From a virus: a stretch of DNA of 36,926 nucleotides. The notes under the pieces are model-generated. The model was not told where the DNA came from. It was given only the letters and a program-made list of their open reading frames with translations, and ran no database searches. Below are positions 1 through 36,926 of the stretch, one piece after another. Both the position numbers and the translations under genes were made by a program. The first letter of the stretch is position 1, and every line of letters starts with the position of its first letter. The DNA is taken from the IMG/VR virus record IMGVR_UViG_3300017776_003137, positions 1 through 36,926 of that record, one strand, 5' to 3'.

Positions 1-123
1 GATTTAACTTTGGCTGGTTCTACTTGGTTTTCTACAGCTTCAAGTGCAGTCTATGGTTCTGCTAAACCATTTTCTGGAGGTACATATACAGCATCAGTAG
101 TTGCAACGTGTATACCAAAGTAG
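1..123 (+). CDS. 3' end of a tail-associated protein (partial)
   Basis: The first frame is open from base 1 to a TAG at 121-123 and gives 40 residues rich in S, T, A, G and Y (it ends ...TASVVATCIPK). This composition matches the tail-fibre and tail proteins at the other end of the window. The 5' part lies outside the window. Joining base 36926 directly to base 1 would not keep the fibre frame open (a stop appears at 63-65), so this is not simply the end of the 35666 gene read across a circular junction. Function is inferred from composition and from its place before the lysis genes. Confidence 0.6.
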   Translation, partial: DLTLAGSTWFSTASSAVYGSAKPFSGGTYTASVVATCIPK

Positions 124-500
124 GATTTTTTGTATTATTTTTTATGTTGGGGTCATATGCTCAAGCACATGAGCAAACCCCAGCGTATCCTAGAATATTA
201 CCTTCTCACGTCGAAGGCGTGGTTAAGGTGCAATTACGATTATTGAATAGACGAAAAGAAATAAATTATTATGAAATTGGTTTGTTTGATATAAATTTTG
301 ATGAAATAGATTTTACTACAAAGCGAAAAATAATAAAAATAGACTATCAAGAAACAATAGATTTTGATGTTTATTTAAGAAAGTCTGATTTAGATAGAGC
401 AGTTTATATTTGTACTGCATCAAAAATTTTAAAATCAAATAAATCTAGGGCGGTAGTATCGTCTATTGTATGCTCAAAATTAGGTGGAGAACCACTATGA
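108..500 (+). CDS. Small exported protein of unknown function
   Basis: 130 residues starting at a GTG, overlapping the preceding gene by 16 nt. I chose this start because it gives a complete signal peptide: K4, a hydrophobic stretch VGFFVLFFMLGS, then AQA before HEQ, a typical signal peptidase I site near residue 20. The first ATG (144) would cut into the hydrophobic core. No strong Shine-Dalgarno sequence is visible. The mature part is predicted beta-rich, with alternating segments such as VVKVQLRLLNRR and INYYEIGLF and two cysteines (C102, C121). I do not recognise the family. The strand pattern could fit an immunoglobulin-like fold, but that is a guess. It ends in an ATGA overlap with the next gene, so the two are probably translated together. 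Confidence 0.7.
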   Translation: MYTKVGFFVLFFMLGSYAQAHEQTPAYPRILPSHVEGVVKVQLRLLNRRKEINYYEIGLFDINFDEIDFTTKRKIIKIDYQETIDFDVYLRKSDLDRAVYICTASKILKSNKSRAVVSSIVCSKLGGEPL

Positions 501-889
501 GATTAGTATTTGCATTATGTGTTATTTCTAGTTCAGCTATGGCAGAGAATAGCGCCTTGTCTCTTTCATTACCAAACCCCCCAATGAATTATCAATCCGA
601 CAGCTTTTCTACAGGAAATATGCGGTGCAGTAATGCAGTGGGTGGTGGTGTAAATCTTGAATATGGAGTTACTGGTGTTCTTTCTGGATTAGATACAAAC
701 AGCAAGGGGCGAGATATAGGTGTATATGCTCGAATAGTTATTCCGCTAGATAAGCCCAAAGCTCGAATTAATTGTGATGACTTATACCAAATAGAGCTAG
801 CACAGCGCAGATTGGAAATACAAAAATTACGTGACGAAATAGAAGCACTTAAAAACTTGCAAAATGTTGAAATGGAGTTTGAGGACTGA
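497..889 (+). CDS. Exported phage protein with C-terminal coiled coil
   Basis: 130 residues. An in-frame ATG lies upstream at 470, but ATG 497 has GGTGGAG about 8 nt before it, overlaps the previous stop as ATGA, and starts directly with a signal peptide (MRLVFALCVISSSAMA, cleavage before ENS). The mature protein has a conserved-looking block (PPMNYQSDSFSTGNMRCS, then VGVYARIVIPL-like segments) and ends in a charged heptad region, roughly the last 35 residues (IELAQRRLEIQKLRDEIEALK). Proteins of this type sit next to fibre and lysis genes in many marine phages, but their role is unknown. They may act in the periplasm during lysis or be virion-associated. Confidence 0.75.
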   Translation: MRLVFALCVISSSAMAENSALSLSLPNPPMNYQSDSFSTGNMRCSNAVGGGVNLEYGVTGVLSGLDTNSKGRDIGVYARIVIPLDKPKARINCDDLYQIELAQRRLEIQKLRDEIEALKNLQNVEMEFED

Positions 890-1401
890 TGGTAGATACA
901 ACAAAAATTGCAGATGAAATAGACGGATTGGCTGATAAACAGGTTAAAGTTGGTGGTGTGAAGCTTACTTTTGCCTCAATTATGGCAATTTTTGCATTTA
1001 TTAGCACTGTTGTAGGGGGACTTTACGGCGGTTTTGTGTTATACCAGAGGATAGAAGCTGTCGCTGGCCTTGATTTAGACGAATATCAGGCTGAAATTAG
1101 ATTTATAGATAATAAGATAACAGCATTAACGGAAAAATCAGAACAAGGGATAGATTACACACGCGACATAAAAAATAATTTAAAAAATGACATTCTTAGA
1201 TTGGAAAAACAGTCGGACAGAACAGAACAGTTAGTTCGTAATGTTTTAGATGATGCGCGTGATATGATTGACAAGGCTTCTAGGCGATTTGAAACACAAA
1301 GAGAACAGCTAAGAAGTACACAAAAAGGCGATATGGCCGAGCTAGAGGCTAGGTTAGAGAAGTTAGTGCAAAGGGCTTTAGATAATCCCTTAGCAAATTA
1401 G
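889..1401 (+). CDS. Membrane-anchored coiled-coil protein
   Basis: 170 residues, starting in a TGATG overlap with the preceding gene. One strong membrane segment lies at about residues 27-52 (LTFASIMAIFAFISTVVGGLYGGFVLY). It is followed by a long, charged, heptad-like helix over the remaining 115 residues (for example ITALTEKSEQ and EARLEKLVQRAL). No catalytic motif is seen. It lies between two exported proteins and the holin, so a role in lysis (accessory holin or spanin-like function) or in membrane organisation is plausible but unproven. It lacks the lipobox and proline-rich region expected of a classical spanin pair. Confidence 0.7.
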   Translation: MVDTTKIADEIDGLADKQVKVGGVKLTFASIMAIFAFISTVVGGLYGGFVLYQRIEAVAGLDLDEYQAEIRFIDNKITALTEKSEQGIDYTRDIKNNLKNDILRLEKQSDRTEQLVRNVLDDARDMIDKASRRFETQREQLRSTQKGDMAELEARLEKLVQRALDNPLAN

Positions 1402-1411
1402 GAGTAAAAAT

Positions 1412-1750
1412 ATGACTGAATTTGAAAAAGCTGACATAGATGGCAATGGAACAATAGATCAAGCTGAGTGGGATAAATTAGCGTTCGAAGATCGTCGATT
1501 GAAATTGCAAGATGATGATGCCCAAAGAGATGCACAGCGCAAGATGGCTTGGTTTGCCTTGTTCGGAATGTTGCTTTATCCATTTTCAATTATGGTTTGC
1601 AACTTGGCTGGTCTTGACGAGGCCATGAAGTCACTAGCATCAATTGCTGGTGTTTATTTTGTATCAGTAGCCGCGATCGTCGCCGCGTTCTATGGCAAAG
1701 AGGCATACACAAAAGGAAAGGCAAGTTCCAATGATGAATTTAGTAGGTAA
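1412..1750 (+). CDS. EF-hand membrane protein in the lysis cassette
   Basis: 112 residues with GGAG upstream (about 1402). Residues 8-19 form a canonical 12-residue calcium loop: D8, D10, N12, T14, D16 and E19 in the pattern DxDGNGTIDxxE. A charged helix follows, then two hydrophobic segments (about 46-66, MAWFALFGMLLYPFSIMVCNL, and 74-95, LASIAGVYFVSVAAIVAAFYG). This makes it a small two-pass membrane protein with a calcium-binding N-terminus. It overlaps the holin gene by 20 nt. Inference: a holin partner or regulator that could respond to calcium. The calcium-loop residues are seen directly; the lysis role rests on position alone. Confidence 0.75.
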   Translation: MTEFEKADIDGNGTIDQAEWDKLAFEDRRLKLQDDDAQRDAQRKMAWFALFGMLLYPFSIMVCNLAGLDEAMKSLASIAGVYFVSVAAIVAAFYGKEAYTKGKASSNDEFSR

Positions 1751-2135
1751 TTTAATTGGACCAGTAACTGGTTTATTAGATAAAGTTATTGAGGATAAAG
1801 ATCAAAAGGCACAGTTAGCCCATGAGATCGCCACAATGTCCGACAATCATGCTCAACAGGCTTTAATGGGGCAACTTGAGATAAATAAGGCAGAAGCCGC
1901 GTCTGGGTCTCTATTTAAAGGTGGTTGGCGACCATTCATAGGATGGGTTTGCGGATTTGCGTTTGCTTATCACTTTGTATTGCAACCTCTTATAGTCTTT
2001 GGTGTTACGGCGGCTGGTGTAGATATGCCAGAGTTGCCAAGCTTTGATATGGGTTCACTTTTAACTGTGATGATGGGTATGTTAGGTTTAGGTGGATTAA
2101 GGTCAGTCGAAAAACTCAAAAAAATTGAGAAATAA
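1731..2135 (+). CDS. GTA-type three-TM holin
   Basis: 134 residues from ATG 1731 (ATGATG; AAAGGAAAG lies 11-19 nt upstream). A longer reading from 1692 adds only a shadow of the preceding gene. The protein matches the 'holin of 3TMs, gene-transfer agent release' family: an amphipathic N-terminus (LVGNLIGPVTGLLDKVI), the signature GGWRPFIGW at about 64-72, then membrane helices at about 72-95 and 108-123 and a basic tail (VEKLKKIEK). It would open the inner membrane so the endolysin encoded just downstream can reach the cell wall. Only 12 nt separate it from the endolysin gene. The family assignment is firm; timing control is not visible. Confidence 0.85.
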   Translation: MMNLVGNLIGPVTGLLDKVIEDKDQKAQLAHEIATMSDNHAQQALMGQLEINKAEAASGSLFKGGWRPFIGWVCGFAFAYHFVLQPLIVFGVTAAGVDMPELPSFDMGSLLTVMMGMLGLGGLRSVEKLKKIEK

Positions 2136-2147
2136 AGGAGTAGTAAA

Positions 2148-2690
2148 ATGAATAAAAATTGGGAATTATTTTTCAAAATGCTAATACATCATGAAGGTGG
2201 TTTTACTGATGATGATCGTGATGCTGGAAACTCACAGGGTGATGGTCATGGCAACAAGGGTAGCACAATGCTAGGTGTAACGGCTATGAACTGGGCTAAA
2301 TACACAGGAAAGCCAGCACCAGTAGAAGTTATGAGGGAGCTTACAGAAGATGATGTTAAGCCGCTTTATAAGAAAAACTATTGGGACGCTATAAAAGCAG
2401 ATCATTTACCTTCTGGTGTAGATATTAGCTGTGCAGACCTTTGCGTAAATGCTGGGCCAAGGCGTGCGGCTAAAATATTGCAAAAATCAGTTTATGCATC
2501 AGTCGATGGTAGCATCGGGCCAATGACGTTGAAAAAGGTAAATGATGTAAATCCAGCGGAATTACTTGATAGATATTACGATGAACGTGAAAGCTTCTAC
2601 AGGTCATTAAAAGATTATGAACATTTTGGACGCGGATGGTCTAGGAGAAATAAAGAAACACTAGATAAAGCTAGGGAATTGTTAGATTAA
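2148..2690 (+). CDS. Endolysin, GH108-type muramidase with C-terminal peptidoglycan-binding domain
   Basis: 180 residues, ATG preceded by AAAGGAG. The N-terminus carries the glycosyl hydrolase 108 signature HHEGGFTDD (about 14-22), with E16 as the expected catalytic acid, followed by a GxTMLGVT segment and the LxxDDVKPLYKKNYWD block. The C-terminal half (CADLCVNAGPRRAAKILQ onward, including VDGSIGPMTLKKV) matches the predicted peptidoglycan-binding domain usually paired with GH108. The length is normal for the family. It would cleave the glycan strand of peptidoglycan at the end of infection, after the holin at 1731 acts. No signal peptide is visible, which agrees with holin-dependent release. 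Confidence 0.9.
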   Translation: MNKNWELFFKMLIHHEGGFTDDDRDAGNSQGDGHGNKGSTMLGVTAMNWAKYTGKPAPVEVMRELTEDDVKPLYKKNYWDAIKADHLPSGVDISCADLCVNAGPRRAAKILQKSVYASVDGSIGPMTLKKVNDVNPAELLDRYYDERESFYRSLKDYEHFGRGWSRRNKETLDKARELLD

Positions 2691-2692
2691 AA

Positions 2693-2932
2693 ATGATGAC
2701 AAAAATTGCACATCGGGGCAAACTTTCACAAGGCCAAATAACACGATTGGGTGGCTTGATTGCTTTTGTATGCGGTAGAAAACCATATTACAAAATAATG
2801 AAAGACTTATACGATAATGAATTTTTAATTGATATCAACTCAGAACCTGAGCTTACAGAAAAAGGTAAAGAGGAATTAAATAGATTAACTGCGATGGCGG
2901 GCTTGCGCCCAGAGCATTATGCGTTTACTTAA
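2693..2932 (+). CDS. Small unknown protein, end of the lysis operon
   Basis: 79 residues, starting two bases after the endolysin stop; ATG 2693 and ATG 2696 are both possible. The protein is basic at the N-terminus (MMTKIAHRGKLSQGQITRLGGL) and then mostly helical, with a pattern LYDNEFLIDINSEPELTEKGKEELNRL that looks like the last helix and wing of a winged-helix domain. That reading is tentative. It is the last rightward gene before the convergent kdsB operon and is followed by a GC-rich hairpin at 2939-2961. Confidence 0.6.
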   Translation: MMTKIAHRGKLSQGQITRLGGLIAFVCGRKPYYKIMKDLYDNEFLIDINSEPELTEKGKEELNRLTAMAGLRPEHYAFT

Positions 2933-2938
2933 CATCCG

Positions 2939-2961
2939 GTGGGGCGAGCCACACGCCCCAC
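2939..2961. terminator. GC-rich hairpin between convergent genes
   Basis: Perfect 8-bp inverted repeat GTGGGGCG / CGCCCCAC with a 7-nt loop, placed exactly between the rightward lysis genes and the leftward kdsB gene. There is no T-run on either side, so it is not a textbook intrinsic terminator, but its position between convergent operons fits transcription termination in both directions. Similar GC-rich hairpins occur at 19971 and 23983. Confidence 0.55.
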
Positions 2962-2965
2962 ACGA

Positions 2966-3709
2966 TTAAAGCATATATTTATTTTTTAGATTATCTACTT
3001 TCATCATAGCCCTAGCGACTTTTAAATCATCAGGCGTATCTACTGATAAGCTAGAACCATCCATTCTAAATGTTCCTATAGTTTTTCCCATTTCTATTAG
3101 CCTCATCATTTCAATACCTTCAACTTTTTCTAGTTGTGTTGGTCCATTTGCAGAAAAATCTGATAATGTTGATCTCCTAAAGCCTAAAACACTTAAATGT
3201 TTTTTAAGTCCCATTTCTGCACCATGCTCATATGGTATGTCATGACGAGACATTCCAATAATTCTATCGTTAGAAGTGGTAACTTTTACTCTATTTTTAT
3301 CATTATGTTCATTTAAGTATTGCCAAGGTATGCAAGAAGAATGATCTGCATTTTTTTCCATGAATACTGCAACTTCATTAATCCATTGTGGTTCGACGAA
3401 TGGTTCGTCGCCTTGTACGTTTACAATAATTGACTGATCATCAAACCCCAAATGCTCACAAGCTTCATTAAGACGATCTGTACCGCATACATGATTTGAG
3501 GAAGTATCAATGGTTTTTATTTCATGAGCCTTACAAACCCAATGTATTCTGTGATCGCAAGTAGCAACCGTAACGCTTTTTGCTCTCGAAAGCATAGAGC
3601 GACGAGCAACATGTACTATCATTTGTAAACCATCTATTTCAAGTAATGGTTTATCTGGTAGCCTTCTGCTTTCTAATCTTGATGGTATAATTACATGAAA
3701 ATCAGTCAT
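2966..3709 (-). CDS. kdsB: 3-deoxy-manno-octulosonate cytidylyltransferase (CMP-Kdo synthetase)
   Basis: 247 residues, full length for KdsB. The enzyme couples CTP and Kdo to give CMP-Kdo, the activated sugar of the lipopolysaccharide inner core and of some capsules. Visible family motifs: IIPSRLESRRLPDKPL (7-22, nucleotide binding), VAT at 48-50, CGTDRL (75-80), NVQGDEP (97-103, with the metal-binding aspartate), an LExxEGxExxRLIE-type segment (193-206) and DTPDDL (224-229, second metal aspartate). It is the last gene of a leftward operon and starts five bases after the preceding stop. In a phage it would most likely alter the host surface, for example to block superinfection. Catalytic residues appear intact, so I expect an active enzyme. 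Confidence 0.9.
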   Translation of the reverse strand: MTDFHVIIPSRLESRRLPDKPLLEIDGLQMIVHVARRSMLSRAKSVTVATCDHRIHWVCKAHEIKTIDTSSNHVCGTDRLNEACEHLGFDDQSIIVNVQGDEPFVEPQWINEVAVFMEKNADHSSCIPWQYLNEHNDKNRVKVTTSNDRIIGMSRHDIPYEHGAEMGLKKHLSVLGFRRSTLSDFSANGPTQLEKVEGIEMMRLIEMGKTIGTFRMDGSSLSVDTPDDLKVARAMMKVDNLKNKYML

Positions 3710-3714
3710 TATTA

Positions 3715-4059
3715 TCAGCTTTCTATTTGTTCTGCTGTTCTAGGCAATCTTGCGTGTTTTATTATATTTCGCACTGTTGTTTCTTTTAAATCTAGTATGA
3801 CAGCAATAGTTTTTTGATCAAATTTTTTGTGTATTAATTCATTTATACGCATTGCATTATCACTTAATTTTAACGGCATTCTTTGTCTACCGCCTAAATT
3901 GTTGTGCGTTTGAGTAGTCCTCCCATATGCATAGACACTTTCTTTTGATTTTTTTGCACCGGCTGTACCTTTTGCAGACATATGCATCATTTTGCCAAGT
4001 TCGTATTCAGTAGGCTTTCTGCCCTTTTTTTTCATAAATTCTTTTAAATAGTTTGCCAT
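3715..4059 (-). CDS. Small DNA-binding protein with C-terminal helix-turn-helix
   Basis: 114 residues, very basic. The N-terminal 50 residues are lysine-rich (MANYLKEFMKKKGRKPTEYE). The C-terminal part MRINELIHKKFDQKTIAVILDLKETTVRNIIKHARLP reads as a helix-turn-helix, with the recognition helix around KETTVRNIIKHA. AAAGGAAC precedes the ATG, which overlaps the stop of the upstream 58-residue HTH gene (TAATG). Three genes in this operon carry HTH folds, so the operon probably makes regulators. Target sites are unknown; the 19-bp palindromes at 5221, 6196 and 20434 are candidates for one of them. Confidence 0.7.
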   Translation of the reverse strand: MANYLKEFMKKKGRKPTEYELGKMMHMSAKGTAGAKKSKESVYAYGRTTQTHNNLGGRQRMPLKLSDNAMRINELIHKKFDQKTIAVILDLKETTVRNIIKHARLPRTAEQIES

Positions 4060-4235
4060 TATTGTTCCTTTTTTGTTTCAATTTTGTGTTGTACCAAAAG
4101 ACCATTTAAACGTTGGCGGCTAATTCCAATTGCTTTAGCCGCCTGAGATTTGTTTTTATTTTTTTCAAGCTGTTCTTTAATTAATGTTATTTGAGCATGT
4201 TTATAATTTTGGCTCAATTGTTTCCATAATGTCAT
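4059..4235 (-). CDS. 58-residue FIS-type helix-turn-helix protein
   Basis: A 58-residue frame starting at the ATG whose complement is 4233-4235 and ending in a TAATG overlap with the next gene. The segment NKSQAAKAIGISRQRLNGLLVQH (about residues 28-50) is a clear FIS/HTH_8-like helix-turn-helix: helix (SQAAKAIG), turn (IS), recognition helix (RQRLNGLLVQ). No strong Shine-Dalgarno precedes it, but the stop of the upstream gene is only three bases away, so reinitiation is likely. Probably a small nucleoid-type or transcription regulator. Easily missed by callers with a 60-residue cut-off. Confidence 0.65.
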   Translation of the reverse strand: MTLWKQLSQNYKHAQITLIKEQLEKNKNKSQAAKAIGISRQRLNGLLVQHKIETKKEQ

Positions 4236-4238
4236 ATT

Positions 4239-4436
4239 TTAAACTTTCGTATATTCAGCAACACGTTTACCATTTCCAACAATTACCATTTCTTTGTGGA
4301 ATGCATAACCAGATTGTTTTAAATCATGCATACGAGATGCTAACCTTAAACAACCATATAATTGTAACGCCTCAAAAGCTGTAATAGACTGACCTTGATC
4401 AAGGTGAGCTTTAATCATTTTTGTTTGATTTTCCAT
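4239..4436 (-). CDS. Helix-turn-helix protein, HTH_39-like
   Basis: 65 residues. The block GQSITAFEALQLYGCLRLASRMHDLKQSGYAF (about 15-46) matches the small phage HTH_39 family, in which 'ITALEAL..fG..RLaaRI.dLr..Gy' is the usual pattern. These are stand-alone winged-helix-like DNA-binding proteins common in phage early operons. The ATG overlaps the upstream stop (TAATG). No other domain fits within this length. The regulated target cannot be read from the sequence. Confidence 0.75.
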   Translation of the reverse strand: MENQTKMIKAHLDQGQSITAFEALQLYGCLRLASRMHDLKQSGYAFHKEMVIVGNGKRVAEYTKV

Positions 4437-4612
4437 TATTGATCTCCCATCAATTTTTCTAATTTATTTAATTCACCTTTAATCCAAGATATCCTATCTT
4501 GTTGAACCTCCTCTTTTTCATAAAGTTTTTGTTTTTCAATTTGAATATTAGCCAATTTTGACTGAGCGTCAGTAAGCGAAGCCTCCATTGCAGTGTGCAT
4601 TTTACCTATCAT
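4436..4612 (-). CDS. 58-residue coiled-coil protein
   Basis: A short frame with strong translation signals: AGGAGG just before the ATG (complement of 4610-4612), and ATGA overlap with the upstream stop. The product (MIGKMHTAMEASLTDAQSKL, then IQIEKQKLYEKEEVQQDRIS, ending LEKLMGDQ) is almost entirely a charged heptad helix, so it is predicted to be a coiled coil. Function unknown. It lies between two other small early genes and is fully coupled to them. Confidence 0.65.
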   Translation of the reverse strand: MIGKMHTAMEASLTDAQSKLANIQIEKQKLYEKEEVQQDRISWIKGELNKLEKLMGDQ

Positions 4613-4851
4613 AAATGTTCCTCCTGAACTGTTTCATCGAAATATTCGACATATTGTGCCATTAGAGCCTTTTTAAGCCTCTGAGAGATGGGTTTAAGAG
4701 TTCTGGCAACAAATATGTCGCCAAAGTCTATATCAACCTCTGGTGGGTTAAATTGATTACCGCGATCAATCGCGATATCGTATTCTACAGAGACTTCAAT
4801 ATTGAAGCCCCTGTATTCTAATTCAAATGTATGCTCATTTCCGTAATACAT
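4609..4851 (-). CDS. Small acidic protein of unknown function
   Basis: The frame is open further upstream, to a TTG at 4920, but that extension overlaps most of a well-supported gene at 4835-4999. I therefore prefer ATG 4851 (80 residues, MYYGNEHTFELEYRGFNIEV...), which overlaps that gene by only 17 nt. The protein is acidic and beta-rich in its first half (VSVEYDIAIDRG, PPEVDIDFGDIFV), with a helical C-terminus (RLKKALMAQYVEYFDE). I do not recognise the family. It ends in an ATGA overlap with the next gene. The start choice is inference. Confidence 0.6.
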   Translation of the reverse strand: MYYGNEHTFELEYRGFNIEVSVEYDIAIDRGNQFNPPEVDIDFGDIFVARTLKPISQRLKKALMAQYVEYFDETVQEEHL

Positions 4852-4999
4852 TTTTTCTTTTCCAAACTTTATAAGCTTCAATAGTTTTTTGATCTTGGGC
4901 AAGTGGGGCTTCATCAACAAAAGCTATAAATTTACTCCACTCCATACCAAGCCATTTACATCGGTTTTCTAAAATGGTGGTTGCGCCTTTGATTTGCAT
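4835..4999 (-). CDS. 54-residue unknown protein with strong ribosome-binding site
   Basis: A 54-residue frame (MQIKGATTILENRCKWLGME...) whose ATG (complement of 4997-4999) is preceded by GAGGAGG at ideal spacing, one of the best ribosome-binding sites in this operon. It has two tryptophans and a conserved-looking core (ENRCKWLGMEWSKFIAFVDE). The short distance to its neighbours on both sides fits an operon gene. No family recognised. The gene decides the start of the next one, because the long TTG-started version of 4609-4920 would cover almost half of it. Confidence 0.65.
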   Translation of the reverse strand: MQIKGATTILENRCKWLGMEWSKFIAFVDEAPLAQDQKTIEAYKVWKRKNVLRK

Positions 5000-5001
5000 T
5001 A

Positions 5002-5166
5002 TTAAGCCTCCTCTTTTTCAGAAAGAAGTCTTTCAATTTTGGTTTCTATTTTTGCAATTGCTAATCTAACCTGATCAGTAGCCATATCATTACACACCAT
5101 GTAGTCTAAAGAGACATAAAGAGCAGTAAGTGCATCGCGATCATATTTGTTAAGTGGGTTTGTCAT
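5002..5166 (-). CDS. 54-residue helical protein, first gene of the leftward early operon
   Basis: MTNPLNKYDRDALTALYVSL then a helical stretch MATDQVRLAIAKIETKIERL and an acidic end (SEKEEA). AAGGAAC lies about 8 nt before the ATG. It is the first gene downstream of the promoter and palindrome at 5198-5239 and is followed two bases later by the next gene. Predicted all-helical, possibly a small dimeric coiled coil. No known family recognised. Confidence 0.6.
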   Translation of the reverse strand: MTNPLNKYDRDALTALYVSLDYMVCNDMATDQVRLAIAKIETKIERLLSEKEEA

Positions 5167-5197
5167 TTGGCTGGTTCCTTATTTTGATTATAGAGAT

Positions 5198-5226
5198 AGA
5201 TTACATCACGATTATAATAATGTAAA
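5198..5226 (-). promoter_or_regulatory. Promoter for the leftward 5166-2966 operon
   Basis: On the minus strand, TTTACA (complement of 5221-5226) is followed after 17 nt by TAATCT (complement of 5198-5203), a good sigma-70-type -35/-10 pair about 32 nt before the first ATG. The -35 box is one arm of the 19-bp palindrome at 5221-5239. Bound protein there would block the promoter. An alternative -10 (TATAAT, overlapping 5206-5214) with -35 TTGTAA would place the palindrome between the two boxes. Confidence 0.55.
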
Positions 5227-5239
5227 CTATTATTTTACA
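5221..5239. promoter_or_regulatory. 19-bp palindromic operator candidate, copy 1
   Basis: TGTAAACTATTATTTTACA: arms TGTAAA and TTTACA with a 7-nt centre. The same arms and spacing occur at 6196-6214 and 20434-20452, each time in an intergenic region upstream of small early-type genes. It overlaps the -35 of the operon reading left from 5166. Confidence 0.6.
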
Positions 5240-5260
5240 ATTAACACAAAAAACATGTAG

Positions 5261-5283
5261 GGGAGGTTTTTACGCCCCCCCCC
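5261..5283. terminator. G/C-tract hairpin downstream of the DUF932 gene
   Basis: GGGGAGG and a run of nine Cs can pair (G5260-5266 with part of C5275-5283) around the loop TTTTTACG. It lies immediately downstream of the leftward 5292-6155 gene. Pairing is imperfect and no T-run follows in the leftward direction, so this is only a probable transcription stop. The nine-C run is also a place where a sequencing or assembly indel would be easy; no coding frame is affected. Confidence 0.4.
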
Positions 5284-5291
5284 TTATTTGT

Positions 5292-6155
5292 TTATAATTC
5301 TGCCCAAGCCCTAGTATTCATTGCTCTAGCAACCACACCTTCACGATATCTAGTAACATTTTCTGGTGAGCTACTTTTTGATGTATGTGTAGCCCAGTGA
5401 GTTAAGCAATTATACAAAGCCCACTTGTTTTTACCTAGATCATTAAATTCATTATTTAATTGACCCATCAAGTTTTCAAGCTGGCGCTGGTTCCATTTTT
5501 CTTCGTAAGTTTTGCTTTTCAGCGCAACAACCTGATTTTTAAAGAACTTTTCAGCATTATGCTTACTAACTCTGGTATGCATGTAATCATTCCAAAGCTC
5601 TTTTTGATTATGAAATGTTTCTAGGCCGGATATGATTTTATCAGAAGCGCCTTCTGTGCTTACTTGTGATGTATGGCGCATCCAAACTTTTGATATTGCG
5701 TCAGGAGTTGTGCAACCATTTAAGCACCAAAGTCGTAATGCGTCAGCTGACGTTTGATAAGCCCAAGAACCATCGTATGAGTTCCAAGCGCGTACTCTAT
5801 ATTTAACATAATCACCTTTTGATGGTTCAGTAACTACATCATTAAACAGTACATCAATCTGCAATTTTCTGCCATCATCAAGCCCACGTACCTCAAAATT
5901 AAAGTCATTTGAAATATCAGCTTTTTTAATGCTGTCATATGTTGAGTTAACAACATCGTCATGTAAAAGTTTTTGATATGTATTGCGGTGCAAGTGTAGC
6001 ACTTTGTTAGTGTCGGTGCGGATTAAGCTTTTCCAGCCTTCAATTGGCTCACTCATACCCACAGGTATCACAGGAACTTCTTCAACTTCAAAGTCCCAGT
6101 CATTGTTTCCAGTAATTTGTGCGTTTGCAAAATCTAACATTTTTTTATTCTCCAT
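5292..6155 (-). CDS. DUF932 family protein
   Basis: 287 residues. It resembles the DUF932 phage/plasmid-like family: an N-terminal VPVIPVGMSEPIEGWKSLIR segment, a central block with ADALRLWCLNGCTTP (about 138-152), and a C-terminal ALYNCLTHWATHT motif (about 246-258). Members are common in phages and plasmids and have no established biochemical activity. The gene has its own upstream region with the palindrome at 6196-6214 and is transcribed away from the rusA gene. Its separate promoter suggests early or middle expression. Function should be left open. Confidence 0.75.
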   Translation of the reverse strand: MENKKMLDFANAQITGNNDWDFEVEEVPVIPVGMSEPIEGWKSLIRTDTNKVLHLHRNTYQKLLHDDVVNSTYDSIKKADISNDFNFEVRGLDDGRKLQIDVLFNDVVTEPSKGDYVKYRVRAWNSYDGSWAYQTSADALRLWCLNGCTTPDAISKVWMRHTSQVSTEGASDKIISGLETFHNQKELWNDYMHTRVSKHNAEKFFKNQVVALKSKTYEEKWNQRQLENLMGQLNNEFNDLGKNKWALYNCLTHWATHTSKSSSPENVTRYREGVVARAMNTRAWAEL

Positions 6156-6172
6156 TGGTTGGTTTATATTCT

Positions 6173-6201
6173 CTTATTCACCACACAAATAGATTTGTAA
6201 A
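6173..6201 (-). promoter_or_regulatory. Candidate promoter for the DUF932 gene
   Basis: TTTACA (complement of 6196-6201), 17 nt, then AATAAG (complement of 6173-6178) about 18 nt before the start codon. The spacing and the -10 word AATAAGAG are the same as in the rightward promoter at 20447-20475. The -10 is weak against the sigma-70 consensus; the match between two promoters is the main support. Confidence 0.4.
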
Positions 6202-6214
6202 TATATATTTTACT
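6196..6214. promoter_or_regulatory. 19-bp palindromic operator candidate, copy 2
   Basis: TGTAAATATATATTTTACT, matching TGTAAA-N7-TTTACA at 11 of 12 arm positions. It lies between the divergent DUF932 and rusA genes, with one arm at the likely -35 of each. For rusA the pair would be TTTACT 6209-6214, 16 nt, TGTTAT 6231-6236. Confidence 0.55.
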
Positions 6215-6285
6215 AAAAAGTTAAATTACTTGTTATTGTAGCAAAAAATGTTCTACATATTAATAAAATTATTGGTAATCATATT

Positions 6286-6732
6286 ATGTCTATAAAAACT
6301 TGTGAATTTATAGTAGCTGGAAAGCCAACTGGCAAAGCTCGCCCAAGATTTACGAAGCAAGGTCACGCATATACTCCAAAAGAAACACGCCAGAGAGAAA
6401 CTCTAATTAAACAAACCGCTTGGGTTGCCATGCAAAACTCTAGGTTAAAGGTTACTGATCGCAGAGTGAGCGTTATAGTGTCCTTTTATTTTGATGTACC
6501 GAAATCATACACAAAAACTAAAACCATACTTTGTCAGTCTGGAGTTTTAGTGCCATCTAAGCCTGATATTGATAACCTAGCTAAAGCTGTCTTAGATGGG
6601 TGTAATGAGGTTGTTTATAGGGATGATGCACAGGTTTGGCATTTATCTGCTTTCAAGAGCTATTGTAAGCCTGATCAAAAGGCTGAAACACACGTCAAGT
6701 TACAATGGGACGAATATGAGCAAAAGATATAA
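6286..6732 (+). CDS. rusA: RusA-type Holliday junction resolvase
   Basis: 148 residues. RusA family homodimers cut four-way DNA junctions during phage recombination and before packaging. The family core is visible: GKPTGKARPRF (12-22), KPDIDNLAKAVLDG (92-105, with D94 and D96 as metal ligands) and YRDDAQV (111-117, D113/D114). The N-terminal beta strand (FIVAGKP) is typical. No clear Shine-Dalgarno is seen, and the frame has no better start. It overlaps the next gene by 17 nt, so the two are co-translated. The resolvase fits with the annealing protein, SSB and HNH nuclease encoded nearby on the other strand. Confidence 0.9.
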   Translation: MSIKTCEFIVAGKPTGKARPRFTKQGHAYTPKETRQRETLIKQTAWVAMQNSRLKVTDRRVSVIVSFYFDVPKSYTKTKTILCQSGVLVPSKPDIDNLAKAVLDGCNEVVYRDDAQVWHLSAFKSYCKPDQKAETHVKLQWDEYEQKI

Positions 6733-7120
6733 TATAGGTTTTACTTGTTCATCTTTTGATATTTTACATGCTGGTCATATAACCATGTTGCAAGAAGCAA
6801 AATCAATATGTGAACATTTAATTGTAGGTTTGCAAGTTGACCCATCAATAGACCGACCTAAAAAAAATAAACCAATACAAAGCCTTTTAGAAAGGCAGAT
6901 ACAACTTAATGCGATAAAATATATTGATGAAGTTATTGTTTACTACACTGAAAGAGAATTAAAGCAGATACTTAAATCTTTGCCAGTAGATGTAAGAATT
7001 ATTGGTTCTGATTATATAAATAAAGACTTCACAGGCTCTGATTTAAAAATTGACGTATATTATAATAGGAGAAATCATAATTGGTCTAGCAGTAGGTTAA
7101 GATCGCTATTGGAAAAATGA
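6716..7120 (+). CDS. Cytidylyltransferase-like nucleotidyltransferase (TagD / HldE C-terminal type)
   Basis: 134 residues from ATG 6716 inside the end of rusA; a longer frame from 6596 is mostly a shadow of rusA. The HxGH nucleotide-binding motif is clear (FDILHAGH, H18 and H21), with an LLERQ segment (57-61), IIGSDY (95-100) and a C-terminal SSSRLR (124-129) where the family usually has an ISTT/SST-R motif. The size fits TagD glycerol-3-phosphate cytidylyltransferase or the ADP-heptose synthase domain of HldE. The true substrate cannot be read from sequence. With kdsB, this is the second sugar/alcohol-nucleotide enzyme, suggesting modification of the host surface or of a phage product. Confidence 0.75.
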   Translation: MSKRYNIGFTCSSFDILHAGHITMLQEAKSICEHLIVGLQVDPSIDRPKKNKPIQSLLERQIQLNAIKYIDEVIVYYTERELKQILKSLPVDVRIIGSDYINKDFTGSDLKIDVYYNRRNHNWSSSRLRSLLEK

Positions 7121-7133
7121 ATTTCGTTTTCCA
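7110..7133. terminator. Weak hairpin between convergent genes
   Basis: TGGAAAA (7110-7116) and TTTTCCA (7127-7133) form a 7-bp stem with a 10-nt loop across the end of the rightward gene and the gap before the leftward HNH gene. A-T rich and without a long T-run; possible weak terminator only. Confidence 0.3.
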
Positions 7134-7138
7134 TTGAC

Positions 7139-7432
7139 CTAATCAGAATATGACCAATCAGCTCCATATAGTTCACGCCATTTCTTTTTTTCTTTGTGTA
7201 TAGCTATCTTGGTTGTGTCCCACATTCCTTGATGATGACCATCGCATAAGGGTATTGCACGCATATCACAGGTTTTTCCACCACTGTTTCTGTCGTGTAT
7301 TACGTGATGTGCTGTTGTCATAGTTGTTTGAACTTCTCCAAATTTTTGACAAATGACACACTTTCTAAGCCTGATTTCATTTAAAAATTTTTCATTTCTT
7401 ATGGGTTTAGACTGTTTTAGATTTGACCACAT
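7139..7432 (-). CDS. HNH-type nuclease, Ref/DUF968-like
   Basis: 97 residues. A zinc-type CxxC pair (C25, C28) is followed by AHHVIHDRNSGGKTCDMRAIPLCDGHHQGMW (about 41-71), giving the HNH-like set H42, H43, H46, C63, H66 and H67, then a basic helix with IHKEKKKWRELYG. This is the layout of phage recombination-associated HNH nucleases such as RecA-dependent Ref and the DUF968 family. Last gene of a leftward recombination operon. Probably a DNA endonuclease used in recombination or replication; cutting specificity unknown. Confidence 0.75.
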   Translation of the reverse strand: MWSNLKQSKPIRNEKFLNEIRLRKCVICQKFGEVQTTMTTAHHVIHDRNSGGKTCDMRAIPLCDGHHQGMWDTTKIAIHKEKKKWRELYGADWSYSD

Positions 7433-7433
7433 A

Positions 7434-7655
7434 TCATTTCAACCTTAAATTTTTTGGTCTTAATTTTGGCTTGAGTAACAAAGCAGATACTTTATCTGTC
7501 TCTATACATTGTGCCATACTGTCCATATCTTGATATGGCTCATACACAGTTGGTAATGCGTTTCCGCACTCGTATGCCGTTCTATATAAAGTTTTCTTTT
7601 CTATTTCTACGCCGGCAACAACATAGGTTAATACTAGCATTGTATAAAATGTCAT
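7434..7655 (-). CDS. Small protein with hydrophobic N-terminus
   Basis: 73 residues. The N-terminal MTFYTMLVLTYVVAGVEI is hydrophobic and could be a signal or anchor segment, although it lacks an early positive charge. Two cysteines follow (YRTAYECGNAL and SMAQCIETDK), then a basic tail (KPKLRPKNLRLK). It overlaps the upstream gene's stop by 4 nt (ATGA) and ends one base before the HNH gene, so it belongs to the recombination operon. Family not recognised. Confidence 0.6.
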   Translation of the reverse strand: MTFYTMLVLTYVVAGVEIEKKTLYRTAYECGNALPTVYEPYQDMDSMAQCIETDKVSALLLKPKLRPKNLRLK

Positions 7656-8056
7656 TTTAATAGCTCCATTGGGTCAATTCCTATTGCTTCTGCAAGTTTT
7701 TCGAGTGCTTTCTCGAAATATTCATTAAAGTCTTTTTGTGCCATTTTATCCATTTTTGTTGAGTCCGGAAAACGATAAACACCTCCGAATTGACTGATAA
7801 CAGTCCTATAATACCCACAAGCAATTACCATTTCTCTGTGCAATACTTCGGAGTTAGGCCACTTTCCCGTAGCTTTACAAACTCTGCCGAGTAGCATCCA
7901 ATATAATTTACGCTGGTTGTCAGACCTTGCTTTAATTAAAGTCATATCGAATACAGAATTATTTGGAAGTTCCAGTAACTGCTCCGCATCATATGCGGAA
8001 CAGGGTAATAGTTGACCATTGTGTAGCCTAACAGATATTTTTGGCCTTTTACTCAA
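7652..8056 (-). CDS. NinB/DUF1367-like recombination-associated protein
   Basis: 134 residues. The core SDNQRKLYWMLLGRVCKATGKWPNSEVLHREMVIACG (about 46-82) resembles the conserved 'DQNRKLW..L..v' block of lambda NinB (Orf), and the C-terminal STKMDKMAQKDFNEYFEKALEKLAEAIGID matches the place where NinB and DUF1367 proteins have their second helix pair. NinB-type proteins help load recombination proteins onto ssDNA-SSB complexes. The gene starts in an ATGA overlap with ssb, which supports that link. Similarity is judged by eye, and DUF1367 is the main alternative. Confidence 0.6.
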   Translation of the reverse strand: MSKRPKISVRLHNGQLLPCSAYDAEQLLELPNNSVFDMTLIKARSDNQRKLYWMLLGRVCKATGKWPNSEVLHREMVIACGYYRTVISQFGGVYRFPDSTKMDKMAQKDFNEYFEKALEKLAEAIGIDPMELLK

Positions 8057-8406
8057 AATGGTATCTCGTCATCAAGCTCTGTTGGATTTGAGTTTTGAAC
8101 ATTTTCTTGTGGTTCATATGTTTTCTTTCCAGCAAGGGTGACTTGATAAGCGTTAATTTTTTTATAAATTTTGCCGTTGTATTCCTCCTCTTCAAAACTA
8201 CCACATACGACTACTGCCGTTCCTTTTGTTAGCATAGGGGCAATATTTGTCCCCCCTTTGCCCCAATAGGCAACACTAAACCAATATGTTTGATTTTTTC
8301 TTCTGTCATTTACCGCAACATCAAAACTAGTAACTTGCATTCCAGATTGTGTTGTTCTGACAACTGCATCTTTTGCTAGATTTCCATAAAAGTTCATAGT
8401 TAACAT
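8053..8406 (-). CDS. ssb: Single-stranded DNA-binding protein
   Basis: 117 residues with an OB-fold layout (MNFYGNLAKDAVVRTTQSG, then VTSFDVAVNDRR, TYWFSVAYWGK, and GTAVVVCGSFEEEEYNGK) and the classic acidic tail ending DDEIPF that docks partner proteins. It is shorter than bacterial SSB (about 175) because the flexible linker is reduced, as is common in phages. GGGG precedes the start; M4 is an alternative start. Located between the Erf-like annealing protein and the NinB-like protein, it would coat ssDNA during replication and recombination. Confidence 0.9.
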   Translation of the reverse strand: MLTMNFYGNLAKDAVVRTTQSGMQVTSFDVAVNDRRKNQTYWFSVAYWGKGGTNIAPMLTKGTAVVVCGSFEEEEYNGKIYKKINAYQVTLAGKKTYEPQENVQNSNPTELDDEIPF

Positions 8407-9030
8407 TTAATTTATCCCCAATTCCATTGATTTGTTTTCCCAAGCCGAAGCTATTTTATCTGAAAATTCCTTATCGGTCTCAGCTATTTCTGTAATTAAC
8501 TTAAACGCTTTGTTAAACATAGCATCAAAATTATCAGCAGTAGCATTTTCAATAAACTTCATAAGTTTTATTCCCCGCTGTTCTGCTGTTTCGATACGCT
8601 TTTGGGGTGTATCGATACGGCGTTGTGATATAGCCTCTTTTTTTCTTTCAACACCAACCATTTCATTTGCAGAAGCGTATTGACCGCCATGTAAGCCTAG
8701 AGAAGCCAATGCACGTCCGATTGCAGAAGTCTCACAGACCTCAATTGCTGATGTTTTGGTTATATATGACGAGCCGCGCACCTCTTCGGCATATCCAGAG
8801 CCAATAACAAATCCTGTTTCGCGCTCTATAATTATAGCTTGAAAGACTACAGTTTTGCCATCATTTACTTCTAGTTTAGTTTGTATGCCATATTCTCCAC
8901 CAAATTCACGTCTGAATACTTCTACGCGCTTTGCGACTTCGGTGTATTGTTTGCCGCCTTTTTGTTTAACGCCATGTGTTTCATTTAATTCAGAAACGCC
9001 ATCCATAGCTTTTATAAATTTATTTTCCAT
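8407..9030 (-). CDS. Erf-like single-strand annealing protein
   Basis: 207 residues. The conserved core of Erf/Sak-type ssDNA annealing proteins is visible at about 92-123: GSSYITKTSAIEVCETSAIGRALASLGLHGGQYASANE, in which the alternating 'TSAIE..ETSAIGRALA.LGL' is diagnostic, after a YTEVAKRVEVFRREFG segment. The C-terminal third (RRIDTPQKRIETAEQRGIKL onward) is a charged linker and helical tail. It promotes annealing of complementary strands in phage recombination. The next genes in the operon (ssb, NinB-like, HNH) are its natural partners. Whether it is Erf or the closely related phage ssDNA-annealing clade cannot be decided by eye. Confidence 0.8.
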   Translation of the reverse strand: MENKFIKAMDGVSELNETHGVKQKGGKQYTEVAKRVEVFRREFGGEYGIQTKLEVNDGKTVVFQAIIIERETGFVIGSGYAEEVRGSSYITKTSAIEVCETSAIGRALASLGLHGGQYASANEMVGVERKKEAISQRRIDTPQKRIETAEQRGIKLMKFIENATADNFDAMFNKAFKLITEIAETDKEFSDKIASAWENKSMELGIN

Positions 9031-9512
9031 TATTTAGTCCTTATAGATATAGTTTGAGCGCCAGTGACTAATTCAGCCCCATCAATTTTGACACCCGCTT
9101 TTAATTGTTTTTTGATTTCTGTTTTATCTGGTGTGATAGACACCTTGGTTAATTGTGTTGGTATTTCATCAGGGTTGATGATGTTAACGCTTTCAATACC
9201 TTTCCTCAAAGATATGGTTGCTAGAGCGTGTGGGATTTTAGTTTGATTTGCACATAGCATAATGGTCTTGAGCATTTTAGTAAGCTTCTGCTTTCTTGCA
9301 TCATGACCTGATTTGCGTTCTGCATATCTTTTAGAAACATCTGCGCATGAATTTGACCATGCCTCAGCCTCTGAAATCTTTAATAATATTTTAGTTACTA
9401 GATCAAGAACATCTGTTTCACCATCTAGTGTATCCCAGAATGCGTCTTCATCATCACGATAAGGAGCAAGCTCTTCTGAAATAGCTGTTATCATTGCGCT
9501 ATCAATCCTCAT
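9030..9512 (-). CDS. Gp157-like phage protein
   Basis: 160 residues from the ATG at complement 9510-9512, which has AGAGGA upstream; a longer frame from 9554 only overlaps the previous gene. The C-terminal half shows the Siphovirus Gp157 pattern: IPHALATISLRKG, then VNIINPDEIPTQLTK, PDKTEIKKQLKAGVKIDGAELV. The N-terminal half is helical with a probable coiled coil (EAEAWSNSCADVSKRYAERKS). Gp157 proteins are found beside Erf/RecT and SSB genes; one streptococcal member was linked to phage resistance when expressed, but the mechanism is unknown. Its stop overlaps the Erf-like start by a base. Confidence 0.8.
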   Translation of the reverse strand: MRIDSAMITAISEELAPYRDDEDAFWDTLDGETDVLDLVTKILLKISEAEAWSNSCADVSKRYAERKSGHDARKQKLTKMLKTIMLCANQTKIPHALATISLRKGIESVNIINPDEIPTQLTKVSITPDKTEIKKQLKAGVKIDGAELVTGAQTISIRTK

Positions 9513-9732
9513 TATTATTTTCCTCTGAATTAAATAATTCAATAGCAGTAGCAATTGCTTTATCTATAACTTGAAAAGCATCAGCTGGAAAAACTTGGGT
9601 ATTGAATTGAAGTTGAGTGATTTCACCTTTATCTTGTTTGGCGATTAAATCAGTTGTTCTATTAGCAATTGCAAGAACTAATTGTTCTTTAATAAATCTA
9701 ATAGGTGGGTTCTTTTTTATTGGTTTTAGCAT
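9502..9732 (-). CDS. Small unknown protein, first gene of the recombination operon
   Basis: 76 residues, with a strong TAGGAGG ribosome-binding site before the ATG. The N-terminus is basic and proline-rich (MLKPIKKNPPIRFIKEQL) and the rest helical, ending in an acidic run (NSEENNNED). It overlaps the Gp157-like gene by 11 nt. Gp157 genes often have such a small upstream partner, but I do not recognise this family. Confidence 0.6.
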   Translation of the reverse strand: MLKPIKKNPPIRFIKEQLVLAIANRTTDLIAKQDKGEITQLQFNTQVFPADAFQVIDKAIATAIELFNSEENNNED

Positions 9733-9756
9733 GTTGACCTCCTAGTTGCTACTTGC

Positions 9757-9792
9757 TTATTATTGCCATATGAGTAATAAATGCAATAGGCT
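9757..9792. promoter_or_regulatory. Divergent promoter region with TATTGC...GCAATA inverted repeat
   Basis: The inverted repeat TATTGC (9761-9766) and GCAATA (9783-9788), 16 nt apart, overlaps the likely -35 boxes of two divergent promoters: rightward TTGCCA (9764-9769), 17 nt, TAGGCT (9787-9792); leftward TTGCAT (complement of 9781-9786), 17-18 nt, TAATAA (complement of 9757-9762). A second imperfect repeat, AATAGGC/GCCTTATT, covers 9785-9803. The Cro-like protein encoded next to it is the natural candidate to bind here. The boxes are plausible but not strong. Confidence 0.4.
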
Positions 9793-9823
9793 TTTGCCTT
9801 ATTCGCAAAAAAAGGAGTATAAT

Positions 9824-10009
9824 TTGGAAATACAGGAAAAAGAAAGGGACTTAAATAATCTACGCGAAAAGCTTTCTGACAGGCGCTTAAAGGTCGTTGC
9901 TCAAAGGATTGGTATGACATATGCCGCGCTTAGTAGGATTATGCGTGGGGGAACGCCTTCACGAAGGACAATCGATAGATTACAAAAATATTTAAATGAA
10001 AGTAAATGA
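9824..10009 (+). CDS. Cro-like helix-turn-helix regulator (TTG start)
   Basis: 61 residues starting at TTG 9824, chosen because AAAGGAG (9811-9817) lies six bases upstream, while in-frame ATG 9770 has no ribosome-binding site and would add a poorly structured cysteine-containing leader. The sequence KLSDRRLKVVAQRIGMTYAA then LSRIMRGG is a standard five-helix Cro/C1-type HTH: helix 2 LKVVAQRIG, recognition helix YAALSRIMRG, followed by TPSRRTIDRLQKYL. It is divergent from the recombination operon, so it probably represses that operon and itself. It could be a Cro or a lysogeny-type repressor; the small size favours Cro. Confidence 0.75.
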   Translation: MEIQEKERDLNNLREKLSDRRLKVVAQRIGMTYAALSRIMRGGTPSRRTIDRLQKYLNESK

Positions 10010-10011
10010 AA

Positions 10012-10046
10012 AGACCATGTCTTAAGCCTAGAATAAGACATGGTCT
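10012..10046. terminator. Perfect 13-bp-stem hairpin after the regulator gene
   Basis: AGACCATGTCTTA (10012-10024) and its exact complement (10034-10046) around a 9-nt loop, starting three bases after the regulator gene. It has no T-run, so it may be a terminator, an RNA stability element or a protein-binding site. It lies 77 nt before the replication gene start. Confidence 0.55.
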
Positions 10047-10122
10047 ATAGCAGATAAATGGAGGTCGCCATCTATGGAAATAACTATAACAGCAAATACA
10101 ATAAACGCAAGAAGGATTAATT

Positions 10123-10818
10123 ATGTCCTTTAGTGCGGTAAATTGGTCTTGGGAGCAAAAGGGTCTCTCAGCTTACGAAAAAATGGTATTATTAGCTTTG
10201 GCTAATAGACATAATCCTGACTATGGATGTTTTCCTAGTATAAAGAAAATTGAAGAGGATGTTGAGTTTTCGGAAGCAACTATAAAAAGGGCTATTAGAA
10301 CTCTAGAAAGTAGAAATATAATTAGGGTTCAAAAGGCTTTTAGGCCAAATGGTAGCCAAACATCCAACAGGTATTTTTTCAAATTTGAATATGATACCCA
10401 GTGTCAGGCAGATACCCCCCCTAGTGCCACAGAGAACCCCCTCCCAGTGCCACAGAGACACCCCCATAAACAAGTAATACATAAACAGGTAAATGAACCT
10501 ATATTAAGATCAGTAGATTTGGGTTTTGAATATTTTTGGAAAGAATACCCTAGAAGTGTTGGAAAGCCACATGCTGAAAAAGCTTTTAAGAAAGCATCTC
10601 AACGTGTCGGAGTAGATAAAATATTAGAAGCTGTAAAACCATTTGCTGATAGTGTTTCTCATAAGCCAAAAAAATATATACCTCACCCTGCAACTTGGCT
10701 TAACAGAGATGGTTGGAATGATGATTTAGAAGAAAACGAAGAAAAATCATCAACTGATTATATGGAAAGTCTTTTTAAGAGTAGAGCGCAGGGGGATGAA
10801 AGAAAATGGATCAAGTAA
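10123..10818 (+). CDS. Replication initiation protein with N-terminal winged helix (lambda O-like layout)
   Basis: 231 residues; AGAAGGA precedes the ATG. Residues 1-85 form a winged helix-turn-helix of the phage replisome organiser type (LSAYEKMVLLALANRH, CFPSIKKIEEDVEFSEATIKRAIRTLESRNIIRV). Residues about 95-125 are a proline-rich linker whose DNA contains three 23-bp iterons. The C-terminal domain (FEYFWKEYPRSVGKPHAEKAFKKA ... HPATWLNRDGWNDD) is a small helical domain seen in many phage initiators and probably contacts the helicase or its loader. The protein would bind the iterons in its own gene and open the AT-rich DNA just downstream. Binding is inferred from layout. Confidence 0.8.
   Translation: MSFSAVNWSWEQKGLSAYEKMVLLALANRHNPDYGCFPSIKKIEEDVEFSEATIKRAIRTLESRNIIRVQKAFRPNGSQTSNRYFFKFEYDTQCQADTPPSATENPLPVPQRHPHKQVIHKQVNEPILRSVDLGFEYFWKEYPRSVGKPHAEKAFKKASQRVGVDKILEAVKPFADSVSHKPKKYIPHPATWLNRDGWNDDLEENEEKSSTDYMESLFKSRAQGDERKWIK
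10397..10465 (+). repeat. Three tandem 23-bp iterons inside the initiator gene (probable replication origin)
   Basis: Copies start at 10397, 10420 and 10443, exactly 23 bp apart. Each begins CC(C/T)AGTG, then C/T-C-A-(C/G)-(A/G)-(C/G)-AGA, and ends in a run of Cs; copies 2 and 3 differ at only four positions. A 23-bp period is not a multiple of three, so the repeats are read in different frames and give unlike peptides, meaning that the DNA rather than the protein is conserved. They are GC-rich in an AT-rich genome and sit in the linker part of the gene, as the lambda origin sits in gene O. Confidence 0.75.
10466..10512 (+). other. AT-rich stretch after the iterons, candidate unwinding element
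   Basis: Directly after the iterons comes AT-rich DNA with two direct repeats, ATAAACAAGTA (10466-10476) and ATAAACAGGTA (10481-10491), spaced 15 bp. In lambda-type origins the AT-rich segment next to the iterons melts first. The 15-bp spacing keeps the reading frame (peptide HKQVI-HKQVN), so here a protein repeat is also possible. Confidence 0.45.
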
Positions 10819-11036
10819 AAGAGTTTATAAAAAATTGTAAATCTTGCCTTTTAAATAAAAAAAAGGAGATGAAGTTTGCAAAAAAACGTAAAATTGAATT
10901 ACAGAAAGATTATGATGCTTACATGAAGCAACATTTAAAGGCGATGGAATTTTGTGATTTTGTTATCGAAGATGTTGAAGAAAATATTAAAGGTCTTAAT
11001 CGGTTGATATTGAAATATGAGGATAAACTTAAATGA
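10806..11036 (+). CDS. Small lysine-rich coiled-coil protein
   Basis: 76 residues, overlapping the initiator gene by 13 nt and the next gene by 4 nt (ATGA). Very basic N-terminal half (NKKKEMKFAKKRKIELQKDY) and heptad pattern throughout; three cysteines (C11, C14, C50). No recognised domain. Encoded between the initiator and a possible helicase loader, so a role in replication is a reasonable guess, nothing more. Confidence 0.6.
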   Translation: MDQVKEFIKNCKSCLLNKKKEMKFAKKRKIELQKDYDAYMKQHLKAMEFCDFVIEDVEENIKGLNRLILKYEDKLK

Positions 11037-11500
11037 ATTATGAAAATAGAAAAATGATTGTATCAGCATGGCTATTTAATTTGTTAAAAAGATACGAGCC
11101 GCCAACGCATCTTGACCAAGACGCGGCAAGAGAAGAAATGGTTCTTATGGTTGAGGATATCAATAGTGAATTGCCAAACATTGATGAGCGTTATTTTAAG
11201 GAACATCTGGAAAGAATAGCTAGGCACGTCAGGAAAAATCAAAACTCAAGAAAGTGGCCTACAATTGCTATGTTTATGAAGGGTGTAAGAGAATACTCTA
11301 AGAGTATTGAAGCAAAAAAAGTAATTAGCGAACATACCGGCGATGTTTTAAGTCCAATGAAAATAAATGCTAATAGAATAAAAAAAGGCGAAGGTGTTTG
11401 CGAAAGTTACCTTCAAGGCGCTAGGGTCGATGAAATGATAAGACTTGGTTACATTACGCGAAATGATTTAGATAAATATCAAAAATCACTTGAAAGATGA
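11033..11500 (+). CDS. Replication-region protein, possible helicase loader
   Basis: 155 residues, mostly helical, with no Walker motif. The N-terminal 90 residues (SAWLFNLLKRYEPPTHLDQD ... YFKEHLERIARHVRKNQNSRKWPTIAMFMKGVREY) have the repeated pattern 'W..L......p.lD.....a...w...l......e.l..A......n.r.WPT...f' seen in phage proteins that sit after an O-like initiator, the position of lambda P. It lacks an ATPase domain, as does lambda P. The helicase-loader call is inference from position and general layout. It is the last gene of this transcription unit. Confidence 0.55.
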   Translation: MNYENRKMIVSAWLFNLLKRYEPPTHLDQDAAREEMVLMVEDINSELPNIDERYFKEHLERIARHVRKNQNSRKWPTIAMFMKGVREYSKSIEAKKVISEHTGDVLSPMKINANRIKKGEGVCESYLQGARVDEMIRLGYITRNDLDKYQKSLER

Positions 11501-11515
11501 TAAAAAATGTAAATA

Positions 11516-11586
11516 ATGTAATTATTACTGCTTTGGTTGGTAGTTACCAAAACTCGCTTATCTTTCTGTAGTCGATTATAGCGAGT
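11516..11586. other. Cluster of inverted repeats in the intergenic region before the modification operon
   Basis: Three inverted repeats follow one another: GTAATTATTAC (11516-11526), TTGGTAGTTACCAA (11537-11550), and ACTCGCT (11552-11558) with AGCGAGT (11580-11586). They precede the terminator at 11592. They could be operators or folds of the mRNA 3' end. I cannot assign a promoter with confidence in this 181-bp gap. Confidence 0.45.
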
Positions 11587-11591
11587 AAACT

Positions 11592-11622
11592 GACCCTTCA
11601 TTTATTTGGAGGGTCTTTTTTT
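11592..11622 (+). terminator. Rho-independent terminator
   Basis: GACCCTTCA (11592-11600) pairs with TGGAGGGTC (11607-11615), nine pairs with one G-T, loop TTTATT, followed directly by TTTTTTT. This is a textbook intrinsic terminator closing the replication operon and separating it from the modification operon. Confidence 0.85.
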
Positions 11623-11681
11623 ATTGCGCTCAGTGCAAATATTGCCTACAAAAATGATGTATAAGTAAAAAAGGCGAGATA

Positions 11682-12302
11682 ATGCAAATACATGAGATGA
11701 AAATTGATCTGATTATTCCATATGATCAAAACCCTAGAGATAATTCTTCTGCAGTAGAAAAAGTTGCTGATAGTATCAGGGAATTTGGGTGGCAACAGCC
11801 TATTGTAGTCGATGAAGATCAGATCATTCTCGCTGGACATACTCGCCACCTAGCGGCTTTAAGTATGGGTTTAGATACAGTACCAGTATCTATTGCAAAC
11901 GGACTTACTGATGCTCAAAAGAAGGCATATAGGATTGTTGATAATAAAACATCTGAGTTAGCCCAGTGGGATAAAGAGCTTCTGAAGTCTGAATTTTTAG
12001 AATTACAAGAATTAGATTTTGATTTAAACCTAACAGGATTTGATTTAGACGAAATTGCAAAGATGTCTGGAGAAGACTTACTACAATTTGATGAAGAGCT
12101 AGACGAAATAGAGCAAAATCAAGTATTCAATGGCCTAGAAAATGTTAATCCAAGTCATGTTAAATCTTTGATGCTTTATTTGGATACCGAAACAGAACCA
12201 AAATTTAAACAAATGTGCATGAAAATTCAAGAAAAGCATGGTATAGATAACTTAACAGACGCAGTATATATGGCGGTATCAAATGAGTGTAAAGATTTAT
12301 GA
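11682..12302 (+). CDS. Stand-alone ParB-like nuclease/CTPase-fold protein, first gene of the modification operon
   Basis: 206 residues. The N-terminal ParB/Srx fold is clear: IPYDQNPRDNSS (14-25), VADSIREFGWQQPIVVDEDQ, then the box II motif ILAGHTRHLAALSMGLDTVPV (about 48-68). A second segment, DAQKKAYRIVDNKTSELAQWD, is the usual extension in phage ParB proteins fused to DNA methylases, but no methylase follows here. The last 100 residues are acidic and helical. Such ParB genes often accompany phage DNA modification genes; they may guide or time modification, act as a nucleotide-dependent switch, or be nucleases. It overlaps the dioxygenase gene by 20 nt. Confidence 0.8.
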   Translation: MQIHEMKIDLIIPYDQNPRDNSSAVEKVADSIREFGWQQPIVVDEDQIILAGHTRHLAALSMGLDTVPVSIANGLTDAQKKAYRIVDNKTSELAQWDKELLKSEFLELQELDFDLNLTGFDLDEIAKMSGEDLLQFDEELDEIEQNQVFNGLENVNPSHVKSLMLYLDTETEPKFKQMCMKIQEKHGIDNLTDAVYMAVSNECKDL

Positions 12303-13230
12303 AGCAAAAGCCTACGGAACTTTTGAAGAGTGGGGTGAGCGAGCTGGTTCACTTATTCAAAATGATGAAATAGATCATATTATTGATTATGATTGCGATG
12401 CTTATGACAGTGATGGCAATCCTCTTTTTATGTTTCGAAAAAATGTAATACCAAAAGCATTATGTAAACAAGCGTATGGTATATTAAGAAACGCCGCAAC
12501 TCCAACTGACAACCGAGGAAATGCGGCTGGTGAGTTTAATATAGCTGATGATATTAATTTAAAAAACCGAGATACTGTTCAACCTTCAAACAAAAAACAA
12601 AAAAGATTTCAAGTTCTGAAAAAAGATGGGTCACTTTCAAAAAGACTAAGAGCTAAAACAGTGAATAGTGGGATAATTGGATATTTTGACAGAACAATAC
12701 GCTTTCCCTATTGCCGTCAAACAGCTTGGACTGAGAAAAATTTTGATCAGTTTCGTGGCGCTTACCCTTATATAAAGCATATATCTGATCAGTTTAAAGA
12801 GGCTTGTCCTGAGCGTTGGAACGCTCAAAACGAAATGGCTCAAAAAACTAATGCAGACTTTTTGATTGGCGATACTGTTTTCACGACTGTAACTGTAAAT
12901 AAGAATTTTAGAACTGCTATTCATACTGATGCTGGTGATTTTAAGGGTGGATTTGGAAATATAGCTGTATTACAGGCTGGAAAATTCGATGGCGGTTACA
13001 CTTGCTTGCCAAGATACAGGGTCGGGTTTGATGTTAGAAACACTGATATTTGTTTTTTCAATGTTCACGAGTGGCATGGAAATTTAGAAGTAAAGGCAAA
13101 ACAACCATATGAACGAATTTCAATAGTTAGCTATTATCGTGAAAATATGTTCAGATGTGGTAATGCTGATGAAGAATTAAATATTATCAAGGGGCGCAAA
13201 GATTTGACCGGTCTAAACGCGGAGCAATAA
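12283..13230 (+). CDS. TET/JBP family 2-oxoglutarate, Fe(II)-dependent DNA base dioxygenase
   Basis: 315 residues. The C-terminal double-stranded beta-helix shows the TET/JBP layout: FTTVTVNKNFRTAIHTDAGD (H214 and D216, iron ligands), GFGNIAVLQAGKFDGGYTCL, RVGFDVRNTDICFFNVHEWHGN (H265, third ligand; H262 nearby) and RISIVSYYREN (R278, 2-oxoglutarate). The family oxidises the 5-methyl group of thymine or 5-methylcytosine in DNA to hydroxymethyl. No cytosine methylase is encoded in the window, so thymine is the simpler substrate, as for JBP; this is inference. The first 190 residues may form the DNA-contacting part. It is followed one base later by the amidotransferase gene. Confidence 0.85.
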   Translation: MSVKIYEAKAYGTFEEWGERAGSLIQNDEIDHIIDYDCDAYDSDGNPLFMFRKNVIPKALCKQAYGILRNAATPTDNRGNAAGEFNIADDINLKNRDTVQPSNKKQKRFQVLKKDGSLSKRLRAKTVNSGIIGYFDRTIRFPYCRQTAWTEKNFDQFRGAYPYIKHISDQFKEACPERWNAQNEMAQKTNADFLIGDTVFTTVTVNKNFRTAIHTDAGDFKGGFGNIAVLQAGKFDGGYTCLPRYRVGFDVRNTDICFFNVHEWHGNLEVKAKQPYERISIVSYYRENMFRCGNADEELNIIKGRKDLTGLNAEQ

Positions 13231-13231
13231 T

Positions 13232-13903
13232 ATGTGTGGAATAGTTGCCGCGTATGATCATAATGGCGTTGATATGAAGTTATTCAGAAAGATGATGCTT
13301 CAAGCCATGATAAGAGGGCAACACGCTACAGGAATAAGTTATATACAAGACGATAAAGTAATCACAATAAAAGAGCCAGTAAAAGCAAGCTTGTTCTCTA
13401 TGCCTAATATAGAAACAATAGCGATAATCGGTCACTGTAGGTATTCAACAAGTGATCTTGAATATAACCAGCCTATTTCGAGTGAAGACCAAGCAATAGC
13501 CCATAATGGGGTTGTAACTCAATTGCCACCGGAAGAATGGGAAGAGTGCTATGGCTTCAAAACAACTGGTAAAAATGATACAGAGCTTTTATTAAGAGCT
13601 TTCGAAAACGACATACACCCATTGGAGGCTTTTCCGAAATCTTCAATATCATCTGCTGTAATTAGTATCGAGGCCGATGGTCCTGAAATTGGTTTTTTTA
13701 GGAACGGACAAAGACCTTTATGGTATGATTACGATGATGAAACGCAAGCTTGTTATGTTGCAAGTACGGAAAATATTTTTGATAGGAGTGGAGATTTTCA
13801 CCACATAAAAAGGTGCGTTGCTGGTGAACATTATCGTATAACGCAAAAAACTGGTTTTATGTCTTATAAATTTATTGAGGGTTTTGAGGATTTACAGCCA
13901 TGA
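13232..13903 (+). CDS. Class II glutamine amidotransferase domain protein
   Basis: 223 residues beginning MCGIVAAYD: C2 becomes the N-terminal nucleophile after removal of methionine, the hallmark of class II (Ntn) glutaminase domains. Further family blocks are RGQHATGISY (29-38), GHCRYST (68-74), AHNGVV (89-94) and TGKNDTELLL (111-120). Only the glutaminase domain is present; no sugar isomerase, synthetase or phosphoribosyl domain follows. It would release ammonia from glutamine, or transfer it to a product made by its neighbours. In this operon it could amidate an amino-acid group attached to a base. The chemistry is unproven; the fold is clear. Confidence 0.85.
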   Translation: MCGIVAAYDHNGVDMKLFRKMMLQAMIRGQHATGISYIQDDKVITIKEPVKASLFSMPNIETIAIIGHCRYSTSDLEYNQPISSEDQAIAHNGVVTQLPPEEWEECYGFKTTGKNDTELLLRAFENDIHPLEAFPKSSISSAVISIEADGPEIGFFRNGQRPLWYDYDDETQACYVASTENIFDRSGDFHHIKRCVAGEHYRITQKTGFMSYKFIEGFEDLQP

Positions 13904-14517
13904 GGCTATGTGAAGAGGCTGAAATAGTTGATCTAATTAATTCTTCAAAATCTGGTAAGAATACAAAATTTCTTTCTGCATCTCATAGTCTCTGGAAGAG
14001 GTTTGGTAATTATGACAGGTATCCACCGCTAGTTTTAGATGATAATGGAATTAAAAGCGTTATATTTGCAACTTTTTCTGTTCGTAGTGGCTATGTAAAT
14101 TTATACGAGATATGCACAGTGCAAGGGCAAGAAGGTAAAGGTTATGCATCAAAAGCTTGGGATGGATTTCTTGAACATGCAAAACAACATGATATGCAAA
14201 GATTAAAAATAAGTTGCACGCCAAGTAGTATTAGTTGGCATGTGAGAAATGGCTTAGTGTTCTGGTCTGTAGACCCTTCTGGTTCTTTAAGATCAGACCA
14301 ACCAATATACCAAACAAGAAAAGAACAGTTACAATTCAGAGAAAAAGCTATAAAAAATCCGGTAATTGCGTTTCCGGACGTTAAAGTAATAAAAAAATTG
14401 AGAGCCGAGGGTCTAGAAGATCATAACTTCGGCGTTAAAAAAGCCGCGCAAGTAATTGGCGCAATACAAGAGGTAAAATCAGCTTGGCTCCGGAAAGCTT
14501 TATTCAAACAAAATTAG
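13900..14517 (+). CDS. GNAT-type acetyltransferase of the modification operon
   Basis: 205 residues, starting in an ATGA overlap. The GNAT core is visible as VNLYEICTVQGQEGKGYASKAWDGFLEHA (about 66-94), in which QGQEGKGYAS is the acetyl-CoA loop (Q/RxxGxG/A), followed by LKISCTPSSISWHVRNGLVFW (108-128), the typical strand and 'N-G-(F/L)' motif. The C-terminal 60 residues (VIAFPDVKVIKKLRAEGLED ...) are an extension of unknown role. GNAT enzymes cap amines; here the candidate acceptor is an amino-acid-modified base, as proposed for other phage hypermodification clusters. A protein acceptor remains possible. Confidence 0.75.
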   Translation: MRLCEEAEIVDLINSSKSGKNTKFLSASHSLWKRFGNYDRYPPLVLDDNGIKSVIFATFSVRSGYVNLYEICTVQGQEGKGYASKAWDGFLEHAKQHDMQRLKISCTPSSISWHVRNGLVFWSVDPSGSLRSDQPIYQTRKEQLQFREKAIKNPVIAFPDVKVIKKLRAEGLEDHNFGVKKAAQVIGAIQEVKSAWLRKALFKQN

Positions 14518-15485
14518 ATTATCGTGAAAAAGATAATAGAAGAGAAGCCTTCATTTTATGGTTTGCTTGGTCTTTAAGATATAAAGATTGTGACCCTGCT
14601 TTATGGATGATGAAATATATGTTCGACCGGTATGAGTTTAACATAGAACAAAAGCTATGGGTTTGCTGGTTATATGGCACAACTTATTATGCTCCGACTT
14701 CATGGGTAATGTGGAACGAATTTCCTGATTTCGAGCTTGTAGGTGAGAAACGGCTTGAAGAATGGAACAACACAAACTATAAAAGACTTAGATATCAAAC
14801 AGATACAAAGTATAATAAAGGTCATTTGCCTAAACAATTTGCGTCATATTATAAATGGGTTCATACAAATAACCCAGAAGGAACGCAAAAAGCCAAATTT
14901 GAAAGTATAGTCAGATCAACAAATGACCCTTTCAAAGCATTATGGGGGGAAATTAGTAATTCTCTATATAAGTTTGGAAGGTATTCGACGTGGTTTTACA
15001 TGCAAGCATTAAAGCAATGCGCTGACATACAAACTGAACCGCCAGACTTAGTCCTTAGAGATGATAAGGGGAGCAAAAGTCACAGAAATGGATTGCTCTA
15101 TGCTTTGGGTTTAGAAGAATTAATCGGACAAAAGCTAAATAATCTACAGGTTGATATGTTAGAAAAACAAGCATCAATTATTCTTTCAGAAACAAACAGT
15201 AGATTTGGTACTAAAGGTGATTTCTATGATATGGAAACATGCCTTTGTAGCTTTAAGAAGTTATTTCGTGAGCGTGATGGTCGCTATCTTGGATATTATT
15301 TAGATAGACAGGCAGAAGAAATCAGCAAAGTGCAAAATGATGGCTGGTCTGGGGTAAACTGGGATGTTTACTGGCAAGCGCGTAGGGAAACAATACACCC
15401 TTTATTAGGGGCTTCTCGGAGAATTAAGAAAGATAAATTTGCAGATTTTTTAAAGAGTGGTAATTTTATGAGGGAATTATTCTGA
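14484..15485 (+). CDS. Amino acid:DNA transferase-like protein (alpha-glutamyl/putrescinyl thymidine pyrophosphorylase superfamily)
   Basis: 333 residues, starting at TTG 14484 with AAGAGG upstream; no ATG lies near and this overlaps GNAT by 34 nt. The N-terminal half has the block RREAFILWFAWSLRYKDCDPA, MMKYMFDRYEFNIEQKLWVC, WLYGTTYYAPTSWVMWNEFP. The 'EQKLW..wLyGtT...pTSw' pattern is what I associate with phage amino acid:DNA transferases, which replace the (pyro)phosphate on a 5-hydroxymethyl base with an amino acid. The pairing with a downstream hydroxymethyl-base kinase supports this. The C-terminal half holds a second helical part (TCLCSFKKLFRERDGRYLGY). Assignment is by memory of motifs plus context. 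Confidence 0.7.
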   Translation: MAPESFIQTKLDYREKDNRREAFILWFAWSLRYKDCDPALWMMKYMFDRYEFNIEQKLWVCWLYGTTYYAPTSWVMWNEFPDFELVGEKRLEEWNNTNYKRLRYQTDTKYNKGHLPKQFASYYKWVHTNNPEGTQKAKFESIVRSTNDPFKALWGEISNSLYKFGRYSTWFYMQALKQCADIQTEPPDLVLRDDKGSKSHRNGLLYALGLEELIGQKLNNLQVDMLEKQASIILSETNSRFGTKGDFYDMETCLCSFKKLFRERDGRYLGYYLDRQAEEISKVQNDGWSGVNWDVYWQARRETIHPLLGASRRIKKDKFADFLKSGNFMRELF

Positions 15486-16021
15486 TGTTTAGATGTATAG
15501 CGGTAGGTGGAGAGCCTGCAACCGGCAAGACAACCATGATGAAAGAGCTCTATAAGAATATGGGAGTTACTCATAATCTAAAAGCAGGGTTATTGAGAGG
15601 ACATATAAACAATACTACCAATGTAAGTTTAATGGGCTTGTATAACGATGCTGGTACGTTCTTAGGTACTGATAGGTTATCAATGGCTGTAAATACAGAC
15701 TTTCAAAAATATGTTAAAATGAAAAAAAGACATATTGTATTTGAAGGTGATAGATTATTCACAAATAATAATTTAAAATTTATCGGCCAACATTATGAGT
15801 TACGTATAATTATTCTCGAAGCATCAAAGCAAGAACTACATGACAGGCATATATCAAGAGGTGATGGTCAAAGTGATGTTTTCTTAAAGGGCAGGGCTAC
15901 TAAAATACGCAATATTGCAACAGAGTTTGGGGGTAAGGTAGAACGTAAATCTTTAACTGAACCAGCTCATTCTATACAAATGGCTCAAGAATTGCTACAA
16001 TGGCTAGAAACAGGCAAATAA
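15485..16021 (+). CDS. P-loop 5-hydroxymethyl-pyrimidine DNA kinase-like protein
   Basis: 178 residues. Walker A GGEPATGKTT (8-17) near the N-terminus; GTDRLSM (61-67) and IVFEGDRLF (84-92) are the diagnostic blocks of phage 5-hydroxymethyluracil DNA kinases, the last acting as a Walker B-like strand. EASKQELHDRHISRGDGQSD is the lid region. These kinases phosphorylate the hydroxymethyl group on a base in DNA so that an amino acid or amine can displace it. Its start overlaps the transferase stop by one base. With the dioxygenase it completes an oxidise-phosphorylate-substitute route. It ends 14 nt before the terminase genes. Confidence 0.85.
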   Translation: MFRCIAVGGEPATGKTTMMKELYKNMGVTHNLKAGLLRGHINNTTNVSLMGLYNDAGTFLGTDRLSMAVNTDFQKYVKMKKRHIVFEGDRLFTNNNLKFIGQHYELRIIILEASKQELHDRHISRGDGQSDVFLKGRATKIRNIATEFGGKVERKSLTEPAHSIQMAQELLQWLETGK

Positions 16022-16035
16022 GAGAGGGTGGTTAG

Positions 16036-16602
16036 ATGGCTCCAAGATCAGATAGTAAAATAGATCAAGTAATGACTGAAAAGCTCAGGTTGGAGTTTGT
16101 TGAGGGATATACAGAAAACGATATCCGAGTTTTTCCAACCATTGATCAGCTAATTAAAAAATATGATTTGCCTGTCAAAACTGCTTACAGAAGATCAAAG
16201 GATGGGGATTGGCAAGAACAGCGTAATCAATTCAAATCTAAGTACGAAGCCCAGAGAACAGCTCAAAGGGCAAAAAGAAAAGCTGAAAAAGCTGACAAAT
16301 TCGACGACACGGCTATGACATTAGCCGAAAACATACTTGCTCGAATTGGTCGAAAGCTGACACTTGCGGCTCAACAGGATCGAGTAACAGGTGAAGATAG
16401 CATAACAACGCCAGAGTTAAGAGACATAGCTGAAACTGTCTTAAAGGCACAAAAGGCTGGAAAACTTGCTTTAGGTGAAGCCGCAGAAATCAAACAGGTA
16501 GTAGCAGATGATGTCATCCCAAGAAGCCTCACAAGAATTGTTGACCAATTGGACCAACTTGCCGCGCAAAAGTCACAAGGGGCTAACCACACTATACAGT
16601 GA
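16036..16602 (+). CDS. terS: Terminase small subunit
   Basis: 188 residues. The N-terminal helix-turn-helix (PTIDQLIKKYDLPVKTAYRRSKDGDWQEQRNQFKSK, about 35-70) is the small-terminase DNA-recognition domain, followed by a long charged oligomerisation helix (YEAQRTAQRAKRKAEKADKF) and a C-terminal region that would contact TerL. It recognises the packaging site in the concatemer. It starts 14 nt after the kinase of the modification operon and overlaps terL by 95 nt, so both units are probably on one transcript. The packaging site is not identified. Confidence 0.8.
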   Translation: MAPRSDSKIDQVMTEKLRLEFVEGYTENDIRVFPTIDQLIKKYDLPVKTAYRRSKDGDWQEQRNQFKSKYEAQRTAQRAKRKAEKADKFDDTAMTLAENILARIGRKLTLAAQQDRVTGEDSITTPELRDIAETVLKAQKAGKLALGEAAEIKQVVADDVIPRSLTRIVDQLDQLAAQKSQGANHTIQ

Positions 16603-17806
16603 ATGGCTTGATACAGCGCGAGATAGTCAAATTACTCCAGTAGGGGATTGGGCTGTCTGGCTTATCCTTGCTGGTCGCGGTTGGGGAAAAACAAGAACTG
16701 GCGGAGCTGATGCGGCTCTATATGCATTAAAGAACCCTAATACGCGAGTTGCGGTTGTTGTGCCTACATTTGGAGACTTAAAGCGAGTAGCCTTCGGTGG
16801 CGAAAGTGGAATACTTTCTTATTTACCTAGAGAATGTTTGTTAGCTGGTCGTGGGCAGGGCTATAATAATACTGTTCAAGAGATTAGATTGTTTAATGGG
16901 TCAATAATACAGGGGTTTGCCGCAACAGAACCAGAAAGATTGCGTGGTCCGCAATTTCATAGGGCTTGGTGTGATGAAATAGCCGCTTGGCCTTATCCGG
17001 AAACATTTGATCAGCTGATGTTTGGTTTGCGTCTTGGTGACAATCCACAATGTGTAATTACAACTACTCCAAAACCCACGCCGCTCATAAAAAACCTACT
17101 TAAACGCACAGGAACAGTAATTACTCGCGGCAGTACCTTTGATAATGCAGATAATTTAGCGGCTGGAGCTTTAACACAGCTTAAAGAAAAATACGAAGGT
17201 ACAAGGCTGGGAAGACAAGAACTATATGCAGAAGTGCTTGAGGATATCGAAGGCGCTTTATGGAATTGGAATATGATTGAAAGTTCTAGGGTTAAGCCTG
17301 AAAATGTCCCAGACTTGCAAAGGGTTGTGGTTGCAGTTGACCCCGCAGTCACAAATACTGAAACAAGCGACGAAACTGGAATTATTGTTGCTGGGCGTTG
17401 TGCAAATGGTAAATATTATGTCCTTGAGGATAGGAGCTTGCATGGCAGTCCGGATGGTTGGGCTAGAGAGGCAGTAAGGGCTTTTCATAAGTATAATGCA
17501 GATCGTTTGATCGCGGAGGTAAACAATGGTGGAGATTTGGTTGAAAAAGTGGTAAGAACTATAGATAGGGAAATACCGTACACGGCGGTAAGAGCCTCTA
17601 GGGGTAAAATTATAAGAGCTGAACCTGTTGCGGCGTTGTATGAGCAGGGTAAAGTACACCATGTTGGAGAATTTAAAGCTTTGGAAGATCAACTAACATC
17701 ATTTACACCAGAAGGCCGAGTATCACCTGATAGATTAGACGCTCTAGTTTGGGCATTAACAGACCTGACACAACAAACAGGGCAACCAGCATGGAGAATA
17801 AGCTGA
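16508..17806 (+). CDS. terL: Terminase large subunit, GTA gp2 type
   Basis: 432 residues. The ATPase domain has LAGRGWGKTRTG (about 54-65, Walker A-like) and FHRAWCDEIAAW (Walker B with D/E, about 152-163), then a coupling motif TTTPKPTP. The nuclease domain has VVVAVDPAVTN (first metal aspartate), a middle ADRLIAEVNNGGD segment and a final DRLDALVWALT. This is the headful-packaging-associated GTA/T4-like lineage rather than the lambda lineage. Start choice is uncertain (ATG 16508 or 16511) because the gene overlaps terS; homologues have about 30-50 residues before the Walker A segment, which fits. Confidence 0.9.
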   Translation: MMSSQEASQELLTNWTNLPRKSHKGLTTLYSEWLDTARDSQITPVGDWAVWLILAGRGWGKTRTGGADAALYALKNPNTRVAVVVPTFGDLKRVAFGGESGILSYLPRECLLAGRGQGYNNTVQEIRLFNGSIIQGFAATEPERLRGPQFHRAWCDEIAAWPYPETFDQLMFGLRLGDNPQCVITTTPKPTPLIKNLLKRTGTVITRGSTFDNADNLAAGALTQLKEKYEGTRLGRQELYAEVLEDIEGALWNWNMIESSRVKPENVPDLQRVVVAVDPAVTNTETSDETGIIVAGRCANGKYYVLEDRSLHGSPDGWAREAVRAFHKYNADRLIAEVNNGGDLVEKVVRTIDREIPYTAVRASRGKIIRAEPVAALYEQGKVHHVGEFKALEDQLTSFTPEGRVSPDRLDALVWALTDLTQQTGQPAWRIS

Positions 17807-19968
17807 TGGCATTTTTTGACTTTTTGAAACGAAACAACTTAAATTTAGAACAAAAAGAAGCGCCAAGGGTGCATATGCAACAAACAACGCCTTATCATAA
17901 TAGGCAAGATAGTTTTAAGTCTTATGCAAAAGAGGGTTATCAGCAAAATGCAGTAGTGTTCAAATGCGTGAATGAAATATCACAAGCGGCATCAGCAATA
18001 AATTTTAAAGTATTCCAAGGTGATCAAGAATTAGAACAGCACCCATTATTAACACTTTTAAACAAACCTAATCCAATACAGGCAGGAAATGAATATTTTC
18101 AATCACTTTATGCGTATATTTTATTATCTGGTAATAGTTACGCTATTAGTAGCACCGCTGGCGGCTTGCCATCTGAGTTACACCTTTTAAGGCCAGATAG
18201 AGTAGAAATAATTGCAAGCAATACGTCTATACCAAAAGGTTATAATTATACTATCAATGGGCAAATTGTAAAAACTTATGAAGCTGATCCATTCACAGGT
18301 CAATCCGAGGTAAAACATTTTAAAACTTGGAACCCATTAGACGATTATCTTGGAATGTCACCACTTATGGCGGCATCGATAGATGTTGATCAGCATAACC
18401 TCATAGCAAAACATAACATAGCATTGCTTTCAAATGGAGCTAGACCATCTGGAGCTGTAATATTTAAACCTACAGATACATCTGGAAGCCCTATGATGAT
18501 GTCTGATATTCAAAGGAAGCAAATAAAAGATGATTTAGATCGCAGAATGAGTGGGGCTAACAATGCTGGAAAGCCTATGTTGCTTGAGGGTGATTTTGAT
18601 TGGAAAGAAATGGGCATGTCGCCTAAAGATATGGATTTTTTACAGAATAAACACATGGCGGCTAAAGATATTGCATTATGTTTCGGTATTCCCTCACAGA
18701 TTATAGGTATACCAGACAGCCAAACTTATTCTAACATACAAGAAGCTAGATTGGCTATGTATGAAGAAACAATCATCCCATTAGCCATGCGTGTTTGTAA
18801 CGACCTTAACGAATGGCTGTCACCTTCATATGGTGATAATATCAAGATTGAATACGATTATGATACAATACCGGCAATGGTAGAGCGCAGAAAGCGTGTT
18901 TATGAAAATGTAACATCCGCAGTTCGTGAAGGTATTTTAACAAGGAACGAAGCGCGAGAAAGATTAGGATTAGCGCCTATCGATGGTGGTGATGATGTTT
19001 ACATTGCCGCAAATTTATTTCCATTGGGTGGCCCTGCCATACCGCCAGCAAGTGGAGATGATGCAAAGAAAGATGCAGAAAACGCATATGGAGTTAAAAC
19101 TGAAATTCGTAAGGATGTATATACTACTGAAGTTGAAGCTATCGAAAGGGCTGGCGAAATAGGTTGTGTAGGCTCACATAGTCACACTGAAAATGGAGAA
19201 ACGATATATATGCCATGCAATACACATTCAGCATATGTGGAAGCAACAGGCGAAGATGTAAAAGAAACAGAAGATAAAGCAGAAAGCGATATCGACACAA
19301 AGCCCACAGAAGCAATGGCAACTAATGCAACTCGCGGTTTAAAGCTCAGAAAAGAATTTAATCGTGGCGGTACGTTAGTTGGTGTATCAAGAGCAAATCA
19401 ATTAAAAGTTAGAGAGAGATTAAGCCCAAGAACAGTTAGAAGAATGCATAGCTTTTTCAGCAGACATGAAAGTGATAAGAGGGGCGTGGGTTTCAATAGG
19501 GGTGAAGAGGGTTATCCAAGCGCTGGTCTTATAGCTTGGTTGCTATGGGGTGGTGATAGTGGTCAAACATGGGCTAGAAAAAAAGCCGCACAGCTGGACA
19601 AAGAGCGTGACAAAAATTTTGAGTTAGAAGAGTTTTTTACCAACGAAGACATTATGGATATTAAAGCTAAAATAAGTGAAGCTGTAAAAAAAGGTTTAGC
19701 TGAAAAAGTTAAAGAACATAATGAAAAGCATGGCGATAAAAAAGGAAAGCGCGTGACCCAAGGTATGCTAGAAGCGGTATTCAGAAGGGGTGTAGGTGCA
19801 TATAACACAAACCCATCTAGTGTGAGGCCAAGTGTAAGCAGTGCTGATCAGTGGGCATATGCGAGGGTAAATGGGTTTTTAAGTGCTGTTAGGACAGGTA
19901 GATTTAAGCGTAGCAAGTATGATACTGATTTGTTGCCTAAAGATCATCCATTGAGCTCTAAGGATTAA
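17806..19968 (+). CDS. HK97-type portal protein with long C-terminal extension
   Basis: 720 residues from ATG 17806 (TGATG overlap with terL, GGAG upstream); earlier in-frame ATGs at 17749 and 17791 are less well supported. Residues 1-415 are a standard HK97 portal (YQQNAVVFKCVNEIS, HPLLTLLNKPNP, GNSYAI, NPLDDYLGMSPLMAAS, NKHMAAKDIALCFGIPSQ, ILTRNEARERLGL). Normal portals end at about 400-450. Here another 300 residues follow: a small C/H motif (C454, H458, H460, C471, H474; CVGSHSH ... YMPCNTH), an R/G-rich segment with SAGLIAWLLWGGDSGQTWARKK (about 572-593), and a C-terminal GVGAYNTNPSSVRPSVSSAD domain. The extension could be a fused head-morphogenesis or packaged module. Confidence 0.85.
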   Translation: MAFFDFLKRNNLNLEQKEAPRVHMQQTTPYHNRQDSFKSYAKEGYQQNAVVFKCVNEISQAASAINFKVFQGDQELEQHPLLTLLNKPNPIQAGNEYFQSLYAYILLSGNSYAISSTAGGLPSELHLLRPDRVEIIASNTSIPKGYNYTINGQIVKTYEADPFTGQSEVKHFKTWNPLDDYLGMSPLMAASIDVDQHNLIAKHNIALLSNGARPSGAVIFKPTDTSGSPMMMSDIQRKQIKDDLDRRMSGANNAGKPMLLEGDFDWKEMGMSPKDMDFLQNKHMAAKDIALCFGIPSQIIGIPDSQTYSNIQEARLAMYEETIIPLAMRVCNDLNEWLSPSYGDNIKIEYDYDTIPAMVERRKRVYENVTSAVREGILTRNEARERLGLAPIDGGDDVYIAANLFPLGGPAIPPASGDDAKKDAENAYGVKTEIRKDVYTTEVEAIERAGEIGCVGSHSHTENGETIYMPCNTHSAYVEATGEDVKETEDKAESDIDTKPTEAMATNATRGLKLRKEFNRGGTLVGVSRANQLKVRERLSPRTVRRMHSFFSRHESDKRGVGFNRGEEGYPSAGLIAWLLWGGDSGQTWARKKAAQLDKERDKNFELEEFFTNEDIMDIKAKISEAVKKGLAEKVKEHNEKHGDKKGKRVTQGMLEAVFRRGVGAYNTNPSSVRPSVSSADQWAYARVNGFLSAVRTGRFKRSKYDTDLLPKDHPLSSKD

Positions 19969-19970
19969 TT

Positions 19971-19997
19971 TAGGGGGCAATTATTACATGCCCCCTA
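19971..19997. terminator. Perfect 9-bp GC-rich hairpin between convergent genes
   Basis: TAGGGGGCA (19971-19979) and TGCCCCCTA (19989-19997) with a 9-nt loop, two bases after the portal stop and just before the leftward gene's stop. Short T-rich flank TTATATT follows on the plus strand. Best read as a bidirectional terminator. Confidence 0.65.
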
Positions 19998-20002
19998 TTA
20001 TA

Positions 20003-20377
20003 TTAAGATATTTTGCCTCTATGTATAATTAACTCAAGTTCGCTTTCGCCAAGAGCTTCAACTCTTCTAACAAATTCTTTACCAATATCAGTCCATTCCT
20101 TTAAGGTTTTGTTGGATAGCTTATCTGCTGGTATTCTTAGCCATTCGTTAAAGTGTCCATGTTCCTCAGGTTGTATGCTATCGTCGTAAGCAAAGTCAGG
20201 TGGATAGCTATCATAGGTAAATGTGAACGCTCCGGTATAATCATCTTCTAATTTTAAATACGGACAGCCAATAGCTTTAAGTATTTGTGACTTTTTAATA
20301 GTTGGGTTTGGTTTCTTAGCTACACGAATATTAAATATTCCTCTATCAAAACCTACAATTGTTTTTACTTTATGCAT
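20003..20377 (-). CDS. Leftward unknown gene inserted in the head cluster
   Basis: 124 residues on the strand opposite to all structural genes. Acidic middle (LEDDYTGAFTFTYDSYPPDFAYDDSIQPEEHGHFNEW), then a helix (LKEWTDIGKEFVRRVEALGE) and a beta end (LELIIHRG). TGAGGAAA lies before the ATG. I do not recognise the family. Its own promoter and palindrome upstream and a strong hairpin downstream make it a self-contained unit, as expected for a late-acquired extra gene ('moron'). Confidence 0.65.
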   Translation of the reverse strand: MHKVKTIVGFDRGIFNIRVAKKPNPTIKKSQILKAIGCPYLKLEDDYTGAFTFTYDSYPPDFAYDDSIQPEEHGHFNEWLRIPADKLSNKTLKEWTDIGKEFVRRVEALGESELELIIHRGKIS

Positions 20378-20410
20378 TTTATTTCCTCAAAAGATAACTG
20401 GTATACCTAG

Positions 20411-20439
20411 AGTATTACCTAATTCATACATAGTGTAAA
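20411..20439 (-). promoter_or_regulatory. Promoter candidate for the leftward gene at 20003-20377
   Basis: TTTACA (complement of 20434-20439), then AATACT after 17 nt or TAATAC after 16 nt (complement of 20411-20417), about 35 nt before the ATG. The -35 is an arm of the 19-bp palindrome. Confidence 0.45.
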
Positions 20440-20452
20440 GTAATACTTTACA
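20434..20452. promoter_or_regulatory. 19-bp perfect palindrome, operator candidate, copy 3
   Basis: TGTAAAGTAATACTTTACA, perfect around its central base pair. It lies between the divergent genes at 20377 and 20504 and provides a TTTACA -35 box in each direction. Related copies lie at 5221 and 6196. Confidence 0.7.
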
Positions 20453-20475
20453 TTTATTTATTAATGTTGAATAAG
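20447..20475 (+). promoter_or_regulatory. Promoter candidate for the 20504-21053 genes
   Basis: TTTACA (20447-20452), 17 nt, AATAAG (20470-20475), 28 nt before the ATG at 20504. Spacing and the word AATAAGAG equal those of the candidate promoter upstream of the DUF932 gene. Confidence 0.4.
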
Positions 20476-20503
20476 AGCTGTATAGCAAATAAGGAATGAT
20501 AAC

Positions 20504-20761
20504 ATGTCATCTATAATTACACATTTTGATAAGGCTTTTAGGGCTGAAATTCAGAAAAAATCAAATTGGCACTTCGGAAAGCCGGTTGAAACTAGATTAA
20601 ACATTGAAATATGGAAAAAGCTTTATTTAGCCAATAACCTTAAATTTAGCAGTGAGCAGTGCGATAAGGTAATATTTGGTGAGCTTGTTGAAAGTATGAG
20701 TGAGTTCAAGGGTCAAACACTTGAACAAGTGCAAACATTTTTTGAGGAGGCTCAATTATGA
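20504..20761 (+). CDS. Small unknown protein
   Basis: 85 residues; AAGGAATG lies upstream. Mostly helical (THFDKAFRAEIQKKS, NIEIWKKLYLANN, EQVQTFFEEAQL) with a single cysteine. No recognised family. First gene of a three-gene rightward unit in the head cluster that starts from the palindrome-containing promoter and ends before the MuF gene. Its stop overlaps the next ATG (ATGA). Confidence 0.6.
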   Translation: MSSIITHFDKAFRAEIQKKSNWHFGKPVETRLNIEIWKKLYLANNLKFSSEQCDKVIFGELVESMSEFKGQTLEQVQTFFEEAQL

Positions 20762-20967
20762 ATAAGAATTTTAAAACTTACAATAAATACATTGCTCATA
20801 AAAGTTTTATGAATGGCTATGATGTTTATATGTCTCGAGCTTTGATTGCATCAAATGACAGTAGGGAAAATAAAGAGGAAAAGATCATTAATAAGCAAGA
20901 AATTATTAATCAAGATCAAGGAACTGTATACATTATTAAGAACGTAGCAAAGGAAATTGAATTATGA
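20758..20967 (+). CDS. Small basic unknown protein
   Basis: 69 residues, with GAGG just before the overlapping ATGA start. N-terminal half is aromatic and basic (MNKNFKTYNKYIAHKSFMNGYDVYMSR), the C-terminal half polar with repeats of INKQEIINQD. No family recognised. Its own stop overlaps the next small gene by four bases. Confidence 0.55.
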   Translation: MNKNFKTYNKYIAHKSFMNGYDVYMSRALIASNDSRENKEEKIINKQEIINQDQGTVYIIKNVAKEIEL

Positions 20968-21053
20968 GTAAGGATGATTGGTTCATAGCGATAGTATTTA
21001 CAGCCCTTATGGTGCTGGTTGGTTTAAATATTGATAAATTGATGGTGATATAA
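20964..21053 (+). CDS. 29-residue single-pass membrane peptide
   Basis: MSKDDWFIAIVFTALMVLVG then LNIDKLMVI: one hydrophobic segment (7-22) with charged residues at the N-terminus. AAGGA lies about 10 nt before the ATG, and ATGA overlap links it to the preceding gene. Very short, so only translational coupling and composition support it. Confidence 0.45.
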   Translation: MSKDDWFIAIVFTALMVLVGLNIDKLMVI

Positions 21054-21090
21054 ATAACAAGATGCTATAGTCTGCTGTGAGAGGTGGACT

Positions 21091-21882
21091 ATGGCAAAGC
21101 TTAAAGTAAAACAATTCCGCGGCAGTAAGTATGATGCCAGACGTGAAATAGCTGAACAAAATAGATTAAGGCAATCTTTTGAACGTAAGCTTTCTTTTCA
21201 ATTAATTACAGAATTTGCAAAAATTGGTGACATTTGTAGGCGTGAATATATGGAGCGCCGTTCAATAGAACTATCTGGAAATCTAATAGAAGGCAGACTA
21301 ATAAGTATATTAGAGCCTCATTATCGTGCTGTCATTGATGCATTTGGTTTAAGAATGTTGAGAAATCAAAAGCTTGAAAGCAGATTTGAAGAGCTAATAA
21401 GAGATTATATGAGAATGTTTGGCCTTGTTGCAGTGCAGAACATTGCCAAAACCACTAGGAAAAAATTAGTTGAGGTTATGCTTATGGCAGATGCAGAAGG
21501 CATGGGTGTAGCTTTTGTCGCTGATGCAATTTATCAATCTACTCGTGGTCAATATACCAAATTAAGATCAGCAACCATAGCGAGAACTGAAACGCATAAC
21601 GCCGCAAGTTATGCTAATCACAGTGTGGCTAAATCATTAGATTTGCCTGATCTACAAAAACAATGGGTCTCAGTTTCAGATGATAGAACGAGAAGCAATC
21701 ACGCACAAATGAATGGCAAAATAGTACCTATGGATGAAGATTTTGAAGTGCCTAGCGAATTTGGCCCAAGGCGAATGTCGAGGCCGGCAGACCCAAGAGG
21801 AGGGGCGGCAAATGTAATCAATTGTAGGTGCGTTTTGTTGTATGTAACCCCAGAAGATACTGTCTTTGATGAAAGAGATTAA
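21091..21882 (+). CDS. MuF-like minor head protein
   Basis: 263 residues; GAGAGGTGG precedes the ATG. The phage Mu gpF domain fills the C-terminal half: ARTETHNAASYANHSVAKS (about 168-186), WVSVSDDRTRSNHAQMNGKI (192-211), GPRRMSRPADPRGGAANVINCRCVLLYV (225-252). N-terminal 150 residues are helical and probably contact the portal. It would be a few-copy head protein made with the portal. The usual order is portal-MuF-protease-capsid; here a small divergent gene set separates it from the portal. Confidence 0.85.
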   Translation: MAKLKVKQFRGSKYDARREIAEQNRLRQSFERKLSFQLITEFAKIGDICRREYMERRSIELSGNLIEGRLISILEPHYRAVIDAFGLRMLRNQKLESRFEELIRDYMRMFGLVAVQNIAKTTRKKLVEVMLMADAEGMGVAFVADAIYQSTRGQYTKLRSATIARTETHNAASYANHSVAKSLDLPDLQKQWVSVSDDRTRSNHAQMNGKIVPMDEDFEVPSEFGPRRMSRPADPRGGAANVINCRCVLLYVTPEDTVFDERD

Positions 21883-21975
21883 CAAACCATTGAAAAACCC
21901 TCTATACATGTGTTATATATGTTCTAAGTTTTAATTAGTATTATTAAAACTGTTTAGACAAAAGTTTGTAATGTC

Positions 21976-21988
21976 AGGTGACACTATA
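21976..21988 (+). promoter_or_regulatory. SP6-promoter-like 13-mer upstream of the protease
   Basis: AGGTGACACTATA is identical to the core of the phage SP6 RNA polymerase promoter and lies in the 133-bp gap before the protease gene, 28 nt before its preferred start. No single-subunit RNA polymerase gene is in the window, so a chance match, or a host-type -10 (TATAAC), is possible. Confidence 0.25.
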
Positions 21989-22015
21989 ACTTAAATGAAA
22001 GTAAGAGGTCAGAGT

Positions 22016-22732
22016 ATGGATGACGCAAACCAAATTGACCAAGAGATTACACCCTCTGGTCTTGAAACTAAGTTCGAAGATGGTCGCGTTGATGTATCTT
22101 TTGAGATAAAAGCACAGGACGACGTTGAAGGGGATGGAGAATTTTCTGGTTATGGCTCTATTTTCGGTAATAAAGACTTAGGTGGAGATGTTATTGAAAA
22201 AGGTGCGTTTGCTAAATCAATCGGACGTAAAGGCGCAAAAGCCGTTAAGTTATTATATCAACACAAGTCAGACGAGCCAATTGGCGTATTCGATGAAATA
22301 ATCGAAGATGATCGTGGCCTAAAGGTCAAAGGCCGGCTTGCGATGGGTACTCAGAGAGGCCGAGAGGTGTATGAACTCATGAAAATGGGCGCACTTGATG
22401 GATTATCTATAGGATACCGCGTAGAGCCTAAATATGTCGATTATGACGAAAAAGGCAAAACTCGCAGACTTAAATCAGTAGATTTGATGGAAATTTCTGC
22501 TGTCACTTTCCCAATGAACCCACGCGCAAGGGTTCAACAGGTAAAAGGCACAGATCGCTCCATTCGTGAATGGGAAACTTTTCTTCGGGATGAAGGAAAC
22601 CTATCACGCAATGAAGCAAAGGCGGCGGCGAATGCCGTTTCCAAGGCACTTGAACAGCGGGATGCTGTAAAAGAGGAAACGCCTAAAGTCCTTGAGGCTC
22701 TAAACAGCCTTACCAACATCCTTAAAACTTAA
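22016..22732 (+). CDS. HK97-family prohead protease
   Basis: 238 residues from ATG 22016, which has AGAGG upstream (ATG 21995 is a weaker in-frame alternative). Family features: FSGYGSIFGNKDLGGDVIEKGAF near the N-terminus, LLYQHKSDEPIGVF (catalytic H), MGALDGLSIGYRV (catalytic S) and LMEISAVTFPMNPRA. It cuts the N-terminal scaffold-like part of the capsid protein during prohead maturation and then itself. The C-terminal 70 residues are a polar tail. It precedes the major capsid gene by 18 nt, the usual arrangement. Confidence 0.9.
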   Translation: MDDANQIDQEITPSGLETKFEDGRVDVSFEIKAQDDVEGDGEFSGYGSIFGNKDLGGDVIEKGAFAKSIGRKGAKAVKLLYQHKSDEPIGVFDEIIEDDRGLKVKGRLAMGTQRGREVYELMKMGALDGLSIGYRVEPKYVDYDEKGKTRRLKSVDLMEISAVTFPMNPRARVQQVKGTDRSIREWETFLRDEGNLSRNEAKAAANAVSKALEQRDAVKEETPKVLEALNSLTNILKT

Positions 22733-22750
22733 ACGGAAAGGGTCTACCAA

Positions 22751-23974
22751 ATGGAAGATCAAGTAAAAACAGCCGTAAATGCGATGTCAGGTGCTTTTGA
22801 AGAATTTAAAAAAGTAAATGATGATCGTTTGGCACAAATTGAAGCTAAAGGTTCTGCCGAAGGCGAAACTGAGGCTAAACTTGCTCGTATCGAAGCAGAT
22901 ATGGACAAATTCGAAGACTTCAATCAAACTTTAATTCAACAGCAAAAACATGCTGAGGGTTTCGAAACAAAGTTGAATGAAATCGAAACTATGTTGAAGC
23001 GTCCAGAAAATGCAATGGAAGCTAAAGAAGTTGATTTATCCCTAAAAGCTTGGGATAGCTTCATGCGTAAAGGTGAGCAGAATATGGCTCCAGAAGAAGT
23101 GAAAGCTTTGACTGTTGGCACTGCCGCTACTGCTGGTAACTTAGCTCCAGCTGAATATGTAGACGAGTTACTCAAAGTGATTACTGAGATTTCTCCGGTA
23201 CGTTCTGTTGCTCGTGTTCGTCAAACTTCAAATAAAGAAATTGAAGTACCAAGCAAAACTGCATCATTTGCGGCGGCTTGGACTGCTGAAACTGGTACTC
23301 GTGCAGAGACAACTGGTTACACAACTTCTCTAAATACTATCCCAACACATGAATTATACGCTAAAGTGGATATTTCTGGTATGTTGCTTGAAGATAGTGT
23401 TTTCAATCTTGAAGCTGAAATGAACCAAGAATTTGCTGAACAGTTTGCAAAAGCAGAAGGCGCGGCGTTTATTTCTGGTAATGGCACAAACAAACCAACA
23501 GGTATTGCTGATGGCAACACAGTAGCTCATACAGCTACAGGTGCGGCGTCTGCGGCTATCACAACAGATAACCTAATGGATTTGGTACACGCTCTTAAAA
23601 CAGATTATGCAAACAATGCTACATTCTTGCTTAATCGTTCAACGCTAGGTGCAATCCGTAAATTGAAAGATACTGCTGGTCAGTACATTTTTCAAACTGG
23701 TTTCTCTGGTCAGTCTGGCTTGCCAAACACAATCTTAGGTTCACCATATCTTGAGTGTCCTGATGTTGCGTCTGCGGCTTCTGGTGCAAAATCAGTATTC
23801 TTCGGTGATTTCCGCCGAGGATATATGATTGTTGATCGTGTGTCTTTATCAGTTCTTCGTGACCCATACTCACAAGCATCAGTTGGTAATGTACGTTACC
23901 TTGCTCGTCGTCGTGTTGGTGGTGAAGTTGTAATGGCAGAAGCAATGCGCGTTCTTAAGCACGCTACATCATAA
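22751..23974 (+). CDS. HK97-fold major capsid protein
   Basis: 407 residues. The first ~100 residues are a charged coiled coil (delta domain, for example FKKVNDDRLAQIEAKGS, AKLARIEADMDKFEDF), to be removed by the protease. The mature HK97 fold begins around EEVKALTVGTAATAGNLAP and contains VRSVARVRQTSNKEIEVP, AWTAETGTRAETT, LLEDSVFNLEAEMNQEFAEQ, FISGNGTNKPTGI, FLLNRSTLGAIRKLKD and a C-terminal FGDFRRGYMIVDR. Codon use is richer in G/C-ending codons than the early genes, as expected for a highly expressed gene. A strong hairpin follows 8 nt after the stop. Confidence 0.95.
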   Translation: MEDQVKTAVNAMSGAFEEFKKVNDDRLAQIEAKGSAEGETEAKLARIEADMDKFEDFNQTLIQQQKHAEGFETKLNEIETMLKRPENAMEAKEVDLSLKAWDSFMRKGEQNMAPEEVKALTVGTAATAGNLAPAEYVDELLKVITEISPVRSVARVRQTSNKEIEVPSKTASFAAAWTAETGTRAETTGYTTSLNTIPTHELYAKVDISGMLLEDSVFNLEAEMNQEFAEQFAKAEGAAFISGNGTNKPTGIADGNTVAHTATGAASAAITTDNLMDLVHALKTDYANNATFLLNRSTLGAIRKLKDTAGQYIFQTGFSGQSGLPNTILGSPYLECPDVASAASGAKSVFFGDFRRGYMIVDRVSLSVLRDPYSQASVGNVRYLARRRVGGEVVMAEAMRVLKHATS

Positions 23975-23982
23975 TAATGGTC

Positions 23983-24000
23983 GGGGGGTTAACGCCCCCC
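23983..24000. terminator. GC hairpin after the capsid gene
   Basis: GGGGGG (23983-23988) and CCCCCC (23995-24000) around TTAACG, just after the capsid stop. No proper T-run; likely a partial terminator or mRNA 3' stabiliser that sets capsid message above downstream genes. Confidence 0.5.
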
Positions 24001-24024
24001 AACTTTCAAAAAGGAATTACCTAG

Positions 24025-24237
24025 ATGAAAATTACTATGAGTAAATCGCAAATTGGAATTACTAGAGAAGATGGTGCTGAGACAGGTACATTCGAAATAG
24101 GTAAAGAATATAAATCACAGGGCAAGTGGCAAGAGCAAATTTTTAAAAGCTTCGTAGACATGGGCGTAGCTTATGAGATAGCCGGTAATGCTGGCCCGAC
24201 AGAAACAAAAGCTAAACGCAAAAAAGCTTCAAAATAA
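24025..24237 (+). CDS. Small head-region protein
   Basis: 70 residues, AAGGAA upstream. The N-terminal 55 residues (MKITMSKSQIGITREDGAET ... FKSFVDMGVAYEIAG) look like a small beta-rich fold; the end is very basic (ETKAKRKKASK), suggesting contact with DNA or other head proteins. It sits between the capsid and the first connector, where lambda gpD-, FI- or Ig-type accessory genes occur. No family recognised. Confidence 0.55.
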   Translation: MKITMSKSQIGITREDGAETGTFEIGKEYKSQGKWQEQIFKSFVDMGVAYEIAGNAGPTETKAKRKKASK

Positions 24238-24256
24238 ATAGAATGGGAATAGGGTT

Positions 24257-24925
24257 ATGAGTGGTTTAAAGATTGTTGCAGGTCCATCAGTAACACCTAT
24301 AAGCCGTACTGAGGCTCGTACTCACTTAAATCTTGATGATGATGTTGATGATAGCTTGGTTCGAAGTTTTTTACAGGCCGCTACAGATTGGGCTGAGAAA
24401 TATACTGGCAGATTTTTTATAAATCGCACATGTCAAATGGCTATAGATGGTGCGAGAGAAATAGATGATATTCTATGGGAAGGCATGAGAACTGGATATT
24501 CAATGACTAGATATGTTGATCACATAGAGCTAGCCGCAACACCAGTAGTATCAGTTGAAAGCATAAAATATTATAATGATAGCGATGTTCAATCTACTTG
24601 GGCGACTTCTAATTATTATGTTGATACATTTTCAGAGCCAGCAAGAATAGTTTTAAGGCAAGGTGGTACATATCCAACTGATCTTAGAGTATCAAATGGT
24701 ATAGAAATTAATTTTACCGTTGGTTATGGCACTTCACCAGCTAACGTACCGGAAGCAATAAAAGTAGCAATATTTCAATATATAACTTATTTATATGAGC
24801 ATAGGGGCGACGAAGAGCAAAGTATACAGCCACCTAAAGCTATAAGAAGTTTGTTAGACCCATATAGAGTTCTAAGGTTTAACTCTACTCCATATGACAC
24901 AACTTATAGGACAGGAATTATCTGA
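24257..24925 (+). CDS. Head-tail connector, HK97 gp6-like adaptor
   Basis: 222 residues. The N-terminal segment PISRTEARTHLNLDDDVDDSLVRSFLQAATDWAEKYTGRFF (about 15-55) is the signature of the gp6-like adaptor family that forms a ring under the portal. The C-terminal half (INFTVGYGTSPANVPEAIKVAIFQYITYLYEHRGD) matches the long form found in GTA-like clusters. Its stop overlaps the next start by one base. Confidence 0.85.
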   Translation: MSGLKIVAGPSVTPISRTEARTHLNLDDDVDDSLVRSFLQAATDWAEKYTGRFFINRTCQMAIDGAREIDDILWEGMRTGYSMTRYVDHIELAATPVVSVESIKYYNDSDVQSTWATSNYYVDTFSEPARIVLRQGGTYPTDLRVSNGIEINFTVGYGTSPANVPEAIKVAIFQYITYLYEHRGDEEQSIQPPKAIRSLLDPYRVLRFNSTPYDTTYRTGII

Positions 24926-25275
24926 TGTCAGTCGGTGCTATGCGTCATAAAATAGAAATACAGTCTATGACCGTAGCAAGTGATGGCGGAGGCGGTAGAG
25001 CAATTACGCTTTGGAAGACTGAAGCTTATGTCCATGCTCGTATTACACCTAAAAGTGGTATTGAAAGAGAGCTTGGTGATCAAATAGAAGCATCAACTAA
25101 GTATGAAATAATAATTAGATATCGACCTGATTTAAATGCAAAACAACGCATTAAATATGCTTTTACACATAATGGCATTATTAAGGAGCAACTATTTAAT
25201 ATTACAGGAATAATTAATGTTGATATGCGTAACCGCTATCAAAAGATTTTATGTACTGAGGGGGTAGCGATATGA
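24925..25275 (+). CDS. Head-tail joining protein (head closure)
   Basis: 116 residues. Typical head-closure pattern: MRHKIEIQSMTVASDGGGGRAITLWKTEAYVHARITPKSGIERELGDQI, then YEIIIRYRPDLNAKQRI and FNITGIINVDMRNRYQKILC. It follows the gp6-like adaptor and precedes the gp10-like protein, as in HK97 and GTA clusters. It seals the filled head and receives the tail. Confidence 0.85.
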   Translation: MSVGAMRHKIEIQSMTVASDGGGGRAITLWKTEAYVHARITPKSGIERELGDQIEASTKYEIIIRYRPDLNAKQRIKYAFTHNGIIKEQLFNITGIINVDMRNRYQKILCTEGVAI

Positions 25276-25709
25276 CAATAAAAATGAAAGTTGTTAAAAC
25301 GCCTAACCTTAATAAATATAATAATATTGCAAGGCGCAGGGTGCAAAGGGCAATTGCAACAAGCGGTAATCTTGTTAGGAATGATGCAATTAAAAGCATA
25401 CAAAATAGCACTGGTGGCGGAATAACATATAAGAAGTACAACCCAAATAGAAAACATAATGCATCCGCGGCTGGTCAAGCGCCGAATACTGATACAGGGT
25501 TTCTTGTTTCGAATATATTCCTTACATATTCTGTTGATAAGCTAACTGCATTCGTCACAAGTAGAGCAAAATATTCGGCGGCATTGGAATTTGGAACTAG
25601 TAAAATGAAAGAAAGACCATTTATGGTTCCAGCATTAGAGCAGAATAAAAAGAAAATAAGAAAATTAATAGATAAAGCTTTAAGCAAGATGCAAAGGGGC
25701 AGTAGATAA
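25272..25709 (+). CDS. HK97 gp10-like tail completion protein
   Basis: 145 residues, ATGA overlap with the gene before. Family blocks: an N-terminal helix (RRRVQRAIATSGNLVRNDAI), AGQAPNTDTGFLVSNIF (about 73-89) and AALEFGTSKMKERPFMVPALEQNKKKIRKLI (108-138), in which 'EfGTskm..RPFm.pAle' is diagnostic. It is thought to act at the end of tail assembly near the head-tail interface. Confidence 0.85.
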   Translation: MTIKMKVVKTPNLNKYNNIARRRVQRAIATSGNLVRNDAIKSIQNSTGGGITYKKYNPNRKHNASAAGQAPNTDTGFLVSNIFLTYSVDKLTAFVTSRAKYSAALEFGTSKMKERPFMVPALEQNKKKIRKLIDKALSKMQRGSR

Positions 25710-26113
25710 TGTCTTTACATTCTTGGGAACTACAAAAAGCGATATTTGCGAAGCTGAATGGTAATGTTGATGGCCTAGATGGTGCAAACATTCCTGTCTA
25801 TGATGACGTACCACAGCAATCTAATTACCCTTATGTGCAGATGGGTGAAGAAACATCTGTTAATAATGGGACAAAAACACTTGATGGCGTAGAACATACC
25901 TTAACCATGCATATATGGTCACAATACCGAGGTAGAAGGGAAATTAAAACGATTATGAAATCGGTCTATGATTTACTTCATAATACTGCTATAAGTGTTA
26001 CAGGTGCATCGCTAGTGAATGTTAGACAGGAGTTTTCAACAACTCTGGCGGAGAATGACGGAATTACACGGCATGGGGTTATCAGATTTCGCGCTGTAGT
26101 GTTTGACAACTAA
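25709..26113 (+). CDS. Tail terminator, DUF3168-like
   Basis: 134 residues, overlapping the previous stop by one base. The family features are the N-terminal SWELQKAIFAKLNGNVDGLDG, the 'VYDDVPQQSNYPYVQMGEE' segment and HTLTMHIWSQYRGRREIKTIMKSVYDLLH. DUF3168 proteins in this position stop tail-tube growth and join head to tail, like lambda U. The gene directly precedes the tail tube gene. Confidence 0.85.
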   Translation: MSLHSWELQKAIFAKLNGNVDGLDGANIPVYDDVPQQSNYPYVQMGEETSVNNGTKTLDGVEHTLTMHIWSQYRGRREIKTIMKSVYDLLHNTAISVTGASLVNVRQEFSTTLAENDGITRHGVIRFRAVVFDN

Positions 26114-26124
26114 GGAGAATAAAC

Positions 26125-26550
26125 ATGGCGGCTCAAAAAGGTTCAGCCCTACTACTTAAAATCGGTGCAACAGCAAGCGGCGCGGCGGCTTCTGATACAT
26201 ACACAACAATAGGAGGTTTGCGCTCAACATCAATCAGCATGAACCAAGAAACTGTTGATATTACAAATAAAGACAGTGCAAATATACGCACGATGCTCGC
26301 TGATGGCGGTGTCGAAAGCGTTTCAATATCAGGGTCAGGTGTTTTCACAGACGCGGCTTCTGAGGGTACACTAAGAGGTGCATTTGGCGGCTCTGACATA
26401 CCAAATTTTGAGGTGATTATTCCAGACTTTGGTACATACCAAGGTAAGTTTGTAGTTACATCTCTTGAATACGCAGGCGAATATAATGGTGAAGTTAATT
26501 ATACAGTTTCTTTAGAGAGCTCTGGAGCTACAACCTTCACATCAGCATAA
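26125..26550 (+). CDS. Major tail tube protein
   Basis: 141 residues, AAGGAG upstream. Matches the TP901-1/GTA major tail protein family: GSALLLKIG, IGGLRSTSISMNQETVDITNKDS (about 28-50), FTDAASEGTLRGAF and YQGKFVVTSLEYAGEYNGEVNYTVSLES at the end. Forms the stacked rings of the tail tube. Size and order (after the terminator, before the chaperones) are standard. Confidence 0.9.
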   Translation: MAAQKGSALLLKIGATASGAAASDTYTTIGGLRSTSISMNQETVDITNKDSANIRTMLADGGVESVSISGSGVFTDAASEGTLRGAFGGSDIPNFEVIIPDFGTYQGKFVVTSLEYAGEYNGEVNYTVSLESSGATTFTSA

Positions 26551-26560
26551 GGAATAGACA

Positions 26561-26821
26561 ATGGCTTGGATTAATGCAGATATCGAAATAGATGGTGTTA
26601 AATATTCGGGCCATCGTCAAAACATGTTTTTCTCCGCTCCCTGTGCGTCCGGTCTTGAGGTTGGTGACAGCTTCAAGGCCGATGGCGTATCATATGTAGC
26701 AGAGGAAGTATCTGACTTACATGGTCGGGGTGAAACACTTACAATTAAAACTAAGGAGGTCAAGAATGACAAACCCAAAACGAGGCGAATGCCAAGTGTC
26801 CCTAGCAGGGAAAAGCTATAA
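26561..26821 (+). CDS. Small tail-region protein
   Basis: 86 residues starting 10 nt after the tail tube stop. Two or three beta strands (ADIEIDGVKYSG, DGVSYVAEEVSD, TLTIKTKEV), one cysteine, and a basic C-terminal tail (NDKPKTRRMPSVPSREKL) that overlaps the next gene by 56 nt. Not recognised. It lies where some clusters keep a head-tail or tube accessory gene. Confidence 0.6.
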   Translation: MAWINADIEIDGVKYSGHRQNMFFSAPCASGLEVGDSFKADGVSYVAEEVSDLHGRGETLTIKTKEVKNDKPKTRRMPSVPSREKL

Positions 26822-27119
26822 CTGCAAAGTTAATTTAGATAGCATAATGCGCATTGAAACAATGACGCAAAAAAGCTTTTTAAAGATAGCTAACGATTTA
26901 GCAAGTGCAGATTTTCAAATGTCACATATAGTTTTTATATTACAGACAGCACTTAAAGGCGGCGGCAACGATATAAAAGACGCGGCAATGAAACAATTAA
27001 TTTGGGACGCTGGAATAACTGATGCCTTACAGGCTGTATCAGAGATTATGACACAAGTTATAGTGGGCGGTGAGACCAAAGAAGAATTGGGAAACGAAGA
27101 AGGGGCGGTCAAAGCTTAG
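26766..27119 (+). CDS. Tail assembly chaperone, zero-frame product (GTA gp11-like, lambda G analogue)
   Basis: 117 residues from ATG 26766, chosen because AAGGAGG lies six bases upstream; the ATG at 26721 would overlap more and has no such site. MTNPKRGECQVSLAGKSYNC then NLDSIMRIE is the typical start of GTA gp11 tail chaperones ('NP.rGev.l.l.G..y.l..t...l..iE'). The helical middle (SFLKIANDLASADFQMSHIVF, LWDAGITDALQAV) fits. A slippery site lies 30 nt before the stop, so most ribosomes would make this short form and some a longer form carrying the next frame. It keeps the tape measure protein soluble until tube assembly. Confidence 0.85.
   Translation: MTNPKRGECQVSLAGKSYNCKVNLDSIMRIETMTQKSFLKIANDLASADFQMSHIVFILQTALKGGGNDIKDAAMKQLIWDAGITDALQAVSEIMTQVIVGGETKEELGNEEGAVKA
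27089..27095 (+). other. Programmed -1 frameshift site GGGAAAC
   Basis: In the zero frame the bases read ttG GGA AAC, the canonical X XXY YYZ slippery heptamer, differing from lambda G/T (GGGAAAG) only at the last base. After the shift the ribosome continues in the open frame ending at 27313. That frame has no good start codon of its own, which supports frameshifting. Confidence 0.8.
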
Positions 27120-27313
27120 AATGCATACCTTGGGATAAATGGTTAGAATTAGCATTAGGTAAAATGCAAATATCAGCATCTATATTCTGGGAAATGTCAT
27201 TATACGAATTTATGAGAGCTATAGATGGTTTTATAGAGTTCAATGGTTCAAGCCAAGATGCGCCCCTACAAAGAGATGAACTAGAAGACCTGATGGAAAG
27301 GTATCCAGATTAA
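27095..27313 (+). CDS. Tail assembly chaperone, -1 frame extension (GTA gp12-like, lambda T analogue)
   Basis: This frame is open from 27074 to TAA 27311-27313. Read after the shift it adds 72 residues: a basic link (RRRGGQSLE), then CIPWDKWLELALGKMQISAS, IFWEMSLYEFMRAIDGFIEF and an acidic end. 'PW..w..lALg.l..s...FW.ms..Ef..a..g' is the phage tail assembly chaperone pattern found after gp11 in GTA clusters. The first in-frame ATG lies inside this conserved block, so separate initiation is unlikely. The fused product would be 182 residues. It ends in a TAATG overlap with the tape measure start. Confidence 0.8.
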   Translation, partial: RRRGGQSLECIPWDKWLELALGKMQISASIFWEMSLYEFMRAIDGFIEFNGSSQDAPLQRDELEDLMERYPD

Positions 27314-29475
27314 TGACCCCAGCTGATCAAGTCCAAATAAGAGTAGATGCTGATTTAGGCCCATTAAGACGCGCTTTAAGGCGCGCTAATACTCAGGTTG
27401 CAAGAAGTACCGACAAGATGTCACGCGGCTTTAGAAAAGTTAATACAAGCGTTGCAAAATTAACGGCTAAAATGAAGGGTCTAAAAGGAGCGGCGGCGGC
27501 TGTAGCTGGTGTTGCTTTGGTAAAGCTTGCACAAAATTCAGTTAATACATCAGCAAGGTTTGAAGACTTACAACAGACATTAGACACTGTTTTCGGAAGT
27601 ATGGAAAGCGGTAAAGCCGCAATGGCATTTGTAATGGAGTTTGCAAAAACAACACCATTTGATGTGGAAACTCTAACAAAGGCCATGATACAGCTTAAAG
27701 GCGCTGGAATATCACCAACAATTGATTTATTAAATACATTCGGTGATGCGGCTTCTGCTACTACTAATAAAATGCAATCTTTCGAGGCCATGGTAAGAAT
27801 TGCCACAAGGGCTGTTGGTGGTGGTCTTGGTTTAGAAGAGCTTGAGCAATTAGTTTCAGCTGGGATACCTGTTTATCAAATATTGCAAGATGAGATTGGT
27901 GTTTTAAGGCAAGACATATCCGAAATGGGTCAAACTGCCGAAGGCGCGGCAAAAATTATGAATGCGCTACAATCAGGTTTGAACAAACGCTTTGGCGGCT
28001 CTATGGAGCGGTCTATGGAAAACGTATCAACATCAATTTCAAACTTAAAGATAAACGCAACTGATCTTTTACAAGCAATTGGCGATGGTATTGGTGGTTA
28101 TGGTCTCGCATGGGCGTTTGGTAATTTTGCTGATACTCTAAGTAGGTTGATCACAATAATCACACCATTTGCAAGTTTATTAAGTTCTACATTAGCAATA
28201 CCGCTAGGAATTATTATTGGAGTTGTTGATGCGGCGGCAAGATCAATTCTATATCTAGCAAGCGCGGCGGCAAATTTTGTTGACTTTGCTTCACAGATTG
28301 TACCAGATAAATTCGAAAAGTTTCATGGTTCAATCGCTTTCATGCGCTCTAGTATGGATGAATTGCAAAGAATGATGAACCAAACTGGTGATTTGCAAAC
28401 TGAGGGCGCACCGCCAGCTCCACCACCAGAACCACCAGACGTTACAGCCACGAAGAAAGTTCTTGAGGGATTAAAGCAAGAATATAACGAATTAACTTTA
28501 AGAGCTAATGGGTTTACCGATGCACAAATAACGGCAATAAACGCCGCTGGCTTTATGGATAACATAAGAGCTGGAATGTATGGCGCTCCTAATGGTATTA
28601 TTGAGACTGATTTAGCGCAAGCAGACTTAATTGACATTATACTAAGAGAAGTTGCAAGCATTGAAGCATTGCAAGGAAAATTAGATGCCGCGCAAACTGC
28701 TGAGGATGATCGAACAAAAAGAAAAGAATTAAACGCACAAAAAACAGCAGATGCGTTAGCAATGGTTGAAAGTAAGCTAGCAGAACAACAACCAGCATAT
28801 ATAAAATTAGGCGTAGAAATAGATAAAATAGTGGAGCAGTTACCTCATATGGATGGAGCTATGAGGCATGCGGCTGTTAATGGTATAGAGTTAATGCGAG
28901 ATGAAGTTCAAAAACTAGCTTTTGAATTTGAAAGAAGCATAAATCCAGCATTTGACGCTCTTGTAAATTCAGCAGTAGCTCTAGGTGATAACATCACAAG
29001 CGCATTTAGGAATATGCTTGATGGAACTAAAGTTACAATGGCTGATTTTGAAGACATGATAAAGCATGCTGTTAAAGACGTAATAGCGCAAATATTTAAA
29101 TTAGTTGTTATAAATCAAGTGCTTGGCGCAATTTTTCCAGGATTAAATTTAAAGACATCAACTTTACCTGAGATTATGGGATTGGCTGGAGGCGGTTCAG
29201 CGCAAAAGGGTAGGCCATATCTCGTTGGTGAGCGTGGTCCAGAACTAATAGTTCCAAATCAGAGCTCTACAGTGATGAATAATATGAGCACAAATAAAGC
29301 GTTGAGTGGTGGTGGTGGCACAGTTGTCAATCAGACAATAAATGTGCAATCAGGCGTAGCACAAACTGTAAGGGCTGAAATGATATCATTACTGCCTAGA
29401 TTTAAACAAGACACAATGAACGCTGTAGTCGATGCAAAACGGCGCGGCGGTTCATTCGGTCAAGCATTTGGGTGA
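27313..29475 (+). CDS. Tape measure protein
   Basis: 720 residues. N-terminal coiled-coil and basic region (DADLGPLRRALRRANTQVAR), then a TMP domain (VFGSMESGKAAMAFVMEFAKTTPFDVETLTKAMIQLKGAG, about 93-135, and LGLEELEQLVSAGIPVYQIL). Hydrophobic stretches at about 255-325 (LASLLSSTLAIPLGIIIGVV and beyond) would cross the host membrane at injection. The C-terminus has AGGGSAQKGRPYLVGERGPELIVPNQSS, typical of lambda H-type tape measures. At roughly 1.5 A per residue, 720 residues predict a tail of about 100 nm. It starts on the chaperone stop (TAATG). Confidence 0.9.
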   Translation: MTPADQVQIRVDADLGPLRRALRRANTQVARSTDKMSRGFRKVNTSVAKLTAKMKGLKGAAAAVAGVALVKLAQNSVNTSARFEDLQQTLDTVFGSMESGKAAMAFVMEFAKTTPFDVETLTKAMIQLKGAGISPTIDLLNTFGDAASATTNKMQSFEAMVRIATRAVGGGLGLEELEQLVSAGIPVYQILQDEIGVLRQDISEMGQTAEGAAKIMNALQSGLNKRFGGSMERSMENVSTSISNLKINATDLLQAIGDGIGGYGLAWAFGNFADTLSRLITIITPFASLLSSTLAIPLGIIIGVVDAAARSILYLASAAANFVDFASQIVPDKFEKFHGSIAFMRSSMDELQRMMNQTGDLQTEGAPPAPPPEPPDVTATKKVLEGLKQEYNELTLRANGFTDAQITAINAAGFMDNIRAGMYGAPNGIIETDLAQADLIDIILREVASIEALQGKLDAAQTAEDDRTKRKELNAQKTADALAMVESKLAEQQPAYIKLGVEIDKIVEQLPHMDGAMRHAAVNGIELMRDEVQKLAFEFERSINPAFDALVNSAVALGDNITSAFRNMLDGTKVTMADFEDMIKHAVKDVIAQIFKLVVINQVLGAIFPGLNLKTSTLPEIMGLAGGGSAQKGRPYLVGERGPELIVPNQSSTVMNNMSTNKALSGGGGTVVNQTINVQSGVAQTVRAEMISLLPRFKQDTMNAVVDAKRRGGSFGQAFG

Positions 29476-29478
29476 TAC

Positions 29479-30084
29479 ATGACAATAATAACAATGCCAA
29501 CAAGCCCAGCCTTTACCACATCTGATTGGGGTATAAGAAGGACTGTAGCTACATCAGAAAGCCCATTCACAGGCGCAACACAGGTTCAGAAGTATTCCAA
29601 GGCTCAATGGTATGCAACTCTTTCTCTGCCACCAATGAAACGCTCACAGGCTTCGCAATGGCAAGCTTTTTTTATGCAGTTAGAAGGTAGAGCCAATACT
29701 TTCTTATTAGGCGACCCAGATGCAAAAACTGTGACTGGAGGCGACGTTCCAGATGCTATAGTTGTTTCAGCTAATGCAACTCTAGGAACAAATCCAATTA
29801 CAAGCGTTTCTTTGAATATTGGGTCAGGGAAAAAACTCTTTAAGGGGAGCTATTTGCAATTTGCAACTGGAGCAAACTCAAGATTGCATATGGTTGTTGA
29901 AGATAAAACTGGTAATGGTGCTGTAAGTATTCAACCGCCATTAAAGGATAGTGTTACGACAAATACAGTAGTAACTTATGTATCAGCACGGGGTTTATTT
30001 CGGATGGATAATAATGAATTAACTTGGAATGCTAATGAATTAAGTAATTATGGCATAACCTTTTCATGTTCGGAGGCACTTTAA
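29479..30084 (+). CDS. Minor (distal) tail protein
   Basis: 201 residues, following the tape measure by 3 nt. Beta-rich; the block QVQKYSKAQWYATLSLPPMKRSQASQWQAFFMQLEGRANTFLLGDPDA (about 36-83) is the pattern of distal tail/lambda M-like ring proteins in marine siphophages, often annotated simply as tail protein. The C-terminal half has repeats of beta strands (TSVSLNIGSGKKLFKGSYLQ). It probably forms the ring at the end of the tube. Exact family uncertain. Confidence 0.7.
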   Translation: MTIITMPTSPAFTTSDWGIRRTVATSESPFTGATQVQKYSKAQWYATLSLPPMKRSQASQWQAFFMQLEGRANTFLLGDPDAKTVTGGDVPDAIVVSANATLGTNPITSVSLNIGSGKKLFKGSYLQFATGANSRLHMVVEDKTGNGAVSIQPPLKDSVTTNTVVTYVSARGLFRMDNNELTWNANELSNYGITFSCSEAL

Positions 30085-30653
30085 TGCCTAGAGATATTCC
30101 AAGTTCCCTTGTAACTGCATTAGAAAGTGGTGAATTTTCACCTTTTTACGCCGTAGAATTAAATTTTTATAATGGATCAGATGGTGTTGATGCTCCAGCC
30201 CCAATGTATTTATGGACAGGGCAAGGCAATTTATCTGCAAATTCAAAAACTTATATAGGTGCTGGTGATCTTTTAAGTGTTGGTAATATAGCAGAAGCGG
30301 CTGAACTAAAAGCAACTGGTTTGAATTTAAGCCTTACTGGCGTACCTGATGCATTACTAACTGCGGCTTTGGCGCATGAATATTCTGGTCGAGATTGCAA
30401 AGTGTACTTTGGTATTATGGGAAATCAAAACTTAGTAGAAGTATTCACTGGATATATGGACACAATGATAATTAGTGATGGGCCAGATGCATCAGAAATC
30501 CAACTCACAGTTGAAAATAGATTAATTGATTTAGAAAGAACAAATCCATTCAGATATACACAAGAAAGCCATAAAACATTGTATTCTAATGACACATTTT
30601 TTAGCTATGTATCTGATCTACAGGATCAAGCTGTGGAGTGGGGGCCGAATTAA
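30084..30653 (+). CDS. Tail tip protein, DUF2163-like N-terminal half
   Basis: 189 residues from ATG 30084 (GGAGG seven bases upstream, TAATG overlap); the frame continues back to 30066 but without support. MPRDIPSSLVTALESGEFSP, FYAVELNFYNG, MYLWTGQGNLSANSKTYIG, AAELKATGLNLSLTGVPDALLTAAL and VFTGYMDTMIISDGPDASEIQLTVENRLIDLER match the N-terminal hub-like domain of DUF2163 (GTA gp14) proteins, though the family is usually about 290 residues and the C-terminal half is absent here. It would be part of the baseplate hub above the tip protein. Confidence 0.7.
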   Translation: MPRDIPSSLVTALESGEFSPFYAVELNFYNGSDGVDAPAPMYLWTGQGNLSANSKTYIGAGDLLSVGNIAEAAELKATGLNLSLTGVPDALLTAALAHEYSGRDCKVYFGIMGNQNLVEVFTGYMDTMIISDGPDASEIQLTVENRLIDLERTNPFRYTQESHKTLYSNDTFFSYVSDLQDQAVEWGPN

Positions 30654-31102
30654 TGCAATTTCAGCAAGAGTTTTTTTCTGATTGCTACGATGAGGCAAGA
30701 GAACTTTTAAACATGCATTATGAAGAAATAGCCTTAAATAAAGACTTTATTAAATTAAATCCAAATATAAAGCTTTATGAAGAAGCTGAAAAAAATGGGG
30801 ATTTAAAAATATTTACTGCACGAGCTGACCATAAAATTGTTGGTTATTTTGCTGTAATAGTTACACATTCCCTGCATTATCAAGATCACCTTTATGCAAA
30901 TAGCGATGTTATTTTTTTGCATCCAGAATACAGAAAAGGTTATACAGCATCAAATCTTATAAAGTTTTCAATAGAATGTCTGGCGCAAGATAGTATTTCT
31001 ATGTTATTTATGAATACAAAGATACATAAGCCATTTGATTTATTATTAAAAAGATTAGGCTTTAACCATGTTGAAAACGTATATTCGAAGAGGCTGATAT
31101 AA
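30653..31102 (+). CDS. GNAT-like acetyltransferase in the tail tip cluster
   Basis: 149 residues from ATG 30653 (TAATG overlap); five residues upstream in frame are unlikely. The GNAT fold is visible: LKIFTARADHKIVGYFAVIV (about 48-67), HSLHYQDHLYANSDVIFLHPEYRKGYTASNLIKFS (69-103, with the acetyl-CoA loop as PEYRKGYTA) and LLKRLGFNHVENVYSKRLI at the end. This gene occupies the place where GTA-like clusters usually carry an NlpC/P60 peptidase, and similar GNAT genes occur there in other marine phages. The acceptor is unknown; modification of virion proteins or host factors are options. Confidence 0.75.
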   Translation: MQFQQEFFSDCYDEARELLNMHYEEIALNKDFIKLNPNIKLYEEAEKNGDLKIFTARADHKIVGYFAVIVTHSLHYQDHLYANSDVIFLHPEYRKGYTASNLIKFSIECLAQDSISMLFMNTKIHKPFDLLLKRLGFNHVENVYSKRLI

Positions 31103-34100
31103 TGACTGTAAACACAGCATATTTAATTTTCGGTACAGGAACAGCCGCTACAGCAACAGGTTACACTGCCGGACAATTGCTCATAGCAGGAGCAGTATTC
31201 ACAGGGGTTTCATTAGTTGTAACATCAGCTTTAATCCCAAAACCAGATATGTCAGGAGTTGGGGGAAATTTAAATCAAAACATAGACAGTATAGCAAATG
31301 CTGAACTCGTTTATGGTCGCATAAGAAAAAGCGGAACTAAAACTTATCATGAAACTACAGGTGATGGTAAATTTTATCATTATTTCATCACGCTTGCTAT
31401 GCATGAAGTTGAAGAAATTGGTGATATTTATATTAACGATGAAGTGGCAACTCTTGATAGTGATGGATTTGTTACATCACAAAATTGGGGTTCTGTAGGT
31501 TCTGATGAAAATGGAAATCCAGTTACCGACAGTAAAATTCTAGTCAAAAAGTTTACAGGTACTTCAACTCAAAACATACACTCTAGCTTAAACGCCAGCG
31601 GCATTAGCAATATGCCTTCAAACTACACAAACACATTTAAAGGTCAGGGTGTAGCTTGTTTGTATGTGCGCTTAGAATATGATCAAGATGTTTTTCAAAG
31701 TGGTATGCCCTTAGTCACTGCTGTTGTTAAAGGTAAAAAGGTCTATGACCCACGAAAAGACAGCACCAGCACCGCCTACGATAGTTCTTTGGGTGTTTCT
31801 ACTCAAAGGACTGCAACACCCTCTACATGGCAATATTCATCAAATCCAGCACTTGCGATAAGAGACTACATAACTAGTGATCAAGGTGTAGCGGCTGATC
31901 AAGATCAAGTTGATGATGTTATGATTGCGCAAGCGGCTGATGATTGTGCCTCAACTGGAGTTTCTGGAGCGCAACAAAATTCTTTTGAAGTTGGTGGGGC
32001 AGTATCCACAGGCGAAAGTAAAATAAGTAATTTAAATGAATTGATTACAACCTTAAATGGGTCGCTATATTGGGCTCAGGGTAAATTTAGGCTTGTTGCT
32101 GGAGCATATCGAAATCCAGCATTTTCAGATGCGTTAACATATGACGATGTTCGAAGCCCTATAAGCATACAAACAAGATTTTCACGGCGTGATTTGGTTA
32201 ATACTGTTCGTGGTACTTTTATTGATGAAGACAACAGATGGATTTCTGACGAATATCCGGAACAGCAATTAGATGATATGAGTGAAGATAATAATATTGA
32301 AAGTGTTATTGATTTACCATTTAAGCTAGTTACCAAATCAGCGGCGGCCCAAAGGATTGCAAAGCAAGTCCTATATACCAGCCGTGAGCAAATTGTAGTA
32401 ACTGCTAAATTCAGCACTAAAGCCTATCAATTGCAAGTTGGCGATACAGTCAAATTGACAATGGATAGGTACGGATGGACTGATAAAGAGTTTCAAGTTA
32501 AGTCGTGGAAAGCTACAGGCGGAGAGGGTTCGCCAATAGAGGTTGATTTAACGCTACAGGAAACATCACAGGAAGCTTATTATTGGTCACAAAATTCAGA
32601 TGAATATTCTGCAATTACATCAAACAACACAAGTTTAGATGACATATATGACGGACTTACAATAAATACATTAAATGCATCCTTTGGAACGCCAGTTTTG
32701 CAAACAGATGGCACAGTTTCTAATAACATTGGTGTATCATGGTCAGAACCCGCGAATGGTCAGGTTGTTAAATATGAAATAGGTTTTAAAACAAGCGGCG
32801 CTACTAATTATCAAACATCAATAACAGAAGACAGAACTTTTTTAATAGATCAAGCTGTAGTTGGTCAAATATACAATATTAGAGTTAGAGCAATTACTAG
32901 CCGTGGAAATAAGTCTGGAACATACAAGCAAACAACCACAGCCGCGCTAACTGGTGATACATCAGCCCCAACAGTGCCAGTATATTCAACATTTACTGTA
33001 ACAGGTGGTTATAAACAGGTTGTTGTAAACTGGGTAAACCCTCCAGAAGCTGATTTGAGATATGTTGAAGTTGCTAGGGTTAGTGGTTCTACAACAACAG
33101 TGATTGGTAATAGCTCTGGTACTGCTTTTGTAGATAGCGGCAGGGATGATGATACCCAATATACATACAAAATTAGAGCCGTTGATTTCTCAGATAATCA
33201 ATCAGCCTATACAAGTACAAAAAACGCTACCACAGTTTCAGCAGTTGCAGGGCCTAATGGATTTACATCAGCTCAAGTATTTCTATATGCGGCTGGTACA
33301 TCAGCACCATCTAATCCTACAGGTACATTTACATACACATATGCAACTGGCGTAATAAGTGGTGGAACGTTGGGAAGTTGGAGTACATCAGTGCCAACAT
33401 TATCAACTGGGCAATATTTGTGGGTTAAAGGGGCTGTTGCATACTCAAATACAAGTACAGACACAATACCAGCAAGCGAATTTAGCACAGCGGTAAAAAC
33501 TTCTTTCTCTGGAGCGAATGGTACTAATGGTGGGGTTAGCGCAACAGTTACAGTTTATAAAGCGACAACAACAACAAGCGTTCCAGCAACACCAACCAAT
33601 ACAACTACATACACATTTGCAACTGGAGCATTAACATCACCAAATAATTCTTGGACGAAATCAGCGCCAAGCATAACAAGCGGTCAATATTTATGGGCTT
33701 GTACTGCTCTTGCCTTTGGAACTGGCTCAACAGACACTATAGTAAGCTCTGATTGGTCAACAGCAACTATTGTTGGCATAGCTGGAGGAACAGGTGATAG
33801 GGGCGCTGGTTCATGGCAAATAAATTTAGCACCATCAGCAATGCCAGCAATTTCAGCAACATCATCAGAAATTAATACTTTATTTACTGGTTCATCTGGT
33901 ATCGGCGCGGCGGCGGTAGATAAAGATAGGGCTTTTTTCACAAATACAACAACTGGAGAACAACGTGTCTGGGCTTACACAGAGTCAAACGCCCCCAACA
34001 CATGGGCATATCAAGCACAGGTAATTGACGGAAATCTTTTAGTAGATGGCACACTTACGGCTGATATGATTTCATCAGGAATACTTGACGCTTCACTTGT

Positions 34101-35199
34101 TCAGATTGATAACCTAACTATTACGGATACATTAAGATTAAGTGCTGGTGGTGCTGGATTTATTGGTGGGCGTGATAGTCAATCTGCCTATAACACCAAT
34201 GGTTTCTTCATTGCTAGAACTGATAAGGGCGGCGGCTCTTTAGGTTATGAAACATCTTTTACATCAGCCTTTTTACAAAATGGAACAACCAGAATAAGCG
34301 GCGTAATTGCTAAAGATGAAGAGCAATGTAAAGTTTTTAACCCATTATTCTTTGCTGGGGGTTCTACTGCTGGCGGTACAAGTACAATATCACCTGATAG
34401 CACTAATGCTTATATAAATTTAGGCAACATTGATGAAGTAACCATAACAGCATACGGCGGCGGTGGTGCTGGTGGTTTTGGGCAAGATGATCACTATCAA
34501 CCCGCTGGTACGAGAAATGTATCTGGCGGTAATACAGTTGTTGTATTGAGAAGGGGTTCAACTACAGGAACGCAAATTGGCTCGACAATCACAGCTAATG
34601 GCGGCTTGGGCGGCTTAAATGCAAATGGTCATGGTACAAACGCAGAAGCTGGTCAAAGTTCAGATTTTGGTGCGGGTGGTACTGCTGGCGCAAGAAATAA
34701 CTCTGGTGGTAGTTCTGCATCTACATCATATTCTGCTGGAGGCGGTGGCGGCGGCGGTGATAGCTCTGGATTGTTTGACAGTTTAGGTGGAGCTGGTGGC
34801 GGCGGTAAAAGAGGGGAAGTTGTTACAGTAACAATCGATTTATCTTCTGAAACTGTTGATACGTTTATAGTTGTAACTACTTTTGGCTCTGGAGGTGTAT
34901 CTACAGGCGGTGATTATTCTGGGGGTAATGGTTCTCAAGGTGCAATGACCTATACGTCAATTTTAGGTAATACTACACAGTATTCAATGGAAAACATAGT
35001 TCCAGCTTTAGTTACAAGCGCAAATGGAGCTTATTCTACAATGACAAGCAATGTAGGAACAGCGGCAGTAGGTGCTTTAATAGCGGCAAAGACTAATGAT
35101 TTTCCATTGGTAAGATTTGAAGGTAATATAACAGTAATTGACGTTGGTGATCAGCAACAATCTGTTTATAGTGTGAGGGCAGTTTATAAACCGATGTAA
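31102..35199 (+). CDS. Tail tip / host-specificity protein (lambda J-like)
   Basis: 1365 residues. Residues 1-45 are hydrophobic; about 45-500 is the J-type hub (IANAELVYGRIRKSGTKTYH, DIYINDEVATLDSDG, WQYSSNPALAIRDYITSDQG, LRLVAGAYR-like KFRLVAGAYRNPAFSDALTY). About 525-715 holds two fibronectin type III-like domains. Two tandem copies of an approximately 90-residue beta domain start near 717 and 810 (GPNGFTSAQVFLYAAGTSAP; GVSATVTVYKATTTTS; both with SGQYLW/TGQYLW). The LLVDGTLTADMISSGILDAS stalk is at about 977. The C-terminal part (from about 1117, YGGGGAGGF) is glycine-rich, as in polyglycine receptor-binding domains. This is probably the adhesin. Confidence 0.85.
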   Translation: MTVNTAYLIFGTGTAATATGYTAGQLLIAGAVFTGVSLVVTSALIPKPDMSGVGGNLNQNIDSIANAELVYGRIRKSGTKTYHETTGDGKFYHYFITLAMHEVEEIGDIYINDEVATLDSDGFVTSQNWGSVGSDENGNPVTDSKILVKKFTGTSTQNIHSSLNASGISNMPSNYTNTFKGQGVACLYVRLEYDQDVFQSGMPLVTAVVKGKKVYDPRKDSTSTAYDSSLGVSTQRTATPSTWQYSSNPALAIRDYITSDQGVAADQDQVDDVMIAQAADDCASTGVSGAQQNSFEVGGAVSTGESKISNLNELITTLNGSLYWAQGKFRLVAGAYRNPAFSDALTYDDVRSPISIQTRFSRRDLVNTVRGTFIDEDNRWISDEYPEQQLDDMSEDNNIESVIDLPFKLVTKSAAAQRIAKQVLYTSREQIVVTAKFSTKAYQLQVGDTVKLTMDRYGWTDKEFQVKSWKATGGEGSPIEVDLTLQETSQEAYYWSQNSDEYSAITSNNTSLDDIYDGLTINTLNASFGTPVLQTDGTVSNNIGVSWSEPANGQVVKYEIGFKTSGATNYQTSITEDRTFLIDQAVVGQIYNIRVRAITSRGNKSGTYKQTTTAALTGDTSAPTVPVYSTFTVTGGYKQVVVNWVNPPEADLRYVEVARVSGSTTTVIGNSSGTAFVDSGRDDDTQYTYKIRAVDFSDNQSAYTSTKNATTVSAVAGPNGFTSAQVFLYAAGTSAPSNPTGTFTYTYATGVISGGTLGSWSTSVPTLSTGQYLWVKGAVAYSNTSTDTIPASEFSTAVKTSFSGANGTNGGVSATVTVYKATTTTSVPATPTNTTTYTFATGALTSPNNSWTKSAPSITSGQYLWACTALAFGTGSTDTIVSSDWSTATIVGIAGGTGDRGAGSWQINLAPSAMPAISATSSEINTLFTGSSGIGAAAVDKDRAFFTNTTTGEQRVWAYTESNAPNTWAYQAQVIDGNLLVDGTLTADMISSGILDASLVQIDNLTITDTLRLSAGGAGFIGGRDSQSAYNTNGFFIARTDKGGGSLGYETSFTSAFLQNGTTRISGVIAKDEEQCKVFNPLFFAGGSTAGGTSTISPDSTNAYINLGNIDEVTITAYGGGGAGGFGQDDHYQPAGTRNVSGGNTVVVLRRGSTTGTQIGSTITANGGLGGLNANGHGTNAEAGQSSDFGAGGTAGARNNSGGSSASTSYSAGGGGGGGDSSGLFDSLGGAGGGGKRGEVVTVTIDLSSETVDTFIVVTTFGSGGVSTGGDYSGGNGSQGAMTYTSILGNTTQYSMENIVPALVTSANGAYSTMTSNVGTAAVGALIAAKTNDFPLVRFEGNITVIDVGDQQQSVYSVRAVYKPM

Positions 35200-35237
35200 T
35201 GTTCTGGTAATCTGGTCATTTTTGTTGTAGTATCCAC

Positions 35238-35249
35238 TTGCATATGCAA
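35238..35249. promoter_or_regulatory. 12-bp palindrome before the fibre genes
   Basis: TTGCATATGCAA is a perfect palindrome in the 72-bp gap between the tip gene and the 35272 gene. The gap may hold a separate late promoter; I cannot place -35 and -10 boxes with confidence. Confidence 0.3.
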
Positions 35250-35271
35250 TTGAAAAATAAGGAGGCCAGTC

Positions 35272-35643
35272 ATGGCAACACTTGGAAATCGGGTCTATGA
35301 TAATGGCCTAAGTACATTAGATACAGAAGCTAATAAAATTTTAGTAACTTCTCAAGAGGCGACAACCTATACCAATGCTAATTCTACATACGCACTTGGT
35401 AACTCTACATCATTATCAATAAACGCCCCAGCGGACAGAACAGGTGGCGGTAGAAAAGTTACTGTAGCCGCGATTTCTGATGGCTCAATCACTGCAACTG
35501 GCACTGCAACACACTATGCTATTGTTGACACAACTAACAGTAGATTGCTTGCTACGGCGGCTTTGACAGCATCACAGTCAGTAACTAATGGCAACACATT
35601 CACACTTGCAACATTTGATATTGGTATTCCTGACCCAGCTTAA
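35272..35643 (+). CDS. Small tail/fibre-associated protein
   Basis: 123 residues; AAGGAGG precedes the ATG. Threonine/alanine/serine-rich and beta-strand-like throughout (RKVTVAAISDGSITATGTATHYAIVDTTNSRLLATAALTASQSVT). MATLGNRVYDNGLSTLDTEA is a start seen in short structural proteins placed between the tip and fibre genes of marine siphophages. It probably belongs to the virion tip or fibre base. It is followed after 22 nt by the fibre gene. Confidence 0.7.
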   Translation: MATLGNRVYDNGLSTLDTEANKILVTSQEATTYTNANSTYALGNSTSLSINAPADRTGGGRKVTVAAISDGSITATGTATHYAIVDTTNSRLLATAALTASQSVTNGNTFTLATFDIGIPDPA

Positions 35644-35665
35644 TTTAACTTAGGAGTATTGCCCA

Positions 35666-36926
35666 ATGGCGCTTGTAATAAAAGATCGTGTTAAGGAAAG
35701 TTCAACCACAACAGGAACTGGCACATATACTTTAGCTGGGGCAGAAGCTGGGTTTCAAACTTTTTCAGCAATAGGAAACTCAAACACAACATATTTTACC
35801 GCTACTGACGGAACAAATTGGGAAGTTGGTATTGGTACTTATACGTCTTCTGGAACAACTTTATCCAGAGACACAATTTATTCTTCATCAAATGGTGGGG
35901 GTAAAATTGATTGGGGTGCAGGGGAAAAGCTTATTTTCTGCACCCAACCATCACACAGGGCAAGTTTTCTTGATGCGCTAGGTAATGCTGGCAGTCTTGG
36001 TAGTATAACAGCCACCTTAACTGGCGATGTTATTGGTAATTTAACGGGAACTGTCACAGGAAATGCTACTGGGTCGGCTTCAAAAGTAGATGCGGCTGAT
36101 AATGTTAAGAGTACATGGGGAAATTCAGACGATTTAGAAATTTATCATGATGGGACTAATAGTTTTATTGAGGATGCGGGTTCTGGTAACTTAGTATTAA
36201 AGGGCAGTAATGTTTACATAAAATATAATGATGAAACTATGGGTGCTTTTACTGCTAATGGCACTTCTGTACTTTATTACGACAACGCAATGAAAATTTA
36301 CACCACTACATCAGGTGTACAAGTCAATGGAAATATATATGTAGCTGGTACTGTTGATGGTCGGAATGTAGAAAATGATGGAACTAAGCTTGATTTAGTT
36401 TCTGTTACGCAAGCAGTTGATCTTGATCAAATGGAAACTGATATAGCGGCTCTTGCTAATGGTATGGTTTACAAGGGTGATTGGGATGCATCATCTGGTA
36501 GCTTTCCATCAGGCGCGCAAACGGGGTGGTTTTATTATGTTTCTGTAGCTGGGACTGTAAATAGCGTTGCTTTCCATGTTGGGGATAACATTGTTGCAAC
36601 TACAGACAATGCATCTACTAGCGTTTATGCTAACAACTGGTCTAAGCATGATAATACAGATGCAGTACAATCAGTCGTTGGATTAACTGGCTCGGTAACT
36701 AAAAGCGGATTATTAACTGCAATAAATGTTGAAGATGGCGCAGATGTAACGGATGCAACTAATGTGACCGCCGCTGGTGCTTTAATGGATGGTGAAGTTA
36801 CTAATCTTGCTCAAGTAAAAGCATTTGATACCTCAGATTATGCTACAGCCGCCCAAGGAACTAAAGCTGATGCGGCTTTACCAAAAGCTGGCGGTGCAAT
36901 TACAGGCAACGTAACTTGGGGTGACA
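35666..36926 (+). CDS. Tail fibre protein (5' part, open at the window edge)
   Basis: 420 codons are open from ATG 35666 (TAGGAG about 9 nt upstream) to the end of the window with no stop. The N-terminal part (MALVIKDRVKESSTTTGTGT ... GTNWEVGIGTYTSSGTTLSRDTI, then CTQPSHRASFLD) is the usual attachment domain of marine phage fibres. Residues about 105-135 have TGDVIGNLTGTVTGNATGSA-type repeats, then a beta-rich 'WGNSDDLEIYHDGTNSFIEDAGSGNLVLKGSN' domain and, near the edge, LPKAGGAITGNVTW, a short repeat typical of fibre shafts. The receptor-binding C-terminus is missing. Confidence 0.85.
   Translation, partial: MALVIKDRVKESSTTTGTGTYTLAGAEAGFQTFSAIGNSNTTYFTATDGTNWEVGIGTYTSSGTTLSRDTIYSSSNGGGKIDWGAGEKLIFCTQPSHRASFLDALGNAGSLGSITATLTGDVIGNLTGTVTGNATGSASKVDAADNVKSTWGNSDDLEIYHDGTNSFIEDAGSGNLVLKGSNVYIKYNDETMGAFTANGTSVLYYDNAMKIYTTTSGVQVNGNIYVAGTVDGRNVENDGTKLDLVSVTQAVDLDQMETDIAALANGMVYKGDWDASSGSFPSGAQTGWFYYVSVAGTVNSVAFHVGDNIVATTDNASTSVYANNWSKHDNTDAVQSVVGLTGSVTKSGLLTAINVEDGADVTDATNVTAAGALMDGEVTNLAQVKAFDTSDYATAAQGTKADAALPKAGGAITGNVTWGD

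Follow-up and report, generated by a model that had tools for sequence, protein, structure and literature searches.

Which base does a six-gene operon of a marine virus modify, and why does the operon include a glutamine amidotransferase? The operon lies at positions 11682–16021 of a stretch of 36,926 nucleotides (IMG/VR record IMGVR_UViG_3300017776_003137; hereafter, the window). In the list of open reading frames of the window, its genes all run in one direction (+ strand) and overlap or abut each other. It is followed by a small gene and then by the large terminase gene, and the DNA belongs to a tailed phage whose tail genes are of the siphovirus type. A first-pass annotation, made from the letters of the sequence, had proposed a complete DNA base hypermodification operon here. 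All six reading frames were found in place and contain every motif that it quoted (the TET ligands, MCGIV, EQKLW...YGTT, GTDRLSM, and FEGDRL), and we infer that the operon is complete. In a comparison of the window with the locus L007, all six genes show purifying selection (dN 0.08–0.15, dS >1.2). Our preferred reading, to which we assign a probability of about 0.6, is that the products would convert thymine to 5hmU, phosphomethyl-U, and, with ammonia from glutamine, 5-aminomethyl-U, which would then be acylated, all within the phage's own DNA. Gene content, families, folds, active-site residues, linkage, and the exchange of modules are observations, whereas the reactions, ammonia as the nucleophile, the acyl group, and the purpose are inferred.

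The proposed pathway would start with the second gene (12283–13230, 315 aa), which encodes a TET/JBP 2-oxoglutarate/Fe(II) dioxygenase. The protein matches the Tet_JBP profile (5e-20) and has the HxD...H iron ligands of the family (H214, D216, and H265) and the 2-oxoglutarate arginine (R278), all of them invariant across 18 diverse homologues; it would hydroxylate thymine in DNA to 5-hydroxymethyl-dU. In this step, it would be helped by the product of the first gene (11682–12302, 206 aa), a ParB_N-domain protein (Pfam ParB_N, 6e-9; PHROG_620, 8e-54). The ParB gene adjoins TET within the same phage group and in Rhodococcus phage Tonitrus, and the protein is probably a DNA-binding or targeting partner of the dioxygenase. 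The last gene (15485–16021, 178 aa) encodes a P-loop kinase of the hydroxymethyl-base kinase kind, predicted to phosphorylate 5-hydroxymethyl-dU to 5-phosphomethyl-dU (5-PmdU). Besides GTDRLSM and FEGDRL it carries the motif GEPATGKT, and it matches PHROG_800 (2e-10); its matches to Ploopntkinase3 (1e-5) and to the Pfam 5-hmdU kinase (HMUDK) models are below the cut-offs. PHROG_800 is labeled "terminase small subunit", an identity that we rejected for this protein because the same PHROG holds gp54 of phage M6, a 5-hmdU DNA kinase according to Pfam. Window-type kinases align with M6 gp54 at an hhalign E value of 7.5e-7 over 86 columns, about half of the length.

The gene preceding the kinase (14484–15485, 333 aa, TTG start) encodes an amino acid:DNA transferase (ADDT; PF18724, 2e-24), which we place in clade A of this family. 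An AlphaFold2 model built from 34 relatives (pLDDT 92.6) has a sole credible match in the PDB, the 5-PmdU glycinyltransferase gp46/PUGT (8z2m/8z2n; probability 1.00, TM score 0.52–0.64), with a sequence identity of only ~12%. The search of the PDB with the single ADDT sequence gave nothing useful; it was the profile and fold searches that matched. The 333-residue protein thus belongs to a hypermodification family by profile and by fold, and the part of the first-pass annotation in which a hydroxymethyl base is made in situ and passed on to a kinase, a transferase, and decorating enzymes is well supported. In prokaryote genomes, clade-A ADDTs gave one partial match, which lies in a metagenome-assembled Ramlibacter bin (contig of 6.6 kb).

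The two remaining genes lie between the dioxygenase and the transferase. The first of them (13232–13903, 223 aa) encodes a class II glutamine amidotransferase (GAT) of the Ntn kind (GATase_6, 1e-8; top NCBIfam match purF, 4e-12). Its N terminus reads MCGIV, and the class II set of residues (C2, R70, N92-G93, and D116) is complete; it has no synthase domain, and a PDB sequence search gave nothing useful. The other (13900–14517, 205 aa) was recognized from structure as a GNAT-fold acyltransferase: an AlphaFold2 model from 40 relatives (pLDDT 95.4) has GNATs as its top Foldseek matches in the PDB (E values from 4e-5 to 4e-4). Its sequence match in Pfam was only 0.019 and, like that of the kinase, below the cut-off, which ParB_N, Tet_JBP, GATase_6, and ADDT all passed; a PDB sequence search with the GNAT profile also gave nothing useful. 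The enzyme would acylate the amine to 5-(acylamino)methyl-dU, the acetyl form being the simplest.

A scan of viral contigs with the GNAT profile returned 317 uncultured contigs. Where the flanks sufficed, the gene was accompanied by the GAT in 66 of 66 cases, by the ADDT in 59 of 59, and by TET and the kinase in 16 of 16 each (69 distinct loci). As neighbors are conserved in up to 66 of 66 distinct loci, the association is far beyond chance. No relative of the GNAT was found among 50,697 phage records or in the GTDB set of 84,980 prokaryote genomes; the six-gene combination is found in hundreds of uncultured viruses and in none of the cultured ones. Small phages carry the cassette, and so do contigs of 119–247 kb. 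A scan of IMG/VR for TET gave 41 loci, many of which share the phage backbone and differ between TET and the terminase. This slot contains the GAT, GNAT, ADDT, and kinase (as in the window), a kinase alone, a TET-associated glycosyltransferase, FkbM methyltransferases, or an N6/N4 MTase with a divergent ADDT and a kinase. Among the loci with a GAT, an alternative decoration consists of an amidoligase (PF12224; over the cut-off in L188, weak in L142), often next to the GAT, followed by another GNAT or by a low-molecular-weight-phosphatase-like protein. In L222, a single fused protein joins the ADDT to a GNAT domain, and this domain matches the profile of the window-type GNAT.

Against this exchange of modules, the GAT stands out by its constancy. 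It is retained where the GNAT is absent or swapped for other modules, and two minimal loci consist of TET, GAT, ADDT, and kinase without decoration genes (L160, which is the same contig as L219, and L215). In profile scans for ADDT and GAT, the GAT adjoined one ADDT clade in every contig with enough reach. On the ADDT tree, which is a quick tree with some long branches, the three states of the GAT (intact, degenerate, or absent) require only two changes, whereas those of the amidoligase require at least 13 and those of the GNAT 14. The residues N92, G93, and D116 are retained in 62 of 64 aligned GATs; the two deviants (L011 and L042) lack all three, and their loci have an M6-like ADDT of the glycine-type branch together with a DAO-type FAD enzyme. 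The GAT is a constant partner of one ADDT clade, and the GNAT and amidoligase modules are interchangeable. Because the GAT is tied to the ADDT, persists without the GNAT, and decays when the ADDT is exchanged, these gene patterns make it more likely that the GAT is the nitrogen source of the transfer step and that the attached group is ammonia, not an amino acid. As a split, PurF-like amidotransferase, the separate GAT would free ammonia from glutamine, and with the clade-A ADDT this ammonia would displace the phosphate of 5-PmdU and yield 5-aminomethyl-dU. The GAT might have a different acceptor. The first-pass annotation had seen the GAT and the GNAT as joint finishers of the side chain: decoration as such stands, but the GAT follows the ADDT, not the GNAT. 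A role as helper of the GNAT or the amidoligase was rejected as the main reading since the GAT is kept without both and amidoligases are found without a GAT.

An amidoligase of the latter kind is found in phage Simon (a raw-sewage record), where it lies in one row of genes with a glycine-type ADDT, a DAO enzyme, and a phosphatase-like protein. HMUDK_hel and a TS homologue accompany the row, and a search of the record for a GAT found none. The amidoligase and phosphatase-like module is the same as in L188. Because Simon feeds this module from the glycine and flavoenzyme side with no GAT found, the two cores appear to deliver the same amine, and the glycinyltransferase with a flavoenzyme and the GAT with a clade-A ADDT are probably, judging by gene content, two routes to 5-aminomethyl-dU. 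The route via a glycinyltransferase and a flavoenzyme reportedly ends in 5-NmdU. A 2024 paper (ref. 27 in PMC11946847) names N-alpha-GlyT together with 5-NmdU in its title, and a precedent exists in tRNA, where the addition of glycine and subsequent flavin-dependent cleavage give aminomethyl-U (PMC9626948). A FAD (DAO) enzyme beside the ADDT is present in L042 and Simon; none was found in the window operon.

The first-pass annotation had left the modified base open, and loci related to the window now favor thymine. Four contigs carry a clade-A ADDT without TET, and all four have a TS homologue (PF00303) with an Asn shared with M6 gp58. The two of them examined by Pfam, L222 and L237, have HMUD2 and HMUDK_hel; L222 also has a 5′-nucleotidase-like gene and L237 a dUTPase. 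Neither the window nor any of 36 TET-bearing cassette contigs had a TS homologue that scored over the cut-off. Because TS homologues were seen in TET-less loci only (4/4 vs. 0/36), TET appears to substitute for hydroxymethylation at the nucleotide level. Since the TET-less sister loci carry TS homologues and proteins of the 5-hmdU-DNA-kinase family, the gene content points strongly, if not finally, to thymine as the modified base. A search for C5-MTase genes (PF00145), for which a match in phage Melnitz served as a control, gave no match for the window or for any of 36 cassette contigs of up to 247 kb; as many contigs are fragments, the absence of TS and C5-MTase genes is weaker evidence than it appears. 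A literature search on Caulobacter phage Cr30 turned up nothing about its DNA bases.

The chemistry could nevertheless be more conventional than we propose. The clade-A ADDT may attach a whole amino acid to 5-PmdU, as in the ViI- and M6-type systems, and the GAT may edit the product later, for example by deamidating an attached glutamine or amidating a carboxylate, before the GNAT caps the alpha-amine. Characterized ADDTs reportedly use amino acids, and the one represented in the PDB transfers glycine. The nearest cultured homologues of the window ADDT are of the Ackermannviridae type (27–28% identity over 97%), and the frequent position of amidoligase genes beside the GAT would also suit later editing. 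On the other hand, the GAT is kept in the minimal loci that have neither amidoligase nor GNAT, the amidoligase of Simon has no GAT that we could find, and the decay of the GAT coincides exactly with the replacement of clade A by a glycine-type ADDT. We therefore consider the attachment of an amino acid possible but rather unlikely.

The choice of base could differ as well: TET could oxidize 5mC to 5hmC, which the kinase, ADDT, and GNAT would then decorate. The phage TETs tested so far reportedly act on 5mC, and Methylophilales phage Melnitz has an HhaI-like C5-MTase beside TET and a related kinase, so enzymes related to those of the cassette may act on cytosine. For the cassette itself, cytosine was put low because no C5-MTase was found and the sister loci bear TS homologues, with the Asn as in M6 gp58, and 5-hmdU kinases; the match of the ADDT fold to a 5-PmdU enzyme also speaks against it, and we find this reading improbable. 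It is harder still to see the six genes as a degenerate operon, as an operon for a nucleotide, tRNA, or protein substrate, or as passengers beside the terminase genes. Their location immediately before TerL, the label of PHROG_800, and the fact that none of the six proteins has assayed close relatives would allow for it, but purifying selection acts on all six genes, the cassette is retained in small and large genomes alike, and ADDT and HMUDK are DNA-modification families; we give it hardly any credence. The modification of thymine with ammonia from glutamine thus remains our preferred reading.

Among known systems, the Ackermannviridae (ViI-like), which have the closest cultured ADDTs, use serine as the donor, and no record of theirs is among the TET or GAT matches. 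The Pseudomonas phages M6 and PaMx11 (5-NedU; N-alpha-GlyT/5-NmdU) resemble the pathway proposed here in using a kinase and then an ADDT that acts on 5-PmdU: M6 gp54 and the window kinase fall into the same PHROG_800, and PUGT of PaMx11 is the fold match of the clade-A ADDT. They differ from the window in that neither a GAT nor a TET is annotated, in the TS homologue that serves M6 for 5hmdU at the nucleotide level, and in the donor, which in PaMx11 is glycine, not ammonia as proposed here. PurF has a GATase domain of class II whose catalytic residues are the same, and ammonia displacing a phosphate-type leaving group, as we propose, would resemble its reaction; the window GAT is, however, a separate protein, and its partner is the ADDT instead of a phosphoribosyltransferase. 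Among phages with TET and a TET-associated glycosyltransferase (TAGT, PF20691), sister phages that share the backbone of the window have the TAGT in the same slot after a 72–73% identical TET, but their decoration is a sugar and they have no kinase, ADDT, or GAT. Rhodococcus phage Tonitrus (PP978825) has an annotated ParB–TET–ADDT–kinase array within a five-gene thymine hypermodification locus (PMC11955845). Its ParB, TET/JBP, ADDT (aGPT-Pplase2; 20% identical), and P-loop kinase (25% identical) similarly lie near the terminase, whereas no GAT or GNAT is annotated, the ADDT belongs to the glycine-type branch, and the fifth protein looks by eye like a FAD enzyme. Thymidine hypermodification is thus known in kind, and the proposed GAT-ADDT ammonia variant would be new: the searchable literature yielded neither the GAT-ADDT pair nor the glycine/flavin exchange, the TET/TS exchange, or the amidoligase modules, parts of which may be mentioned by Iyer 2013 and Lee 2018/2022.

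In its widest form, our reading is that phage TET can be a thymine hydroxylase and that the GAT and ADDT make up a DNA amidotransferase, with 5-aminomethyl-dU as the hub from which swappable modules would lead to undescribed bases in hundreds of uncultured phages; we give this even odds. If true, it would provide a clear case of phage TET enzymes oxidizing thymine and extend the known reactions of DNA hypermodification by the transfer of glutamine-derived ammonia; it would also account for a multigene modification cassette that is widespread among aquatic viruses. Thanks to the module swaps, each step of the pathway can be tested in turn, and from the amidoligase variants one would expect so far unknown amino-acyl DNA bases. 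The modification likely serves to shield the DNA from host nucleases, and thymines bearing amines or amides would be relevant to restriction evasion, to the sequencing of phages, and to the enzymatic labeling of DNA.

In the viral loci L025, L026 and L031–L034, TET/JBP (TET) is followed by an N6/N4-MTase-like protein (223–227 aa), an amino acid:DNA transferase (ADDT) and a kinase; the ADDT is very divergent (25%) and the class II glutamine amidotransferase is absent from these loci. This arrangement is another variant. The TET-less, thymidylate synthase-bearing locus L222 carries an ADDT with a GNAT domain fused at its C-terminus (3477–5060). Among sister phages (L012–L017 and L024), the kinase lies directly 3' of TET, as at 7001–8481 of L016, and no ADDT was found anywhere in the TET–kinase sister contigs of 28 and 47 kb; their end product may be the phosphomethyl base itself. 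Methylophilales phage Melnitz-3 (L049) has a row of genes (2448–6528) for an HhaI-like C5-MTase, TET, a protein of 427 aa that matched nothing in Pfam, and a related kinase whose substrate may be hydroxymethylcytosine. PHROG_800, labelled "terminase small subunit", includes 5-hmdU-type DNA kinases, Pseudomonas phage M6 gp54 among them, and this wrong name is probably present in many phage genomes.

Just 5' of ParB–TET, the window encodes a 155-aa protein (11033–11500, +) that gave no family matches but is kept in this position by relatives with 39–64% identity. Elsewhere we found a DUF932 protein (5292–6155, −; Pfam 7e-14), a KdsB-like 3-deoxy-manno-octulosonate cytidylyltransferase (2966–3709, −) and a cytidylyltransferase-like gene (6596–7120, +). 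The latter two are unusual in a small phage and perhaps alter host surface sugars.

Phage Simon (L276), whose record carries no annotation, encodes a glycine-type ADDT, a DAO-type flavoenzyme, an amidoligase, a phosphatase-like protein, a 5-hmdU DNA kinase (HMUDK), Nmad5, a thymidylate synthase homologue and an HD nucleotidase (4852–13084), a gene set from which we predict a novel amino-acylated thymine in this phage.
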